Positions 1 to 64,000 of a stretch of DNA of 64,000 nt are shown here, one piece after another. The notes beneath the pieces are model-generated. The model made no database searches, was not told where the DNA came from, and worked only from the letters and a program-made list of their open reading frames with translations. This DNA comes from Bacteroidota bacterium (GTDB lineage: Bacteria > Bacteroidota > Bacteroidia > Chitinophagales > Saprospiraceae). A program made the translations under genes and the position numbers. Where the stretch lies: NCBI GenBank assembly GCA_020160935.1, contig JAIUPL010000008.1:1-64000 (forward strand), written 5' to 3'. The stretch's first letter is position 1, and each line of letters begins with the position of its first letter.

Positions 1-52
1 CACAGAATTTTGAACAGTCTCAGTTTTTTTAACAGAGCGGTACACTCTACGG

Positions 53-169
53 ACTCTCACTCTCTCACCTTTCACTCTCTCACCTCTCACTCTCTCACTC
101 TCTCACTCTCTCACTCTCTCACTCTCTCACTCTCTCACTCTCTCACTCTCTCACTCTCTCACCTCTCAC
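53..169. repeat. Octanucleotide microsatellite (CTCTCACT)n
   Basis: About 13 near-perfect copies of the 8-mer CTCTCACT, with a few shortened units at the left end. The array abuts the 3' end of the minus-strand membrane-protein gene and supplies its TGA stop codon (166-168). The same unit, on the opposite strand, forms the array at 51918-51993. Confidence 0.9.
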
Positions 170-708
170 TTCTTATTTAACCACCACCCCAGCCACGCAC
201 CCACCAATCCCCAGCCTACAACAGCATCTACCAGATAACCGATAGAACTGGTTTCAAACCAAATGGTATTGGTATAGGAAATGGTCAGGTAACCTATAAT
301 GCCGACAGCAAGCGACGACAGCAGGGTGGTCTGGAAATTCAGGTTCTGAAATTTCAGCAAGAGCCAGATGAGCAGGAAAACGCAGACAAAGTCTACCAGT
401 AGACCGCGCGTCATGTTCATGCCCATATTGGTATTAAAAGAGGTGTGGTAGGAAATGGTTGCCCATGGTTTACTGCCCATATCTTTCATCATAGCCTCCT
501 GTTGTTCCGGGGTAGCATTCGGGGGCAGGGTGGGTACCATGTACTGGCCCGATGCAGGCAGGTTTTGGGCGAGGGCTTCCAGGATCTTACCTTCATTGGG
601 TGTGTAGGTGAATTCAGCACCATGCACATTTAACAGGCTCCATGACAAAAATTGCCAAAAGAACAGCAGGACGCCGCCTACCAGGGTTGCAATCAGTTGT
701 TTTTTCAT
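166..708 (-). CDS. Small four-helix membrane protein, function unknown
   Basis: 180 aa. An N-terminal hydrophobic helix (about residues 5-28) is followed by a roughly 75-residue loop predicted outside the membrane, containing a Pro/Met-rich stretch (PTLPPNATPEQQEAMM). Three more helices follow at about 100-118, 128-145 and 155-177, ending in a Lys-rich tail. I do not recognise the family. The gene starts at the only early ATG, ahead of the hydrophobic helix. Its TGA lies inside the octanucleotide microsatellite, so the original stop may have been lost. It has no obvious operon partner; the next gene upstream is a methyltransferase 118 nt away on the same strand. A short inverted repeat built on GTTTTAAAATTT lies in that gap. 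Confidence 0.7.
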   Translation of the reverse strand: MKKQLIATLVGGVLLFFWQFLSWSLLNVHGAEFTYTPNEGKILEALAQNLPASGQYMVPTLPPNATPEQQEAMMKDMGSKPWATISYHTSFNTNMGMNMTRGLLVDFVCVFLLIWLLLKFQNLNFQTTLLSSLAVGIIGYLTISYTNTIWFETSSIGYLVDAVVGWGLVGAWLGWWLNKK

Positions 709-826
709 TGTTTTAAAATTTTGATGTTAGAAGGTCTCAGGTAATCATAATTTGGAGCAATTGAGTAAATTCAGGCTCTAAATTATACAATTGCAAAACA
801 TTTGACCAAATTTTAAAACAAAAAAT

Positions 827-2008
827 TTATACCTTCCTGCAAACCGCAAGCATTTTCCTGTCTTCCAGATCAGTAAACGCGAAAATATAGGTGGCGCCAC
901 CATCCACCAGGCCTAGTTTTTTGCGTACCTGTTCGGCATTGTCCGGGAAATTGCGCGTACTGATATTCGCTTTTCCATCCGCAACATGCTCTGCTATGGA
1001 TTTTCGATCGTATTTGCACACCGCTTCAATTACAAAACTCCTCCCAGGCACTTCCGGCACGTATACTGCTGACGTATATAAATGTGTATGCGGATGCAGT
1101 TTTTTCAGACCCAGTTTTTGTCCGAACGACCGAAACGCGCCTGCCTTCAGCACGGCTGTATTGGGCTCGTATAAAAAGGCCTGGGGCAGGTCAAATGCAG
1201 CAGTGGCCAGATGTTCCTCGGCATAGTTGAATTGAAAATCGAACACTTTATCATCCTTCCCAATATCGATGGCATGTATCAGCGCCTGTTCCGGGATGGC
1301 AGGTGTACGTTCAAGCAGATAAAGTACTTCGCGGCACTCGTCATTCCAAGACACTACCCACAACTGGCTGACGCAACCCAGTTGTTTCAAGGTCAGGTGA
1401 ATATCGAGCAGGGGCGCTGTTTTTAGCAAAATACGCGGCGCTTTTTCAAGTGCTAATGCCTTGATTTCCAAAATATTGGGGCTGCAATCCTGTAACATAA
1501 AAACCTTGCCTTTCCGGTCGTTTCTGCGCGATGGATCGAGGTAAATCAGGTCGAACGAATCAGGTGTTGCATTCAAAAAATCTTCTGCTGAGGCATGTAC
1601 GAAAACAGTATGTTCTATTCCCAGTACGCCGTAGTTGTGCCGGGTTGTTTCCAGCAGATCCCGATTCATTTCTACATACACTACCTCCTCGAAAGAGCGC
1701 CCGAGGAAGGCACAATCGATACCCAGTCCTCCGGTCAGGTCAGCCATTTTTCGCCCCTGAACCAATCCCGATTTAAAACGCGCCGTTGCTTCCGATGAAG
1801 CCTGTTCCATTGAAACGGCAGCGGGAAATTGAAGGCCCTGTTTGTACCAGGACGGCACTTTTTTCTGTATTTTCTGCAAAAATTCAACCTGCCCGGCTAC
1901 GTAAGCAATCGGCACATGCGGGTATTTTTTACCTGCCAGTGCGAGGCGTTTCGGATCGTCGAGCCGATGTTCCCAGATAAAATCCTGAAGATGGGGAGTG
2001 GAAAGCAT
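827..2008 (-). CDS. Class I SAM-dependent methyltransferase, THUMP-like family
   Basis: 393 aa, predicted cytosolic. The Rossmann SAM-binding motif is ADLTGGLGIDCAFLG (about residues 90-104), followed by the acidic strand VVYVEMNRDLLE and the catalytic-type motif DLIYLDPSRR. This DPSRR form marks the Bacteroidota proteins annotated as THUMP-like methyltransferases. The substrate is probably an RNA, by inference from the family. The C-terminal ~90 residues (KYDRKSIAEHVADGKANIST) form the THUMP-like part. The ATG is preceded by TATCTTCG with a 4-nt spacer, so the mRNA may be leaderless. It is divergent from the malic enzyme gene, with a heptamer-built palindrome between them. Confidence 0.85.
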   Translation of the reverse strand: MLSTPHLQDFIWEHRLDDPKRLALAGKKYPHVPIAYVAGQVEFLQKIQKKVPSWYKQGLQFPAAVSMEQASSEATARFKSGLVQGRKMADLTGGLGIDCAFLGRSFEEVVYVEMNRDLLETTRHNYGVLGIEHTVFVHASAEDFLNATPDSFDLIYLDPSRRNDRKGKVFMLQDCSPNILEIKALALEKAPRILLKTAPLLDIHLTLKQLGCVSQLWVVSWNDECREVLYLLERTPAIPEQALIHAIDIGKDDKVFDFQFNYAEEHLATAAFDLPQAFLYEPNTAVLKAGAFRSFGQKLGLKKLHPHTHLYTSAVYVPEVPGRSFVIEAVCKYDRKSIAEHVADGKANISTRNFPDNAEQVRKKLGLVDGGATYIFAFTDLEDRKMLAVCRKV

Positions 2009-2012
2009 GGGG

Positions 2013-2020
2013 CGAAGATA
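2013..2020 (-). promoter_or_regulatory. Putative -7 box of the methyltransferase gene
   Basis: TATCTTCG, one mismatch from TAnnTTTG, followed by CCCC and then the ATG at 2008. The expected start site falls at or next to the A of ATG. No clear -33 element is seen. Confidence 0.45.
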
Positions 2021-2028
2021 GAATGAAG

Positions 2029-2147
2029 AGTTATGAGTGATGAGTTATGAGTTATACTCACTTTGCTATTGGCCACTCTAAAAGAACAGCCAATAGTAAA
2101 GTGAGTATAACTCATAACTCATAACTCATCACTCATAACTCATAACT
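2029..2147. repeat. Long palindrome with ATGAGTT heptamer arms (family A, copy 1)
   Basis: Left arm 2029-2073 and right arm 2089-2147 pair almost completely around a 15-nt loop. The inner arm is a conserved core (TTATACTCACTTTGCTATTG); the outer arm is tandem ATGAGTT/ATGAGTG units, with one more unit on the right. A second copy of the family lies at 17551-17675 in the opposite orientation. This copy sits between divergent genes, so it is unlikely to be a simple terminator. Confidence 0.9.
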
Positions 2148-2154
2148 TATCCTT

Positions 2155-2162
2155 TACATTTG
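2155..2162 (+). promoter_or_regulatory. -7 box (TACATTTG) of the malic enzyme gene
   Basis: A perfect match to the Bacteroidota -7 consensus TAnnTTTG. It overlaps the TTG at 2160 that could otherwise be taken as a start codon, so translation more likely begins at the ATG at 2196, leaving a leader of about 25-30 nt. Confidence 0.55.
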
Positions 2163-2195
2163 CCCCCTCTTGTAAAGAAAGCACTTACTACGTTG

Positions 2196-4472
2196 ATGGA
2201 AAAGCATAGGATCCGGCGGGAAGACGCACTGGAATACCATTCCAAGGGGCGCCCCGGAAAAATTGAAGTGGTACCCTCCAAGGAAACAGAGAATCAAAGA
2301 GATTTGTCGCTGGCATATTCACCAGGCGTTGCCGAACCCTGTCTGGCCATTGCCGAAAATCGGGAAGATGTGTACAAATATACGGCCAAGGGCAATCTGG
2401 TAGCCGTTATCACCAATGGAACAGCCGTGTTGGGACTGGGCGATATTGGCCCGGAAGCCTCCAAACCGGTGATGGAAGGCAAGGGCGTGCTTTTTAAAAT
2501 TTATGCCGACATCGATGTATTTGATATTGAGGTAAATACAAAAGATGTCGACAAGTTTGTAGAAACGGTCAAACTGCTCGAACCTACTTTTGGAGGTGTC
2601 AATCTGGAAGACATCAAAGCGCCCGAGTGTTTTGAAATAGAACGCCGGCTCAGGGCCGATATGAAAATTCCGGTGATGCACGACGACCAGCACGGAACAG
2701 CGATCATTTCCGGAGCCGCGCTGCTCAATGCCCTCGAAATTGTAGGAAAAAACCCCGATAAAATTCAACTGGTGGTCAATGGCGCCGGGGCAGCGGCTAT
2801 TTCCTGTGTGCGACTGTACCTGCAACTCGGCGTTCGGCGCGAAAATGTCATCATGTTCGACAAAGACGGGCTGCTGCATGCCGACCGGGCAGGCATGAAC
2901 GAAATGATGCAGGAGTTTGCCACCAACCGATTGCCTGTTGGCGCCACCTTGATAGACGCTATGATCGGCGCAGATGTGTTTTTGGGACTGTCTGTGGGCA
3001 ATGTAGTTACCCGCGATATGATTCGGCTGATGGCGCCCGATCCCATCGTTTTTGCTATGGCCAATCCGGTACCTGAAATCGGCTACAATGAAGCCATGGC
3101 CGTGCGCGACGATCTCATCATGGCAACCGGTCGTTCTGATTTTCCCAACCAGGTCAATAATGTACTCGGTTTCCCATACATCTTTCGGGGAGCGCTGGAC
3201 GTGCGGGCTACGGAAATTACCGAAAACATGAAACTGGCCGCTACCAAAGCACTGGCCGAACTGGCCAAAAAACCGGTACCCGACATTGTAAATATGGCCT
3301 ACAATGAAAAAAACCTGGTTTTTGGCAAGCACTATATCATCCCAAAACCCATGGACCCGCGCCTGCTTACGACAGTAGCCCCGGCTGTGGCCGAGGCTGC
3401 GGTGCTCGATGGGGTGGCACAAAAACAAATACTCGACTGGGATGATTATCGGCAAACACTGGAAAAACGCCTGGGACTCGACAACCAGATTTCACGCATT
3501 ATCACCAGCAAGGCCCGCAGAGCGCCCAAACGCGTCGTATTTGCCGATGCCGAAAACCTGACGGTGCTCAAAGCCATCCAGCAGGTGCGCGATGAAGGCA
3601 TTTGCGAACCGATCCTGCTGGGCGATATTCCTGCCATCGAGAAAATTATTCAGGATCACAGCCTCGATCTGAAGGATGTCAATATTATCGACACACGCCG
3701 CCCCCGAGACCCCGAGATGGCACAGCGCTACGCCGATCTGTTTTTTGAAAAAAGAAAACGCAAGGGCATCGTGCAGACGGATGCTTTGAAAATGATTCGC
3801 AAACGCAATTATTTTGGCGCCATGATGGTGGAAACCGGCGACGCCGATGCCCTGATTTCCGGCCTCACACGCAACTATCCGGACACCATTCGGCCTGCGC
3901 TCGAAATCATCGGTCGTCAGGAAGGCGTGCAGCGCGTAGCGGGGATGTACATTCTGCTGACCAAAAAAGGCCCGCTTTTCTTTGCCGATACCACCATTAA
4001 TGTCAATCCCAGCGTGGAGGAACTGGTGGAAATCACCGAACTCACAGCGCGTGGAGTCGAACGTTTCAATATCAAACCGCGCATTGCACTGGCTACCTAT
4101 TCAAGTTTCGGCAGCGCCAAAGGGGAAGATGCCGAGAAAATGCGCAACGCCACAGCCATTCTGCACAAAAAGCATCCCGACTGGATTATTGAAGGGGAAA
4201 TGCAGGCCCACCTGGCTTTTAATATGGAACTGGTTCGGGAAAATTACCCATTCAGCAAACTATCCGGCGAGCCAGCCAATACCGTCATTTTTCCCAATCT
4301 TTCAGCGTCCAATATCACCTACAACCTGATGAAGGAAACCGGGGACATCGAGTATATCGGCCCGATCCTCCTGGGTATCCGCAAACCCGTACACGTCCTT
4401 CAATTGGGCAGTACCGTACGAGAAATTGTCAATATGGTGGCGTTTGCGGTGGTGGAAGCGCAGCGGGGGTAA
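2196..4472 (+). CDS. maeB: NADP-dependent malic enzyme with C-terminal phosphotransacetylase-like domain (MaeB type)
   Basis: 758 aa. It decarboxylates malate to pyruvate with NADP+ reduction, an anaplerotic step that supplies NADPH. The N-terminal malic domain opens with [20 protein letters not shown] and carries [12 protein letters not shown] and the metal-site motif [11 protein letters not shown]. The Rossmann motif [12 protein letters not shown] follows. From about residue 443 ([18 protein letters not shown]) to the end it is a phosphotransacetylase-like module, which in MaeB proteins is regulatory, binding acetyl-CoA, rather than catalytic. The open frame extends back to a TTG at 2160, but that lies inside the -7 box, so I chose the ATG at 2196. 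Its length fits the MaeB family. Confidence 0.93.
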
Positions 4473-4475
4473 AAT

Positions 4476-4629
4476 GTTTGATGTACGATTTACGATTACA
4501 TGATGTACGATTTACGATTGGATTGGAGATTTGAGAATGTTGATTGAGGGCATCGCGAACAATCATAAATCGTCTATCAAAAATCCAATCGGAAATCGTA
4601 CATCATGTAATCGTAAATCATAAATCAAA
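4476..4629. repeat. Intergenic foldback built from GATGTACGATTTACGATT words
   Basis: Arms 4476-4524 and 4582-4629 are near-perfect reverse complements with few mismatches, around a ~57-nt spacer. Each arm contains two related copies of a word like GATGTACGATTTACGATT. The element starts 4 nt after the maeB stop and ends 4 nt before the rhaM ATG, so it fills the intergenic region. It could end maeB transcription or hide the rhaM start in a hairpin. Confidence 0.85.
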
Positions 4630-4633
4630 AACC

Positions 4634-4963
4634 ATGCACCGCTATTGCCTTGCCCTCGACCTCCAACCCGACCCGGCGCTCATTGCCGAATATGAAGCCA
4701 TGCACCGTGCGGTATGGCCTGAAATACTCGATAGTATTCGCGATTCGGGAATTCTGAACCTGGAAATTTACAGGATTGAGAACCGCCTGTTTATGATTCT
4801 GGAAGCAGGCGACGATTTCTCCTTCGACAAAAAAGCCGCTATGGATGCTGCCAATTCCAGGGTACAGGACTGGGAATCGCTCATGTGGCGCTATCAGAAA
4901 GCCCTTCCCACAGCGAAGCCGGGGGAAAAATGGATGCTGATGCAACGGATTTTTGCCTTGTGA
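4634..4963 (+). CDS. L-rhamnose mutarotase-like protein (RhaM/DUF718 family)
   Basis: 109 aa, the usual size for the family. These small dimeric ferredoxin-fold enzymes interconvert anomers of L-rhamnose or L-fucose. Family features include the N-terminal MHRYCLALDL strand, the H in YEAMHRAVWPEIL, the IYRIENRLFMILE strand and the W pairs in DWESLMWRYQKALP. The frame is open 30 codons further upstream, but that part is only the palindrome; the ATG at 4634 begins the conserved domain. No rhamnose catabolic gene is nearby, so the sugar is uncertain. Its TGA abuts the stop of the convergent GT39 gene (TGATCA). Confidence 0.85.
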   Translation: MHRYCLALDLQPDPALIAEYEAMHRAVWPEILDSIRDSGILNLEIYRIENRLFMILEAGDDFSFDKKAAMDAANSRVQDWESLMWRYQKALPTAKPGEKWMLMQRIFAL

Positions 4964-6643
4964 TCAGCGCGGTTTTTTCTCAAAAAATACAAAACCGTTT
5001 TTCCGGTACAGTTCGTGGCAGCCGGGCATTTCCGGAAGCCCTTCCAGGCGATTAACTTTGGCAACGAAATAAACGTTCCGGCCAGGGTGGCCGTGTACCA
5101 ACGAGTCCATATCATCGATGTGGACATCTCCTGTCAGTGGCCGTTTGCAGGAATAATACAAATGGGCGTAACTCTTGAACCCTACGGGTTTGATAAAGCA
5201 GTCCTCCGTTGATTTACTTTCATAAAACTCTATGGCAGCCCGCTGGGAGTAACCTTCAATGTTGCACACAATAAACAACAAAGTCATGGAAGTAAACGCC
5301 GCGCCTCCTACAAACGCCACCTGTGCGGTCATCCAGCCTTTCTTTTTCCACCAGAAATAAAGCGCTGCAAGGGTGGAAAGAATGAGCAATACGCCCGGCA
5401 GCCCTTGCCATGCTTTCCATACCACGCCTGCCTCCAGATTGGCAATGGCAAACGGGTCTTTTGCAAACAAGGGTTTAATTAAATCGAGGTGCTGACCCAG
5501 ATAGGGTAGTGCAGCCACCGCGATACCTGGCAAAATGCCTATGGCAAGTAAAATTCCGGATACTTTCGGGTAAACATTCCAGCGTATGGCGCGCCAGAGC
5601 GTAACGGAACCCAGGTAGGTAAGCGGGAAATAGCACAGTGATGAATAGTGTACAATCTTGGTTTGCACAATACTGAACAACACCAATACTACCCAGAACA
5701 GAATCTGCATCCAGGTGCCAAAATCAGAGCGTTCGCAGGATGCCAGCGTGTCCGATTCCAGCATTTCATCTTCCGATTGCCGGTCGCCCCAAAGGTTGGG
5801 TACGGCAAAAACCGATACCGGAAAACACCCCAGCAACAGCACCACCGCATGGTATCCGAAAAAGCCTCCGTGACCCGCATCCTGTGTGGTAAACAAGCGT
5901 ATCTGGTATGTAATAAACTCCTGTACAAACCAGGGACCATGTATAAGCACTTCCAACCCGAACCAGGCGAGTGCAGCCAGTGAAGCCGCCAGCGAAAAAA
6001 TGACCATGTGCTTGAGGTATCCGCGCCCTTTAAAACGGTATCGCGCCCAATACAACACCAGCACCAGCATGACAATCAGGTACGCGGTCGGGCCTTTGGT
6101 CAGAATACCCAGCCCCAGCATCACGCCTCCTGTCAGCAGGTATTTGTACTTGGCCCAGAAAGAACGCGGCGTTTTGACGCAGAAAAACTGCCAGCGGAAT
6201 TCAATAAACCCGTACAACCCGCAGAAAATGAAGAAGTTGAACCATGGGTCGATGATACCGCTTTTGAAATACATATGCGGAAGAATACTGCCCATCCAGG
6301 CCAGTGCCCACAACCAGCCAAACAGGCGATCGTGCAGGCGTGTACCCAGTCGGTACACCAGCAACAAAGTGGCCAGGCCGCAAAGGGCATTGGGAAGTCT
6401 GGCTGCCCATTCATTCACCCCGAACATTTTCATGGAAAGCGCCTGCATCCACAGAAAAAATGGAGGTTTTTCCCAGAAGGGTTCAAAATCTATCTGCGGC
6501 CGAAACCAGTCGCCCGTCAGCAACATTTCGCGGGAACATTCCGCAAAATTGATCTCATCCCAATCGAACAGATGCACTGCACCCAGGAAAGGGAAAAAAA
6601 GCAACAAGCCAAGGCCGATGAGTAGTAGATAGTCACGCCGCAT
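4964..6643 (-). CDS. GT39-family integral-membrane glycosyltransferase (ArnT/PMT-like)
   Basis: 559 aa with about 11-13 predicted membrane helices. The first extracytoplasmic loop carries the acidic GT39 motif (HLFDWDEINFAECSREML, D27 and D29/E30), followed by PPFFLWMQAL and a conserved AARLPNALCGL helix. LGILTKGPTAYLIVML is also typical. Such enzymes move a sugar from a polyprenyl-phosphate donor to lipid or protein on the outer face of the inner membrane; acceptor and sugar cannot be told here. The C-terminal ~90 residues form a soluble domain (DVHIDDMDSLVHGHPGRNVY). It lies 36 nt downstream of the permease gene and may be co-transcribed with it. Its stop codon directly abuts that of rhaM. 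Confidence 0.85.
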   Translation of the reverse strand: MRRDYLLLIGLGLLLFFPFLGAVHLFDWDEINFAECSREMLLTGDWFRPQIDFEPFWEKPPFFLWMQALSMKMFGVNEWAARLPNALCGLATLLLVYRLGTRLHDRLFGWLWALAWMGSILPHMYFKSGIIDPWFNFFIFCGLYGFIEFRWQFFCVKTPRSFWAKYKYLLTGGVMLGLGILTKGPTAYLIVMLVLVLYWARYRFKGRGYLKHMVIFSLAASLAALAWFGLEVLIHGPWFVQEFITYQIRLFTTQDAGHGGFFGYHAVVLLLGCFPVSVFAVPNLWGDRQSEDEMLESDTLASCERSDFGTWMQILFWVVLVLFSIVQTKIVHYSSLCYFPLTYLGSVTLWRAIRWNVYPKVSGILLAIGILPGIAVAALPYLGQHLDLIKPLFAKDPFAIANLEAGVVWKAWQGLPGVLLILSTLAALYFWWKKKGWMTAQVAFVGGAAFTSMTLLFIVCNIEGYSQRAAIEFYESKSTEDCFIKPVGFKSYAHLYYSCKRPLTGDVHIDDMDSLVHGHPGRNVYFVAKVNRLEGLPEMPGCHELYRKNGFVFFEKKPR

Positions 6644-6679
6644 AGCCAGAAAACATCGAATGCGAAATTTGGTTGTAGG

Positions 6680-7915
6680 TCAGTGCTGTTTGCCAGCGAG
6701 TATTTCTCCCAGATTGTTGATCGTCATCACCATAAGCGCTATGGCAAGCCCGGAAGGTATACCCACCCACCAGGCGCCGGCTTGCACCCGTACGCTCTCC
6801 AGCAGGCTTCCCCATGAAATTCCCCGCAAGGTGCTGCCACCAAAACCGAGAAACGAAAGGGCCGCTTCCAGCAAGATAGCGTTGGCCATATTAAATGCAA
6901 AAATAACCAGCGCAGGCCGCAAGGCATTTGGGAAGGCGTGCCGCCAAAAGGTTCGCCTGTCTGAAAAACCCATGCCCCTGGCCGCCGTCACGTAGTCCAG
7001 TTCCCGCACCCGCAACAATTCAGAGCGTACAAACAACGCAATGTCCGTCCAGTTCAATAAGCCGATCAAACCGATCAATACCCAAATGTTCTGGTCGTGG
7101 GGCAACAAAGCGGCAACAATCAATATAAAAATGAGTTTCGGAACGGCATTGAACACCTCTGTCAAACGCATCAGCAACAGGTCGATGGGTACTGTTACAG
7201 GCCTGGTTTTCAGCCATTTATCTGCCAGTTTACCTGCCTGACGTATGACCACAATAAGTAAAACAAATATCAACAGGCTTTTTCCCCATTCGCTTGCTGA
7301 AGCAGCATTTTCCAGTTCATAATGGCGGGCAATGATGGCATAAAAATAGGCAATCGGAATACTCAATACCGTGCAACTCAATGTCAACCATGGTATGCGC
7401 AAACGAAAATCGCCCCAAAAACCTGCCAGCGCGCCCAGTAAAATGCCCAACAATCCTGCAATACCCATCGACAACAGGCTTACCAGCAACGCAATGCGCG
7501 CACCGGAAATGATACCCGCCGCTACGTCATGCCCTCCTTCATCGGTTCCCAGCCAGTGCCTGAAACGGCTGCTCATTCCCGGGTGTATTTGCCCCGGATG
7601 GAGAAAGGACGCCGGATTTTGCCGGGAATATTCTCCCGGACAAAATGGTACGAGTGCAAATACGGGCGGTTCATCGTAATTCTTGTCGTCTTTCCAGGCT
7701 TCAAATGTATGAGGCAACTGCTGAATCTTCCGAAGCGCGGGCTCACTGTACGGCAAATCCTTGTCGGCCCAGAGGCTGCGCAAACCCGGGAAATAGACCT
7801 CTCCACCGATTTTGCAGTACAAAGGACGCCCGTTGGCTAGTACATCGCGCAGCAAGGCCAGTGCCAGAAAGAACCCCAATACCCAAAAAACCGATTGAAA
7901 GCGTTTTTTACCCAT
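6680..7915 (-). CDS. OppC/DppC-like ABC transporter permease
   Basis: 411 aa. One N-terminal helix (FWVLGFFLALALLRDVL) is followed by a ~100-residue extracytoplasmic region rich in Pro and Tyr, then the permease core from about residue 130 (HWLGTDEGGHDVAAGIISGA, the dipeptide-permease entry motif). The core continues with several helices and the EAA loop DYVTAARGMGFSDRRTFWRH, where the ATPase docks. No ATPase, OppB or binding protein is adjacent, so partners must be elsewhere. The chosen ATG (7915) overlaps the last codons of the GHMP kinase by 8 nt, implying translational coupling; the longer frame would add only kinase antisense residues. Confidence 0.85.
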   Translation of the reverse strand: MGKKRFQSVFWVLGFFLALALLRDVLANGRPLYCKIGGEVYFPGLRSLWADKDLPYSEPALRKIQQLPHTFEAWKDDKNYDEPPVFALVPFCPGEYSRQNPASFLHPGQIHPGMSSRFRHWLGTDEGGHDVAAGIISGARIALLVSLLSMGIAGLLGILLGALAGFWGDFRLRIPWLTLSCTVLSIPIAYFYAIIARHYELENAASASEWGKSLLIFVLLIVVIRQAGKLADKWLKTRPVTVPIDLLLMRLTEVFNAVPKLIFILIVAALLPHDQNIWVLIGLIGLLNWTDIALFVRSELLRVRELDYVTAARGMGFSDRRTFWRHAFPNALRPALVIFAFNMANAILLEAALSFLGFGGSTLRGISWGSLLESVRVQAGAWWVGIPSGLAIALMVMTINNLGEILAGKQH

Positions 7916-8795
7916 GTGATGCCGGTTGTTCGAATGGAAAAACGATCGGATGAGTACCTGCAAATGCTTTTGCCGCTTGATAATCGCGTGCAAAACCCAG
8001 CATAAATCCGCCGCCGCCCGCGCCACAGATTTTCAAATGAACATTCTGCTCTGAAATGCTTTTTTCCCAAAGACTATTCATCCCGGAGGGGATCATAGGG
8101 GTGAAATGTTTCAATTGAAATTGCGACACTGTGCGCAAATGTAGCCAAAATCCCTGTTCGTCGGCAGCCAGCCAGGCGCGCACCATGCTTTCATGTGCCG
8201 GCAGGAATTGTTCCGAAAGCGTTTTTGAAAATGCTTCGTTGAGGCTTTGTTCCAGAAACCAGTTTACCAGCGGGCCCGTTTGTCGCGGCTGGCAGGTATC
8301 CAGCAGAAAAACCACGGGCTCGGTCGCCCAAGTATTTGGCTGCGCTACGGAAACCTCCGTTTTGTGTTGAATCAGCAGCGGCGCATGGAGGTAACTGGTC
8401 AGGGGGTCGATGCCCGAACTGGCGCCATGAAAATAACCCTCCATTTGGCTGAAAATGGCTTTCAACGCCCCAGGATCAGTGGTTTTTTCGTGTACATAGC
8501 GGTCATAAATACCTGCGCACAGGGCCCCCGAACTCCCCAGGCCGTAACCGGAAGGAATGTTGGAATCGAACACCCATCCTTGCGCAATATCCTGTTGGAA
8601 TTGCCGGGTATCCAATGTCTTTACACTTGCAAGCGCCTCGCTGTTTGCAAATGGAAGCAGGTTGCTTTGCACATGCGGATGTTTCCTTTGCTGCCATGCT
8701 CCCACGAATGCAGGTACCGGTACAGCCAGCGCAGATGCGCCCAGCAACAACACGTGCTCACCGAACATCAGAAGTTTGGCCGGATAGGTTCTCAT
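7908..8795 (-). CDS. GHMP kinase, mevalonate-kinase-like
   Basis: 295 aa, cytosolic. It begins MRTYPAKLLMFGEHVLLLG, with the substrate/ATP entry motif PAKLLMFGEH. The phosphate-binding GHMP motif 2 is PSGYGLGSSGAL (about residues 81-92) and motif 3 is KICGAGGGGFMLGF near the C-terminus. Family knowledge points to phosphorylation of mevalonate or a related isoprenoid or sugar alcohol; the GEH and GLGSSGA forms favour mevalonate kinase. No other mevalonate gene is in the window. The long frame adds 53 upstream codons without homology-like sequence, so I start at 8795. A -7-like box CACATTTG lies 4 nt upstream. It is followed by an overlapping ABC permease gene. Confidence 0.82.
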   Translation of the reverse strand: MRTYPAKLLMFGEHVLLLGASALAVPVPAFVGAWQQRKHPHVQSNLLPFANSEALASVKTLDTRQFQQDIAQGWVFDSNIPSGYGLGSSGALCAGIYDRYVHEKTTDPGALKAIFSQMEGYFHGASSGIDPLTSYLHAPLLIQHKTEVSVAQPNTWATEPVVFLLDTCQPRQTGPLVNWFLEQSLNEAFSKTLSEQFLPAHESMVRAWLAADEQGFWLHLRTVSQFQLKHFTPMIPSGMNSLWEKSISEQNVHLKICGAGGGGFMLGFARDYQAAKAFAGTHPIVFPFEQPASHG

Positions 8796-8799
8796 ACCG

Positions 8800-8807
8800 C
8801 AAATGTG
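8800..8807 (-). promoter_or_regulatory. Putative -7 box of the GHMP kinase gene
   Basis: CACATTTG, one mismatch from TAnnTTTG, then CGGT and the ATG at 8795. It has the same 4-nt spacing as the boxes at 2013, 43193, 50590 and 63323. Confidence 0.35.
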
Positions 8808-8912
8808 CGAAATGATTCTGATCTGCAGCATGCAGAAATAGCCTGTGTGCCTGTTCGTACTATTCTGCCATGGAAGCGTAGTCTTCATGGCAAGAATGAC
8901 CTGAACAATTCC

Positions 8913-8920
8913 TATCTTCG
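8913..8920 (+). promoter_or_regulatory. Putative -7 box upstream of gcvP
   Basis: TATCTTCG, one mismatch from TAnnTTTG, 57 nt before the gcvP ATG in the divergent region shared with the GHMP kinase gene. I see no glycine-riboswitch-like structure in the leader. Confidence 0.3.
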
Positions 8921-8977
8921 CGGCGTTTTTGAGCACCAGGAAATTTTCTCTCACTTATCATACGCCACACTTATCAT

Positions 8978-11836
8978 ATGGGACTCTTCCCACACCCTGA
9001 TCATTTCGAGCGCCGTCACATTGGCCCTCAGTCAGCCGACACCACCGGCATGCTCCAAACCCTGAAAGTTTCGTCCCTGGATCAACTGATCGAACAGACG
9101 GTTCCGGCAAGTATTCGCCTGAAAAAGCCGCTGAATCTGCCACCCGCTCTTTCAGAATTCGAATATTTGCAGGAATTGAAAGTGGCCGCACTGAAAAACC
9201 GCGTCATGCGCAATTATATTGGCATGGGCTATTATGGAAATATCACGCCGGCCGTTATTTCCCGAAATGTGTTCCAAAATCCGGGCTGGTACACCCAGTA
9301 CACGCCTTATCAGGCAGAAATTGCGCAGGGCCGCCTCGAAAGCCTGCTCAATTTCCAGACCATGGTGAGCGACCTCACCGGGTTGCCCATCGCAAACGCC
9401 AGCCTGCTCGACGAAGGCACCGCCGCCGCTGAGGCCATGCACATGTTTTATGCAGAAAAAAACAAACGTGCCAAAGCAGGCGAGGAAGCCGACGAGTTTT
9501 TTGTAGATCAACATGTGTTTTCACAAACGCTGGACGTGCTCAAAACCCGCGCTTTGCCACAAGGCATCCGGCTGGTGACTGGTGACTGGCGTACATACGA
9601 GTTTTCTGAAAAAACGTTTGGGGTGCTGTTGCAATACCCGGATGCACAGGGCACTGTGTCCGATTATCGGGCCTTTGTGGAAAAAGCGAAAGCCAACGCC
9701 GTATATGTCTGCGTAGCGACCGACCTGCTGGCCCTGGCTGTGCTCACGCCTCCGGGCGAGTGGGGCGCCGACTGCGCGGTGGGCAACAGCCAGCGATTCG
9801 GCGTGCCGATGGGTTACGGCGGCCCGCATGCTGCTTTCTTTTCCTGCACCGACGATTTCAAGCGCCAGATTCCTGGCCGGATCATCGGTGTGTCGGTGGA
9901 CAAACATGGCCGACGCGCCCTGCGCATGGCCCTGCAAACCCGGGAACAACACATCCGCCGCGAAAAAGCCACTTCCAACATCTGCACGGCGCAGGCGCTG
10001 CTGGCCAACATGGCTGCTATGTACGCGGTGTACCACGGCCCTGCGGGTATCCGCGCCATCGCCGAACGCGCCCATGCCATGGCAACCAGCCTTGCCTCTG
10101 CGCTGAAAGCGGGCGGCTTTTCGATTCAAAACGCTCATTTTTTTGATACCATCAGCGTAGCCCTTGATGCCACAAAAGCAGGAGAAATACGCAAAAAAGC
10201 CGTTTCTGAAGGCATCAACTTCTTTTATTCGGACAGTGCTATTCAAATCGCGCTCGACGAAACAACAACGGAAAAAGACCTCAACGACATCCTCCAGGTC
10301 TTCGGCATTTCAACCCCCGTGCAAGCAGTAGCCTCCCCGCTGCCTGCCGCACTTACCCGCGAAAGCGCCTACCTGACCCACCCGGTGTTCAATTCCTACC
10401 ATACCGAGTCGGATATGATGCGCTACATCAAACGTCTTGAAAATGCCGACCTCTCGCTGATGCATTCCATGATTTCGCTGGGATCATGTACCATGAAACT
10501 GAACGCTGCCACGGAGATGATACCCGTCAGTTGGGAAAACTGGGCCAATATGCACCCGTTTATGCCCGCCGATCAGGTGCAGGGTTACGCACAGATTATC
10601 CGTGAACTGGAACAATACCTCTGCGAAATTACCGGCTTCGAAGCCTGCTCGCTGCAGCCCAATTCGGGCGCCCAGGGCGAATACGCGGGTCTTATGGCCA
10701 TTCGTGGTTATCACCTGGCGCGCGGTGATGCACACCGCAATGTGGCCCTGATTCCTTCTTCGGCACACGGTACCAATCCTGCCAGCGCCGTTATGGCGGC
10801 CATGGAAGTGGTAGTAGTGGCTTGCGACGAACGTGGTAACATCGACGTAGCCGATCTCAAGGCAAAAGCAGAACAACATGCCGACAACCTTTCCTGCCTG
10901 ATGGTCACTTATCCGTCAACGCACGGCGTGTTCGAAACATCCATTATCGAAGTCTGCGACATCATTCACCGCCACGGCGGAAAGGTGTACATGGATGGCG
11001 CCAATATGAATGCACAAGTGGGGCTCACCAGCCCAGCCACCATCGGCGCCGACGTATGTCACCTCAACCTGCACAAAACATTCGCCATCCCGCACGGTGG
11101 CGGCGGCCCCGGTATGGGCCCAATCTGCTGCAACGCGAGCCTCGCGCCCTACCTGCCCGGCCATGTATTTGCAGAAACCGGCGGCTCGGCCCATGCCACG
11201 GCCGTCAGTGCAGCACCCTGGGGCAGCGCCAGCATCCTGCTGATTTCGTATGCCTATATCAAAATGCTGGGCGCCGAAGGCGTAACGAATGCGACCAAAT
11301 ACGCTATTCTGAACGCCAACTACATCAAAGCACGCCTCGAAACAGCCTACGATATTCTGTATGTTGGTGAAAACGGCCGTTGCGCCCACGAGATGATCGT
11401 CGACCTGCGCCCGTTCAAGTCGCTGGTCAGCGCGGAAGACCTGGCCAAACGCCTGGTCGATTATGGCTTTCATGCCCCGACGCTGTCGTTCCCGGTGGCA
11501 GGTACTATCATGATCGAGCCTACGGAAAGTGAAAGCAAAGCCGAACTTGATCGTTTTTGCGATGCCCTGCTGGCCATTCGGAAGGAAATTGACGAAATCG
11601 CCATGGGGCAATACGATGCGGAAGACAACGTGCTGCACAATGCGCCACATACCGTGCAGGATGTGTCTGCAGATGAATGGCCACACAAATACAGCCGCGA
11701 AAAGGCCGCATTCCCGCTGCCGTATCTGCGCCAGGGCTTCAAATTCTGGCCTACAGTGGGTAGAATAGACCAGGCTTTTGGCGACAGAAACCTGGTGTGT
11801 ACGTGCCCGCCGATCGAAGAGTACGCGGCCGTTTAG
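8978..11836 (+). CDS. gcvP: Glycine dehydrogenase (decarboxylating), P-protein of the glycine cleavage system
   Basis: 952 aa, the normal length of the single-chain P-protein with fused alpha and beta halves. It decarboxylates glycine by PLP chemistry and passes the aminomethyl group to lipoyl-GcvH. The N-terminal half begins [17 protein letters not shown] and has the [18 protein letters not shown] region. The C-terminal half has [14 protein letters not shown] and the PLP site [20 protein letters not shown], with the Schiff-base lysine at K700. The end motif is [19 protein letters not shown]. All halves are intact. gcvT and gcvH are not nearby, which is common in this phylum. A long palindrome follows 16 nt after the stop. 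Confidence 0.97.
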
Positions 11837-11852
11837 AGGTGAGAAGTGAGAG

Positions 11853-12007
11853 AATAGCCAAGCGTTAGTAGGGTGGTGGTATGGGCTTCAGCCCGTCGGG
11901 ACAGCGCCTTTTAAGGCGCAATAATTAGAATTTTTTTGTGAGCGCCTTAAAAGGCGCAGTCCCGACGGGCTGAAGCCCATACCACCGCCCAATAACGCTT
12001 GACTATT
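11853..12007. repeat. Long intergenic palindrome downstream of gcvP
   Basis: Arms 11853-11919 and 11942-12007 (about 66 nt each) pair with very few mismatches around a 22-nt AT-rich loop. Within each arm are smaller perfect palindromes, GGGCTTCAGCCC and GCGCCTTTTAAGGCGC. The loop ends in a T7 run on the plus strand, so it could also end gcvP transcription. No TSD or transposase is visible. Confidence 0.93.
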
Positions 12008-12079
12008 GCTGTTTTCGACTTAATTTAGCAATGGTGTACAATATACGGATAGTCATTTTGTAAAAATGCCCCATTCCAA

Positions 12080-12442
12080 ATGTCCAACCAATACTTTGTC
12101 TCTTCCCTTTCCATCCTGTGTTTTGTGAGGAGCATCTTTTCCGGTTTCCGAAGCCCGCATGACTCCGCAGGCCAACGGATCAAATACCTTGGCAACGGAC
12201 GCAGCGGGCAAGTTCAGTACAAAGGCAGGGGTGCTTCCTTTACCATGTACTACGAATTTGGTGGCGGCAATGTCGTGGCAAGCATCAGCATTCCCGATGA
12301 GCAGCACTGGAACAAAGAGACCGGGCTTGCGCTGGATCACCGCGAGGAAGTATTGAATTTTATTGGCACACAGGTGGTAAAAGATCAAACGAAGCAAGGC
12401 TCGTACAAAATTGAAGGGAACTGGCTGGTAATCTATGAATGA
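12080..12442 (+). CDS. Hypothetical small protein
   Basis: 120 aa, family not recognised. After a weakly hydrophobic N-terminus (MSNQYFVSSLSILCFVRSIF) the rest looks like a small soluble beta-rich domain of about 88 residues (RIKYLGNGRSGQVQYKGRG to EGNWLVIYE). The first 30 codons may not be translated, but no later in-frame ATG occurs before the beta strands. Only 3-base-consistent coding and lack of a competing frame support it. Its TGA directly abuts the stop of the convergent LytTR regulator gene (TGATCA). Confidence 0.55.
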   Translation: MSNQYFVSSLSILCFVRSIFSGFRSPHDSAGQRIKYLGNGRSGQVQYKGRGASFTMYYEFGGGNVVASISIPDEQHWNKETGLALDHREEVLNFIGTQVVKDQTKQGSYKIEGNWLVIYE

Positions 12443-13198
12443 TCATTTGCCCAGCCATTCCTTGAAATCGGTCATTCGGTCGCCATTTACAAACACCTCA
12501 TGCCGGGCTTTGGGTAAAAGTTCCAGTTTTAGTTTGCCTTTAAAATGTGTCAGAACACTGTGAATGGCTGAAAAACCTACCAGGTACTGGCGACTTACCC
12601 GAAAAAACTGCCGGGGATCGAGCAGACCGGACAGTTTATCCAGGCTGAAATCGACGGGCAGGTGTTGTCCTTCTTTCGTAGCCATAAACGTGATCTTCTC
12701 GTCGGAATAGAAATAGGCAATTTCGCTGGTTTCTATGCTGCGGATTTTGGTACCAATCGTAACCATGAACCGCGTTTTGTACTCCGTATCGCGTTGGCCG
12801 ATATACTGTAAGAGGGTATTGAAATCAGGTTTGGAAAATTGCGCTTTCAGCGACTTGTACTTATCGAGTGCGCCGATCAATTCCACGAGGTTGACAGGTT
12901 TCAGCAGGTAATCGATGCTGTTTACCTTGAACGCCTTGATCATATATTCGTCGTAGGCAGTGGTAAAAACAACCGGCGCGGTCAGGGGCGCCAGTTCGAA
13001 TATTTTAAAACAGAGGTCATCCTCCAGGTGGATATCCATAAACACAAGGTCGGGCGCCTCGTTTTGCCGCAGCCACTGCACCGATTCTGTAACGGAAGGC
13101 AACTGAGCCAACACCTGTATTTCCGGGTCATAGGTTTTGAGCATCGCCTCCAGGCGCTGCGCGCTGAGGTTTTCGTCTTCAATGATAAGGGTTCTCAT
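12443..13198 (-). CDS. LytTR-family response regulator
   Basis: 251 aa. A receiver domain (residues 1-~120) has the acidic pair E7/D8, phospho-acceptor D55 in LVFMDIHLED, the T/A switch position in VVFTTAYDEY and K at DYLLKPVN. The C-terminal LytTR DNA-binding domain runs from about residue 150 (YKTRFMVTIGTKIRSIETSE) to the end, with the usual FFRVSRQYLVGFSAI signature. It should bind DNA as a dimer when phosphorylated by the kinase encoded just upstream. The two genes are separated by a single nucleotide (TAA-T-ATG on the minus strand), so they are co-translated. Confidence 0.92.
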   Translation of the reverse strand: MRTLIIEDENLSAQRLEAMLKTYDPEIQVLAQLPSVTESVQWLRQNEAPDLVFMDIHLEDDLCFKIFELAPLTAPVVFTTAYDEYMIKAFKVNSIDYLLKPVNLVELIGALDKYKSLKAQFSKPDFNTLLQYIGQRDTEYKTRFMVTIGTKIRSIETSEIAYFYSDEKITFMATKEGQHLPVDFSLDKLSGLLDPRQFFRVSRQYLVGFSAIHSVLTHFKGKLKLELLPKARHEVFVNGDRMTDFKEWLGK

Positions 13199-13199
13199 A

Positions 13200-15080
13200 T
13201 TACAGCAAGGGGATTTTTACCACAAAATGCCGATCGGATTCTCCGGCTCGCACCGAACACTCCGTCAGCAAGGCATACCGATTGATAATATTGTTCAGGC
13301 CAGTGCCCGTGGAGGCTTCCTGTTGTGGCCGAAGTTGCAAGGGGTTTTGAACGACGAGGTATTTATCATCGATAAAAATGTCGATCAGCAGCGGCTCTTT
13401 GGCCGACATGCGGTTGTGTTTCACGGCATTTTCAATCAGCAATTGAAGGGTCAAGGGTGCGATCTTATACTGATCCAGGTCTGTTTCCGTCAGGTTGATT
13501 TGCAGGTCGAATTTATTTTCAAACCTTATTTTCAGCAAAAATGAGTACGATTTGATAAATTCCAGTTCGGTGCGCAAGGTAACCAGCGACTGTTCTTTTT
13601 GCTCCAGAATATAGCGATACGAACGTGACAACTGATCGATAAACTGCTCGGAGAGTTCCGGGCTGATGCGTACCAGCGACGACAGGATGCTCAGGCTGTT
13701 GAAAAGGAAATGGGGGTTCACCTGTGTTTTCAAAAGGGCAATTTCATTCAGCAACTGCTGCTTTTCGAGGTATTCCGCCTTGCTTTGGAACTTCTGGGAA
13801 TTGCGACGGAAATACAACATCCGGCTCAAGAAGCCCAGCGCAAACACCAGGATTACGATACCGACGATCATCAGCACGTTCATTACCTGGTTTTTGCGAC
13901 GTACTTCACTTTGGTGCAACACCTGCATTTTCAGTTTTTCTTCTTCCTGCCCCAGGCTATCGGCCATTACTTTGCGCACCAGTTCCATTTGTTCCAGCCG
14001 TTTGTTGGTTTCTTCCCTTTTCAGGCTGTCGCTGATCTGAAGAAATTGCTCGTGGTAGGTGAGTGCCTGTGCAGTATTCCCAATGGCTTTGTAATTGCCG
14101 TACAGGCATTCGCAAGCATCCCTTTCGGCACTCAGGCGCTTCAATTGTCGACTCAGCATCAGGGCTTTCGAACACCACTGTATGGACGTTTTGAAATCCT
14201 CCTGCTTGTTGTACAAGAGGCCCAGGCCGTAGTAAGTGTTGACCAATCCCGGTTTTTCATCGATTTTTTCCTGAATGGCCCTGCTTTTCTGGAAATATTC
14301 CAGTGCCAGAGCGAACTGCTTTTCTTCCTTGTACACGATGCCGAGGTGTGTGTACGTAGCGGCGATGCCTTGCTGGTCGTCGAGTTTTTGGCGCAGGGGA
14401 AGACTTTTGTTGTAATAATCAATCGCTTTGGGGAAGTCCTTGATGCTGTTGTAAACCGAGCCTATATTGTCGTACAAGAGGGCTGTGCCGAATTCGTCGC
14501 CCACGGCCTCCATTTGCTTCAGGCTTTTGGTGTAATACTCCAGTGCTTTGGGCAGGTTGCCCATGTCGTTGTAAATCAGCCCGATATTGTTGTTGGCATT
14601 GGCAATTCCGCCGGCATTTTTGAGTTGTTCCTGTATGGAAAGGTCTTTTTGGTAGTGCTCCATGGATTTGGCATACCTGCCCAGGTTGCGGTATACCAAT
14701 CCCAGGTTGTTATTGAGTGCCGCAATGCCTTTCAGGTCGGAAGCCTCTTCCATGGCAACCAGTCCTTTTTGATAACTTTTTAATGCTGTGGGGTAATCAC
14801 CCTGCAAATTGTGGGTAGAACCGATCACATTCCAGGCTTTTCCCTGCCAGCGTTTGTTCCGAACCTGTTCGGCAAACCGCAATTCCTGATACGCTAATTG
14901 GCGGGTTGAATCCGGATTGCTGTACAACTGGCTCCAGGCCAAATCCTGCAGCGCCTTCAGCCGTGTGGTATCGGGTAGCGTCGCATTGTTCCATACCTGC
15001 CACAGGCTGTCGGAATTGACCTGGGAAAACGCCTGTGTTGATGTGAAAAGCCAGAAAAAAAACAGGTAAAAGTTCTTCAT
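13200..15080 (-). CDS. TPR-containing LytS-type sensor histidine kinase
   Basis: 626 aa. Start chosen at 15080, which gives a signal-peptide-like N-terminus (MKNFYLFFFWLFTSTQAFSQ). Residues ~60-370 are tetratricopeptide repeats, recognisable by repeated NNLGLVYRNLGRYAKSMEHY-like units, placed in the periplasm. A coiled coil and one membrane helix follow (VLMIVGIVILVFALGFLS). The cytoplasmic part is the LytS/YehU-type His-kinase domain with H457 in QVNPHFLFNSLS, the N-box LLIENAVKHN and a short G-box (TGTGLNNIINRY). The ligand is unknown; TPRs imply a protein or peptide partner. It pairs with the LytTR regulator 1 nt downstream. Confidence 0.9.
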   Translation of the reverse strand: MKNFYLFFFWLFTSTQAFSQVNSDSLWQVWNNATLPDTTRLKALQDLAWSQLYSNPDSTRQLAYQELRFAEQVRNKRWQGKAWNVIGSTHNLQGDYPTALKSYQKGLVAMEEASDLKGIAALNNNLGLVYRNLGRYAKSMEHYQKDLSIQEQLKNAGGIANANNNIGLIYNDMGNLPKALEYYTKSLKQMEAVGDEFGTALLYDNIGSVYNSIKDFPKAIDYYNKSLPLRQKLDDQQGIAATYTHLGIVYKEEKQFALALEYFQKSRAIQEKIDEKPGLVNTYYGLGLLYNKQEDFKTSIQWCSKALMLSRQLKRLSAERDACECLYGNYKAIGNTAQALTYHEQFLQISDSLKREETNKRLEQMELVRKVMADSLGQEEEKLKMQVLHQSEVRRKNQVMNVLMIVGIVILVFALGFLSRMLYFRRNSQKFQSKAEYLEKQQLLNEIALLKTQVNPHFLFNSLSILSSLVRISPELSEQFIDQLSRSYRYILEQKEQSLVTLRTELEFIKSYSFLLKIRFENKFDLQINLTETDLDQYKIAPLTLQLLIENAVKHNRMSAKEPLLIDIFIDDKYLVVQNPLQLRPQQEASTGTGLNNIINRYALLTECSVRAGESDRHFVVKIPLL

Positions 15081-15161
15081 AAGCACAACAAACAATCATT
15101 GCTCTTTGCCATCTGCCGTATGCAGCTCGGCTCACAGCAGATGGCTCAAGTTAAACAATTT

Positions 15162-15992
15162 CTAATATTTGTATTCCATCTCCAGTACATTTCCGTTGGG
15201 GAAATGGCTGCGTCTTAAAACAGGTCGTTCGGAGGTGTCGTACGAATAATCGTATGTGACGACTTCGTCGGCTACATTGGGGCGCTTCCGCACTACTTTT
15301 CGGGGATTGGTAAATTGATAGCGCATTTGTGTCAGATAGGGGAATCGGAGTTTCCAACTGATGGGATTGATTTTGCCATCAAATTCACTATATTCCACCG
15401 TTTCCTTCCAAATATATTGTCCCGAACTATCGCGTTGTAAAGTTTCCACTTTGATCATATTGCCTTTGCCATCGTAGGTGAAATTGTGTTTATACACGTC
15501 ATCAGGCCGCTCGCTGAGGCTTTTAACCTGCTCCAGTTCGTATGCCAGACGCCCGTTGGAATAGAAATAAGAAGTTTCCACGTAAAGTGTTCCTCCATTT
15601 CCATCTGATTGCACAGTCTTCTCGATGTTCTGTCCATTGTAGAAATACTCCACGAAGAATCCATGATATTCTTCTATTCGCACAGGTTTGTCTTCATCAT
15701 CATATTCTATTGCGTAATCCAGAGCCTGAATCTGTGTAGGATCGCCCATAACATACTGCCATTGCAAATGAATATTGGCTACCTGTCCCTGGTTGTTGTA
15801 ACTGAAAATTTCGAAATCATTGAGGGCCCATTCCAGTTTGCTCACACGTGCATACGCAGGCAAGGGATTTGGAAACGCCTGCTGTGGCGGACGGCTCGGG
15901 ATGGGTTCTTCTATGGGTTCTTTTTTGCAGGAGGCTAGCGAAGAAAACACCAGCAACAGCAACAAAGCATGTTTGAAAATGGATTGTTTCAT
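15162..15992 (-). CDS. Hypothetical lipoprotein with YD-like beta repeats
   Basis: 276 aa. The signal peptide ends in the lipobox LASC, followed by KKEPIEEPIPSRPP, a typical tether. The body is beta-rich with repeated motifs such as FSYNNQGQVANI, EYDDEDKPVRIEEYHG, FYSNGRLAYELEQ and FTYDGKGNMIKVE, resembling the loose YD/RHS-like repeats of many Bacteroidota surface lipoproteins. The function is unknown. It lies 81 nt upstream of the TPR kinase gene on the same strand, so it could be part of that signalling operon, perhaps as a surface sensor, but this is inference. Confidence 0.75.
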   Translation of the reverse strand: MKQSIFKHALLLLLVFSSLASCKKEPIEEPIPSRPPQQAFPNPLPAYARVSKLEWALNDFEIFSYNNQGQVANIHLQWQYVMGDPTQIQALDYAIEYDDEDKPVRIEEYHGFFVEYFYNGQNIEKTVQSDGNGGTLYVETSYFYSNGRLAYELEQVKSLSERPDDVYKHNFTYDGKGNMIKVETLQRDSSGQYIWKETVEYSEFDGKINPISWKLRFPYLTQMRYQFTNPRKVVRKRPNVADEVVTYDYSYDTSERPVLRRSHFPNGNVLEMEYKY

Positions 15993-16066
15993 AGTTTTTT
16001 AGTTTAAAACAGTTTCTAAAAGCAGGGCGACCCGAACGCCGCCCCGCTGTGCAACGGTTATGAAAA

Positions 16067-17422
16067 TTACTGCTTGACTATCTTTCCATTTAAAACGCGG
16101 TGTGGCTCCTGAGCAACAATGGCATACACACCGGGGGGCAATGTGGAAATATCGAGTTGCTGACCAGCCTGCAAAATGCTGGATTGCAGCATTTTCCCTG
16201 TTGTATCGAATACTTTTACCTGGGCTTCATTGTCCAGGTTCAGGCGGAAAACACCGGTACCTGGATTGGGCGAGACTGCCAGTGCGCCCGCGACACCGGG
16301 TGTCGGGTCTACCGCAGTCGATCCCTGATAATAGTAGTATTTTTTGCTGTCCAGAATCCAGTCGAACTGATCGTCGTCCCAAAAATGCACGAATTCCATG
16401 TACAGGTCTTCGTCCTGCTTGTATGCGTAAGAGATGCGTTCTTTCACATCCCAAGCGTTCGGCTGTATTTCAGTGTTTTCTTTGCCGGCCAGCCGCTGCT
16501 GCGCGTCGTAGAAGAAATCAGTGGTATGTCGTAGCCAGAAATTTTCAATCGCCACATCGTATACAAAATTCATTTCCTTGCGAATGGCTCCGAAAAGCGT
16601 GTAAGCGTAATTATTTCGTTTTTCAGGGTAGAATGCGACGCCATCCGTAACGTACAGGGTGCTTTCTATCACCTGATGATCCACGTAGTTCATTTCTGTT
16701 TTTCCGGTTGGTACTTCTTCGCCGTCAAAAATGCCGCTGCTTTCTATCAAAAAGTTGTCACCATTTTCATCATAGGAATAAAGGTCTTTGAATACGACCG
16801 GGCTTCCAAAGTAGTCGATCATCGTAACACTCGCTTGCAGGCGGTCTTGTGCATCGAACGCATTGCGGCTGGCCAGCAGTAGCAGCCAGGTTTGCGCCGT
16901 GGTGTCGTAAGCATAGGTAAAAACGGAGTCTATCAGTTCGGGAGAGTCGCCGTGCGGGAAAATTTCCAGGCGCGATTCCAGGTAATATTGCTGCTGGATG
17001 GTATCGAATACTTCGGCGAGTACTTCTGTCTGGCGTTGCTGATCGTCCGACACATAGGTGACGCGATTCAGCGGTGTCCAGTACCCGTTGTCGAACTGAA
17101 AGTTGATTTCCGTTTTCGAGTTGGCAGAAGGGTACAAGTAGTGGGTTCGGGAAAGGGGCGTACTATCGCCCGCAGCCGGGTTGTAGGCGTAAAAGGTTTT
17201 GGTGGAGTCCAGCCGCAGCATGTCGCGTTGTTGGGTATTACCGATCATTTGTCCGGCCCGATCAGATTCCCATTCAAAACCTGCGCGGTGCAGCATACGG
17301 ATCAGGCTGGCAGGAGCATGGTCGATATGGGCTTGCACGCCGGGCGACAGGGTTTTCTGGGCAAATGCCAGGTGGCTGATTAGAAACAGAAAAAGGGCAA
17401 TGGAAAGGCTTTTGTTTTTCAT
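16067..17422 (-). CDS. T9SS-secreted protein with type A sorting domain
   Basis: 451 aa from the ATG at 17422, which begins the signal peptide (MKNKSLSIALFLFLISHLAF). The body is beta-rich with repeated YDxxxRL-like segments (YSYDENGDNFLI, DFFYDAQQRLAGKEN), similar in style to the lipoprotein downstream. The C-terminal ~75 residues are a type A sorting domain: VSPNPGTGVFRLNL, VKVFDTTGKMLQSS, LDISTLPPGVYAI and the final NGKIVKQ. Such proteins pass the outer membrane by the type IX system and are attached or released. No enzymatic motif is seen. The gene lies downstream of the PKD/T9SS gene, separated by a long palindrome. Confidence 0.82.
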   Translation of the reverse strand: MKNKSLSIALFLFLISHLAFAQKTLSPGVQAHIDHAPASLIRMLHRAGFEWESDRAGQMIGNTQQRDMLRLDSTKTFYAYNPAAGDSTPLSRTHYLYPSANSKTEINFQFDNGYWTPLNRVTYVSDDQQRQTEVLAEVFDTIQQQYYLESRLEIFPHGDSPELIDSVFTYAYDTTAQTWLLLLASRNAFDAQDRLQASVTMIDYFGSPVVFKDLYSYDENGDNFLIESSGIFDGEEVPTGKTEMNYVDHQVIESTLYVTDGVAFYPEKRNNYAYTLFGAIRKEMNFVYDVAIENFWLRHTTDFFYDAQQRLAGKENTEIQPNAWDVKERISYAYKQDEDLYMEFVHFWDDDQFDWILDSKKYYYYQGSTAVDPTPGVAGALAVSPNPGTGVFRLNLDNEAQVKVFDTTGKMLQSSILQAGQQLDISTLPPGVYAIVAQEPHRVLNGKIVKQ

Positions 17423-17550
17423 AACTTGTTGACTGTTAATTTGGTATTGCAAGATAATTCTTGATACAAATGTGATGGCGGGCGCCATCCAGTTCCAATT
17501 ACAAGTTACTGAATTGCCTTTTTGGGGGAACGAAACGACAAAATGGAGGT

Positions 17551-17675
17551 ATGAGTTATGAGTTATGAGTTATGAGTTATGAGTTATACTTACTTCGCTA
17601 TTGGCATTTATACAAGAGTGGCCAAAAGCAATGTGAGTATAACTCATAACTCATAACTCATAACTCTCAACTCAT
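17551..17675. repeat. Long palindrome with ATGAGTT heptamer arms (family A, copy 2)
   Basis: Arms 17551-17605 and 17621-17675 (55 nt each) pair with few mismatches around a 15-nt loop. The inner core (TTATACTTACTTCGCTATTG) matches copy 1 at 2029-2147, and five tandem ATGAGTT units make up the outer left arm. The loop of this copy, reverse-complemented, shares CACTCT with copy 1, so the two are in opposite orientation. The right arm runs into the stop codon of the PKD gene. Confidence 0.92.
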
Positions 17676-19942
17676 CTCAGCAGTGTCGCAAACCCCTTGT
17701 ATTCCTGTTTTTCATTTCTGGGGCCTGTGAAGGTGACGACATACACATACACACCGGAAGGAGAGGCGCCACCGGTGTTCATTTGCCGGCCGTTCCATTC
17801 TTCGTTGGGGTCGGTGGTTTCAAAAACCTTTTCACCCCAACGGTTCCAGATAGTCATTTGAAAATTGGTCGACCCGAATAAAAAACCTTTTCCAAGAAAA
17901 CCGTCGTTGGTACCATCTGCATTGGGCGTGAAGGCATTAGGCATGTACCATCGAATTTCAGGAACAATATCGAGGTACTGCGTCAGAGAATCCTTACAAC
18001 CTTTGGGGTGCGTCACGATCAGACGAATCGCCATTAATCCCGTATCCGGAAAAGTAAACGTCGGATTTTGCTCGGTGGTGGTGCCGAATCGGTCGAATTG
18101 CCAGTTCCATCGGTTGGCGCCGATCGACAGGTCGGTAAACTTCACGGTATTGTTCAGGTTGCTCAGCAGGGAATCGGGATCAAAAGTGAAATTGGCCGTA
18201 GGCGAAGGCTCCACCCGAATCAGGCTGGGGTAAAAATCGGAGATAAAACATCCGATAGGAGAGGTGATTTCCACACTTACATCATACACGCCCTCCTCGG
18301 TGTAAGTGTGCATCGGACTGATGACATTTTCCACCTGGGCGCCGTCTCCAAAATCCCACTTGATATGATAGGTACTGTCGATGGGGGTCGACAGGTTGGT
18401 GAAGGTAATGGTACCCGGCACGCAGCCCAGGAAACTGCTCGGCTGAATAATGATGAGTGGAGGCGCAGGAAACCAGTTGACAACCCTCGTGGTATCATCG
18501 GAACAATTGTTTTCGTCCGTTACCCGTAATCGTACCGCATGGTCGCCGGGAATGGGGTAGAGGTAATCTGGGTTTTGCAAGGTAGACGACCCTCCGGGCA
18601 CGCCAAAATTCCATTTCCATCGATTGATAACACCTTCACCTGTGGAAAGATCGGTAAAATCTACTGGGCCTGCTACGCATGTATCGTAGGCAAAATCGAA
18701 ATTGGCTTCAATTTTCGGAAAAATATTCACCTTGATATATGCCGTGTCGCCACAAATGTCGCCAGGATTCAGGTAAAGCGTACCCAAATAAGTACCCGTA
18801 TCCGGAAATACCACGGTTGGATTCCAGTCGCTCGTATTGGTGTAGGGTGCTCCGGGAATATTGAAATTCCAGATAAAATTATCGATAAACTGTTCGTCGC
18901 GACTTTCATTGATGAATGTTACTTCATTTCTGCCGCAGGAAATCACGACATATGAACTCGGGCCTGCCGTCGAGTCGCGCTGGATATCGGCGATCACGGT
19001 CGGGCTGCAATCGGTCACATTGAACTGAAACTCTCGTTTTACAGTGGAAAGCAACACGCCATTGCGAAATTCCTGTACACAAATACCTACGACAAATTGC
19101 CCCAGCAAGTTCGGGGTGCCTGTAATCATGCCTGTCAAGGAATTAATACTTACCATCGGATTGCCCCCCATCGGATTGCCGGGCGTGTAGTTGGGTACTG
19201 CAAATGGGACATTATCAAAAGGTGGCGCGCAGGGTGGGGTAGGCACAGCCCCGTCGCAGGAGTACAGAGCCTGGCCGACGGTAATATTGCCGCCCCCGCT
19301 GAACGGACTACAAAAACTGTACACCAACTGGTCGCCATCGGCATCGGTGGCGCTGTGGTCGAACTCCAGAGGAAAATTTTTACAAATAATGATGGGAGGA
19401 AAATTGTTGAAAACAGGGCTGTTGTTGCACAATTGCTGTGCATCAGGCGTTATTTCCACCATGTACGTGGCGCCTACATCGCCGGGGTTGACAATATTGC
19501 TGATGGTTTCATTGCGGCAACAGCGTTGATAAACAACGTAATAACTCAGGTTGCTGATCGGCAAAGTTGCATTGAATACATAAGTAGCCTGTTCGACGCA
19601 GACGAATGGTACTGCCTGCACGCAATTGGGTGTATCCGGAATCAGGCGAATTGCGATAGGGCTGCCGGTGGCAAATTCGCTGAACAGGGAATTATTGGTG
19701 TAAGTGCCCTGATAAATGGCAATCTGTGCCGGGTCGTCAAAATTGGCGCCTTGCCCCGCACAGTCGCGGTACACTTTCATCGTGAAACGATATTGTCGGT
19801 TATTCCCGGTGGCTGGCCCAAGGCATTGATAAGTAATTTCACCACCGATAATGTGACGCGCCTGAACAGCCAGAGGGGTTAATATGGCAGTGAGGGTAGC
19901 AACCAAAAACGGTAATATCCCCTTTCCGATGATTTGTTTCAT
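17672..19942 (-). CDS. PKD-domain cell-surface protein with type B T9SS sorting (gliding-motility-associated) C-terminus
   Basis: 756 aa from the ATG at 19942, giving the signal peptide MKQIIGKGILPFLVATLTAI. The N-terminal ~300 residues (RHIIGGEITYQCLG, with paired Cys) are a conserved module seen in Bacteroidota adhesin-like proteins. Three to four PKD-like domains follow, marked by WNFNIPG, WKWNFGVPGGSS, IKWDFGDGAQVE and WNWQFDRFGTTT. The C-terminal ~85 residues are the type B (CHU_C-like) domain: MPNAFTPNADGTNDGF, FQMTIWNRWGEKVFET and GVYVYVVTF. It is likely exported and surface-bound, with a structural or adhesive role. The upstream long frame adds no signal sequence and was dropped. Confidence 0.9.
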   Translation of the reverse strand: MKQIIGKGILPFLVATLTAILTPLAVQARHIIGGEITYQCLGPATGNNRQYRFTMKVYRDCAGQGANFDDPAQIAIYQGTYTNNSLFSEFATGSPIAIRLIPDTPNCVQAVPFVCVEQATYVFNATLPISNLSYYVVYQRCCRNETISNIVNPGDVGATYMVEITPDAQQLCNNSPVFNNFPPIIICKNFPLEFDHSATDADGDQLVYSFCSPFSGGGNITVGQALYSCDGAVPTPPCAPPFDNVPFAVPNYTPGNPMGGNPMVSINSLTGMITGTPNLLGQFVVGICVQEFRNGVLLSTVKREFQFNVTDCSPTVIADIQRDSTAGPSSYVVISCGRNEVTFINESRDEQFIDNFIWNFNIPGAPYTNTSDWNPTVVFPDTGTYLGTLYLNPGDICGDTAYIKVNIFPKIEANFDFAYDTCVAGPVDFTDLSTGEGVINRWKWNFGVPGGSSTLQNPDYLYPIPGDHAVRLRVTDENNCSDDTTRVVNWFPAPPLIIIQPSSFLGCVPGTITFTNLSTPIDSTYHIKWDFGDGAQVENVISPMHTYTEEGVYDVSVEITSPIGCFISDFYPSLIRVEPSPTANFTFDPDSLLSNLNNTVKFTDLSIGANRWNWQFDRFGTTTEQNPTFTFPDTGLMAIRLIVTHPKGCKDSLTQYLDIVPEIRWYMPNAFTPNADGTNDGFLGKGFLFGSTNFQMTIWNRWGEKVFETTDPNEEWNGRQMNTGGASPSGVYVYVVTFTGPRNEKQEYKGFATLLR

Positions 19943-20094
19943 ATCTTGTTTTCTCAATAATTGCTTGCAATACAGCGTGTACAGGAAGTACAGACAACTA
20001 AACAAACTTTCATTTTTGCGGTTTTGCCGTAAAAGTCTGACTTTTGCCCCGCCAAATTAAGGCTACTAACGAAAACGAACTCCAATTGTTGGTT

Positions 20095-20667
20095 ATGTTC
20101 CTGCTACGCGACGACATTTCAGAGATTGCTACCATACTTTCCAAAGGCGGAACCATCTGTTACCCCACCGATACGATCTGGGGGGTAGGATGTGATGCGT
20201 TGAACGAAACAGCGGTTGCCCGCATTTCAGCCATTAAAGGCCGAACGCCCGATAAAGGGTATGTATTGCTGGTGTCGAGCATCGACATGTTGAAACAATA
20301 CGTACCAAAACTAAACCCCCGGCTGGAAACGTTACTCGCTTACCATACACGTCCATTGACGATCATTTATGAGCGAAACGTTGGGTTGCCGGCTTATGTA
20401 AAAGCGCCGGACGGCTCGGTAGCCATCCGGCTGCCACAGGATGAATTTTGCCGCGAACTTATTCAGGCCCTCGGCCGCCCCCTGGTAAGTACTTCTGCCA
20501 ACAAGAGCGGGGAGCCTTTCCCGGCTACTTTCGGCGGCATCAGCAGTGAAATTTTGGGCTCGGTAGACTATGTGGTCAAATACCGGCAGGACGACAAGGA
20601 ACCGCACGAACCTTCTTCTATCGCGCGGCTGGATCGCCACCAGGAACTGGAGTTTCTGAGAGACTGA
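20095..20667 (+). CDS. tsaC: L-threonylcarbamoyladenylate synthase (TsaC/Sua5/YrdC family)
   Basis: 190 aa, the short TsaC-type form without the Sua5 C-terminal extension. It makes threonylcarbamoyl-AMP from Thr, bicarbonate and ATP for the t6A37 modification of ANN-decoding tRNAs. Motifs are GGTICYPTDTIWGVGCDA (substrate pocket), ISAIKGRTPDKGYVLLVSS (the KxR-type motif), TRPLTIIYE and RPLVSTSANKSGEP (the STSAN signature). The frame is open back to a TTG at 20044, but that is inside a -7-like box (GACTTTTG), so I chose the ATG at 20095. Its last 50 nt overlap the 3' end of the convergent lipoprotein gene. Confidence 0.93.
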   Translation: MFLLRDDISEIATILSKGGTICYPTDTIWGVGCDALNETAVARISAIKGRTPDKGYVLLVSSIDMLKQYVPKLNPRLETLLAYHTRPLTIIYERNVGLPAYVKAPDGSVAIRLPQDEFCRELIQALGRPLVSTSANKSGEPFPATFGGISSEILGSVDYVVKYRQDDKEPHEPSSIARLDRHQELEFLRD

Positions 20668-21193
20668 TTACCTGCGACGGTTCATTGGTGGAGGCGATAC
20701 AGACGCTTTTCCACTGCCCATCTGCTTGTTTTTTGTAAATATTTACCCATGCAAAATGGGTGGATTCCTCCTGCATTTTACCTTTTTCATCCGGGTAAGT
20801 GATAACCACCCGTTTATCGACAATAACGTATGCCATGCTGCCATCGTCGGAAAAGTATATTTCCGGTGGATGCACATCTTCCCACTTTTTGTGCGTTATG
20901 CCTGCAAAATATTTTTCAAAACGGCGTATCGAAGAATCTCTTGCTAACCGACTGATTTTGCCCCGGTTAATAGAAATGGCGTTATCGGCGCTCTGGTCTA
21001 TGAGCATACGCGCATTTTCGGTCAGGTGAGCCGTTTGCTGCTCCTGATGAAGCGCCAGCAGTTCCTGCCGTGCCTTTTCCAGATTGGGTTTGCCTCTACA
21101 TGAATAAATTATTACCCCGGAAAACATCACCAGCAGGGATAAAGATGGCACAAGACGGCTCAGATAAAAATGACTGGAAATAAATGCGTGCAT
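20618..21193 (-). CDS. Lipoprotein with NTF2-like (SnoaL/DUF4440-type) domain
   Basis: 191 aa. The N-terminal hydrophobic segment ends in a lipobox-like IIYSC at residues 28-32. A helical segment (ARQELLALHQEQQTAHL) is followed by a cone-like domain of the NTF2 superfamily (DNAISINRGKISRLARD, FEKYFAGITHKKWEDVHPP, SMAYVIVDKRVVITY, WVNIYKKQADGQWKSVCIA). Family members bind small ligands or act as isomerases, but no function can be fixed. The last 16 codons overlap the end of tsaC on the other strand, an unusually long convergent overlap; the C-terminal tail (GGDPAAR) may have arisen by loss of an earlier stop. Confidence 0.75.
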   Translation of the reverse strand: MHAFISSHFYLSRLVPSLSLLVMFSGVIIYSCRGKPNLEKARQELLALHQEQQTAHLTENARMLIDQSADNAISINRGKISRLARDSSIRRFEKYFAGITHKKWEDVHPPEIYFSDDGSMAYVIVDKRVVITYPDEKGKMQEESTHFAWVNIYKKQADGQWKSVCIASTNEPSQVISLSETPVPGGDPAAR

Positions 21194-21277
21194 ACAACTT
21201 TTTTTGTTTTTTCATTACAAATGCCTGATTATCATCCCTGATAACTGATAACCAATAACTGATAACCAATCAAGTAC

Positions 21278-22816
21278 TCAGTGCGTTGCCTCTGACGGTC
21301 GCAATACGCGTCCGTTTCGCCGCCGGCGCTGGTAATCCTGCCATACATGGGCATAGTCTGCGGCCTTGTACCGGGCAAAAACCTCCGCCACCACATTCGG
21401 CATTTTCCGATAAGGCGAAATATGCAGGTCTTTGAGCAGAATATCCAGGTATTGTTGAAACCTGGTGCTCACGCCGCACGAACGCGAAGGCTCAAAATGA
21501 ATGTGCGCTCGTTTCCAGTCGCGCATGTGATTCATACTTTCCTGCATCACTGCCCGGGTCGGAAGGGCGAGTTCGCCTCGCCACAGCGCCGCCAGCCACA
21601 GCGTTCCCACTTCTACAGCGGGCACATGCATATAGCAATGATTGAAACCCGCAAAACCAACATTTGGAATGTCCGGATGGATCAAATGCCGGTACAGTTG
21701 TACGCCGTCTGGCTCCGATTCAAGCATTTTACGCAGTTCGGCAGGCATAAAAGGAAATGCCGGTGTTTGCGAACCCAGTGATAATACGACGAGGTCGCAG
21801 TCGATCACTTGTCCGTTTTTAAGATGTAACCCGTTGGGAATGAACGATTCCAGTTCGGAATGGTATGGCAAAATTCGTCCTTCGGCTACTTTCCGGTAAT
21901 AGGTTTCCGGTTCGAGGCAGGCTGCCGAACGCAGGTCGCCCTTCAGATCGTGTGCGGGTACCACGATTTGGAGCCGTTTTTGGGCTTCCAAACCCTTTCC
22001 TGCATGCAAAATATGCGTTTTAAAAACCCCTTGAATTTTTTTCCAGAACGCATTGATAACGCCGGCCGACTTCCTGTGCATCCAGCGTTCAAAAGCCGAA
22101 GGATGCGACCAGGAGGTCATCATGACGGACCCAAAGCGGTTGAAGAGCAGTTTGGTAAAGTGAAGCCCCAGAATTTTACGCGGAATCATCCATCTCGCAG
22201 TTCTGAAAACATGATACACCTGTGCCGCATGGTTGTTTGCCGCAAAGTCGGCCATATCGACGGCGCTCTTTCCAAAACCCACGACAGCGACACGTTTGTT
22301 TTGAAAAATGTCCATCGATCGCACCTCCCGTTCAGTGATTACCCGGCCTCTGAACGTGTTTTCTCCCGGAAATGCAGGGCGGTTCTTTTCATCACTGTAA
22401 TGGCCGTTCGAAACCATGACATAATCGAAGTGCCACTGCTCATATCCTTGCGGACTTTCGATGCCAAGCAGCCAGCCTCCCGATGTCTGTTGCATATCCG
22501 CCACACGATGTTGCAAGTGAGTTTTCAGTTTGAAATGTGCAACTGCGGCTTCCAGATAGCGCATGATTTGTGTGCCAGTAGGATGCCGGTCGGGTTTGAA
22601 TGGCCAGGGAAAATCGGAAATGTGGTAGTGAGGAGCAATGTTTTGAAGGCGTACATTCGGATATGCCAGCGCCCAAACGCCGCCGATAGTATCCGATTTT
22701 TCAAAAATGTCGACCTGGAAACCGGTTTTTTGAAGCATTACCGATGCGGCGATTCCGGAGATTCCACTCCCGATCACCGCCACCCTGCGCATGGCAGAGG
22801 GCGTGTGGTTGTTCAT
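21278..22816 (-). CDS. FAD/NAD(P)-dependent flavin monooxygenase (FMO/Baeyer-Villiger type)
   Basis: 512 aa from the ATG at 22816; the longer frame adds 36 residues without motif value. The FAD-binding GSGISG lies at residues 16-21 with EKSDTIGGVWAL downstream. The NADPH-binding GFGKSA lies at 180-185. Between them is FRGRVITERE, where the FMO fingerprint FxGxxxH has lost its His, so the enzyme may have a diverged role. The C-terminal half includes the ATG-like motif VVLSLGSQTPAF. It probably oxygenates a small organic substrate, but neither substrate nor pathway is evident. It is separated from the upstream haem lipoprotein gene by a 161-bp MITE-like element. Confidence 0.83.
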   Translation of the reverse strand: MNNHTPSAMRRVAVIGSGISGIAASVMLQKTGFQVDIFEKSDTIGGVWALAYPNVRLQNIAPHYHISDFPWPFKPDRHPTGTQIMRYLEAAVAHFKLKTHLQHRVADMQQTSGGWLLGIESPQGYEQWHFDYVMVSNGHYSDEKNRPAFPGENTFRGRVITEREVRSMDIFQNKRVAVVGFGKSAVDMADFAANNHAAQVYHVFRTARWMIPRKILGLHFTKLLFNRFGSVMMTSWSHPSAFERWMHRKSAGVINAFWKKIQGVFKTHILHAGKGLEAQKRLQIVVPAHDLKGDLRSAACLEPETYYRKVAEGRILPYHSELESFIPNGLHLKNGQVIDCDLVVLSLGSQTPAFPFMPAELRKMLESEPDGVQLYRHLIHPDIPNVGFAGFNHCYMHVPAVEVGTLWLAALWRGELALPTRAVMQESMNHMRDWKRAHIHFEPSRSCGVSTRFQQYLDILLKDLHISPYRKMPNVVAEVFARYKAADYAHVWQDYQRRRRNGRVLRPSEATH

Positions 22817-22965
22817 GTTTTCAATAGCAATAGTGAACCTAAAAATGCATGTATAGCATATGCTTTCGCACATGCCTGCATAAAAATGAAAAGCGCGGGG
22901 CCTTGTCATTGTAAATTTAGACAAAGCCCCGCTTCAACACAAGTAAACACCTCATCCAGGGGGGC

Positions 22966-23132
22966 TTAGAGCGTGTTATAATTTCAGTGCCGAGGCGAAA
23001 GCGGGCAAATTTTGTTTCAGGCAAGGCAAAATTTGCAGCCATAGCCGGGTGCCTTTGGCGAAAATTTTAACGCAGTATGAAACAAAAGTTGCTCGCTTGC
23101 AGCCAGGTAACTGAAATTATAACACGCTCTTA
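22966..23132. mobile_element. MITE-like element, 161 bp, TTA target duplications
   Basis: Perfect terminal inverted repeats begin GAGCGTGTTATAATTTCAGT (22969 inward and 23129 inward). Internal inverted matches include GCAAATTTTGTTTCA against TGAAACAAAAGTTGC. The element is bracketed by TTA at 22966-22968 and TTA at 23130-23132. There is no coding capacity. The right TTA is the TAA stop codon of the haem lipoprotein gene. Confidence 0.8.
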
Positions 23133-24560
23133 CTGTGCTTCCCCGAAAATGAAACTGAAATCGGTAGGTATGGTATCCTTGTTGTAAATCACATTGGCAA
23201 AGCCGTGGCAGGAAATACAGGAAGCATCTACCTGAATAAATGACTCCAGCGTAGTATTGCCCAGCCGGGAGGGCACATTGATAGTGGGTTTGTTGCCACT
23301 GCCATCATTGGCGACCGTCCATTGCGAACCGATCAGGCGATAATGTTCCCAAACCGTTCCTTTTAATTTTGCGTGCCACAACTGGTTGACTTGCTGGGTG
23401 CGATAATAAATCGGATAGGTACGGGTGATCTGGCTGCCAAATTTTTGGCCGCCCTGCTCGCCTGGCACGGCAGCAGCATACCGGGCCGCATAAGGTTGTA
23501 CAGGGTTCCATTTGTAGTGGTTGCTATCGGAAGGTAGCAGGGCAGGTGGCGTATTGACCGGGCAGGTCAGGCACTCCACATTGTAGAACGACCAGTGTTT
23601 GCTGGTATCCTGTGCCGTCTGAGCAGCCTGTACATCATCCGGGGTATTGTCTTCGTGTTCGAATGTGCTCCAGATCATGAAGGAGAAGTTGGTGGTTTTT
23701 CGAATGATATGCATACCTACAAGCCCCACTTTGGCTTCCACGGTGAAGGCTTTTCCGGTTGTACTGTTTTGTGCTGGCACTGAAATAACGGCATTACGGG
23801 TGTAGTAGCGTGTGGTATCGTCTCCCAGCCCCGGATTTAGAATGCGCCATGACGCTTTTATTTCCATAGAACCTACATCTTTGGGAAACTGACTGGAAGG
23901 CAACTGAAAACTGTTCTTGTTATTTTGGTAATAGGTCTGGATACCTGGCAGCGTAGTCAGGCCATTTTTTCGAATAAAATCTGCCTCATTTGGATTTACC
24001 CGAATTTCAAACAACACAAAATTGAGGTTGCGGTCGATCAGGGCATGTCCATCGGCCTCTTCATCTTCGTCGTCGAAACTGGATGAAGGTGCAATACCAT
24101 TGTGCAGCGGGTGTGCACTTTTAGAAAAACGATAGAAAAACTTTTTACCTTTTGCAGAAGCCTGGTTGATAGCCAGCATCAGGGGCGCATTACCCGAATC
24201 AAACAGTTGAGCAGGGTCGGTGTATGTTTCCCACACCCTGGGCGCGTCGGGATGTTCGCCGAAGTTACAGTTTTGCGGATTGCCTGATGCATCTGCAGGC
24301 CAGTTGAGGGCAATAAATGTTTGCCAGGAAAAAATGTCGAAAGGCGGCTGAAAAGCAGGGGTAAGGCTGCCCGAATAACCGAACCCGAAATTTTCTACTA
24401 CATCGATCGGCAATTGGGAACAAAGCGTGTTGCATCGGGAAGTGTCGGTGCAAAAGCAGTTGTTGATGGGTGGAGTGGGCGGTGCAGGTGTTTCTGCGAG
24501 GCGTGTACAAGCATACACGGCAGCAGCCAGGACGGCTGCGACAACAAAGGTCGTTTTCAT
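23130..24560 (-). CDS. Haem-binding lipoprotein (single CxxCH), function unknown
   Basis: 476 aa. The signal peptide ends in a lipobox-like AVYAC, followed by a Pro-rich linker (PAPPTPPINN) and a Cys-rich stretch (NCFCTDTSRCNTLC). The main domain is large and not recognised; conserved-looking parts are FDIFSWQTFIALNWP and GLVGMHIIRKTTNFSFMIW, a style seen in proteins annotated as cytochrome-c-family in Bacteroidota. Near the C-terminus CISCHGFA is a c-type haem site (CxxCH), so the protein is probably periplasmic or outer-membrane-anchored and redox-active. Its TAA coincides with the target duplication of the MITE downstream. Confidence 0.78.
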   Translation of the reverse strand: MKTTFVVAAVLAAAVYACTRLAETPAPPTPPINNCFCTDTSRCNTLCSQLPIDVVENFGFGYSGSLTPAFQPPFDIFSWQTFIALNWPADASGNPQNCNFGEHPDAPRVWETYTDPAQLFDSGNAPLMLAINQASAKGKKFFYRFSKSAHPLHNGIAPSSSFDDEDEEADGHALIDRNLNFVLFEIRVNPNEADFIRKNGLTTLPGIQTYYQNNKNSFQLPSSQFPKDVGSMEIKASWRILNPGLGDDTTRYYTRNAVISVPAQNSTTGKAFTVEAKVGLVGMHIIRKTTNFSFMIWSTFEHEDNTPDDVQAAQTAQDTSKHWSFYNVECLTCPVNTPPALLPSDSNHYKWNPVQPYAARYAAAVPGEQGGQKFGSQITRTYPIYYRTQQVNQLWHAKLKGTVWEHYRLIGSQWTVANDGSGNKPTINVPSRLGNTTLESFIQVDASCISCHGFANVIYNKDTIPTDFSFIFGEAQ

Positions 24561-24691
24561 GGTAAAGGAGATTTGATTAATAATGCGTGTCGAATCGCTC
24601 CAGGCGATTTCGGGCCTCGAGGTTGCTACGACGAAAGTAAAACAACTTTACCTTTCGGCATTCTTTATAGCAGCCAGATAATTTCTCTTGC

Positions 24692-25576
24692 ATGAAAATT
24701 CGTCGAATCCTACAATATAGCATGTACACATTGCTCGCTCTACTGCTTATCTGGATGATTGCTGTGCAAGCCGGTTGCATGGCCATGCGCACCTCCGATC
24801 GTACATGGACAAAAAAACTGCGTGAAAAAGGGCAACCTGTCCTCCCTCGGTTCATAGATGTGCCTGCTCCCACAGGCCGTAGTATTCATGCGGTGTGTGT
24901 TATAGCGGCCGACTCGATGCCCTGGGTGCTGTTTTTACATGGCTCGCCCGGCTCCTCCGACGCTTTTCTGGATTATCTGGCTGATACAACCTTGAGCAAA
25001 CATGCCAACCTGGTGGCAATCGACCGGGCCGGATTCGGATATTCCGATTTTGGCAATCCGGAGACGTCGCTGCAACGACAGGCACAGGACGTAAAAGCCG
25101 TAGCCGATTTTATCGCTCCCGGGCGCCGGTTGTTTCTGGTGGGGCACTCGCTGGGGAGCCCTGTTATTGTTCGTTTTGCTATAGACTATCCTGATCAGAC
25201 CGCAGGCATCGTCAATGTTGCCGGTTCCGTCGATCCTTCTTTGGAACCGCACCCATGGTGGCAAAAATTTATGGATGTTCCCCCTGGCAAGTGGCTGATA
25301 CCCAAATCATTCTGGGTAAGCAACCATGAAATAAGGTATCTGGAAACGGAACTGGAAACGATGAAACCACTCTGGGCGAATATCCAACGCCCAATGCATA
25401 TTATTCATGCAAAAAATGACCGGCTGGTCGATGTCGGGAATGTAGAGTTTTGTAAACGTATGCTGAGCAATGCGCCATTCGAGGTGATGCTGCTTGAAAA
25501 AGGCGATCACTTTATTCTTTGGAGCAGACAGGACGTGATACGCGACGCAGTGCTAAAAATGATTGCAGGCAAGTAA
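24692..25576 (+). CDS. Alpha/beta hydrolase, membrane- or lipid-anchored
   Basis: 294 aa. The N-terminus has a hydrophobic helix ending in a possible lipobox (VQAGC). The fold signature is clear: oxyanion motif FLHGSPGSSDAF, strand VAIDRAGFGYSDFG, nucleophile elbow GHSLGS with Ser153, acid in HAKNDRLVDVGN, and catalytic His in LEKGDHFILW. It could act on esters, amides or C-C bonds; the substrate is not predictable. It is transcribed alone, divergent from the haem lipoprotein gene; a box close to TAnnTTTG (TACCTTTC) lies 35 nt before the ATG. Downstream, a terminator and a perfect palindrome separate it from the convergent subtilase operon. Confidence 0.85.
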   Translation: MKIRRILQYSMYTLLALLLIWMIAVQAGCMAMRTSDRTWTKKLREKGQPVLPRFIDVPAPTGRSIHAVCVIAADSMPWVLFLHGSPGSSDAFLDYLADTTLSKHANLVAIDRAGFGYSDFGNPETSLQRQAQDVKAVADFIAPGRRLFLVGHSLGSPVIVRFAIDYPDQTAGIVNVAGSVDPSLEPHPWWQKFMDVPPGKWLIPKSFWVSNHEIRYLETELETMKPLWANIQRPMHIIHAKNDRLVDVGNVEFCKRMLSNAPFEVMLLEKGDHFILWSRQDVIRDAVLKMIAGK

Positions 25577-25595
25577 AAATGCAGACACCACAGCA

Positions 25596-25624
25596 CAAAA
25601 AAAACCGCCGGGGAGCCCGACGGT
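25596..25624 (-). terminator. Rho-independent terminator for the subtilase operon
   Basis: On the minus strand a stem ACCGTCGGG/CCCGGCGGT (one mismatch, short loop) is followed by eight T residues. It lies about 240 nt past the subtilase stop and just after the hydrolase stop on the other strand. The T-run supports minus-strand use only. Confidence 0.7.
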
Positions 25625-25757
25625 CATGTAGTTGTTTTCATACAACTAAAAGTCTTTTGGGATCTGTTTGGGGGTCATCAGCCATCATTGTTTGTGTATA
25701 ACAAAGGTAGATGGCATGGCCAGGGTACGAAATCCCCGGATCAGGGGGGGGGGCCAA

Positions 25758-25838
25758 CTTCGGTGTTCTAAATTCGGAGTTCGGTGTTCTAAATTTTTTG
25801 AATTTAGAACACCGAACTCCGAATTTAGAACACCGAAG
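25758..25838. repeat. Perfect 38-bp intergenic palindrome between convergent genes
   Basis: Arms 25758-25795 and 25801-25838 are perfect reverse complements with a 5-nt loop. Each arm holds two direct copies of TTCGGTGTTCTAAATT. A G run of about ten lies immediately to the left (25744-25753). It could act as a two-way terminator between the hydrolase and the subtilase gene. Confidence 0.93.
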
Positions 25839-25861
25839 TGATAACAGGCGCCATAGAGACA

Positions 25862-27100
25862 TTAAGAGAGGTCAGGTAAATTATTCAGTGTTGCTTCCAC
25901 ATCGATGATGCCCCTGCCAATAGAGCCAGGTAGAGGATTGGTATGGATGTAACTGAGAATGCTTGCTGCCGCATTGCAGGGCCCGGAAGTAACAGGAGTT
26001 ACCAGTAAGGGCTCCTGATCAAGCATACGCGCTATCAGTCCGGTTACGAATGCAGTCGACATAGAGGTGCCGCTATCTACCAGCATGCTGTTGTTCTGAC
26101 CGGCATACAAGGAAGAAATGCCTACTCCGGGAGCGCTGATTACATGGGCGCCATCATTTGAATCAACAGCCTTTACATAAGTTCCTGCCGGAATACCTTT
26201 TTGTACCGATCCTACCGAAACGACATTTTCAAAACCTGCCGGAACATACTCCGCAACATCAACATTGTTGTCGCCGGCAGCACAAACGACCACAATCCCT
26301 TTGGAGCAGGCATAGTCAATGGCGGTTTTCAACGCAGAACCAACAGCAGGATTGGAAGGATCCACCCTGGTGCCCCAACTGGCATTTATTACCCTGGCGT
26401 TCCTTTTGATCGCATAGTACATGGCCGCACAAAGCGTCGAATCGCTGGGGTGGGGATACGCGCGCAGGTTCATAAGTGGCGCATTGTTGGCAACCCCAAC
26501 GGTATGCGTCGTATTGTATAATGCGGCAATAATACCGGCTACATGGGTGCCATGCGAATCGTTGTACCCCAACTGATTGAGCGGAATGGCGGTACCAGAT
26601 GGATTGGTGAGTACGCCATTTTGCCACACAAGATTGGTGAAGTCGCGCCGATTGACCGCAGATGCAAAAGATGCCGGATTGAGGTCGGGATGATTGTGAT
26701 CGATCCCGCTGTCAATAACCGCTACCTTAACGGGATTAACAGATTGATACGCCATCATGCTTCTTCGGTAGCGTATGGCTGTAAACCACCATTTGTTGGT
26801 ACTTTGGGAGGGCATTTTGGCAAACAATTCGTATTCCTGATCATATTGCACAAAATCGACAGCAGGGTCTTGTTGCAAGGACTCGTACAAATTCTGAATC
26901 GATTCTGTCTGTAGTGCTGAACTAATAACCACTGTATTGAACATTTTTTTTTCTAAATCAGTAAAGCTTTTAATGTCAAAACCTTCCTTGGGTTCCATAT
27001 TGTACAGTCTGTGTACCTCAAAGTTTGACTGAACTTTCACGCGATCAAATACCTTGTCGTCATTGAACTGGACGATCAACTTATTATAGTTTGGTGTCAT
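25862..27100 (-). CDS. S8 subtilisin-like serine protease with I9-like prodomain, no signal peptide
   Basis: 412 aa. Residues ~5-95 resemble an I9 inhibitor prodomain (ending LQQDPAVDFVQYDQEYEL). The catalytic triad is D130 (VAVIDSGIDHNHPDL), H183 (DSHGTHVAGIIAAL) and S346 (DSGTSMSTAFVTG). At the oxyanion-hole position the usual AAGN is AAGD (D277, followed by N278), an exchange known in the convertase PC2. No signal peptide or sorting domain is present, so it may stay in the cytosol or use another export route. It is the last gene of a five-gene operon with a NarL-type two-component pair, 25 nt after a membrane protein gene, and is probably the operon's effector. Confidence 0.9.
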   Translation of the reverse strand: MTPNYNKLIVQFNDDKVFDRVKVQSNFEVHRLYNMEPKEGFDIKSFTDLEKKMFNTVVISSALQTESIQNLYESLQQDPAVDFVQYDQEYELFAKMPSQSTNKWWFTAIRYRRSMMAYQSVNPVKVAVIDSGIDHNHPDLNPASFASAVNRRDFTNLVWQNGVLTNPSGTAIPLNQLGYNDSHGTHVAGIIAALYNTTHTVGVANNAPLMNLRAYPHPSDSTLCAAMYYAIKRNARVINASWGTRVDPSNPAVGSALKTAIDYACSKGIVVVCAAGDNNVDVAEYVPAGFENVVSVGSVQKGIPAGTYVKAVDSNDGAHVISAPGVGISSLYAGQNNSMLVDSGTSMSTAFVTGLIARMLDQEPLLVTPVTSGPCNAAASILSYIHTNPLPGSIGRGIIDVEATLNNLPDLS

Positions 27101-27125
27101 GTGCTGAATAATTTAAGGGTGCGCT

Positions 27126-27887
27126 CTAATGTTGTAGATACTTTACATTTCTGGCATAATAGAAACCAAGCGCAGTAAGCAATTGTGCCAATATTTCAAT
27201 CAGGTATTTGGCAATGTTCAACCAGGCATACATCTCATAATCTTCATTGGAAAGGATGTCTCCTGCGAAATACAAAAAAATTCCCAGGATATTGGGGATA
27301 ATCAAACCCAGATTGATCCAGAAATATGGATTATGACCCAAGGGCACCCTGCTTTCATGGTTAAAAATAAACCACATGGATAGCAGAGGCAAGACAAAAC
27401 AGTACAGAGCGGAAACCGTGGAATTGAATCCACCTGCCACATTGTGCCCCTGAATGAAAAAATAATTGATGGTGACGGCAACAAGCAGGGCGACAGATAA
27501 CCATCGCGTTGCGAGTGCCATGGTTACCGATCGCGGCTTTAAAATGAGGTATAAAAACCAGCCCAACAGGGTGAAATTATTGATATGGAAGGTGTATCGA
27601 AGAAAATTGGTATTCGAAATATTACATGCCTTCAATACAGGCACCCAAAATTCCAGATTTCCTTTTACCATCCAGATGAAGGCGGGCTCCAGTGCGTACA
27701 ACAACAGGCTTACCAGCAGAAAAAGCCAGTAGACTTTTAAGGCCTTGTTGAAATACATACGTTTGATGATTCCCACCACCAGTGGCAGAAATGAAACGAC
27801 CGTTACCCCTTTTACAAACAACTGGAGTAATTGATCATAGTACTCTTTCAGAGCAGCAGGGTCGGTAGGTATTACCTGTATAAACAT
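27126..27887 (-). CDS. Seven-helix membrane protein of unknown function
   Basis: 253 aa with about seven predicted membrane helices (for example VVSFLPLVVGIIKR, YWLFLLVSLLLYALEP, TLLGWFLYLILKP, WLSVALLVAVTINYFFI, ALYCFVLPLLSMWFIF, LGLIIPNILGIFLYFA, LIEILAQLLTALGFYYA). I recognise no family motif; the general shape recalls membrane sensor modules of histidine kinases, but no kinase domain follows. It lies 4 nt downstream of the unknown 193-aa gene and 25 nt upstream of the subtilase gene, so it belongs to that operon. It may be the membrane receptor or a substrate of the protease (inference). Confidence 0.75.
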   Translation of the reverse strand: MFIQVIPTDPAALKEYYDQLLQLFVKGVTVVSFLPLVVGIIKRMYFNKALKVYWLFLLVSLLLYALEPAFIWMVKGNLEFWVPVLKACNISNTNFLRYTFHINNFTLLGWFLYLILKPRSVTMALATRWLSVALLVAVTINYFFIQGHNVAGGFNSTVSALYCFVLPLLSMWFIFNHESRVPLGHNPYFWINLGLIIPNILGIFLYFAGDILSNEDYEMYAWLNIAKYLIEILAQLLTALGFYYARNVKYLQH

Positions 27888-27891
27888 ACGC

Positions 27892-28473
27892 TTATGGTAC
27901 TCTTACACCGCTGGTGCCTTCTCCACCAGGGTTGGTGTCATATTCGCCATCCGGGTCTTCGCTGAACATCTGCGGAACGGCATTTTGCAAATAGGCACAG
28001 TACTTCCCGGCATCATCTTTTCCCAGCAGGGTCACCAGAATATTAGGCATCCCTTTGGTAAGATTCATCGAGGCCAGCCCCCTGATGGTATGCGTTTTGG
28101 CAGGCAGATTGAGCCGTTTGATTTCGCCGTCAAAAAATGGTTTGGACAGCACAAAACAGCGGTCGTTTTCCTTCAAAGCAGGCGGATTGTTTTTGTCAAA
28201 GGAAATCCATCGACCGGTAACCTTGTTGGAATTGTCTATTTTTTTTACCAAAAAGGCTGCTTCTCCTGTTTTTTTGAACAACTGTGTCAGTTTCCAGTAC
28301 TCGATGGGGAAAACCTTTCGGCGCCTTCCTCCCAGGTCTTCATCTGACCAGTATTGATCAAAAAACTTTGTTCTTTCATCGATGGAGAACATCTTGAGTG
28401 TCTGGTTTCCGCTTTTCTCAACCCGCGGATTTTCCTGAATGGTGTTTGAAGTGATGACATTATTGTTTGCCAT
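27892..28473 (-). CDS. Hypothetical soluble protein in the subtilase operon
   Basis: 193 aa from the ATG at 28473 (MANNNVITSNTIQENP); the longer frame adds 40 basic residues and is less likely. The middle is moderately charged (KFFDQYWSDEDLGGRRRK, YWKLTQLFKKTGEAAFLVKK), the C-terminus is an acidic Gly/Pro tail (SEDPDGEYDTNPGGEGTSG). There is no signal peptide, membrane helix or known motif. It starts 31 nt after the NarL-type regulator and ends 4 nt before the membrane protein, so it is co-transcribed with both. It could be an adaptor or protease substrate, but nothing proves it. Confidence 0.65.
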   Translation of the reverse strand: MANNNVITSNTIQENPRVEKSGNQTLKMFSIDERTKFFDQYWSDEDLGGRRRKVFPIEYWKLTQLFKKTGEAAFLVKKIDNSNKVTGRWISFDKNNPPALKENDRCFVLSKPFFDGEIKRLNLPAKTHTIRGLASMNLTKGMPNILVTLLGKDDAGKYCAYLQNAVPQMFSEDPDGEYDTNPGGEGTSGVRVP

Positions 28474-28504
28474 AATTCCAGATGGTTGCGTTGTGAACGA
28501 TGCT

Positions 28505-29140
28505 TCAAATAATTTTTTTTTGAATGGCTTCACGTACGGCTTCCGGGGCGGAGTTGACATGCAGTTTTTTGTAGATCTCTTTAATGTGATCACCTACAGT
28601 ATCTATGTGAATAAGTAATTTATCAGCAATCATTTTTCTGCTCATTCCTTCTACCATTGCACGCAAAACGTCTTTTTGACGGTCTGTGAGCGATACGTAT
28701 CCCGGTTGCACCTGCACGATATGGCTTTGCATCAATTTATACACCTTCGTGGCCAGCGAGGGCGTCAGATACCTGCCTCCCTGATGCACCTCCCGGATGG
28801 CCTGATGAATATCGTCGGCACTGCTGCTTTTCAATACATAACCGTATGCACTGGCACAGAGCGCAGCAAAAATCTTGTCGTCGTCATCGAATGACGTGAG
28901 CATCAACACCCGCGTCTGGCTGGATGCTGCACTGATTTCCTGAAGCGCCTCCAGGCCGCTTTTTCCGGGCATCTGAATATCCATCAGTACTACATCCGGC
29001 TTGTACTCCAGCACGTGTTTTGCAGCATTGTTGGCGTGGTCAAAACTGGCCGCTACATAAATGTCGTCGGAGGTATTAAAGAAATCGATGAGGCTCTTTC
29101 GGAAGTTTTTGTTGTCGTCGAAAAGGATTATTCGGATCAT
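28505..29140 (-). CDS. NarL/LuxR-family response regulator
   Basis: 211 aa from the ATG at 29140, which gives the standard receiver start MIRIILFDDN. D8/D9 form the acidic pair, D54 in VVLMDIQMPGKSG is the phospho-acceptor, T in VLMLTSFDDDD and K in GYVLKSSS complete the site. The C-terminal LuxR-type helix-turn-helix reads LTDRQKDVLRAMVEGMSRKM then IHIDTVGDHIKEIYKKLHV. It is the partner of the sensor kinase encoded 80 nt upstream and should control this operon or other targets. The operon continues into two unknown genes and the subtilase. Confidence 0.92.
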   Translation of the reverse strand: MIRIILFDDNKNFRKSLIDFFNTSDDIYVAASFDHANNAAKHVLEYKPDVVLMDIQMPGKSGLEALQEISAASSQTRVLMLTSFDDDDKIFAALCASAYGYVLKSSSADDIHQAIREVHQGGRYLTPSLATKVYKLMQSHIVQVQPGYVSLTDRQKDVLRAMVEGMSRKMIADKLLIHIDTVGDHIKEIYKKLHVNSAPEAVREAIQKKII

Positions 29141-29220
29141 TTGGCGTACGTGTTTTTTGTGATACAAAAGTAGAGGGCAAAAAAAGAACGGAAAATCCCC
29201 GAAATGGGGGAGGGGGCTAT

Positions 29221-30363
29221 TTACATTTGAGGAATAAGCATTTGCAATCGGACACCTTTTCCTGGCGCCGTATCTACCTGCAATTCGATCATTTGCTCTT
29301 TAGCCCGCCAGAAATAGTTGTTCACGCCACTGCCATTTCGTTCAGCCTCCAGATCGAAACCAATACCGTTATCGCTTATTTCGAGCAGAATACCATCCGG
29401 GTGCGGACCAATCAGCACCTTCACTTCCGTGGCCTGCGCGTGTTTGTAGATATTGTGAACGGCCTCTTTGAAGATTTTAAACACTGTGTGCCGTTGTTCC
29501 ATCGTGATTTTCAGCGTCTTGTCGTGTGGTAATGTGCTGTCGAATGTTATCCTGATCTGTTGGGGTTCCAGCATCTGATACACAAACTTCCTCATCCGCT
29601 GGAACAGTTCATCGCTGCTGTCTTTTTCAGGTTTGATGGCCCATACCGTGTCCGACAAGTTGTTTTGGGTATCGCTCAGGGTTTGCCTGATGTCCTGTAT
29701 GGATTTGGAAAAATCGTCCGGCGAAATATTTCTGCGGCGTTCGAGCGTCGTCATGGAAATAGCAATACCGCTCAGGTCAGAACTGACTTCATCGTGCAGA
29801 TCGGCCGCAATACGGTTGCGTATTTGTTGCAGCGACAAGGATTGGCGGGTTTTGTCGAGTATCCAAAACAATGCAACGACAGCAATAATGAGCAATACGC
29901 TCACAAGAATCGCCGGCGCAAACCAGTTCTGTTCCGCGATGGATTGTTTCACCTGGATTGGCAGAATCTGATGTGGAGAACACATGCCGTTTTTCTGATA
30001 CCAGTATTCCAGTTGATATTGCCCACCTGGCAAAAAGGTGTAGGAAATTTGAGGGTAAATGCTGGAAATACCGCAAGGGCTGAGCCCTTTCACAGCGAGT
30101 TTGAAAAAATGGGAATCCGCCTGCATGGGTTGAAGTTCAATCATAAACTCCTCGTCGCTGGCTTGCATGACGATGGTGTCAGACGCTTGTGGTCTGCCAT
30201 TTACCAGGATTCTGGAAACAACGGGGGGCATTAAAGCAGCATCGATATTTCCCTCGGGGGGGCAAACCCTGAGTGGTGGCTCCGCCATACAACCTGTCAG
30301 CAACAGACTTCTTAAAAATAGATAGAATACACACCCGGGAAAAAATACCGAAGGGGATTTCAT
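29221..30363 (-). CDS. NarL-type sensor histidine kinase (HisKA_3), lipoprotein-like N-terminus
   Basis: 380 aa. A signal sequence ends in a possible lipobox (LLLTGC). Residues ~45-140 form a periplasmic beta domain like the Y_Y_Y domain that ends large hybrid sensors, here without the propeller (SYTFLPGGQYQLEYWY). One membrane helix spans ~147-168. The HisKA_3 domain has H190 in RIAADLHDEVSSDLSG; the ATPase domain has the N-box FKIFKEAVHNIYKHA and G1 SDNGIGFD. If the N-terminus is really lipidated the topology would be unusual, so an uncleaved helix is also possible. It is the first gene of the five-gene subtilase operon. Confidence 0.9.
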   Translation of the reverse strand: MKSPSVFFPGCVFYLFLRSLLLTGCMAEPPLRVCPPEGNIDAALMPPVVSRILVNGRPQASDTIVMQASDEEFMIELQPMQADSHFFKLAVKGLSPCGISSIYPQISYTFLPGGQYQLEYWYQKNGMCSPHQILPIQVKQSIAEQNWFAPAILVSVLLIIAVVALFWILDKTRQSLSLQQIRNRIAADLHDEVSSDLSGIAISMTTLERRRNISPDDFSKSIQDIRQTLSDTQNNLSDTVWAIKPEKDSSDELFQRMRKFVYQMLEPQQIRITFDSTLPHDKTLKITMEQRHTVFKIFKEAVHNIYKHAQATEVKVLIGPHPDGILLEISDNGIGFDLEAERNGSGVNNYFWRAKEQMIELQVDTAPGKGVRLQMLIPQM

Positions 30364-30598
30364 ATCGACAATAATTGGCGCAAAGCCTTTTAATAAAAGA
30401 AAAGAATAAGGACTAAGGAGTTAAAGAAATATTATGCAGCATTGCGCCACCCCATACAAGATGAGTGCGCGCTATGGTGAAAAACAGTAAAAGTTAGTAG
30501 ATTAGATTATGAAAGAGTCCGGCAGGGAAGAGTGATTCGGCCCTCCAATGTAAGCGTCCGGTGAATATATAAACAAATATTTTACAGGAAAATCTGAT

Positions 30599-31327
30599 TC
30601 AGTGCTTCTTTTGCCCCAAGGCCTGCATCAGCGTATCCACGGAGGCGTCGCTCACCGGAATTTGGTGGGTACCAATCTGGATAGCCTGGCTGCGGATGGA
30701 TTCAATTTTGTCCAGATGCACCAGAAATGATTTGTGTACCCGCATGAATTTTCGGGCGGGCAATTTTTCTTCAATAGCTTTCAGGGTGCTTTTGGTAATG
30801 ATGGGTTTGGGGGCGCCAGAAAGAAATATTTTCACATAGTCCTTCATGCTTTCGACATGGGTAATGTCGGGTACCGATATTTTGACCAGGGCGTATTCTA
30901 CATTTACAAAAAAGGATTCTTCTCCGGGAGGTGCTGACGAAGTAGTTTGTTGTTCCAGGGCCACCCTTTTTTGCTTTTCTTCCAGCGCTTTCAGGGCGGC
31001 TTTGGTAAAACGCTCCATACTCACGGGTTTCATCACATAATCGATCACATCCAGGTCGTAGCCCTGCACGGCAAAATTGGAATAGGCCGTTACCAGAATC
31101 GTCATGGGCTTGTCGCGCAGGCTTTGCAGAAACTGTGTGCCCAGCATGCCCGGCATCTGAATATCCAGAAACATGAGATCTACAGCCTGTTCCTGCAACA
31201 TTTGCATGGCCTCAAACGGGTTCTTGCAGGTACCAACCAGTTGAAGAAACGGTAGTTGTTGCACGCTTTCTTCCAGGAGTTTGCGCGCCAGACTTTCGTC
31301 GTCTACGATAATGCATGTCAGTGTCAT
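30599..31327 (-). CDS. LytTR-family response regulator
   Basis: 242 aa. The receiver domain has D9/D10, phospho-acceptor D55 (LMFLDIQMPGMLG), T in ILVTAYSNFAV and K in YVMKPVS. A linker rich in Gln/Glu/Ser is followed by the LytTR domain from about residue 140 (FFVNVEYALVKISVPDITHV, then FMRVHKSFLVHLDKIESI). The start overlaps the stop of the upstream kinase gene by 4 nt (ATGA), so translation is coupled. The pair follows a TonB-dependent receptor gene; together they form a three-gene operon that probably responds to something taken up or sensed at the outer membrane. Confidence 0.92.
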   Translation of the reverse strand: MTLTCIIVDDESLARKLLEESVQQLPFLQLVGTCKNPFEAMQMLQEQAVDLMFLDIQMPGMLGTQFLQSLRDKPMTILVTAYSNFAVQGYDLDVIDYVMKPVSMERFTKAALKALEEKQKRVALEQQTTSSAPPGEESFFVNVEYALVKISVPDITHVESMKDYVKIFLSGAPKPIITKSTLKAIEEKLPARKFMRVHKSFLVHLDKIESIRSQAIQIGTHQIPVSDASVDTLMQALGQKKH

Positions 31328-32346
31328 GTGTCAATGTGCAGATGGACAGTAAACCAGCCGTTTTCGCTGGCGATGTGCAGGACGTGCGAATCAGGATAAA
31401 GCAATTCGAGGCGTCTTCTTACATTTCTCAGACCGATTCCTGTGCCTGCATCTTTCAGGTCGGCCGTGGCAGGCGCCACCTTGTTTTTTACCGAAAGGTC
31501 GAGGCCGTTGTCCCTGATTTTCAAATCGATGTCGATCAGTGGATTTTCCAGCATGCTCACACCGTGTTTGTAGGCATTTTCTACAAAAGGAATCAGCAGC
31601 ATGGGTTCGATCAACTGATCGGTAGCGGTTCCGTCGATGTGGAACCTGATTTCGACGTCTTCCTCAAAGCGGATTTTTTGCAGTTCTATGTAATTCTGAA
31701 GGTAGGCTATCTCCTTTTCCAGCGGTATGCGGGCATTTTCCGATTCATACAACATGTATCGCATGAGTTCGGACAGTTTGATGATGACGGGTTCTGCCAG
31801 TTCCGATTTGGATCGGATGAGGTACACCAGGCTGTTCAGCACGTTAAAAATAAAGTGCGGACTGATTTGGGAGCGCAGAAAAGACAACTCCGATTGCAGG
31901 CGCTCCTGTTTTTTTTCCTGTTGTTTTTGTTCTTGCCGCACCACATAATTCAACAGCCCGTAGCCTGTACTGATGGCGGCTACCATGACAAGTGCGAGCG
32001 TGCCTTTCATCATAACTTTATGGCCATTCCAGTCGGTGATCGTTCCCTGGCATTCACCCATCCACATAAAAATGTGGTAATGGAAAAAACTGAATGCAGC
32101 CAGAACACCCATGAGTGACCAGAAATACACCACGGCTCCTTTTTTGGGGAAAATATGCGGAATCAGCCATTCCGTATTCAACAGAAAGAGAGGTAAATGA
32201 GTGCTCAGGATCATGCTGCAAATCATGATCGTTCTGTTTATCAGTTCTTCGTCCCGCGCATTCGACACAGACAAAAAAATCCATATGCTCCACAGGCTCA
32301 TGTGAAACAGTACTTTTTTCTGCGTATCTGTAATCTGAACTTTCAT
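31324..32346 (-). CDS. LytS/YehU-type sensor histidine kinase
   Basis: 340 aa. Four predicted membrane helices fill residues ~10-145 (MSLWSIWIFLSV, IMICSMILSTHLPLFLL, VVYFWSLMGVLAAFSFF, LALVMVAAISTGYGLLNY), with little outside the membrane. A coiled-coil segment (RQEQKQQEKKQERL) leads into the His-kinase domain: FLRSQISPHFIFNVLNSLVY with the phospho-His, N-box LLIPFVENAYKHG and G-box AGTGIGLRNVRRRLELLY. It lies 8 nt after the TonB receptor gene and overlaps the regulator gene by 4 nt, so receptor, kinase and regulator are made together. Confidence 0.92.
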   Translation of the reverse strand: MKVQITDTQKKVLFHMSLWSIWIFLSVSNARDEELINRTIMICSMILSTHLPLFLLNTEWLIPHIFPKKGAVVYFWSLMGVLAAFSFFHYHIFMWMGECQGTITDWNGHKVMMKGTLALVMVAAISTGYGLLNYVVRQEQKQQEKKQERLQSELSFLRSQISPHFIFNVLNSLVYLIRSKSELAEPVIIKLSELMRYMLYESENARIPLEKEIAYLQNYIELQKIRFEEDVEIRFHIDGTATDQLIEPMLLIPFVENAYKHGVSMLENPLIDIDLKIRDNGLDLSVKNKVAPATADLKDAGTGIGLRNVRRRLELLYPDSHVLHIASENGWFTVHLHIDT

Positions 32347-32354
32347 TTTCAGGT

Positions 32355-34841
32355 TTAATTCCCGCTAAAATCGGGTATTTCTTCTACTTGTTGTTTTTTA
32401 TTTCCTTTTCTGGAAGCGAGCCCGTCGGCATTGCCAAATGCAAACTGCAATGCTACCTTGAAAAAGCGGCTATCGCGCCGGCGCATGGCTTCCTGATAAA
32501 AAGTAGGCTGCTCCAAAATGGTAATGTTGCGACGGGAATCGAACACATCGTTGACGGAGAACACCAGGTTGGCAGCATTGCGAAACAAGGTTTTTTTCAC
32601 CGCCACATCCATAAAAGCAACACCCTGGCGCGTGCCTTGCGGATTGGGACGATTTCCCTCGAAAGCGCCGTTCAACTGCACCGAAAAACCCGCCGGTAGT
32701 TTGTAACTGACACCGGCCTTGGCATTGGCCGTCCAGCCGCTGTTGCTAAACGTGTCGACCGCTACATTGAAATGGAAGACGTTGGCATTGAGCATGAGTT
32801 CGAGGTTTTTGCCAAATGCCAGTTTCAACGTGTTGTCGAGGCCGTAGTTGAGTTCGTTTTTGCCGTTTACAAATGTGGTAATCAATATGGTTGGATCGTC
32901 TTCCGAAGGAAGCGTAAGTGGTTTCAACGTATTGGTTTCGTTGCTCACGTACAGGGTACTCAACCAGTTGTGTGCCCCGAAAATGCGATTGAAATTCAAT
33001 TCGGCCAGGTTGACAAACTCGGGTTGCAGGTTGGGATTGCCGAGTTGGATATTTTGTTTGTCGTTGGCTTGCACGCCCGGCGTCAGTTGACGCGGATTGG
33101 GGCGTTGTATTTTTCGACTGAAATTGAGACCCAATTCCGTCCGCTCATCCAGTTTTTTGGATACATGCAGCGAAGGAAACAGTGAGCGCAACACATCGCG
33201 GGCCGTACTGCCGGGATATTGATACCCGAAATCCGAAGTGCCTTCCAGTCGCGAGATGCCCGTCATGCCAGAGGTTTCGAAGCGCACACCTGCCTGATAA
33301 TCAATGCCGTATTTCCAGCGGCCTGTGTAGGAAACGTAAGCGGCCTGAATATTTTCCGTGATGCGGGTGTCCTGCGACAACAGATCATTGAGCAGGTAAG
33401 CACTCGTAGCGTAATCGTAATCGCTGAAAAAATAACCCTGGTCGCGGCTGCTGAAAAAACTTCTGACGCCCATTTCCAGTTTGCTGGAATCGTTCACAGG
33501 CCGCACGTAATCCATTTGAAACACCCATTGTTCGTTTTTCCCCGAGCCCTGAATGTCGGCCAGTTCGGGAAAGCCGGGCAACATCTCTCCGCCTGCGTCA
33601 AAACCGCTGGTGTTCCAGTTGCCGGAATTGGAAGTAGTTCCCCAGGCGTAGTTCAAAAGCGTGGTCAGCGACTTTCCGGGTGTGGCAAACTGCTTTTTCC
33701 ATTGTGCTTCTACATTGTTTCTGGCAAAATCGTTGCCCGAATAGGTGTTTCGAACGCCGAAGCCGGTGCGCAGCCGTTCGGACGAGAGGTATTCATACGA
33801 TTGCACGACGGGAATATTGAACCGCCCACCCGAAACAGTACCCGACAGCGACAAGGCATTGCGGTTGTCGAGCGCATAATCGATGTTGAGTCGGCCGCTT
33901 TGAAAAGCGTTGTCGTACACTACATCGGACTGCTGGTTGAAATAATCCAGCACCGTACTGGTGCCTGCTGCCAAATTGCTGCGGTAGACGTACGCATTTG
34001 TTACTGCTTTCGAAGCGTTCAGGTTGTAAAATGCGGAGATATTCCATTTGCCCAGGTTGGCATTCAGGTTGAGCATGCCGTTATATCGATCCTGCGTACC
34101 CACTCCAATATTGGCTATGCCCGAGAAGCCTGGCTTGCGGTTCTTTTTGAGCACAATATTCACGATGCCGCCCATGGTGGCTGCCTCATATTTAGCAGAA
34201 GGATTGGAAATGACTTCTACGGATTCGATTTGATCGGAAGGTATCTGGTTGAGCGACAACAGGGTAGGTTTTCCGTCGACATAAATTGTGGCATCCTTGT
34301 CGCGCAATTTGGCAATGCCGTCTATATCGACCGTCACGGAAGGTACATTTTTAAGGACGTCTTCTGCTGTGCCGCCTGTGGCAGTGATGTTTTTTTCAAC
34401 GTTAAACACCCTTTTTTCGAGGCTGATAGAAGTGGTTGCCTTATCGGCTCGGACATCCACTGTGCTGAGCATTTGTGCATCAGGCGACATGGCGAGGTTG
34501 CCCAAATCGATGGACGTGGCATTGGGCGCAGCAAGGCGGGCGGTTTTCACCACTTCCTTGTTGCCCATGTAGGCGATTTTTACCTTGAAAGCGCCCATTG
34601 GCAGGCCGGTAATGTTGAAATCGCCGTTTTCCAGCGTCAATCCGCCACCCAGCAGGCTATCGCGGCCATTTGGCAAAATCAGCCACGCCGATGCGGATGC
34701 ATAGGCTATGGGCTGCTTTGTGCTGGCATCTACCACTTTTCCGTACAAGCGACCGATAGACGGCCCGGCACCTGGAATTTTTTGTGCTGTTACAGAACCG
34801 GCCAGCAACAAACAAATAAAAAGCAACGATACGTTTTTCAT
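32355..34841 (-). CDS. TonB-dependent outer-membrane receptor with carboxypeptidase-like N-domain
   Basis: 828 aa. Signal peptide MKNVSLLFICLLLAGSVTAQ. Residues ~28-115 are a carboxypeptidase-regulatory-like beta sandwich (LYGKVVDASTKQPIAYASAS). The plug has EDVLKNVPSVTVDIDGIAKL and VEVISNPSAKYEAATMGGIV; the rest is a long beta barrel of the OMP_b-brl_3 type ending near RFFKVALQFAFGN, with a short soluble tail. The TonB box is not distinct. The substrate is unknown. No SusD partner lies beside it, so it is not a classical sugar pair. It is the first gene of an operon with a LytS/LytR pair, with a -7 box at 34898. Confidence 0.88.
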   Translation of the reverse strand: MKNVSLLFICLLLAGSVTAQKIPGAGPSIGRLYGKVVDASTKQPIAYASASAWLILPNGRDSLLGGGLTLENGDFNITGLPMGAFKVKIAYMGNKEVVKTARLAAPNATSIDLGNLAMSPDAQMLSTVDVRADKATTSISLEKRVFNVEKNITATGGTAEDVLKNVPSVTVDIDGIAKLRDKDATIYVDGKPTLLSLNQIPSDQIESVEVISNPSAKYEAATMGGIVNIVLKKNRKPGFSGIANIGVGTQDRYNGMLNLNANLGKWNISAFYNLNASKAVTNAYVYRSNLAAGTSTVLDYFNQQSDVVYDNAFQSGRLNIDYALDNRNALSLSGTVSGGRFNIPVVQSYEYLSSERLRTGFGVRNTYSGNDFARNNVEAQWKKQFATPGKSLTTLLNYAWGTTSNSGNWNTSGFDAGGEMLPGFPELADIQGSGKNEQWVFQMDYVRPVNDSSKLEMGVRSFFSSRDQGYFFSDYDYATSAYLLNDLLSQDTRITENIQAAYVSYTGRWKYGIDYQAGVRFETSGMTGISRLEGTSDFGYQYPGSTARDVLRSLFPSLHVSKKLDERTELGLNFSRKIQRPNPRQLTPGVQANDKQNIQLGNPNLQPEFVNLAELNFNRIFGAHNWLSTLYVSNETNTLKPLTLPSEDDPTILITTFVNGKNELNYGLDNTLKLAFGKNLELMLNANVFHFNVAVDTFSNSGWTANAKAGVSYKLPAGFSVQLNGAFEGNRPNPQGTRQGVAFMDVAVKKTLFRNAANLVFSVNDVFDSRRNITILEQPTFYQEAMRRRDSRFFKVALQFAFGNADGLASRKGNKKQQVEEIPDFSGN

Positions 34842-34897
34842 CTCTGATATGATTCAACCGTGCAGCAAAGGCACGGACTCTTGTAATAATGTTGTTG

Positions 34898-34905
34898 CAA
34901 AGGTA
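34898..34905 (-). promoter_or_regulatory. -7 box (TACCTTTG) of the TonB-receptor/LytSR operon
   Basis: A perfect match to TAnnTTTG, 56 nt upstream of the receptor ATG, implying a leader of about 50 nt. No clear -33 TTG at the usual spacing. Confidence 0.5.
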
Positions 34906-34988
34906 AAAGCAGGGGCGCTCCGCTATTCGAGGTGGCGACCATCAGGGCAATTGTAGAGATGAAAAAGGGAAATGCGGCGCTTCGGAAC

Positions 34989-35891
34989 TTATTCTCTGCT
35001 CCCGATAATATTGTCTTCTACATAATACTCGTAATCGGAAAGCGGTTTGCCTTGTTCCGTTTTGATCAGTTGACCGTTCTGATTGTACGTTCGGAGCGGC
35101 CCGTACAGCACACCCTGTTTGAAGCGGCCTTCCAGTTGGAGTTTGCCGTTGGGGTGATACCATTTGCAGGGGCCTTCAAACGCTAAATTCCAGTCGAGTA
35201 CGCTGCCTTTGGAATAATTTTCGGGATACAAACTGTAATAATAGGAATGATAGTAACCTGTAAACTGAATGTTACCCGAAACATAACGGCCTTCAACGTA
35301 AAAATATGTGCTGCCTTCACTGCCATACCATTCGGAATGATCGCCATAGGAAATGACCCCTGGCCGGTCGCTTTGCACACTTTTGGCCAGGCGGAACCAG
35401 GCTGTTTTGGTGAAATCCGTTGGCCGCACCCCGTTTTTATCGTACAGGCACCACTGTTCGAATCCCTGCACGTAGGAATATACGCCGACGCGCAACCTGT
35501 TGTTGGAAATTTCAGTTAGAGGTTTGTTAACCCGCGTTGCTTTATATGCCTGATTCCCAACTGTATACGACCAGTTGTTGCCATCAAAATACGTCACCGA
35601 AGAAGCATATTCATGGCTTCTGTAGTTGGCGTCGAATTCTTTCATATAAAACACCCGGTCGCGAAATGTCCAGGAAAATGTAGCCTCCCGGTCTTTGGTA
35701 ATCACATATCCGACTCCTCCTTCGTAGTCGCTTTGGCCTTTTATGACGAAATAAAACACTTCATTGCCTGGCACGGTCACCGATCGCCAGATGCCGTAAT
35801 AGGCAGGGCTTTCCAGAGGATTCTGGCTGTGCAATGGCAGGCAGATGGCCATTGTAAAACAGAGCAATAAATAGTTTAATGGATGTTGCAT
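34989..35891 (-). CDS. Secreted MORN-repeat-type protein
   Basis: 300 aa from the ATG at 35891, giving a signal peptide (MQHPLNYLLLCFTMAICLPL, cleavage near HSQ). The first ~150 residues form an unrecognised Tyr/Trp-rich beta domain (YYGIWRSVTVPGNEVFYFVI). The C-terminal part has two MORN-variant repeats (GPCKWYHPNGKLQLEGRFKQ, then YGPLRTYNQNGQLIKTEQGK), as in the YwqK-like family. Such repeats are usually binding scaffolds. It lies 50 nt downstream of thuA on the same strand, so the two could be co-transcribed. Confidence 0.75.
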   Translation of the reverse strand: MQHPLNYLLLCFTMAICLPLHSQNPLESPAYYGIWRSVTVPGNEVFYFVIKGQSDYEGGVGYVITKDREATFSWTFRDRVFYMKEFDANYRSHEYASSVTYFDGNNWSYTVGNQAYKATRVNKPLTEISNNRLRVGVYSYVQGFEQWCLYDKNGVRPTDFTKTAWFRLAKSVQSDRPGVISYGDHSEWYGSEGSTYFYVEGRYVSGNIQFTGYYHSYYYSLYPENYSKGSVLDWNLAFEGPCKWYHPNGKLQLEGRFKQGVLYGPLRTYNQNGQLIKTEQGKPLSDYEYYVEDNIIGSRE

Positions 35892-35941
35892 GGGATACGA
35901 AGGTGCAAAATTTTGTTGATACCCTGATCTGCTCCTGATTT

Positions 35942-36832
35942 TCAATTCGCTAGTGATGCTCGTCCCAACCACAATAAACCGTTCAAAATCATCCTGTTCT
36001 GGGCTTCGCTTTGAAAACTACCCGACAAGGCGCGGTTGGTGCCACCTTCATAGTCCATGTCGTTGTGGCCCATATTGAAATAGAGCATGCGGTATTTCCG
36101 ATTCGTCCACACGACCGGGTAATCGCCTTCATGCCAGATTTCGTGGGCCTTGGGGCCGGTTCCCAACGGAAAACTGGATGGGTCGATGGATACCAGTACT
36201 TCTATGTCGGGCTGCTGGCGCAGGTCATTTTCCCAGCGGTACCACTCATTCGGCGCCGATGGAAAAGTTGAAGGAAGTCCCTGCATGGCCAGGTGTTCGG
36301 GCTGTTCTACGCGGAGAATGGCAGAAGTCGGTCGCCAGGTATTGCTTTTGTAGGCGCCCGAGCCTAGAAATTCCTGGTGGTACCAGTCCCAGTTTTGCGG
36401 ATAAGCGGAAGGCGTAAGCGCAAAAGCCGAGAAGTGAAAACCCATCCAGGCGCCGCCATTTTTCATATAGTGTTCGAAAGCGTTGCGTTGCGCTTCCGCT
36501 TCGGGGCGGGTATCCAGGAAAATCACGACATCGATATTTTTCACGGAATCCGGGTGCAAACGCCCCCAATTTCGAGTAGAATCGTAGGTAAAATGATGCA
36601 GTCGGGCCATGTTGGCCAGCCAGGTATTGGCTTCGTGTACAAAACTGATGTGCGCCAGGTCGGCCTGCGCGGTGTAAAATCCAAGTACCTGAAACGCAGG
36701 TTTTGAATGCTGATTTGTCGGGTGAAGCGCCTTACATGAAATTTGTAACAGGGCAAAAATGACGGCGCAGCCCAGGATTGCGAGCCGTAAATGCCTGTTC
36801 ACAAAGAAGGTATTTTCAAACGTGTTTTTCAT
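35942..36832 (-). CDS. ThuA-domain lipoprotein
   Basis: 296 aa. The signal peptide ends in a lipobox (LLQISC). The mature part is a ThuA-like (trehalose-utilisation) glutamine-amidotransferase fold: VLGFYTAQADLAHISFVHEA, DVVIFLDTRPEAEAQRNAFE, the motif GGAWMGFHFSAFA, HLAMQGLPSTFPSAPNEWY, and YPVVWTNRKYRMLYFNMGHN. ThuA proteins are linked to sugar metabolism, but the reaction is unsettled. The ATG overlaps the TGA of a truncated PhyH reading frame (ATGA), which shows thuA was once the second gene of a PhyH-thuA operon now broken by an insertion; its current promoter is unclear. Confidence 0.88.
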   Translation of the reverse strand: MKNTFENTFFVNRHLRLAILGCAVIFALLQISCKALHPTNQHSKPAFQVLGFYTAQADLAHISFVHEANTWLANMARLHHFTYDSTRNWGRLHPDSVKNIDVVIFLDTRPEAEAQRNAFEHYMKNGGAWMGFHFSAFALTPSAYPQNWDWYHQEFLGSGAYKSNTWRPTSAILRVEQPEHLAMQGLPSTFPSAPNEWYRWENDLRQQPDIEVLVSIDPSSFPLGTGPKAHEIWHEGDYPVVWTNRKYRMLYFNMGHNDMDYEGGTNRALSGSFQSEAQNRMILNGLLWLGRASLAN

Positions 36833-37016
36833 GTGTCGAGTCCCATTCTGATGGCTTGTTCAATCGGACAAAGTACATCTTCATCTCCGAAAACATCAAA
36901 TTCGTGTTTGGACAACAGCGGCGGCTGTGCCATGAATTTAGGTACGCTGCCTTTGTGATCCTGCGCAGCATGCACCAGAAACGGATGGCACAAATATACC
37001 GTACCCGCCTCGCCGC
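36803..37016. repeat. Direct repeat, left copy (PhyH 3' end plus thuA 5' end)
   Basis: About 213 bp matching 42374-42586 in the same orientation with roughly 16 substitutions and no obvious indel. The repeat holds the first ~10 codons of thuA and the last ~62 codons of the PhyH gene. Outside it the two loci are unrelated. Confidence 0.88.
36829..37016 (-). pseudogene. 3' remnant of a PhyH-family dioxygenase gene
   Basis: About 62 codons that match the C-terminal end of the intact PhyH gene at 42400-43188 at roughly 92% DNA identity, in frame and with the same TGA next to thuA. Seen in translation are the H of the last metal-site strand (CHPFLVHAAQDHKGSVPKF) and the end AIRMGL. The 5' part is missing; the homology stops at about 37016, only 6 nt before the stop codon of the T9SS gene. 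It is one half of a direct duplication that brackets a 5.4-kb segment. Confidence 0.85.
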
Positions 37017-37022
37017 GCTCTA

Positions 37023-38552
37023 TCAGCCTTTTTTCACCACCTTTCGCGCCACAGTATTACCTGCCCTGGTCAGTCGTACAATGTACAAACCATCTTCCAG
37101 TGTGCTCAAATCCAGTCTGTTTTCAGTGGTGTGGCGTTTTTGCAAGAGCACCTGCCCGGCCAGGTTGAGTACCTCGATACGTTCCCAGGGGGCCTCCTGA
37201 TCATCGTCGATATTCAGTACGGCCGCAGTAGGGTTGGGAAATAACCGCAAGGCATCGTACGTGGAAGCGGCCGGTGAGGAAGTGGGCAGCACGGCACAAC
37301 TCAGGGTGTCGACACATCCATCGGCGCTTACCTTGATCAGCCAGCCCCAGTCTTTTGGCGCGGGTTCGTAGGTTCGGCTGTATCCGCAGGCGATGATGCT
37401 GCCACTGGGGAGTTCTATGGCGTCGTAGAGGTAGTTGGCCGAGCCGGTTTGTGTGCTCCAGAAAGCGGTGTCTATCCGGCTCCAGACTTTGTTGACATTG
37501 CTGTCAATTTTGTACATCCATCCGGACAGGGCGTTGAATTCGGTAGAGAAAGGCTGGGTAGCATAATTGGCGGGTTTGGTTCCCATGGCCATCCAGCCGC
37601 CGTTTTGCAGTGGAATCACATTGAGAAAGGCGGTAACGGGGCTATCAGCCACGCCAAATGTATCCTGTTTGATCAGGTTGAACTGCTCATCCCGCACCAC
37701 CATTTTGGGTTGTATGGATATTTCGTTGTAAGTGGCATTGTACCAACCTCTGGCACTGTTATACACCCATTTGTTGTCGTTGGTATGGAAGATTGAACCC
37801 GCGCCCATTTCATCGAGCGAAGGCTGTGTTTGCCATTCCCATTTGAGGTTGCCCAGGCTGTCGATGGCGAAAATTTTGCTGGTGTTGTTGATGAGATTAG
37901 TCGGGACATTAATTCTTACAGTACTACCGCCTATTACATATTCATTTGCGTTGAGTAAAATACAATCACCTAAGACACTCACCCTGTTCGGAGTTGAGAA
38001 TTTTTTTTCCCAAAGCACATTTCCTTCAAAGTCTGTTTTCATTGCAAATATTTCTGCGTTGTAAGTGATGGGGTTTTGTTTTTCACCCAAAATCAAAAAA
38101 CCGTTTTCCAGTTCGAGTACTTGTCTGAAAAAATCAGCCAATGAAACCTGATCTTCATATTCCATATATCTGGTCACGTTTCCTGCCATGTCAAATAGGG
38201 CCAGATAGCCATCGTCGCGGTAAAATATTTGTCCAACTCCGGCATAACCACCCCCATTGGATAATTTAATAAAACTTTTCTGATTCACTCTGGTAAAATC
38301 ATCTTCCAGGCTGTCATTATACACTTGATGATCGATGATATTTCCAAAAGTATCCATCCTGGCAAATAACATCCCAAATGCAGGCATTCCGAATTCTTTG
38401 GCAACTCCGTATACTACGATGGTATCGTGTGTGTGTTCTATACTGAAGAAGCCTGCTGCTTTGGCGCCGAGATCGTAGGATCGATTGAAGCCCGGTTGGG
38501 CCTGCAAGTTTATTTCATACAAAAATGACAGGAGCAAAAATATATGTTTCAT
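37023..38552 (-). CDS. T9SS-secreted beta-propeller-like protein with type A sorting domain
   Basis: 509 aa. Signal peptide MKHIFLLLSFLYEINLQAQ. The body has repeated strands with aromatic and GxxxxxG patterns (NGGGYAGVGQIFYRDDGYLA, LENGFLILGEKQN, LNANEYVIGGSTVRI, QNGGWMAMGTKPAN, LPSGSIIACGYSRT), in the style of delta-60/propeller repeats. The last ~75 residues are a type A T9SS domain (LFPNPTAAVLNIDD, IEVLNLAGQVLLQK, LDLSTLEDGLYIVRL, KVVKKG). It lies inside the inserted 5.4-kb segment, and its stop is 6 nt from the left direct repeat. A 162-bp foldback element sits 14 nt upstream of its ATG. Confidence 0.82.
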   Translation of the reverse strand: MKHIFLLLSFLYEINLQAQPGFNRSYDLGAKAAGFFSIEHTHDTIVVYGVAKEFGMPAFGMLFARMDTFGNIIDHQVYNDSLEDDFTRVNQKSFIKLSNGGGYAGVGQIFYRDDGYLALFDMAGNVTRYMEYEDQVSLADFFRQVLELENGFLILGEKQNPITYNAEIFAMKTDFEGNVLWEKKFSTPNRVSVLGDCILLNANEYVIGGSTVRINVPTNLINNTSKIFAIDSLGNLKWEWQTQPSLDEMGAGSIFHTNDNKWVYNSARGWYNATYNEISIQPKMVVRDEQFNLIKQDTFGVADSPVTAFLNVIPLQNGGWMAMGTKPANYATQPFSTEFNALSGWMYKIDSNVNKVWSRIDTAFWSTQTGSANYLYDAIELPSGSIIACGYSRTYEPAPKDWGWLIKVSADGCVDTLSCAVLPTSSPAASTYDALRLFPNPTAAVLNIDDDQEAPWERIEVLNLAGQVLLQKRHTTENRLDLSTLEDGLYIVRLTRAGNTVARKVVKKG

Positions 38553-38566
38553 GAATGTTTAATTAA

Positions 38567-38728
38567 ATGAGGCTGTCTCATAAATATCGACCTGGAAGAA
38601 AATGAGATATTTGTTTGATAGAGATGCCAGACCTCCCAGGTTTTGAAAACCCGGACGGTATAGAAGCATCGGAAATAGAATAACATTTTTCTTTCTTTTC
38701 CAGGCCGACAGTTGTGAGACTGCCTCAT
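38567..38728. mobile_element. MITE-like foldback, 162 bp
   Basis: Terminal inverted repeats of about 32 nt begin ATGAGGCTGTCTCAT on the left and ATGAGGCAGTCTCAC on the right (read inward), and remain similar through CGACCTGGAA against CGGCCTGGAA. Inside is CCAGGTTTTGAAAACCCGG, a near-palindrome. No target duplication or coding frame is seen. It begins 14 nt upstream of the T9SS gene's ATG and ends 9 nt from the stop of the M43 gene, so any promoter for the T9SS gene must lie within it or further upstream. Confidence 0.7.
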
Positions 38729-38737
38729 GCATGAAAA

Positions 38738-40213
38738 TTATTTGTTCAATACAATTTTGCCGCTTTGTTTTACTACGCCCTGGACGATAACCTGATAGAA
38801 ATACATTCCGCCAGGGCAAGTGTCTGTTTGCCAGGTAAATCCACCTTTCGCTGAAACATTCGTTACGGCTTTTACGACTCGGGCATTTATATCTGTAATC
38901 AAAACAGATACCTGATCGATCTCATCAGCAGGTTCAAACAAAAATTGTACAACGTCGCTTGCCGGGTTCGGTAAAGCCGTTACCCATTTTTTAGATACCT
39001 GATTATGGCCCGTTTTTGCCCGAGGTTCTGTAGCAGGCTCCAGCACGCAGGCAACGGGGAAATGCGCGCCATACAAAGTTAAAATATTTTCGAGTCGCCC
39101 CTGTGCCGAACCTTTTAAATCTGTAAGACTTTCCAGTTTATGGAGGGTCACTTTGTCCAGATCATATATAGATTTTCCTTCGAGCAGTGCTCCTATGGAT
39201 TTATAATTCTCGAGATCGGCAGACTTTTCACTATCCAGTTCGTATTTGCCAATTGCCTCATCCAGAAGTGTTTGCGCTGTGAGGTAGTTCCCCAGCATTT
39301 GGCGTTCGTCAGACAACCATACATCCCCTTCCACGCTGCCCAGGTGGCCAATCCAGGTGTGCAAGGTATCGGCACTGAATTCTGTAGTGTCATAAAGGGT
39401 ATGAATTACCACCATATAGGCGTCTTCATCCATTGTACGTTGATAGTAGGCCAGATTGCGCAACTTGCTTTCTGTCGGTTCCAGGGCGTATGTTGTCTTT
39501 AGACTCTGAAATGCTGCCCTTTTTTCAAAGAAGTCGTTTTTGATAAGGATGATTTCTTCTTTGGATTTGCAGGGAGGGGCGCAAAAATCCTGAACGCATA
39601 GATTGGTTTCTGCGCCTAATTTAATTACATCACCTTCGAGGGTTATTGGTTCTTCACTTTCTCCATTTTCATCATAATAATATTGAATTGTTGTTCCTAA
39701 ATTTGAGAAATCAACATTGGTATATGAAAATTGATTTCCGGCAGCATTGTAGTTCACATCTGTTTGAGACGACACTTCCAATCCTTGAGCGGCCCGAATT
39801 TCCCCTCCGGCAGACACCAGATAATCCTTGTCTACTACGTTTTGATTCACATTGCAATCAAAATACAGGCCGCGGGGAATGTTTCCGACCTGGCCTGCAT
39901 TGGATTCATTCACAACATTGCCATAATTCAGGCTCTGGTATGTATTCCTTCGGATTATTTTGTTGGAACTGCCCGTATTCTTACAAAACGTACCAATAGT
40001 CGGCACGTCTTCCGCACCATATTTATTCATAAAAGTATTTTCCTGGCAGGTGAATCCGGCTATGTCATTTTCGAATACGATACCAAATTGTTTGGGTGTC
40101 TCAACCGGATCACCCGGGTCTGTACTTGGCACGTAATTATAAGGTATTTTCCCAAGCATGAATGTATTGAAAAGGATAGTAGCCCCTGTTACCCTTGCAT
40201 TGCGGATACCCAC
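38738..40213 (-). CDS. C-terminal part of a frameshifted M43 metalloprotease/beta-helix protein, with T9SS type A domain
   Basis: 491 aa in the frame after the shift; GTG at 40213 is only a formal start. The N-terminal part continues the beta-helix of the upstream frame (GIRNARVTGATILFNTFML); the middle is alpha-helical; the last ~85 residues are a type A T9SS sorting domain (ALPNPASDVVQFLF, VLITDINARVVKA, PGGMYFYQVIVQG, GKIVLNK). Removing one A from the A5 run at 40226-40230 joins it with the upstream frame, reading KQGNFDRCGVGIRNA, giving about 1113 aa. If the shift is real this part is not secreted on its own, because it lacks a signal peptide. Confidence 0.75.
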   Translation of the reverse strand: MGIRNARVTGATILFNTFMLGKIPYNYVPSTDPGDPVETPKQFGIVFENDIAGFTCQENTFMNKYGAEDVPTIGTFCKNTGSSNKIIRRNTYQSLNYGNVVNESNAGQVGNIPRGLYFDCNVNQNVVDKDYLVSAGGEIRAAQGLEVSSQTDVNYNAAGNQFSYTNVDFSNLGTTIQYYYDENGESEEPITLEGDVIKLGAETNLCVQDFCAPPCKSKEEIILIKNDFFEKRAAFQSLKTTYALEPTESKLRNLAYYQRTMDEDAYMVVIHTLYDTTEFSADTLHTWIGHLGSVEGDVWLSDERQMLGNYLTAQTLLDEAIGKYELDSEKSADLENYKSIGALLEGKSIYDLDKVTLHKLESLTDLKGSAQGRLENILTLYGAHFPVACVLEPATEPRAKTGHNQVSKKWVTALPNPASDVVQFLFEPADEIDQVSVLITDINARVVKAVTNVSAKGGFTWQTDTCPGGMYFYQVIVQGVVKQSGKIVLNK

Positions 40214-40223
40214 GCCGCAGCGG

Positions 40224-42080
40224 TCAAAAATTGCCTTGTTTTACAGTATATGGCTTATTGACGCTTCCTCGGGTAGCATAAATGCCATATCCAAGGCCGG
40301 AAAAAGTAGAATAGGTATAGGAACTGAATGGATAGGTACTCCCTTCCCCCCGCGCAATAACATCGAACCCGGAATCAAGTGCGTAGATTCCTTTATCACT
40401 GGTATTCATGTCGCTTTCAATGCCAGTTCGGGTATTGGTAAATGAACAACCGGAAAACAATACACCATCGACGCCTTTCAGGCTGGCCATCGTAGGCGTC
40501 AACGTAAAAGGATAGACATCATCTGTCAGGAAAGTAGTGCTGAAAAATGAAGCCGCATATTTTCTGGGTTGCCCCTGCTGCGCTACAGGTACAGAGTAGG
40601 GCCAGAAATTCTGGTACGGATTAAAATCTACTCCGGTAGCACAGTTTTTTATGGTAGCGCCATCGCTTGTTACCTGTCCGCCGGCCTGGGATGCAGCAGG
40701 CCCATACAACTGAATACCGATTTCTGCATTTTCAATCAGCGACCCCGGGCGGCACTTGATGCGGCCTTGCGCAAAAACATTACCAACGGCATACTGCGAT
40801 TGACTGGAAGCACTTCCATATACTTTTACTCCTTTCCAGGTATAACCATTGCACCCTCTGCCGCTTAATGTACCATACAGTTCCAGTTTTGCGTTTGGTT
40901 TGATAATCAGGCTGTTACTAGGGCCGAAATGCAGCGTTACTCCAGACTGAACAGTGAAAGTAGCGCCCGATTCAACCACCAGATCGCCTTCTATTCGTAC
41001 ATCGCCGTTGTGAGGCGTGTTGGAGATTGTCCATGTGGTGCTCGTATTAATGGTAAGTCCTGTAAAATCAACTGGTACAATACATGCTTGTAATACAGGC
41101 GATATCGTCTGGATCATAGTGTGCATTCGTGCTGCCTGTCCTTCTGTAAACCGAGTCATGCATTTATCGTGCGAATAAGACATGATTAGTGTTTCATCAG
41201 GATCAAAGAGAGTCTCCTGAGAATCTGTTTCTTCAAGATTGTATGTGCAGTTTTCATAAATATTTGGCGTACAGGCGAAGAGTTTAGGGTCAGGTGGGGT
41301 ATCTGAAATATAATCGCCACACGACTCATCGTCATTGGTGTTTGCGACTAAATCTTCGCAAACAGTAGGGTCTGCCACGTTCCCATTGCAGTCTGTACCA
41401 TCCAGTTCTATGCCGTGGTGCGTATGCCAAAGCCCCAGGCAATGCCCCATTTCATGCGAAATAGTGTGTGATCGAGACGATACCCACTGCAATGCAGCAG
41501 GGCAGTTATCGGGCCCTCCATCGCCGTATATACTTCCTTTCACAATAAACGATTTTCCGGGAATGCCAGATGCGGCATTGTGCCCTGGAGCATCGTCGCC
41601 GCCTATAAAAATATCGATGCCATCTGCATGACTGGAATATTGCGATAGCATGCAATTGGGCGCGGCAGGATATGTTGCGTTGTATAAGGCAGTGTTGTTA
41701 ATGGGTATAACGCCACAGACTTGGATAAAAAAGATACTGTGCTCCTCGAAATCTTCCTGGAGAATTTCCATCGACTGCCTGATTTGGGCCAGTGTAGGCG
41801 CTCCGCTGCCATCGTCCTTGCCTACTGCATGCACATATACCCGCAGATACACAGGGGCAAAATTGTTGGCAGTAAAACTATTGGAAGGTATGTTGAGCAT
41901 CCCGATGGAGCCGGGGCCGCCTGTGGTGCCACAAATTTCCTGGGCAAATGAAGTCCGGGCAAATAATACCCAGAAAAGAAGAAAAATCAGTGTGCGAACA
42001 GTGATTTTTGAAACAGTGAGTGGTGTTTTGGTTTGCCAAATGCAGGAAACCAAGACACACGATGAAGGTGTGTTTTGCAT
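40224..42080 (-). CDS. N-terminal part of a frameshifted pappalysin-like (M43) metalloprotease
   Basis: 618 aa before the frameshift. The signal peptide lies at about residues 24-47 (KITVRTLIFLLFWVLFARTS). The zinc site is HTISHEMGHCLGLWHTHHG, the HExxHxxGxxH motif of M43 pappalysin-like proteases, with the Met-turn at IMSYSHDKCMTRFTEGQ; Cys residues between them are typical. After ~residue 370 comes a parallel beta-helix (GDLVVESGATFTVQSG, LIIKPNAKLELYGTLSG). It ends at TGA 40224-40226, just where the downstream frame continues the helix, so the T9SS domain needed for secretion is cut off. It lies in the inserted segment; an AT-rich 320-nt gap precedes it. Confidence 0.82.
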   Translation of the reverse strand: MQNTPSSCVLVSCIWQTKTPLTVSKITVRTLIFLLFWVLFARTSFAQEICGTTGGPGSIGMLNIPSNSFTANNFAPVYLRVYVHAVGKDDGSGAPTLAQIRQSMEILQEDFEEHSIFFIQVCGVIPINNTALYNATYPAAPNCMLSQYSSHADGIDIFIGGDDAPGHNAASGIPGKSFIVKGSIYGDGGPDNCPAALQWVSSRSHTISHEMGHCLGLWHTHHGIELDGTDCNGNVADPTVCEDLVANTNDDESCGDYISDTPPDPKLFACTPNIYENCTYNLEETDSQETLFDPDETLIMSYSHDKCMTRFTEGQAARMHTMIQTISPVLQACIVPVDFTGLTINTSTTWTISNTPHNGDVRIEGDLVVESGATFTVQSGVTLHFGPSNSLIIKPNAKLELYGTLSGRGCNGYTWKGVKVYGSASSQSQYAVGNVFAQGRIKCRPGSLIENAEIGIQLYGPAASQAGGQVTSDGATIKNCATGVDFNPYQNFWPYSVPVAQQGQPRKYAASFFSTTFLTDDVYPFTLTPTMASLKGVDGVLFSGCSFTNTRTGIESDMNTSDKGIYALDSGFDVIARGEGSTYPFSSYTYSTFSGLGYGIYATRGSVNKPYTVKQGNF

Positions 42081-42373
42081 AAATGAAATTGTGTATAGTG
42101 AAAAAATGAATAGCGTATTAAAAAAACAAACCCCTCGTAATCAGTCTAATATAGTTTCATAGCAAACATGCTTAGAGCGCACTAAAATATAAAACTATTC
42201 TTTTCCCTGCAAATTTTATTATCCAACCAGACAAACTCCGGGACATATAACGAGAATATCATATCATGTTCTATTTCTACTCATATTAATGGGAGCCGGA
42301 TAGGGCGGATCAAGCCACAAAAATCCATTTTATTTACTTCATTCACCCAAGTCCCAGCCATGAGGCGAAGACG
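42081..42373. other. AT-rich intergenic region at the edge of the insertion
   Basis: About 290 nt with no convincing reading frame on either strand. It is visibly richer in A+T than the flanking genes, and presumably carries the promoter of the M43 protease gene. The right direct repeat begins at 42374. I see no transposase remnant. Confidence 0.5.
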
Positions 42374-42586
42374 AAAAAAGGTATTTTCAAATGTGTTTTT
42401 CATGTGCCGAGTCCCATTCTGATGGCTTGTTCAATCGGACAAAGCGCGGCTTCATCCCCGAAAATATCAAATTCGTGTTTGGACAACAGCGGCGGCTGAG
42501 CCATGAATTTCGGAACGCTGCCTTTGTGATCCTGCGCAGCATGCACCAGAAACGGATGGCATAAATATACAGTGCCTGCGTCGCCG
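42374..42586. repeat. Direct repeat, right copy (thuA 5' end plus PhyH 3' end)
   Basis: Matches 36803-37016 at about 92% identity in direct orientation. Here the PhyH part belongs to the intact gene, whereas the thuA part is only a start (MKNTFENTFF) that runs into unrelated sequence at about 42374. Confidence 0.88.
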
Positions 42587-43188
42587 GTCGCCTGCGCTAG
42601 CGTATGCCCTTTCCCTGCATCCAGGTGCTGTGCCAGTTCCATGAAAGAAAGCCCCGCCGACCCATGCGGTTCCAGTATTCTGGCTACTTCCAGGTGCGAG
42701 CCTTCCTGGATCAAGGTGGGAGCATCCATCTCGCCGACATCCGAAAACAGAAAAAGCATCAGCAGCGCGCGGCCTCTGGATTGCACATTGATGCGCCATT
42801 GCAGGTAATCCTCGGGCAGATCGCCGGGAAAACTGGCATCCACATGCCATCCGGTATCGTTGGCCGGAATATCGCTGGGAAATCGAATGGGGAAGGAGCC
42901 CAGGCTGGTTCTGGGCAGCCAGTTGTCGCCGGCCAGTTGTTGAAATGCCTGAAGCAAGACGGGTGTATTGGCGGCTTGCTGAAAAGGTGGCAGTCCTATT
43001 TCTCCAATTCTGACGACAGGCTGCGTCCAGGTGGCCGGGTCATCGGGGTCGGTCTGGGTGGCTTTCCACAAAATGCTGCGGCAAGCATCGGCCAATTCCC
43101 GAGAAAAGGCATGTTCGACTTTTACATAACCTTTTTGGATAAAATGCTGGATTTGGGTGGGCGATAAGGGTATGTCATTCCGTTTCAT
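42400..43188 (-). CDS. Phytanoyl-CoA dioxygenase (PhyH) family protein
   Basis: 262 aa. The Fe(II)/2-oxoglutarate site is visible as GWHVDASFPGD (HxD) and, near the C-terminus, VYLCHPFLVHAAQDH (second His) followed by a basic residue. The protein begins with MKRNDIPLSPTQIQHFIQKG, a typical helix of the family. Substrate unknown; bacterial members hydroxylate diverse small molecules. The frame is open 59 codons further upstream, but that is only the translated palindrome at 43274-43478, so I start at 43188; a -7-like box TACCTTGG lies 4 nt before. It was once followed by thuA, of which only ten codons remain here. Confidence 0.87.
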   Translation of the reverse strand: MKRNDIPLSPTQIQHFIQKGYVKVEHAFSRELADACRSILWKATQTDPDDPATWTQPVVRIGEIGLPPFQQAANTPVLLQAFQQLAGDNWLPRTSLGSFPIRFPSDIPANDTGWHVDASFPGDLPEDYLQWRINVQSRGRALLMLFLFSDVGEMDAPTLIQEGSHLEVARILEPHGSAGLSFMELAQHLDAGKGHTLAQATGDAGTVYLCHPFLVHAAQDHKGSVPKFMAQPPLLSKHEFDIFGDEAALCPIEQAIRMGLGT

Positions 43189-43192
43189 ACCT

Positions 43193-43200
43193 CCAAGGTA
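43193..43200 (-). promoter_or_regulatory. Putative -7 box of the PhyH gene
   Basis: TACCTTGG, one mismatch from TAnnTTTG, then AGGT and the ATG at 43188. If used, the mRNA would be leaderless. Confidence 0.3.
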
Positions 43201-43250
43201 ATGACATGGATGAAAAGTGCCCGGGGGCATAGATATTTCTTGGAGGATCA

Positions 43251-43478
43251 GTTTCCTGCGGATTAAATTTCCGTAGAGTAGTTTCCCGTGGATTAAATTT
43301 CCGTAAAGTATTTTCCCGCAGAACTCGCAGATTTTCCCGCAGAACTCGCAGAATGTAGAGTACACCTACTTCTTCATATCGAGTACACGGTGTACTCTAC
43401 GTTCTGCGAGTTCTGCGGGAAAATCTGCGAGTTCTGCGGGAAAATACTCTACGGGAAATCCACGGGAAACCACTCTAC
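43251..43478. repeat. Long intergenic palindrome with tandem-word arms
   Basis: Arms 43274-43365 and 43389-43478 (about 90 nt) pair with few gaps around a 23-nt loop. The left arm contains two tandem copies of a 21-mer including TTTTCCCGCAGAACTCGCAG (43311-43352). Just outside and overlapping it are two 30-bp direct repeats (43251-43280 and 43281-43310, 3 mismatches). GGTGTACTCTACG at the inner edge also occurs in the foldback at 50731-50851. It lies between the stop of the RND gene and the PhyH promoter. Confidence 0.93.
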
Positions 43479-43494
43479 TGAAAGTAACACAACC

Positions 43495-46400
43495 CTACAC
43501 CTTCGGCGCCAGCACTTTATACATCACCGGTGTCACAATCCTCGACAGCAGCGTAGACGATATCAGCCCTCCGATCAACACATACGCCAGCGGCGAATAC
43601 AAGGGATTTTCTTCCACCGCAATGGGTAACAAACCGCCGATCGCTGTCATGGAGGTCAGCAAAATGGGTACAAAACGAATCTCGCCTGCCTCCTGAATGG
43701 CCTCGTTCAAACTTCGCCCTTCCACCCGCAACTGATTGGTAAAATCGACCAGCAGAATCGAGTTTTTTACCTCGATGCCCATGAGCGCGATGAGGCCAAC
43801 CACCACGGTAAACGAAAACGGATAACCCGTAGCCATCAGAATCAGCACGGCGCCGATAATACCCAGCGGAATCACCGACAACACAATGATTGTGCTGCGG
43901 AAAGTTTTGAATTCCAGCACCAGCACCGCCAGCAACCCGAAAATGGTGATGAGAATGATGGTGCCCAGCCCGCTGAACGAACGTTTGGCGCTTTCCTCCT
44001 CGCCGGCCACCACATAGTGTACGTCTTTGGGGAATTTCATGGCCGCCAGTTTTTCTTTCACCTTGGCATTCACCTGCGAAGGCAGGTAACCCGTTTTTAC
44101 AGAAGCCGTTACGCCTGTAAAACGATCCTTGTCATAGTGTTGAATGTAATTCGGTGAGGGTTTGAACTCTACCTCCGCCACCTGGCTCAGCGGTACGGCC
44201 GTACCCAGTACATTGTTGATATACAGGTTTTTAAATACATCCAGACTGGCAAAAGTCGAGCGTTTGGGGAGCGTCACCGACAGGTTGTATTCTTCGCCAT
44301 CTTCTTTAGCCGTAAAACTGCCCATGTGGAGTCCGGCAATCGCCAGGCGCACCATCCGGTCGATTTCGGCAATGGGAATACCCATTGTAGCGGCTTTGTC
44401 CTTGTTGATGCGTACATACAAGTCCGTTTTGATGGTCGAAATTGGGTTGTCCACATAAATCGTTCCCTCGGTCGAAGCAATGATATTTTCCACTTGAACG
44501 GCTACTTCGCGCAAGGTGTCCAGATTGTCGCCGTACACCCGGATGGCAATAGGCGCATCTACAGGTGGACCTTGTTCAAAATTCTGCACATTGATGCGAG
44601 CGCCGGGTATGTCTTTGAATTTTTCGCGTAGTTCATCGATGAAGGCCACTTTCACTTTTGGGGGCGTTTTTTCCTGCAATTGCACAAAAACCTGCCCGTA
44701 GTCGGGGCTTTCCGTTTCGCGAATGACATTGTAATACACTCGTGGATTGCCGTGCCCGACATTGCTGGAATACCAGGTCACCTGCGCTTTGCCACCCGAA
44801 TAAATCGATTCGGGATGGATGGAATCGGGCAAAAGATGCTGGTTGCGGAATTCGGGCGTTACATACTCATTCAGCACAGAATCAACTACTTGCACAAGCC
44901 GATTGGTTTGATCGAGGCTCGAACCCGCAGCCGCTTCCACATCGATGTACAACATGGGCCGTTCGGAAGCCGGGAAGAGCGCAAACCCGGCTTTTCCTGC
45001 CAGCGCGACCACACCGAAAAAGATGGCTGCCGAAACAACCAGGGTGGTTTTGGGCCATTCCAGGGCTTTGTGCAGCAGTTTGGCGTAGGTGCCCGAAATG
45101 AGCCATTTCAGCCCGCGCAGAAAAATATTTCCCTTCGGATCGTGGTGATCGGCGAGCAGTCGGCTGCCCAGAAACGGTACGATCGTGAGCGACACAAACA
45201 ACGAAGCCAGTACCGTGAGCACTACAGCCATGGGCAGCGAGCGGATAAAATCGCCGGAAGCCTCGGGCAGAAATACCAGCGGCAGAAATGCCAGCACCAA
45301 CGTAGCCGTGCAACCCAGCACCGCCAGTCCGATCTGTTTGGTGGCCAGAATGGCGGCTTCTCGTCGTTTGTAACCCTCTCGCAACCAGCGTTCTATGTTT
45401 TCTACCACCACTATCGAGTCGTCTACCAAAATACCCAGCGCAATGATCAGGCCCACGATACTCAACTGATTCAGGGAATATCCCATCTGATCGAGCGCAA
45501 ATAAACCGATGGCAATACTCAGCGGAATGGAGATCATCACCACCATCGACGCGCGCCAGCCCAGCGGCAACAGCGTGAGCAGCACCAGCAAGATGGCAAT
45601 GCCAAAATCCTTGGCAAAACGGGTCAGGCGCTTCTGTACGGAATCGTTTTGGTCAAAAACCTTTACATAATCCATCGTGGATGGCAGTTCGCTGCGCCAT
45701 TCTTTCACCACGTCATTCACTTGCTGGCCTACCACGGAGATGTTTTGCTCGTCTTTCATACGAGCCGTAATCCATACGCAGCGTGTGCCGTTGATGCGGG
45801 CCAGGTAGCGCGGTTCCTCGTACGCCCAGTCTATTTCAGCGAGGTCTTTCAGGTACAGGATTTTGCCATTGTTGCCGTTCACAACCGTGTTGCGTACCTC
45901 GTCGAGGCTTTCATAGTCGCCGCTGGTTTCCACAAAAAACTTCCGGTCGCCGGCATCGATGGCGCCGCCGGGAATCGATACATTTTCACTTTGCAGGGCT
46001 CCGAGCACACGGCTGACGGGTAGGCCTTCCGAGGCCATTTTGGGCAGGTTGAGGCTGATGCGCACTTCACGTTTGGGGTAGCCCCAGGTGTCGGCGGCTT
46101 TGATACCCGGCAATTTTTCCAGTTCCTCCTCCAGTTTTTCCGCTTCTTTGCGGAGTTCGGCATAGGACGCGTTTTCACTCACCAGACTGCCTTGCAGAAT
46201 AGCCACATCGGAAGAGGAAAAACGCTGGATGTTGATGCGGTAAATATCCGAGGGCAGTTCGGGCCGCAGGGCATTCACCTCGCGCACCACCTCTTCGTAT
46301 TTTTTATCGGCATCCTGACCGTGTTTAAATTCCATGGTCAGCAGCATGAACCCGTTGGATGAAATGGAACGCATGCGGTCGATGTTTTCCAGCGAACCGA

Positions 46401-46611
46401 GGCGCGTTTCGAGTTTGTCGGTAATTTTATTTTCAATTTCGGCCGGACCGGCTCCCGGGTACACGATGACAACGTTGTAGCCGGGTGGTGCAAATTTGGG
46501 GTCTTCGGCACGCGGCATATTGAACAGCGAACTGGCGCCCAGCGCCATCACAAAACAAAAAATAATGAAAGTGAACTGGCTGTTCTTGACGGAAAATTCA
46601 GCGATTTTCAT
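43495..46611 (-). CDS. RND-family efflux transporter permease (inner-membrane pump)
   Basis: 1038 aa, normal length, twelve membrane helices in the usual 1+5+1+5 pattern with two large periplasmic loops. The N-terminus reads MKIAEFSVKNSQFTFIIFCF; the helix-4 region holds the proton-relay acidic pair in IIALGILVDDSIVVVENIER. FLPLVFLPEASGDFIRSLP and the C-terminal GLIALMGIEVKNSILLVDFT are also typical. It pumps drugs or other amphiphiles out with the adaptor and outer-membrane channel encoded just upstream. The adaptor stop is 11 nt before this ATG. The operon is probably repressed by the TetR protein at 49311-49922. Confidence 0.95.
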   Translation of the reverse strand: MKIAEFSVKNSQFTFIIFCFVMALGASSLFNMPRAEDPKFAPPGYNVVIVYPGAGPAEIENKITDKLETRLGSLENIDRMRSISSNGFMLLTMEFKHGQDADKKYEEVVREVNALRPELPSDIYRINIQRFSSSDVAILQGSLVSENASYAELRKEAEKLEEELEKLPGIKAADTWGYPKREVRISLNLPKMASEGLPVSRVLGALQSENVSIPGGAIDAGDRKFFVETSGDYESLDEVRNTVVNGNNGKILYLKDLAEIDWAYEEPRYLARINGTRCVWITARMKDEQNISVVGQQVNDVVKEWRSELPSTMDYVKVFDQNDSVQKRLTRFAKDFGIAILLVLLTLLPLGWRASMVVMISIPLSIAIGLFALDQMGYSLNQLSIVGLIIALGILVDDSIVVVENIERWLREGYKRREAAILATKQIGLAVLGCTATLVLAFLPLVFLPEASGDFIRSLPMAVVLTVLASLFVSLTIVPFLGSRLLADHHDPKGNIFLRGLKWLISGTYAKLLHKALEWPKTTLVVSAAIFFGVVALAGKAGFALFPASERPMLYIDVEAAAGSSLDQTNRLVQVVDSVLNEYVTPEFRNQHLLPDSIHPESIYSGGKAQVTWYSSNVGHGNPRVYYNVIRETESPDYGQVFVQLQEKTPPKVKVAFIDELREKFKDIPGARINVQNFEQGPPVDAPIAIRVYGDNLDTLREVAVQVENIIASTEGTIYVDNPISTIKTDLYVRINKDKAATMGIPIAEIDRMVRLAIAGLHMGSFTAKEDGEEYNLSVTLPKRSTFASLDVFKNLYINNVLGTAVPLSQVAEVEFKPSPNYIQHYDKDRFTGVTASVKTGYLPSQVNAKVKEKLAAMKFPKDVHYVVAGEEESAKRSFSGLGTIILITIFGLLAVLVLEFKTFRSTIIVLSVIPLGIIGAVLILMATGYPFSFTVVVGLIALMGIEVKNSILLVDFTNQLRVEGRSLNEAIQEAGEIRFVPILLTSMTAIGGLLPIAVEENPLYSPLAYVLIGGLISSTLLSRIVTPVMYKVLAPKV

Positions 46612-46622
46612 ACGATGGGGCT

Positions 46623-47717
46623 TTAGATTTTTTTCACTTTTTTCTTTTCCGTCAAATAGGGTGCACCTGCGGTCACTACTTCTTTTACCTGTTCCAGGCC
46701 GCCTGAAATGACCACTTCTTTTCCTTCAATAAATGCAATCTGCACGGGTGCTTTGCGCACCGACACGCCGTCGGGCTGCAAGGCAAATACAAAGGCGTTT
46801 TTGCCGTTCCCTTCCACGATCGACTCGATCGGAACCGTAGTGTAAGCCCTTGATTGTGAAGGTGTAATATCGACCTGTGCAAAAAGTCCGGGTGCAAACC
46901 GTTTACCTTGTGGCGCAATGCGTACCTCCACCGTGTACAGTCCGCTGGCCGGGTCGGCGGCAGGCGCCAGATCGGTTACCTTACCCTGAAATGCCGTGTT
47001 TTCGTAAGCATCCATGCTTACCTTGGCAGCCATGCCCAGGCTCAGGCGCGCCCAGTCGCGGTCGCTGACATTGATTTTAACCACCCAGTCGTCCTTACCC
47101 GTTTCGAACAAAACGAACACAGGGGTGCCAGGGCCGGTGATCTCGCCTTCATTCATCAGTTTTTTGATGATTTTGCCGCCTCGTGTCGCACGGATTTCTG
47201 CGTATTGCTGGTTGAATTGGGCAATACGGGCTGTTTCTTTGGCAATATCACGACCGGTAGTGGCATTTTCCAGCAGTTCGAGCGTGGCGCTGCTGTCTTT
47301 GTACAGGCCTTGCACGCGTTGCAGGTCGCGCTCGGATTTGGCAAGCCCTTGCTGGGCTTGAGCCACTTGCGCATCGATTTCGGTTTTGTCAAGGATAGCC
47401 AGCAGTTGGCCGGCTCGTACCACATCGCCTTCGTCGACGTATATTTTGCGGATAACGCCGCCGATTTTGAACGACAGGCGTTGTTCTGCCGAGGAGGTCA
47501 GGATGCCACTGGCGTGCACCGGCAGGGAAATATTGCGTTGTTGCACATCGACCGTGCGTACAGGAATGTATTCTTCTTCAGTGTTGGCGGCAGCAGGCGG
47601 AGCGGCTTTGCTTTTTTCACCGCAACCGCCTAACAAGGCGAACAGGCCGATCAGCGCGGCAGCCACCAGAGTCGGCATGGCGAGGGTATCGAGTGGAAGG
47701 GAACGTTTCATATTCAA
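46623..47717 (-). CDS. RND efflux periplasmic adaptor (membrane fusion protein), lipoprotein
   Basis: 364 aa. The N-terminal segment ends in a lipobox (LLGGC at residues 28-32), so the adaptor is anchored by lipid. The barrel-sandwich/lipoyl halves are around VHASGILTSSAEQRLSFKIG, VDEGDVVRAGQLLAILDKTE and EIRATRGGKIIKKLMNEGEI; a short coiled coil (VAQAQQGLAKSERDLQRVQG) lies between, and the beta-barrel domain follows (VVKINVSDRDWARLSLGMAA). It links the RND pump with the TolC-like channel. It starts 81 nt after the channel gene and ends 11 nt before the pump gene. Confidence 0.93.
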   Translation of the reverse strand: MNMKRSLPLDTLAMPTLVAAALIGLFALLGGCGEKSKAAPPAAANTEEEYIPVRTVDVQQRNISLPVHASGILTSSAEQRLSFKIGGVIRKIYVDEGDVVRAGQLLAILDKTEIDAQVAQAQQGLAKSERDLQRVQGLYKDSSATLELLENATTGRDIAKETARIAQFNQQYAEIRATRGGKIIKKLMNEGEITGPGTPVFVLFETGKDDWVVKINVSDRDWARLSLGMAAKVSMDAYENTAFQGKVTDLAPAADPASGLYTVEVRIAPQGKRFAPGLFAQVDITPSQSRAYTTVPIESIVEGNGKNAFVFALQPDGVSVRKAPVQIAFIEGKEVVISGGLEQVKEVVTAGAPYLTEKKKVKKI

Positions 47718-47798
47718 AAAATTGATGGTGATTCGACTCCTTGGCAGAGCGTTCGAAATCGAGAGGGAAGTTTTTCTAAATATTTGAAATAGAATTAT

Positions 47799-49160
47799 TT
47801 ACAGGCCTGCGGCTTGTCGGAGAGCAGCGTCTTTGAGCAGCACATTGCTCCATGCCAGCACATTTTGCAGGCGGGCAACGGTCACGCGGTTCTGGGCTTC
47901 AAGAAATTCGATGAGCAGCACCTGACTGGCGCGGTATTTATTCTGCACAATTCTGAAGGTTTCCTCTGCGGCACGCAGGCCCATTTGTGCGGTCTGATGG
48001 GCGTTGCGGGCGCTTTCCAGGTCGTTCCAGGCGGTAGTGATTTGCAAGGCCACTTGCTGCTGCACCTGCTGGTATTGGGTATGTATTTTTTCCGATTCGA
48101 TGCGTGCCTCCTGGGTTTTGCTTTTGCGTTGTCCGCCGTCGAAAAGATCGTAGGTCAGCCCTACCTGTGCCAGAGCATATGCCTGCTCTTTGTTGAATTT
48201 GTATCCGAATCCCTGAAAACCGAGGCTGCCACCCAGGTAGAAATCGGGTATTTTGGAGTTGGCGTCGTTGCGGCGTACATCCAGTTCGGCGGCCTGCATA
48301 CCTGCACGCAAAGCGGCGAACTCGGCGCGTTTTTCCATAGCCTCACCAACCAGCCCGCTGGGTTCGTACGATGGAACCGTGGACCTCAGCAGCAAGGTGT
48401 CCGCCTGAATGTCGCTACCTAAGTCCCTGTTCATCAGGAAGTTAAGGTAGGCTTTGGCGTCGTTTTGTGACTTTCGCAATTGAATGATCTCCAGGTCGGC
48501 TTTGCTGAGTTCGTAATCGGCGGTAGCGGTTACATCGCGGGTGGCGACGTTGTTTTTTACCAGCGATTCGTTGAAGCGGCGCAGTTCCTGCAACACGGTT
48601 TTGGTGTTCAACCATATTTTTTCGCCTTCCATGGCTTGCAGATAATTCAGGTATGTCTCGGTGATCTGGTAGCGCAGTTCGTGCTCGTACGCGGCTTTTT
48701 GGGCGGCCTTCGACTGAAACAGTTGCTGCTGAATATCGCGGTTGTAACGCAAATCAGAGTTGTAGATGGGAAAGGCAAAACTGACCTTGGTTTCGTGGAA
48801 ATTGTTAGGCAAAAACTGGATTTGCTGGTTTTCCAGGGTAGGAAACTGATTGGTCTGGGTGATCTGGTTCAAGGTGCTGTACACCGGGTTGAGCAAATCG
48901 CCAATGGGGAAATCGATTTTACGACCACCCGTTGCCACGGTGTAATTGGCTTCGAATGTGAGGCGCGGCATAAACAGCGATTTGGCCTGCCGGATGCTTT
49001 CCTGCGCTTTCCGCAAGTCGGCATTCTGTTGCTGCAAAGCCAGGTTGCTGCTGATGCCTGCCTGGATATAGGATTCCAGAATGGCCGAGTTTTGTGCATA
49101 AATATTTGAAAAACAAATACTTGCAAATAAGACTGCAAAAGGTATAGTCAGTTTTTTCAT
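47799..49160 (-). CDS. TolC-family outer-membrane efflux protein
   Basis: 453 aa from the ATG at 49160, giving the signal peptide MKKLTIPFAVLFASICFSN. Two TolC repeats are visible, each with long amphipathic helices (ALQQQNADLRKAQESIRQAK, LRYQITETYLNYLQAMEGEK; then AALRAGMQAAELDVRRND, YQQVQQQVALQITTAWNDL), and NKYRASQVLLIEFLEAQNRV near the end is characteristic. It forms the trimeric exit duct of the RND system. First gene of the pump operon; a 17-bp palindrome matching the one upstream of tetR lies 24 nt upstream of its ATG. Confidence 0.93.
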   Translation of the reverse strand: MKKLTIPFAVLFASICFSNIYAQNSAILESYIQAGISSNLALQQQNADLRKAQESIRQAKSLFMPRLTFEANYTVATGGRKIDFPIGDLLNPVYSTLNQITQTNQFPTLENQQIQFLPNNFHETKVSFAFPIYNSDLRYNRDIQQQLFQSKAAQKAAYEHELRYQITETYLNYLQAMEGEKIWLNTKTVLQELRRFNESLVKNNVATRDVTATADYELSKADLEIIQLRKSQNDAKAYLNFLMNRDLGSDIQADTLLLRSTVPSYEPSGLVGEAMEKRAEFAALRAGMQAAELDVRRNDANSKIPDFYLGGSLGFQGFGYKFNKEQAYALAQVGLTYDLFDGGQRKSKTQEARIESEKIHTQYQQVQQQVALQITTAWNDLESARNAHQTAQMGLRAAEETFRIVQNKYRASQVLLIEFLEAQNRVTVARLQNVLAWSNVLLKDAALRQAAGL

Positions 49161-49183
49161 TATGATAAAAACAGTTTTAATAA

Positions 49184-49200
49184 ACTGAACAGTGTTTACT
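49184..49200. promoter_or_regulatory. Putative TetR operator upstream of the efflux operon
   Basis: ACTGAACAGTGTTTACT, an imperfect 17-bp palindrome (half-sites ACTGAACA and TGTTTACT). It matches the palindrome at 50032-50048 at all but two positions. It sits in the tetR-tolC gap just before the tolC gene. Confidence 0.6.
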
Positions 49201-49210
49201 TTATGGTGCA

Positions 49211-49235
49211 AAAAAATGCAACCAAAACTGGTTGC
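49211..49235 (-). terminator. Rho-independent terminator of the tetR gene
   Basis: On the minus strand the perfect 7-bp stem GCAACCA/TGGTTGC with a 4-nt loop is followed by a run of seven T after one A. It lies about 75 nt past the tetR stop and just before the efflux operator, so tetR and the pump operon are separate units. Confidence 0.72.
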
Positions 49236-49310
49236 TCAAATAAAAACCGCTGAACGGTTGATTTCGGGGGGTGAATTGTCAGATCGGATATACGAGTTGC
49301 ATGCTTTTCT

Positions 49311-49922
49311 TTACAGGGTTTCGGCCATTTTCAGGAGCATGGCAAACGACTTGCGCGCCAGTTCCCCGCGTTCTTCCGGCGGGTACATGCGCATGCGGTC
49401 GCGGACGAACAAAGACACAAGTCCGTGCGCGTGACACCACAGGGTGTACGCAATGGTTTTGGCATCCGTGCTTTTAAAATACCGCGCATCGATACAAGCC
49501 TGAACGGTATCTTCAAAAAACTTGTGTACCGACATGCCAAGCAACCAACACTCTTGATTTTCAACGGATTCCATCGGCGCACGAATGATAAACAGCAGGT
49601 CGTACAAGCCAGGATGTTTCATCCCGAAGTCGATATACCGCCGCCCGAATTCGGTGAGCCGTTGCCACGGATCTTCTATCTGCGCAACGGGCAACAGGTG
49701 GTCGCGTTTGACCGCTGCTGCCTCGTATTGCAGGGCAAAAAAGATTTCATTCTTGTCCTTAAAATAGAGGTAAATGGTCGCAGGGCTATACTCGATGGCC
49801 TCCGCAATATTTCGAATGCTGACCGCGTCGTATCCTTTCTCCCGAAACAGGTTCAGTGCCGCGTCCAGAATGGCCTGGCGCATCTCTTTTTTCTCTCGCT
49901 CTTTTCGCTCTGATATACTCAT
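49311..49922 (-). CDS. TetR/AcrR-family transcriptional repressor
   Basis: 203 aa. The N-terminal HTH is clear: EMRQAILDAALNLFREKGYD, VSIRNIAEAIEYSPATIYLY and FKDKNEIFFAL. The ligand-binding part (residues ~60-203) is helical, with WQRLTEFGRRYIDFGMKHPG and YTLWCHAHGLVSLFVRD, resembling the TetR_C group that regulates RND pumps. It is encoded next to the TolC-adaptor-RND operon in the same direction, with a terminator between. Its own promoter contains a 17-bp palindrome between -33 and -7, and the same palindrome precedes tolC, so it probably represses both itself and the pump. Confidence 0.92.
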   Translation of the reverse strand: MSISERKEREKKEMRQAILDAALNLFREKGYDAVSIRNIAEAIEYSPATIYLYFKDKNEIFFALQYEAAAVKRDHLLPVAQIEDPWQRLTEFGRRYIDFGMKHPGLYDLLFIIRAPMESVENQECWLLGMSVHKFFEDTVQACIDARYFKSTDAKTIAYTLWCHAHGLVSLFVRDRMRMYPPEERGELARKSFAMLLKMAETL

Positions 49923-50024
49923 GTTCTTTTTTTATATGCTGAAGTTATTTGCAGGAAAACGCTTATTTACCTGAAAATCAATTGAATAAAAATGTTATAG
50001 CGTTCAATCTTGCAATTAACAGTG

Positions 50025-50056
50025 CAAATTTACTGAACACTGTTTAGTAATGTCAA
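50025..50056 (-). promoter_or_regulatory. tetR promoter with operator in the spacer
   Basis: The -7 box TAAATTTG (50025-50032) matches the consensus perfectly. A -33 TTG (50054-50056, in CTTGACA) lies 21 nt upstream. The 17-bp palindrome ACTGAACACTGTTTAGT (50032-50048) fills the spacer, so a repressor bound there would block RNA polymerase. The leader would be about 95 nt. Confidence 0.6.
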
Positions 50057-50079
50057 GTATTTTCCCTACATTTTTTTTC

Positions 50080-50131
50080 GCTGACTGTGGACAGTCGACT
50101 CAGGACTGCTGACTGTGGACAGTCGACTCTT
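50080..50131. repeat. Direct repeat of a short palindromic word
   Basis: Two copies of a 22-bp unit beginning CTGACTGTGGACAGTCGACT, separated by a few bases including CAGGACT. Each unit contains GACTGT/ACAGTC inverted halves and the palindrome AGTCGACT. The repeat overlaps the 3' end of the DUF2452 gene and supplies its last codons and TGA. Confidence 0.8.
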
Positions 50132-50585
50132 CTATCACTTCCCAGGTATGGTCGCCCAGGAGGCGCACGGTTGCGAGATGTTCGTACGGTTTTTTGCGCC
50201 CCCATTCATTCGGCGCGATCATCGACAGCAGGTGGGTTCCGTCCGATATGCGTTGATACAGGTGGTAATAATGGTGAATGACCGGCTGGAAAGGGATATC
50301 CGCCTGGTAGATCATTTCGGAAATGGTCATGCGCTCGTTGAGCGACTTGGCTTGTGCCATCAGCGTTTCCATCTGCTTGCGCAGTTGTTCCATTTGCCGA
50401 TCGGTCTGATCGTACATGGCTGTCATGGCATTGCCTCGTATGCGCCCCTTGTCTTCCGGGCGGATGACGGCGCTGCCCGCGGTGTGGGCATAGGGCAGCA
50501 GGCCCGGTGTTTCGGCTACTTTGTCTTTGTCGATGGGGTTGACAAAGGCTTGTTCTTCAACTGTGCTTTTATCTTTTTTGGCCAT
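50100..50585 (-). CDS. DUF2452-family protein
   Basis: 161 aa, cytosolic, function unknown. Family features are NPIDKDKVAETPGLLPYAH, GSAVIRPEDKGRIRGNAMTA, the helix LRKQMETLMAQAKSLNERM, and YHLYQRISDGTHLLSMIAPN followed by WGRKKPYEHLATVRLLGDHT. The last residues (STVHSQQS) are encoded by a short repeat, so the natural C-terminus was probably the WEVIEE strand. The ATG has a perfect -7 box 4 nt upstream, so the mRNA is probably leaderless. Confidence 0.85.
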   Translation of the reverse strand: MAKKDKSTVEEQAFVNPIDKDKVAETPGLLPYAHTAGSAVIRPEDKGRIRGNAMTAMYDQTDRQMEQLRKQMETLMAQAKSLNERMTISEMIYQADIPFQPVIHHYYHLYQRISDGTHLLSMIAPNEWGRKKPYEHLATVRLLGDHTWEVIEESTVHSQQS

Positions 50586-50589
50586 GGCG

Positions 50590-50597
50590 CAAATTTA
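50590..50597 (-). promoter_or_regulatory. -7 box (TAAATTTG) of the DUF2452 gene
   Basis: A perfect match to TAnnTTTG, followed by CGCC and the ATG at 50585. This spacing puts the start site at or beside the start codon. Confidence 0.55.
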
Positions 50598-50730
50598 AGC
50601 GAGTTCTGTGTTTAAGTGATAACTCTTTATTGTGCTATACCCGTCGTAGAAGGATGGGAGAACAGATGAAACGGATTTTAAGATAAAAAGGGGTTTTTTA
50701 GCATGATGATCACTGCGATTTAGATATACG

Positions 50731-50851
50731 ACAGGTGTACTCTACGCTTTGTGCCCTTTGTGAAACCTTGGTGCACTTTGTGGTTAGAAAAAATTTTACC
50801 ACAAAGTGCACCACGGTTTCACAAAGGACACAAAGCGTAGAGTACACCTGT
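50731..50851. repeat. 54-bp-arm intergenic palindrome
   Basis: Arms 50731-50784 and 50798-50851 pair with 2 mismatches in 54 around a 13-nt AT-rich loop. Within the arms the words CTTTGTG and CACAAAG recur. GGTGTACTCTACG at the outer edge is shared with the palindrome at 43274-43478, and a related string lies at 40-51. It lies between the CDF gene's stop and the DUF2452 promoter; nothing else is seen in this 335-nt gap. Confidence 0.93.
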
Positions 50852-50920
50852 TGTTATTTATAAACTGTGGTGGAGATGTAGTGAAAAAATCCATTCTGCT
50901 CATCCAGGTATTTCAAGTAT

Positions 50921-51913
50921 CTAAAGCCCCACCTCTTTCATCATTCCGTGTTTACTATTGGCGGTAATATTCTGGAACGTCCACTCCAGCCGGCCCTCAA
51001 AAGCCTCTTTGCGCACCGGGCATTCCGTCAGCGGGCACACGCGGCAGGAGTGGGGCGGCACACAACCATCGGTATGCACAAACATTTCCAGCGACTGGGG
51101 AAAATTGTTCCGAATCAACTGATCCAGCGCATCCACTTCTGCATGTGCTTCATTCACATTGTAGTACCAGGGCACGGTGAGGTGGCAGTCGAGGTGCAGG
51201 ATAGAGCCGTATTTGATGATGCGCAGGTTGTGCAGGTCGATCCAGGCCGGGCGTTTATGGGCATTCAAAACCGTAATCAATTGTTCCAGCAATTCCATAT
51301 CGGCTTCGTCGGTAATACCTGCCACTGTTTGCCGAATGATTTTGTAGCCTTCCACAATGATAATAATGGCGGAAATAATGGCCACAGCGCTATCGATCCA
51401 GGCAATATCGGTCAGCCTCATGAGAATAAGCCCCGCCACGATGCCCGCTGTGGTCCAGGTGTCCGATTGCAGGTGTTTGCCGCTGCTTTCCAGGGCGATG
51501 GAATGCTGTTTGCGACCGACCCGAATGCACCATGCGCCTACCAGAAAGTTGATGATAGCCGTTGTGGCGATCAAAATAATACCTGCATCCAGTTGTTTGA
51601 GTTGATGCGGGTGCAGGAGGTTGTCGATCGACTCGTACACGATCATAAAACCGGCCACCAAAATCAGAATGCCTTCAAAAGAGGCCGACAACAATTCCAC
51701 TTTTCCATGCCCGTACGGATGATTTTCGTCGCGCGGCTTGGCCGCAATCCGCAGGCTGTATAATCCGGTAAATGCCGTCACCACATTCACTGTGCTTTCC
51801 AGGGCATCGGTGAGTACCGCCACGGAATGCGTGAGGTAATACGCCACAATTTTTACTACAAACAACAAGACGGCAGTGACGATGACCCATTGTTGGACGC
51901 GGATGGCTACCAT
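50921..51913 (-). CDS. Cation diffusion facilitator (CDF) family metal transporter
   Basis: 330 aa from the ATG at 51913 (MVAIRVQQWVIVTAVLLFVV); the open frame continues upstream only by translating the microsatellite as Ser/Leu/Thr/His repeats. Six membrane helices are predicted, with the metal-site motifs HSVAVLTDALES (helix 2), NHPYGHGKVELLSA (loop), and SDTWTTAGIVAG (helix 5, SDxxT in place of the common HxxxD). The cytoplasmic C-domain has the LHNLRIIKYGSILHLDCHLT strand. It exports Zn2+, Fe2+ or a similar ion by proton exchange. The C-terminal VCPLTECPVRKEA is Cys-containing, an added feature. The microsatellite directly upstream may affect expression. Confidence 0.9.
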   Translation of the reverse strand: MVAIRVQQWVIVTAVLLFVVKIVAYYLTHSVAVLTDALESTVNVVTAFTGLYSLRIAAKPRDENHPYGHGKVELLSASFEGILILVAGFMIVYESIDNLLHPHQLKQLDAGIILIATTAIINFLVGAWCIRVGRKQHSIALESSGKHLQSDTWTTAGIVAGLILMRLTDIAWIDSAVAIISAIIIIVEGYKIIRQTVAGITDEADMELLEQLITVLNAHKRPAWIDLHNLRIIKYGSILHLDCHLTVPWYYNVNEAHAEVDALDQLIRNNFPQSLEMFVHTDGCVPPHSCRVCPLTECPVRKEAFEGRLEWTFQNITANSKHGMMKEVGL

Positions 51914-51917
51914 GAAA

Positions 51918-51993
51918 GAGGGTGAGAGAGTGAGAGGGTGAGAGAGTGAGAGAGTGAGAGAGTGAGAGAGTGAGAGAGTGAGAGAGTGAGAGG
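51918..51993. repeat. Octanucleotide microsatellite (GTGAGAGA)n upstream of the CDF gene
   Basis: About nine copies of GTGAGAGA, the reverse complement of the unit at 53-169. It fills the space between the lipoprotein stop (51996) and the CDF start (51913). Changes in copy number would change the distance between the CDF gene and any upstream promoter. Confidence 0.9.
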
Positions 51994-51995
51994 GG

Positions 51996-52376
51996 CTATT
52001 CCCAGTAGGTTTGTTCGATGCGGTCGACATAGGGGAGTGATGCGAGTTCGTAGAGAACGCGCTGGTAGTTTTTCTGGTGTGTGCTGCCGATCACCAGCCA
52101 CTGCTGTTCGTTGCAACCGATGCGGCCTTTGGAGCCTTTTTGTACGGTTGCGCTGGGATCGATTTTTCGAACCTGTTTCCATTTTCGCGGTTCGGCCGGG
52201 ATACAAAATTCATAGTTCAGGGAAACTTTTCCGTCCGCTTTCCCACTCAGCCCTTCAGCGTCGAGGCTCCGAAAATCGAGTTTGATTTTTTTCCATACAG
52301 TTGCATCTTCTTTTACAGGATGTGTCATACATGCGCTAAACAGAAAGATTGAAAGAAAAACAGGGAACAGATTCAT
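51996..52376 (-). CDS. Small lipoprotein, function unknown
   Basis: 126 aa from the ATG at 52376, giving a signal peptide with lipobox FSAC (MNLFPVFLSIFLFSAC). The mature part is beta-rich with basic patches (VWKKIKLDFRSLDAEG, WKQVRKIDPSATVQKGSKGR, QWLVIGSTHQKNYQRVLYEL). No known domain. The longer frame overlaps the divergent asparaginase gene and adds no signal sequence. It may be read with the CDF gene 82 nt downstream, across the microsatellite. Confidence 0.72.
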   Translation of the reverse strand: MNLFPVFLSIFLFSACMTHPVKEDATVWKKIKLDFRSLDAEGLSGKADGKVSLNYEFCIPAEPRKWKQVRKIDPSATVQKGSKGRIGCNEQQWLVIGSTHQKNYQRVLYELASLPYVDRIEQTYWE

Positions 52377-52410
52377 GTCGACATGATATTTTGCGGCCAA
52401 AATTAATGAC

Positions 52411-53397
52411 ATGAATACTCGGCGCAAGTTCTTGCAGCAAACTTTATTGGGTGGCCTGGCCGTGGGGTCGGCCGATCGCCTCTTCGACACGCTCGATTTG
52501 GATGATTCGAAAGCCCCCGGCACATTTCCCGTGGTTATTTCCACCTGGGGGCCCAATGTAAAAGCCAATGCTGCGGCCTGGAAGGTGCTATCCGCTGGCG
52601 GTTATGCGCTGGATGCCATCGAAGCCGGTATTCACGTGCCGGAAGCCGACCCGGAAGACACCAGCGTGGGCTACGGCGGCTTGCCCGACCGCGACGGCCA
52701 CGTGACACTCGATGCCTGTATCATGAACGAAAAAGGTATGGCGGGCTGCGTCACCTTTCTCGAACACATCAAACACCCGATCAGCGTGGCGCGCAAAGTG
52801 ATGGAAAATACGCCCCACGTGATCATGTCGGGCGATGGCGCTCTGCAATTTGCCCTGAGCCAGGGCTTCGAAAAGGAAGACCTGCTCACCGAACACGCCC
52901 GCAAAGCCTGGGAAGCCTGGAAAGTGGAGTCCAAATACCAGCCCGTTATCAATGTGGAACGCCACGACACCATTGGTATGTTGGCCATGGATACGCAACA
53001 CCGGCTCTGCGGCGGCTGCTCCACCAGCGGACTGGCCTTTAAAATGCACGGCAGGGTAGGGGACAGCCCCGTGATCGGCGCGGGCCTGTTTGTCGACAAC
53101 GAAGTAGGTGCCGCCGTGTGTACCGGGCTGGGTGAAATGGTACTGCGCACCGTGGGCAGTTTTCTGGTTGTGGAAGAAATGCGCCGAGGCAAGCACCCGC
53201 AAAAAGCCGTGGAAACCGCTGTCAAGCGCATCGTTTCCAAATACCCCGAACAAAGCAAGGACGCACAGGTAGCCTTCATTGCGCTCGACCGGAAAGGCCG
53301 CCACGGCGCGTACAGCATTCACCCCGGGTTCAATTATGTGCTGTACCAAAACGGCGAGAATCGCGTGATCGAAGGGGCGAGTTTTTTGAAAACCTAG
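52411..53397 (+). CDS. Glycosylasparaginase/isoaspartyl peptidase-like Ntn hydrolase (T2 family), Tat-exported
   Basis: 328 aa. The N-terminus MNTRRKFLQQTLLGGLAVG is a Tat signal. It resembles the bacterial N4-(beta-N-acetylglucosaminyl)-L-asparaginase: ISTWGPNVKANAAAWKVL near the start, the autocatalytic site HDTIGMLAMD with nucleophile Thr187, GCSTSGLAFKMHGRVGDSPV and GAGLFVDNEVGAAVCTGLGE. Cleavage before Thr187 should give alpha and beta chains. It removes Asn-linked GlcNAc from glycopeptides in the periplasm. Divergent from the lipoprotein gene (34-nt gap). Its TAG overlaps the stop of the convergent DUF1573 gene by 4 nt. Confidence 0.93.
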   Translation: MNTRRKFLQQTLLGGLAVGSADRLFDTLDLDDSKAPGTFPVVISTWGPNVKANAAAWKVLSAGGYALDAIEAGIHVPEADPEDTSVGYGGLPDRDGHVTLDACIMNEKGMAGCVTFLEHIKHPISVARKVMENTPHVIMSGDGALQFALSQGFEKEDLLTEHARKAWEAWKVESKYQPVINVERHDTIGMLAMDTQHRLCGGCSTSGLAFKMHGRVGDSPVIGAGLFVDNEVGAAVCTGLGEMVLRTVGSFLVVEEMRRGKHPQKAVETAVKRIVSKYPEQSKDAQVAFIALDRKGRHGAYSIHPGFNYVLYQNGENRVIEGASFLKT

Positions 53398-53819
53398 TTT
53401 CGGGGTTTCCTTCTTGGCATCACCCGCCCGTTGAGGTACAAAATGCTCCGCAAATTGGGGCTCGAATTGTCGTAAATAATGATGCCCGGCTGTGTGAGTC
53501 CGGCCTTTCCCTGGCTATCAAATTCGATGCGAATGGACGCCGATTGTCCCGGTGGTATGGGTTTTTTCGGGTAGCGCAACACCGTACAGTCGCAACTCGC
53601 CTTTGCCCCGCGGATTTCGTAAGGCAGCACGCCCGTATTGGTCAGCACAAACGAATCCAGCAAAATCGTACCTTCTTCGATGATGCCAAATTGGAGGGTG
53701 TCGGGTTTCCAGGATACCGTCGTGAGGTTGACAGGGAGGTAATTGTCTGTTTGCGCCAGGTTCTTGCCCGGCGCGAAAAGTGCTGTTACAATCAGAAAAA
53801 AACAAACTATGCGGAACAT
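53394..53819 (-). CDS. DUF1573-domain secreted protein
   Basis: 141 aa. Signal peptide MFRIVCFFLIVTALFAPGKN. The rest is one DUF1573 Ig-like domain: LQFGIIEEGTILLDSFVLTN, the family's Cys motif GAKASCDCTVLRYPKKPIPP, and GQSASIRIEFDSQGKAG. Function unknown, but such domains are frequent in Bacteroidota periplasmic proteins. A perfect -7 box (TACTTTTG) lies 31 nt upstream, so it is transcribed separately from the copper oxidase gene 92 nt upstream. Its stop overlaps that of the asparaginase gene (CTAG). Confidence 0.88.
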   Translation of the reverse strand: MFRIVCFFLIVTALFAPGKNLAQTDNYLPVNLTTVSWKPDTLQFGIIEEGTILLDSFVLTNTGVLPYEIRGAKASCDCTVLRYPKKPIPPGQSASIRIEFDSQGKAGLTQPGIIIYDNSSPNLRSILYLNGRVMPRRKPRN

Positions 53820-53850
53820 CGGCAGTTGGATAGATGCTTTGGACTGGTGG

Positions 53851-53858
53851 CAAAAGTA
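53851..53858 (-). promoter_or_regulatory. -7 box (TACTTTTG) of the DUF1573 gene
   Basis: A perfect match to TAnnTTTG, 31 nt upstream of the ATG at 53819, in the gap after the multicopper oxidase gene. Confidence 0.5.
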
Positions 53859-53911
53859 AAAAAGAGCCTATGCGAAAACCTCCTTTCACCTAAAAAACTG
53901 TCTTTTGCCAC

Positions 53912-56449
53912 CTAATAAACTACCGTACATCCTATTCCAAAGCCCATATCACTGTCGTAATGAGAAGAAATAGACAGGTACTTGGACAAAATGTATCGTC
54001 CACCGGCCATCCACTCAAAGTCGCTGTTCCAGAAAAAATTGGCCCGAAGTCGTGTGCTTAGTGCAATATCTTCCCGCCCGATTTGTGCGCGTAAACGCCC
54101 CGTGTGGTCAACGCGCATATCCAGCGTAAGGAACAGCGGCAATACATAGCGAAAACCGGCACAAAATACCTTTCGCTCGTCCTTGGAATTGATTTGTCCA
54201 AAAAGATTGCGCTCACTGGTGGCTGGTCTGCGGAAACGGTAATCCCAGCCGACGTAGGCATTCAAAAACTGATTCCGGCCAACATAGCGTCCGATGTGGC
54301 TTTCACTTTCATAGCCGTGGTGTTCGTGTAAACCCAGCCGCCATTCTGTTTGTGCAAACCATCGGGTATTGGCGAGCATAACTTCCCCGTCCGATCCATT
54401 CGATTCCAGGCCAATCCGCGCCATCAAGTGGAAACGGCGATCATCGTGGTAAACCTTCTTCAAGGCATTTTCAGGTAATTCGGGGTTGTGTGGCGAGTTT
54501 TCATAAGTAAAAATACGCCCCATTCCGCTCATCATGTGGTATAGGATGTGACAATGGAAAAACCAGTCGCCTTCCGATTCACTCGCTGAAAATTCAATCG
54601 TATCCGTTTCCATCGGCATCAGGTCCAGTACATTTTTAAGGGGCGAGTAATGGCCGTTTTTATTAAGCACCCGAAAAAAATGCCCGTGCAGGTGCATGGG
54701 GTGTCGCATCATCGAATTATTGGTCAGAATGATGCGGATGTTTTCTCCACGTTTTATCAAAATTCTATCGGCTTCGGAAACCGTGCGGTTGTCGATGGTC
54801 CACACGTATCTGTTCATATTCCCTGTCAGTTGCCAGTGCATGGTTCGCATCGGCGCATCGGCAGGCAGTTCGGTATTTTTAGTAGCGCGAAGCATGGCAT
54901 AATTGAGCGTGGTGATCTTTTTGGGAGTTGTTGCCATGTGGTGATCGTGCTCCATGCCTTCCATGGACATCGGGGCGCTGTCTTCCAGTGCTTCAGGGTA
55001 CATGACCGAATTCATGTCCATTTGTTGAAGTGACATTGCCATGCCCATATCATCCATCGAACCATCCATTTTCATCATACTGTTCATCATTTTCATCCCT
55101 TCGAAATATCGGAGCCTGGGCAGTGTCGGCGCCGGTAGTTCCGGGCCATTTCCTAAAAACAGGGAGGCAAATTTGGTCCGATCCTCCGCAGTGGCCCTTA
55201 GTTCAAAACTGTTTTCGTCGGATATGGTGACCACGACATCGTATGTTTCTGCGACGGCAATGATCATTTTGTCCACTTCTACCGGCTCAACATCCATACC
55301 ATCACTGGCAACAACTGTCATTTTCCCTCCTGCCCATGTAAGCCAGAAGTACGAAGATGCACTTCCGTTTACAATGCGCAGCCGCACCTGGTCGCCTTTT
55401 TTGAACTGTTTTTGTTGAACAACGGGTTGTCCATTTACCAAAAAACGGTTGTAAGCCACATCTGATACATCCATCGGAAGCATGCGTTTCCATTCATTCG
55501 TGACTTTGGTTTTTAAATAACCCTGTCGTATGGCCGATCCGTAGTCTTGTGTCGATCCTTTTCGGATGGCGTACCAATCGGTTGCGTTGTGCAGCGACCT
55601 GTGAATCTGGTCAGGATTTTCGTTCGTCCATTCGCTTAATACCACTGCCAAATCGGGCAATTGGTCTATCGCACGCATCATTTTATCCCCTTGCCGTTTT
55701 TTTATGACGAGCGCGCCGTACATACCGCGCTGCTCTTGCGTGCCCGTATGCGAATGATACCAGTAGGTGCCATTTTGCACCAGCGGGAACCGGAACAAAT
55801 AAGTCTCACCTGCCCGAATGGGCGGGGTAGTCAGATACGGTACGCCGTCGTATTTGTTGGGTAATATCAAACCGTGCCAGTGGATGGAAGTTGCTTCGTC
55901 GAGCAGGTTGTGGACAAAAATTTCTGCCGTATCGCCTTCTGTAAAAGTGAGTGTCGGGGCGGGAATTTGCCCGTTTATACTCATGGCAAAACGTTTTTTT
56001 CCGGTAAAGTTAACCACCGTTTCTCCTACAAAAAGATCGATTCGAACCGTTTTGGGTGGCTCTATCGTATCTTTTTGTGGAAAAACGGTCGGCGCCTGTG
56101 GTGGTTCGGTTACAGAAGGTGTCGCCGGAACGGGTATAGCCGTATTTTTGCTTGAATCGCCCAGGGTATCGCGGTCTGCCTCCCGAACGGGAGCGCCTGG
56201 CGCCGGTTTGGGTTCCTCTTTTTTTACCGGCGGCGTTTTCGGTTTAGGTTTTGGTTTGGCCTTTTTAGGCTTCACCTTTACCAGATCCATCCCACAAACA
56301 GGACAAGACCCCGGCGCGTCGTTGTGTACTTCCGGATTCATCGTGCAGGTGTAATAAGACCCATCGGGGAGCGATTTGCCATTGTTTTGAGCAAAAACGC
56401 CGGGCAGATTCCCCAAAAATATCCATGCAAGCAGTGCGATCCATTTCAT
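53912..56449 (-). CDS. CopA-type multicopper oxidase with N-terminal heavy-metal-binding domain and C-terminal CopB-like beta barrel
   Basis: 845 aa from the ATG at 56449. Signal peptide, then a heavy-metal-binding domain (about 32-58, YTCTMNPEVH to CPVCGMDLV), a Lys/Pro linker to ~100, and three cupredoxin domains. Copper ligands: IHWHGLILPN (190), YWYHSHTGTQEQRGMYG, HPMHLHGHFF and DWFFHCHILYHM. A Met-rich stretch (about 455-500) is typical of CopA/CueO. Residues ~672-845 are an unusual extra: alternating strands (WFAQTEWRLGLHEHHGYESE, LNAYVGWDYRF, FEWMAGGRYILSKYLS) ending in TVVY, resembling outer-membrane CopB. This implies an oxidase tethered to an outer-membrane barrel. First gene after the heavy-metal-binding lipoprotein; probable copper detoxification. 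Confidence 0.9.
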   Translation of the reverse strand: MKWIALLAWIFLGNLPGVFAQNNGKSLPDGSYYTCTMNPEVHNDAPGSCPVCGMDLVKVKPKKAKPKPKPKTPPVKKEEPKPAPGAPVREADRDTLGDSSKNTAIPVPATPSVTEPPQAPTVFPQKDTIEPPKTVRIDLFVGETVVNFTGKKRFAMSINGQIPAPTLTFTEGDTAEIFVHNLLDEATSIHWHGLILPNKYDGVPYLTTPPIRAGETYLFRFPLVQNGTYWYHSHTGTQEQRGMYGALVIKKRQGDKMMRAIDQLPDLAVVLSEWTNENPDQIHRSLHNATDWYAIRKGSTQDYGSAIRQGYLKTKVTNEWKRMLPMDVSDVAYNRFLVNGQPVVQQKQFKKGDQVRLRIVNGSASSYFWLTWAGGKMTVVASDGMDVEPVEVDKMIIAVAETYDVVVTISDENSFELRATAEDRTKFASLFLGNGPELPAPTLPRLRYFEGMKMMNSMMKMDGSMDDMGMAMSLQQMDMNSVMYPEALEDSAPMSMEGMEHDHHMATTPKKITTLNYAMLRATKNTELPADAPMRTMHWQLTGNMNRYVWTIDNRTVSEADRILIKRGENIRIILTNNSMMRHPMHLHGHFFRVLNKNGHYSPLKNVLDLMPMETDTIEFSASESEGDWFFHCHILYHMMSGMGRIFTYENSPHNPELPENALKKVYHDDRRFHLMARIGLESNGSDGEVMLANTRWFAQTEWRLGLHEHHGYESESHIGRYVGRNQFLNAYVGWDYRFRRPATSERNLFGQINSKDERKVFCAGFRYVLPLFLTLDMRVDHTGRLRAQIGREDIALSTRLRANFFWNSDFEWMAGGRYILSKYLSISSHYDSDMGFGIGCTVVY

Positions 56450-56518
56450 GTTAAAAAACAGACTTCGTCGTTCCCGAATTATCAAGGCGTCGACAGGTTA
56501 TAGGTTACAAAATCGGAC

Positions 56519-56851
56519 TCATTTTTTGACAGGCTCCAAATCCATCTTGCATTTTGGACACTTGTCGCCCTCCTTTCCTGTTACTTCCGGGTGCATGGGA
56601 CAAGCATACACGTCGGAGGCAGCAGGGTCTACGAGCACCAAATCCATCTTGCATTTCGGGCATTTGTCACCCTCCTTTCCTGTTACTTCCGGGTGCATGG
56701 GGCAGGCATAAACGGCTTCCGGCGTGGTAGCAGCGGCAGGCTGGGCCTGGGCAGGCGCATCGTTTTTGGATGAATCAGGAGCAGGATTCTTCTGGCTACA
56801 GGCTGCTAGAACGAGCATTGCGAAGACGATGAAAATTCCAGTTTTTTTCAT
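56519..56851 (-). CDS. Lipoprotein with two heavy-metal-binding domains
   Basis: 110 aa from the ATG at 56851, lipobox VLAAC. After an Ala/Pro/Gln linker (DSSKNDAPAQAQPAAATT) come two near-identical heavy-metal-binding domains, each YACPMHPEVTGKEGDKCPKC then MDL, with CxMH and CxxC ligands. At the DNA level the two repeats are nearly identical, so they are a recent tandem duplication. It likely holds copper ions at the inner or outer membrane and passes them to the multicopper oxidase encoded 70 nt downstream, whose N-terminus has the same domain. Confidence 0.88.
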   Translation of the reverse strand: MKKTGIFIVFAMLVLAACSQKNPAPDSSKNDAPAQAQPAAATTPEAVYACPMHPEVTGKEGDKCPKCKMDLVLVDPAASDVYACPMHPEVTGKEGDKCPKCKMDLEPVKK

Positions 56852-56955
56852 TTTTATAAATTTTTGAAGGTGAAAATGTGGTGTACTGTAATGATGTCGC
56901 ATGTTGTGCGGATATAGAAGGTTGTGTCTTGTAAGTGATTGATTATCAAATAGTA

Positions 56956-58035
56956 TCAGAATGTTTTTTGATAGGCAGGATTGTTTAGAAACTCCGGGTC
57001 TGTGAGTGTTTTCAAAAATGCAACCAGGTCGGACTTGTCCTGCGCCGTCAGTTGCAGACCGCCAGGCTGCAGGTTGTATTGCATAAGAAATTCGACGGTT
57101 GGAGAGTCTTTCGCACCGGAATTGTAATGGTCGACCACCTGCTCCAAAGTTTGAAAACGTCCGTCATGCATATAAGGGGCACTTTGTGCAATATTGCGCA
57201 GGGAGGGTGTTTTGAATTTTGCCTTGTCGGCAGGATCGTTTGTTATTTTTTGCCTGCCGATGTCGGTCTGGCCGACTTCCGGGTCCAGTGCGTTGTTCAT
57301 GTATTTGTTGTTGGTAAAATTAAAGCCGGCATGGCAGTGAAAGCATTCTGCTCCTTTGTGCTGCCCTAAGGGATCGAATTCTGTAAAAAACAATTTGCGT
57401 CCACGTTCTTCGGCATCTGTGAGTGTTGCAGTGCCCCGTTTCCACTGGTCGTATTTGGAGTTGTTGGAAATCATTACAAACTCGAATTGCTCGATTGCCA
57501 ACCCGATTTTTTCGGGTGTAATCGAGTCGTTTCCAAATGCCCGGACAAACTGATCGCGGTATTTTTTTTCCGCTTGTAATTTGGACACCACGTTGGGCAG
57601 CGTTTCATTCATTTCAAGCGGATCTTGAATTGGTTTGAGTGCCTGCTCGTGGACACTGGCCGATCGCCCGTCCCAAAACATACCATTTTTGTGCCAGGCA
57701 AGATTCATGACGGCCATTGCCTGCCTTTTGCCCGGCATCTGTTCAACACCTATGGAAAATTGAAGGCTATCCGAAAACGCGTGTTGTTGCCGGTGGCAAT
57801 CGGCACAGGATTGTGTGCCGTCTTTCGACAATGCCTTTTCATAAAAGAGCATTCGGCCAAGTAACACACCGGCATTGGTAGGTTGGTTGGCGGATGCAAA
57901 TTGCGGATCGGGAAAATCGCGAAAGTTGACGGTGTAAGGGGTAGGGTCGAATACCGCAGGCGGTTCTGTCGGCTCTTTTTTGCAGGCCAGAACAAGGCTT
58001 GTCAGCAGGAATACTGAAAAGACAATTTTTTTCAT
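56956..58035 (-). CDS. Di-haem cytochrome c peroxidase (MauG/CcpA family), lipoprotein
   Basis: 359 aa. Signal peptide ending in lipobox VLAC. Two c-type haem sites: CADCH (77-81) and CFHCH near residue 230. Also typical are LLGRMLFYEKALSKDGTQSC, GKRQAMAVMNLAWHKNGMFW, DPLEMNETLPNVV and FKTPSLRNIAQSAPYMHDGR. It reduces hydrogen peroxide, or acts as a MauG-like oxidase, in the periplasm. Length and motifs are complete. It lies 104 nt upstream of the heavy-metal-binding lipoprotein gene and seems part of the copper cluster, where peroxidases would offset copper-driven peroxide damage. Confidence 0.93.
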   Translation of the reverse strand: MKKIVFSVFLLTSLVLACKKEPTEPPAVFDPTPYTVNFRDFPDPQFASANQPTNAGVLLGRMLFYEKALSKDGTQSCADCHRQQHAFSDSLQFSIGVEQMPGKRQAMAVMNLAWHKNGMFWDGRSASVHEQALKPIQDPLEMNETLPNVVSKLQAEKKYRDQFVRAFGNDSITPEKIGLAIEQFEFVMISNNSKYDQWKRGTATLTDAEERGRKLFFTEFDPLGQHKGAECFHCHAGFNFTNNKYMNNALDPEVGQTDIGRQKITNDPADKAKFKTPSLRNIAQSAPYMHDGRFQTLEQVVDHYNSGAKDSPTVEFLMQYNLQPGGLQLTAQDKSDLVAFLKTLTDPEFLNNPAYQKTF

Positions 58036-58272
58036 AACAATGATTTGCTGTTATCTAAATGCAGGAATGGCTGGTACACACGCCTGTGCATGGAGTCCTG
58101 TGTACGTGATGTGAAACCACGAGACACATAAGGGAACACGCAGCGGAGCGCGTACCAGTGTTAGCGGGATATTCCCCATAGGCTTCCCGAAAAAATCTGT
58201 GCTGATTTGTAAAAATCCGTTGCCCAGTCCTGTTAAGGCGAGTATGACAAATGGCCGTCGGAAAAGGGCAGA

Positions 58273-58686
58273 CTATTGGCTGTCAAACGGATGGTCCATT
58301 CCTATTTTAGGAGGAAGTGCAATGGAGAGATAGACGGCAGCCGGTATTTTGTTCAGAAAATACCAGTCCGCTTTGGTAAACGAAGGATCTTCGGGCAATG
58401 GACAAACAAATACCCCTTGTGTCAAAAATGCCTGAAACCCGGAATTAGTGGAATGAGAGCAGGGGCAACTTTTTCCGGAACAATTGCCTTTGCAACCTTT
58501 GTGCGTTTTGCAGAACTCACAACCAGTTTGCTCTGAGGTATTGCAACAGGTCTTGCGTACCGTTTTGGCTGTTTCCTTTTTGCAACACCCCTTGCTGCCT
58601 CCACAAGCCAGTGCAGGGGTGGATGACAATGCCGAAAACAGGCATGTCAGTAAGAGGGAATAAACAATGTAGGCCGAAAAACGCAT
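58273..58686 (-). CDS. Secreted Cys-rich protein, putative metal-binding
   Basis: 137 aa from the ATG at 58686, giving the signal peptide MRFSAYIVYSLLLTCLFSA and cleavage near ALA. The mature part begins with a Cys-rich segment (CGGSKGCCKK, TCCNTSEQTGCEFCK, CKGNCSGKSCPCSHS, about 11 Cys in 50 residues), then a hydrophobic-aromatic tail (FLTQGVFVCPLPEDPS, YFLNKIPAAVYLSIALPP). No family recognised. The Cys pattern suggests metal binding or many disulfides. Its position beside the peroxidase and multicopper oxidase genes supports a role in copper handling. A perfect -7 box lies 10 nt upstream. Confidence 0.72.
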   Translation of the reverse strand: MRFSAYIVYSLLLTCLFSALSSTPALACGGSKGCCKKETAKTVRKTCCNTSEQTGCEFCKTHKGCKGNCSGKSCPCSHSTNSGFQAFLTQGVFVCPLPEDPSFTKADWYFLNKIPAAVYLSIALPPKIGMDHPFDSQ

Positions 58687-58696
58687 AAACCGAATG

Positions 58697-58704
58697 CAAA
58701 TATA
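58697..58704 (-). promoter_or_regulatory. -7 box (TATATTTG) of the Cys-rich protein gene
   Basis: A perfect match to TAnnTTTG, 10 nt before the ATG, so the leader would be only a few bases. Confidence 0.5.
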
Positions 58705-58771
58705 AATGCCTGGCAGATTTTTTCCGCATCCCTTAGTTATTGTGCCCTCCATTGCCGAGTATCGATTAATG

Positions 58772-59230
58772 TCAGTAGGGTTTTGGAACACTGCCGGCAT
58801 TTAGACTTCTTTTCGCTCCCCACCTTGCGACAACAAAAAAAAGCCCAAACACGCCCCAAAGTATCGTATTGGTCCATGCCGAAAGGTGTTGTAGCAGCAC
58901 CCGATCGTTGTGATACCAAAGTGGCACGGTTTCGCCCATTTGATACCAGGCTGGCGCTGCATAGATGTCCGACTCGTAAATCTGTGTCACACCTGCGGCA
59001 TCTTTGTATTCCAGTACCACGGCATACGAAATAGGTGCACCCGGTTTGCTTCCGTTCATCGTCCGATAACCTGTTACGATGCCAGTGCTGCGCGTGCCGG
59101 ACAGCATTGTCCAGCCTTTTTGCAAACCACCCAGCGCACATGCGGTAAGGCAGATGATACTCAATAATGTGAGCGACTGCAGGATAGTGGTTTTGAGGCC
59201 CCTGTTATCGAACGTCCTTTTGTTTTTCAT
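58772..59230 (-). CDS. DUF3592-type membrane protein
   Basis: 152 aa. Two membrane helices at the ends (LTLLSIICLTACALGGL and TILWGVFGLFFVVARWG) enclose a ~75-residue extracytoplasmic beta domain (GIVTGYRTMNGSKPGAPISY, VVLEYKDAAGVTQIYESDIY, GETVPLWYHNDRVLLQ), the pattern of DUF3592 proteins. Function unknown. It lies 85 nt upstream of the Cys-rich protein gene, but that gene has its own promoter, so the two need not be co-transcribed. Confidence 0.82.
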   Translation of the reverse strand: MKNKRTFDNRGLKTTILQSLTLLSIICLTACALGGLQKGWTMLSGTRSTGIVTGYRTMNGSKPGAPISYAVVLEYKDAAGVTQIYESDIYAAPAWYQMGETVPLWYHNDRVLLQHLSAWTNTILWGVFGLFFVVARWGAKRSLNAGSVPKPY

Positions 59231-59304
59231 CGATGTAAATCAAAAACTGTTTTTATTCGTCCTGTTTAATAAATCAAATTTTCAACGCCTACCACCCGAA
59301 ATAT

Positions 59305-59985
59305 ATGGAAAAAGAGAAAAACCTGGAACTGGACCGCCTCGTATTCTTTAGCGATGCGGTCGTAGCCATCGCCATCACCCTGCTGGCGCTGGATCTCCAA
59401 CTGACGCCCGCAGGAGAACACCTGGTTTTTTCCGACATCTGGAATGCCTGGCCGCGTTTTTTGGCCTTTTTTCTGTCGTTTTTTATGATCGCCATGTTCT
59501 GGAAAATTCACCACGAGTTTTTTTTCCACATTCAGCACATCGACGAGAAACTGATGGGCTTCAACCTGGCCTGGCTGGTTTTTATTACCACCCTTCCTTT
59601 TACCACCAGCCTGCTCAGCGAGCACCTGAGCGACCTGCCTGCCATCTTTTTGTATTGCCTCAACATTTTTATGCTGAGCATTTTTCAAAATTTCATCTGG
59701 GATTATGCCTGTGACCGACTTATTTACCTGCCCGGCGTGCCTATAGACAGCCCAAAAGAAACCTTGCTAAAATCCGGCACGAGTGATGAAACCATTACCC
59801 TGTTTCGGCTGGCCTGCAATATTGCCATGGCCAATGCCTTGCTGGCCCTGTTGCTCTCCTTGTGGTGGCCCGCCGTGGCGCTCGTGGTATTGTTTTCACG
59901 CATTATCTTTTTTAGAACGGCGGCGATTCAGTGGATGGAGCGCGGCTTGGAACGGCGCGGGAGGTTTGGGCGCGGGAAACACTAA
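59305..59985 (+). CDS. TMEM175-family potassium channel-like protein (DUF1211)
   Basis: 226 aa with six predicted helices. The first helix has the family's filter motif RLVFFSDAVVAIAITLLALD (FSD signature), which lines the pore in bacterial TMEM175 channels. Later helices include FLAFFLSFFMIAMFWKIHHE and LAWLVFITTLPFTTSLL. Bacterial members are about 200 aa and tetrameric, and conduct K+. No partner is encoded nearby. The start at 59305 is the first ATG before the FSD helix. It converges on the SNF2 gene with an 18-nt gap. Confidence 0.9.
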   Translation: MEKEKNLELDRLVFFSDAVVAIAITLLALDLQLTPAGEHLVFSDIWNAWPRFLAFFLSFFMIAMFWKIHHEFFFHIQHIDEKLMGFNLAWLVFITTLPFTTSLLSEHLSDLPAIFLYCLNIFMLSIFQNFIWDYACDRLIYLPGVPIDSPKETLLKSGTSDETITLFRLACNIAMANALLALLLSLWWPAVALVVLFSRIIFFRTAAIQWMERGLERRGRFGRGKH

Positions 59986-60003
59986 GAAAATGGTCGAAAT
60001 CTT

Positions 60004-62535
60004 TTATTGATTTTGATTCATTGACTGAAACAAATTTCCCAACACTTGAAAAACGTCTTTTACCACGGCCTCGCTTTCTACGGGTAGTTTTACATAAGTC
60101 TGGCCTGTTTTTTCATCTTTTTCAACGATTTGTGCAACCAAGCGGGCTGTGGCGTCCCGGTCGCTCAGGGTATTGGCGAGTTGAGTGAAAAAGCGAATGC
60201 CATCTTGTACAAGTGTTTGTGGTTCCCGATTTTTTCCTGCTAGGTTGTTCGATTGGGATGCGCCGCTTGAATGACGTTGCTGGTTGGGCGATTCCTGTTC
60301 AGACTGTTGAGATATTTCATCTAGGAATGGTGTCTCTTCTTCTTCAGGAACAAACAATGGCTCCGGCTTGGCCGATTCATCGGGTTGCTCCACCAACTCG
60401 TCGGCAGGCGCCTCTTCTTCGGCGCCCACAGGAACAATGGAATCCCGGGTAATCATCTCTACCGATTCCATAAACTTGCGGAACTTGTCGTCGCCGAGGA
60501 AAATACAATCGTCGCCGGCATCCAACACACCTGCGGCCATGCTTTTTTTAAACTGCAACACGCCCAGCAGGTTGTGCTCGATGGTGCCTTGCGCCACCAA
60601 ATTGATGATATTGACCGGTTTTTCTTGTCCGTACCTGTAAATACGTCCGATGCGCTGCTCTAGCACGCCGGGGTTCCAGGGTATATCGAGGTTTACGAGC
60701 CAGGCGGCGCGTTGCAGGTTGAGCCCCACTCCGCCCGCATCGGTGCTCAGAAAAACGCGTACTTCCGGGTCGCGGTTAAAATCATCATATAAGGCACCAC
60801 GGTCTTTGCCGGGCACATCGCCGTGCAGGTGCCGAAAGGATATCCCCATCTCGTTCAAGGCAGTAGCGACCAGGCCAGTCATGCGTGCCCATTGACTGAA
60901 CACCACTACTTTTTCCCCTTCTATTTCGAGAATATCGGATAAAATATTGCGTAGTTCGTCAATCTTGGTTTGGTAATTGGTTTGAGTATCAACGATATAC
61001 GTGCTATCGCAAACCATCCGCATCAAATTGAGGAACTTGAGCAGGTTGTTTCGATCCTGTTCGTCGAGAAAGCCCCAGCGTTGCCATTTGGCCACTAATT
61101 TGGCCACCTGATCGGCATATTCCCGGTGCATGGCATTTTGTTCCTGGGTCATAGGAATCACCAGGTTTTTATCGCTGCGCTTGGGCAATTGCGTCAATAC
61201 TTCCTTTTTGGTGCGCCGTATGAGGCGATTTGCCAGGGTCTGGCGTATTTCATGCAGGTTTTGATACCCGATGATGCGGCCGTTTTCCGACATGATTTGA
61301 TACCGTTTGAAAAAATGGTGTCGCGCGCCCAATACAAAAGGGTCGACAAACTGAACCAGGCCGTACAGTTCTTCCAGGTTGTTTTCAATCGGGGTGCCGG
61401 TGAGCACCACACTGTACCGCGTATGGATACGCCGCACGCTCTGGGCAATTTTGGTGCGCCAGTTTTTGATGCGTTGCGCCTCATCCAGAATAATCAGGTC
61501 GAAGTCGGCGGCGTTCATTTCCGCCCAGTCGTACAAGGCAGTGTGATAACCTGCAATTTGGTAAAACCACCCGTTTTTCTGGTACTGCGCCTTGCGGGCA
61601 AGGGCATTCCCCTCTACGACAGCGGCTTCTTCGCGGCCGGTAAATTTTTCAATTTCCGTTTTCCATTGGTATTTCAGCGATGTAGGCGCCAGAATCAGCA
61701 CTTTTTCAATATGGTGTTCGCGGCGCATCAGTTCGGCCAATGCAACAGCCTGTGCGGTTTTTCCGAGGCCCATTTCGTCGCCAATCACCGCCCGACCGTT
61801 TTGATAGGCAAATAAAACGCCCTCTTCCTGGTATGGGAAAAGTGGCAATTGCAGCAAGCCGTCGAGGAATTTCTTGCGCTCGGGTTTTGACAAGTGCTGG
61901 ATTTTCCGCGACCGCCGTTGGTGTTCCCGCAATTCCAGCACGCGTTCCAGCGCGTCGTCGTAGCATCGGAAATCAGGGGAAATAGTTCTGGCATTCTGTA
62001 AAAAGGAATCAAATTGAGCCAGTCCTTCCTCTGTCAGGTGCAAGTGGTCGTCAAAATAATCGATGGCCAGGTCGATTATCTCCGTTTCCGATTCCGTACC
62101 AACGCGCAGGCATATAGCGCGCTGATGCTGATAATCGACGTAAACGGAAGAATAGGCCCGCGTTTCCTCCATTTTCAGTTGCCTTTTTAGTCGTTTGTGG
62201 GCAATGTACTGAAAGACGGTTTCTATGTGTTTGCAGGTTCCGAGGCCGTTGATTTTAAAGTCGAAACAACTGCAAAAATTTGCGCCGGGCTTAGCCGATC
62301 GCAGCGCAACTTTATAGGTGTTTCCGGAAGCCGGATTGGACACTTCGTAATCGGCATACACGCGTTCCGGGCTGATTTTTTCAACAACAAACGGGTTGTC
62401 GGCCGCAAATTGTCGCCGAAGTGCGGCCTGCCAGTGCTCCAGGCTCATGCCCTCCGGCTGTTTGTGGTAGGGAACTTCTTTGTGGGCTTTCTTTTTAGAC
62501 TTTTTATCGCTGCGCGTTTTGCGTCCTGCTGCCAT
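60004..62535 (-). CDS. SNF2-family ATPase/helicase with N-terminal SWIM-like zinc finger
   Basis: 843 aa. A basic N-terminus (GRKTRSDKKSKKKAHK) is followed by a SWIM-type zinc finger with C88, C90, C101 and H103 (FCSCFDFKINGLGTCKHIET). The SNF2 ATPase begins at ~233 (PYQEEGVLFAYQNGRAVIGD) with Walker A GDEMGLGKT (252-260), DEAQ at ~345, VVLTGTPIENNLEELYGLV and the helicase C part (VVFSQWARMTGL, FLSTDAGGVGLNLQRAAWL, EQRIGRIYRYGQEKPVNI). The last ~130 residues are acidic and low in complexity, ending in a short helix. It likely remodels DNA-protein complexes during repair or transcription; no phage or restriction genes lie nearby. Confidence 0.93.
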   Translation of the reverse strand: MAAGRKTRSDKKSKKKAHKEVPYHKQPEGMSLEHWQAALRRQFAADNPFVVEKISPERVYADYEVSNPASGNTYKVALRSAKPGANFCSCFDFKINGLGTCKHIETVFQYIAHKRLKRQLKMEETRAYSSVYVDYQHQRAICLRVGTESETEIIDLAIDYFDDHLHLTEEGLAQFDSFLQNARTISPDFRCYDDALERVLELREHQRRSRKIQHLSKPERKKFLDGLLQLPLFPYQEEGVLFAYQNGRAVIGDEMGLGKTAQAVALAELMRREHHIEKVLILAPTSLKYQWKTEIEKFTGREEAAVVEGNALARKAQYQKNGWFYQIAGYHTALYDWAEMNAADFDLIILDEAQRIKNWRTKIAQSVRRIHTRYSVVLTGTPIENNLEELYGLVQFVDPFVLGARHHFFKRYQIMSENGRIIGYQNLHEIRQTLANRLIRRTKKEVLTQLPKRSDKNLVIPMTQEQNAMHREYADQVAKLVAKWQRWGFLDEQDRNNLLKFLNLMRMVCDSTYIVDTQTNYQTKIDELRNILSDILEIEGEKVVVFSQWARMTGLVATALNEMGISFRHLHGDVPGKDRGALYDDFNRDPEVRVFLSTDAGGVGLNLQRAAWLVNLDIPWNPGVLEQRIGRIYRYGQEKPVNIINLVAQGTIEHNLLGVLQFKKSMAAGVLDAGDDCIFLGDDKFRKFMESVEMITRDSIVPVGAEEEAPADELVEQPDESAKPEPLFVPEEEETPFLDEISQQSEQESPNQQRHSSGASQSNNLAGKNREPQTLVQDGIRFFTQLANTLSDRDATARLVAQIVEKDEKTGQTYVKLPVESEAVVKDVFQVLGNLFQSMNQNQ

Positions 62536-62595
62536 TTTGTTTGAAATTTGGCATCAAGGTAAGGGGAGATGATGTGAGATTAATCCGATGCAGTC

Positions 62596-62769
62596 TTATA
62601 TATTGTTTAAACCTGTATAATGTATCCTTTCTTGCTCCAGTCGGAGCAAATTGCGGTTTAATCGCTCGAATGTAGTGATCTTTGCAGGATTAGGTTTACA
62701 GATACCCCACATCTCATCTGCTCGATAATCTTTGATAATCTCATAGATGTCATTAATTAGTGCTTTCAT
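62596..62769 (-). CDS. Possible small protein
   Basis: 57 codons from ATG 62769 to TAA 62596, starting MKALINDIYEIIKDYRADEM and ending in a Leu/Arg-rich helix (FERLNRNLLRLEQERIHYTG). The composition looks coding-like, with two amphipathic helices. I see no SD or -7 box and do not know the family. It lies in the ~600-nt AT-rich gap between the SNF2 gene and tRNA-Leu, so it could also be a remnant of a lost mobile element. Confidence 0.35.
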   Translation of the reverse strand: MKALINDIYEIIKDYRADEMWGICKPNPAKITTFERLNRNLLRLEQERIHYTGLNNI

Positions 62770-63093
62770 TTTGCTGTCTATCGATTTATGTTATTATGAT
62801 AGACTGGTATTGTCAAATATTATGCCTAATCTGAACACTCCCAATTAAACTTGCTTTTGTAGCATTCCTCATCTTCAAGCCCAAAAATAGCAATACCGCC
62901 ACACCTACTAAAAATACACAGGACAAGTTCCCGGACTGATACCGATTCTCTCAGGATTGGTACTCTTAGATGATTCTTTACTCGTAATTTTACAGATGTA
63001 AAGAGGTTGGGAGAGGTGAGAAATCCCTACCTTGAGAGGGTATATTTTGCAGACGTATCACTACTGTTTCACAACTAGACAGCCCTGGGGGAA
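62770..63093. other. AT-rich intergenic region with no clear gene
   Basis: About 320 nt between the small frame and the tRNA terminator. Short open frames exist on the minus strand, but three overlapping ones look equally plausible, so none is annotated. The composition is more AT-rich than the flanks. No repeats or promoter were recognised. Confidence 0.4.
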
Positions 63094-63124
63094 ATAAAAA
63101 AAGGAGTTACATTTCTGTAACTCC
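63094..63124 (-). terminator. Rho-independent terminator of tRNA-Leu
   Basis: On the minus strand a perfect 9-bp stem (GGAGTTACA/TGTAACTCC, GAAA loop) is followed by seven T. It lies 11 nt past the tRNA 3' end. Confidence 0.85.
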
Positions 63125-63135
63125 TTGATAATTCG

Positions 63136-63219
63136 TGCGGAAGGCGGGAGTCGAACCCGCACACCATTACTGGCGTACGCCCCTGAAACGTATGCGTCTA
63201 CCAATTCCGCCACTTCCGC
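63136..63219 (-). tRNA. tRNA-Leu (CAG)
   Basis: 84 nt. Acceptor stem GCGGAAG pairs with CTTCCGC, discriminator A. The D-arm has the Leu-type GCGGAATTGGTAGACGC, the anticodon stem is TACGT/GCGTA with loop TTCAGGG (anticodon CAG), a class II variable arm follows, and the T-arm is GCGGGTTCGACTCCCGC. CCA is not encoded. It reads CTG leucine codons. Confidence 0.95.
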
Positions 63220-63247
63220 AGTGTACTGTGTGTTTCAAAAGCGGATG

Positions 63248-63277
63248 CAAAAGTACAACCGTTTTTATTCTGTGCAA
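63248..63277 (-). promoter_or_regulatory. Promoter of tRNA-Leu
   Basis: A perfect -7 box TACTTTTG (63248-63255) and a -33 TTG (63275-63277) with a 19-nt spacer, matching the Bacteroidota consensus. The start site would be about 22 nt before the mature 5' end. This is the best-formed promoter in the window. Confidence 0.72.
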
Positions 63278-63322
63278 GTCCTTTGGAAAAAATTTCTTCG
63301 AAAAAATGTAGCGGGGTTCCAA

Positions 63323-63330
63323 GACCTTTG
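63323..63330 (+). promoter_or_regulatory. Putative -7 box of the heptosyltransferase gene
   Basis: GACCTTTG, one mismatch from TAnnTTTG, then CCCC and the ATG at 63335. If used, the transcript would be leaderless. Confidence 0.4.
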
Positions 63331-63334
63331 CCCC

Positions 63335-64000
63335 ATGAAATTTCTGCTCATACAAACCGCTTTTATCGGCGATGTGATCCTGGCCACGCCCATCATCGAG
63401 CGGCTGCGGCAGGCGTATCCGGAGGCACTGATCGATGTGGCCCTGCGCAAAGGCAACGAATCGCTGCTGGCGGGGCACCCGCACGTGCGCAAGGTGTATG
63501 TGTGGCGCAAGAAAGAAGAAAAGTACCGGGGGCTGTGGCAACTGGCCCGCGAGATGCGCCGCGAGCGGTACGACTGGGCGATCAATTGTCAGCGTTTTGC
63601 CGCTTCGGGCATCATGACCCTGTTATCCGGTGCGCGACACACGGTGGGATTCGACAAAAATCCGCTGTCTTGGTTATTTTCCCGGCGGGTAGCGCATCGC
63701 TTTGGTACGCCGGAGCAGCCCATCCATGAGGTAGAGCGCAACCTCTCGCTCATCGCGCACCTGTGCCCCGACAAGCCCTTGCAGCCGCCGCGCCTGTATC
63801 CGTCGGAGCAGGATTATGCCGATGCGCAGCGTTTACAACCGGCTACGGGGCCTTACGTCACCATTGCGCCCACGTCTGTGTGGTTTACAAAGCAGTATCC
63901 GGCGCACAAATGGGTGGAACTTATTCGCCGTTTTTCGCCGACCACCACGGTGTTTCTGCTCGGCGGGCCGGCGGATGCGGCTGCCTGCGAGGCCATTCGA
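63335..64000 (+). CDS. Glycosyltransferase family 9 (heptosyltransferase-like), partial
   Basis: 222 codons, open at the window edge. It begins MKFLLIQTAFIGDVILATPI, the N-terminal beta-alpha unit of GT9 (FIGDVILATPxIxxL), and continues IDVALRKGNESLLAGHPHVR, TVGFDKNPLSWLFSRRVAHR and HEVERNLSLIAHL; YVTIAPTSVWFTKQYPAHKW and VFLLGGPADAAACEAI belong to the donor-binding half. GT9 enzymes add ADP-heptose to the LPS core on the cytosolic face. The missing end should add roughly 100-130 residues. It is divergent from tRNA-Leu. Confidence 0.9.
   Translation, partial: MKFLLIQTAFIGDVILATPIIERLRQAYPEALIDVALRKGNESLLAGHPHVRKVYVWRKKEEKYRGLWQLAREMRRERYDWAINCQRFAASGIMTLLSGARHTVGFDKNPLSWLFSRRVAHRFGTPEQPIHEVERNLSLIAHLCPDKPLQPPRLYPSEQDYADAQRLQPATGPYVTIAPTSVWFTKQYPAHKWVELIRRFSPTTTVFLLGGPADAAACEAIR

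Follow-up and report, generated by a model that had tools for sequence, protein, structure and literature searches.

Background

Campbell-type integration by a single crossover leaves the integrated segment flanked by direct repeats of the recombination site.

Duplication followed by loss offers another route to a changed gene order. The duplication-random loss model (TDRL/DRL) is best known from animal mitochondria (PMC5745709). For bacteria, in which gene-order change is debated, Brandis and Hughes (2020) put forward the SNAP hypothesis, to which selection for the duplicated state is central; they propose pseudogenes with matching active copies as the remains of old duplications, and their paper asks for a search for intermediate steps (PMC7055797). 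No paper was found in which two or more of the names Saprospiraceae, PhyH and ThuA occur together.

Here we describe a Saprospiraceae locus in which two copies of a PhyH-thuA junction bracket a segment carrying a T9SS metalloprotease gene (MP) and a gene for a T9SS type A sorting-domain protein (T9_B). The window is the whole 64,000-nucleotide stretch of DNA that was analysed, and the genome from which it comes is called G000. We suggest, with a probability of roughly 0.7, that the repeat was left behind by a local duplication within a resident gene block, the redundant parts of which were then lost in complementary fashion.

Results and discussion

Two copies of a PhyH-thuA junction

A repeat search of positions 30000-50000 returned a single direct pair, 213 nt long and 92% identical (Table 1). 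All genes of the locus discussed here lie on the minus strand, and each copy, read on that strand, consists of the 3' end of PhyH, an ATGA overlap and the 5' end of thuA. Compared base by base, the copies match at 196 of 213 positions, with 17 mismatches and perfect runs of 47, 37 and 33 nt. About 20,000 pairs of 213-nt pieces drawn at random from the region gave at most 80 matching positions. The thuA stub of the right copy comprises the first 10 codons and then reads on into unrelated sequence; the PhyH stump of the left copy comprises 61 codons and begins a few bases past the T9_B stop. Each remnant is thus paired with an intact copy, stump with intact PhyH and stub with intact thuA, as in complementary loss.

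These results bear out the description in an earlier note on this DNA, which had placed the repeats at 36803-37016 and 42374-42586 (correct to within one base) and had judged them about 92% identical by eye. The intact thuA with a PhyH stump on the left, the intact PhyH with a thuA stump on the right and the ATGA in each copy are all as it reported. Homology does not run far past the limits it gave, ending abruptly at both edges.

Table 1. Coordinates of the features of the locus in the window
Feature	Position	Strand	Basis
LytS-like kinase gene, syntenic flank common to G028 (85% aa)	31324..32346	-	synteny
Intact thuA	35942..36832	-	Pfam PF06283, E 1.7e-29
Left repeat: PhyH 3' stump, ATGA overlap, 5' end of intact thuA	36803..37015	-	repeat search and base count
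T9SS type A sorting-domain protein (T9_B), 509 aa	37023..38552	-	profile search
T9SS metalloprotease gene (MP): ORFs MP_N 40224-42080 and MP_C 38738-40213	38738..42080	-	ORFs, weak NCBIfam match
MP upstream region, homologous to G028 RND-MP intergenic	42081..42220	-	alignment
Junction filler, 153 nt, between MP upstream region and thuA stub	42221..42373	-	alignment, blastn
Right repeat: 3' end of intact PhyH, ATGA overlap, thuA stub	42374..42586	-	repeat search and base count
Intact PhyH-like gene, 262 aa; 84% identical to G028 copy	42400..43188	-	ORF and homology search
Palindromic interspersed element between RND and PhyH; 69-nt arms, 96% complementary	43298..43457	.	repeat search, fold
RND pump gene, syntenic flank common to G028 (98% aa)	43495..46611	-	synteny

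The gene names differ in their footing. The PhyH protein, scanned as the 321-aa ORF 42400-43365, had no match among Pfam and NCBIfam families at E 0.001, so the name PhyH is that of the earlier note. MP is named from a weak NCBIfam match (TIGR03952, E 1.3e-4, 21 bits vs a cut-off of 208), and the sorting domains of the T9SS proteins were detected by profile (PF18962, TIGR04183). MP reads as two ORFs because of a frame break near 40213-40224, and its counterpart in the related genome G028 (see below) is a single ORF of >1100 aa; the break may be a real pseudogene or a sequence error, and the earlier note does not mention it. Between MP and T9_B we also observed a MITE-like repeat of about 163 bp (38567-38729) with ends GAGGCTGTCTCA and TGAGACTGCCTC; its relatives lie on G000 contigs C31 and C29 (77% and 80%), and it is absent from the equivalent place in G028.

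A transposon or other insertion element was considered and rejected. We found no inverted repeat of at least 30 nt pairing the segment ends, the 100-nt inner ends pair with a top score of 13 where 500 shuffled versions give a median of 14, and the three main ORFs have no transposase family match. The duplication measures 213 bp and is not short, in keeping with the earlier note's view that some 210 bp is no transposon target duplication.

That assembly or binning falsely joined two loci or strains seems to us highly improbable. The genome is a draft of 51 contigs, and two copies of the 213-bp stretch occur in no other genome of the PhyH searches, as such an error might predict; yet the two copies carry 17 differences in 213 sites, G028 shares synteny on both flanks, the junctions are clean, the contig is 233,799 bp long, and the segment's other matches in G000 are only short, at 75-80%.

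Gene order in a relative of the same genus

The search for PhyH covered 60 genomes, namely the source genome of the window, 36 others of its genus and 23 of its order, and the closest other copy, at 84%, belongs to G028, a Saprospiraceae MAG of the same genus (Saprospiraceae bacterium new MAG-362; contig JAEUUT010000213.1, here C242, locus L016/L069). In the sense of the window's minus strand, the G028 order is TolC, MFP, RND, MP, three copies of T9_B, a HEAT-like ORF (labelled by eye), intact PhyH, a thuA tail, a scrap of MORN-TonB spacer, LytS and LytR. RND, LytS and LytR are 98%, 85% and 93% identical to their window counterparts at the amino acid level. The G028 PhyH stop overlaps an ATG, so that the ATGA join is kept, and thuA then remains only from about aa 265 to 291. 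The HEAT-like ORF has no match in G000, in a search run without a positive control.

Relative to G028, then, PhyH and ten thuA codons precede MP in the window, and the PhyH 3' stump occupies the former place of PhyH. The G028 order indicates that the block was resident, with PhyH and thuA contiguous and MP-T9_B upstream of PhyH, a presumed polarity read from one relative. Adjacency of TonB and LytS recurs in six loci of five other genomes (G016 twice, G008, G024, G003 and G004) and is thus the older state, from which G028 would have lost the body of thuA, MORN and TonB. The earlier note had held that PhyH and thuA were ancestrally adjacent and that relatives might carry them contiguously without the 5.4-kb segment. 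The G028 join upholds the contiguity; the absence of the segment genes does not hold, since MP and T9_B are both present at the G028 locus.

A thuA match (E 1e-8) lies beside PhyH only in the two G028 records among the 25 PhyH-bearing loci profiled, several of which are the same contig twice and some of which are cut by contig ends (15 of 80 listed loci were taken in). Inspection by eye of the ORFs beside PhyH in 17 loci agrees. The stretches downstream of RND in 20 genus-mates, several of which end soon after RND, hold MP, T9_B, PhyH, thuA or LytS in none (0/20).

The MP-T9_B pair and its origin

In all eight other MP-T9_B loci read (L185-L192, chosen from the best MP matches), T9_B directly follows MP on the same strand, and none of these stretches holds PhyH, thuA, RND or LytS at E 1e-6. 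Genome G009 carries two MP-T9_B pairs in tandem, which, together with the three tandem T9_B copies of G028, indicates that the unit duplicates readily. The pair is conserved as a unit of two genes, is capable of tandem copying, and perhaps forms a putative functional unit of type IX secretion cargo. The three G028 copies of T9_B (L016 3981-8654) are 92-98% alike in their C-terminal parts and far more diverged elsewhere.

The earlier note had proposed entry of a segment carrying two T9SS genes into the PhyH-thuA operon, as in Campbell-type integration or repair-linked tandem duplication. A circle or other foreign segment bearing MP-T9_B, entering an intact operon by a single crossover via the 213-bp stretch, would be expected to leave direct repeats with one intact gene and one stump per side, and the pair does lie away from the genes of this locus in the eight others. 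We nevertheless find this distinctly improbable. G028 holds both genes at the same locus, between RND and PhyH and upstream of the latter, so two independent insertions would be needed, and the circle would have to carry the PhyH-thuA stretch beforehand. The three main segment ORFs match no mobility or replication family. A search for a plasmid or circular version of the segment gave no match of its DNA to plasmids (among which environmental plasmids are thinly covered), and MP_N, the only segment protein tried, matched no plasmid, phage or viral contig. Copying of PhyH with complementary loss fits these observations better than integration.

Base composition was likewise considered. GC per kb is 0.40-0.52 across 37-42 kb vs 0.46-0.55 around it, and low GC was rejected as a signature of foreign DNA, since the G028 counterparts are similar in most of the intervals compared.

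Proposed local duplication and complementary loss

From these data we infer the following order of events. The ancestor would have read RND - MP - T9_B (one or more copies) - (HEAT-like ORF) - PhyH - thuA - MORN - TonB - LytS. Once G000 and G028 had diverged, PhyH and the first 10 thuA codons would have gained a second copy between RND and MP. This may have happened in tandem, by duplication of the block from the RND-MP intergenic region to thuA codon 10, after which the first MP-T9_B and the 5' part of the second PhyH were lost, or ectopically, by copying of a piece of about 1 kb, followed by one deletion. The original PhyH would have been shortened later, through a deletion that began just past the T9_B stop and reached PhyH codon 200 or so. 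The net outcome would be a PhyH gene that is now ahead of MP-T9_B and a thuA gene without its PhyH partner.

The tandem route is the commoner kind of event and the ectopic route takes fewer steps; the data fit both. The region upstream of MP aligns to the G028 RND-MP intergenic region with a score of 104, the best of 300 shuffles being 35. Between RND and PhyH, blastn, tblastn and alignments to G028 spacers revealed no remnant of a first MP-T9_B copy above chance, and matches to MP, T9_B and the HEAT-like ORF in 43189-43494 were at chance level (E at least 0.5), so that the tandem version is without direct trace. None of the G028 spacers compared matches the junction filler. Where the filler adjoins the thuA stub, 64 nt of it bear a weak likeness to a G000 intergenic repeat, at 73-80% in the six best other places (74% over 69 nt with E 6e-5 for the best match, E 0.001 to 0.034 for the other five), and this repeat occurs as facing pairs at four places in G000.

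Timing and divergence

Over the 61 shared codons, the two PhyH copies show 10 synonymous and 5 nonsynonymous differences (dS 0.30, dN 0.04), while dS to G028 is 0.70 for the same part of the intact gene and 1.30 for the stump. Divergence is smaller between the copies than between either of them and G028, so the copying came after the G028 split. When changes are polarised by G028, the stump receives 10 and the intact copy 2, with 3 left ambiguous; these are small numbers, and an outgroup at the distance of G028 polarises third positions imperfectly. Seven of the stump's ten derived changes are synonymous by hand count (six by the script's codon-wise label), and three or fewer nonsynonymous changes in ten have a chance of 0.002-0.014 under neutrality, according to transition bias. 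Given this synonymous excess, the stump sequence was probably constrained at the protein level for most of the time since it became separate, and was probably truncated late. Two full PhyH genes may have been kept for a while before that truncation, or the stump may come from a functional gene of another strain.

MP_C and T9_B are also more diverged from G028 (dS 1.54-1.98) than RND, LytR, MP_N, PhyH and LytS are (0.65-0.91), and this higher divergence, like that of the stump, could reflect a stretch from another lineage. A sister strain that kept the ancestral order may have supplied DNA by recombination, bringing MP_C - T9_B - PhyH 3' end - thuA 5' end from a somewhat diverged lineage; the copies would then differ by having come from two functional genes. 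The divergence of MP_C, T9_B and the stump beyond that of their neighbours is consistent with such a transfer, as are the mostly synonymous changes of the stump (7 of 10); the latter, however, also fit two full-length paralogues before truncation. Equally functional donors should have accumulated about equal numbers of derived changes, and the observed 10 to 2 is lopsided. T9_B copies can exchange their sorting-domain end, which, together with fast evolution, can account for part of the divergence. We therefore consider recombination with a sister strain improbable, and favor duplication and complementary loss within the resident block.

Palindromic repeats

The element between RND and PhyH is strongly palindromic: the DNA fold of 43290-43465 has an energy of -82.1 kcal/mol (z -19). 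A 20-nt word of the element occurs 110 times in G000 and 114 times in G028, from 1 to 9 times in five other genomes, and is absent from 35 of 42 genus members (one free base and up to 1 mismatch allowed; a reversed-pattern control gave 0). Among the sites listed, most form reverse/forward pairs. These palindromic intergenic repeats may be sites of DNA breakage that cause local duplications again and again in the G000/G028 lineage, which would make the locus a late and legible intermediate of duplication and loss, a broader proposal that we advance tentatively and regard as unlikely.

Comparison with known systems

The locus is mostly an ordinary, well-resolved rearrangement scar, a compact example and not a new mechanism. 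It is a small candidate intermediate that can be read at the level of single bases and whose likely starting order is displayed by a sister species, and it carries a warning that long direct repeats around an unusual segment need not signal insertion. The direct repeats that bracket the segment resemble those of Campbell integration, but the segment genes are resident at the sister-species locus, and no circle was found in the searches made. Duplication-random loss, as outlined for mitochondria, offers a closer likeness, in that complementary loss of duplicated genes yields a new order and pseudogene remnants; here, unlike there, the setting is a bacterial chromosome and a block of few genes, the tandem step would have to be supposed, and no remnant of the first MP-T9_B was found. 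With SNAP, as its authors present it, the locus shares duplication, divergence, loss of different genes from each copy and a rearranged order, although on a scale of kilobases and not of tens to hundreds of genes; the likeness drawn here is one of pattern, apart from any selection on gene dosage.
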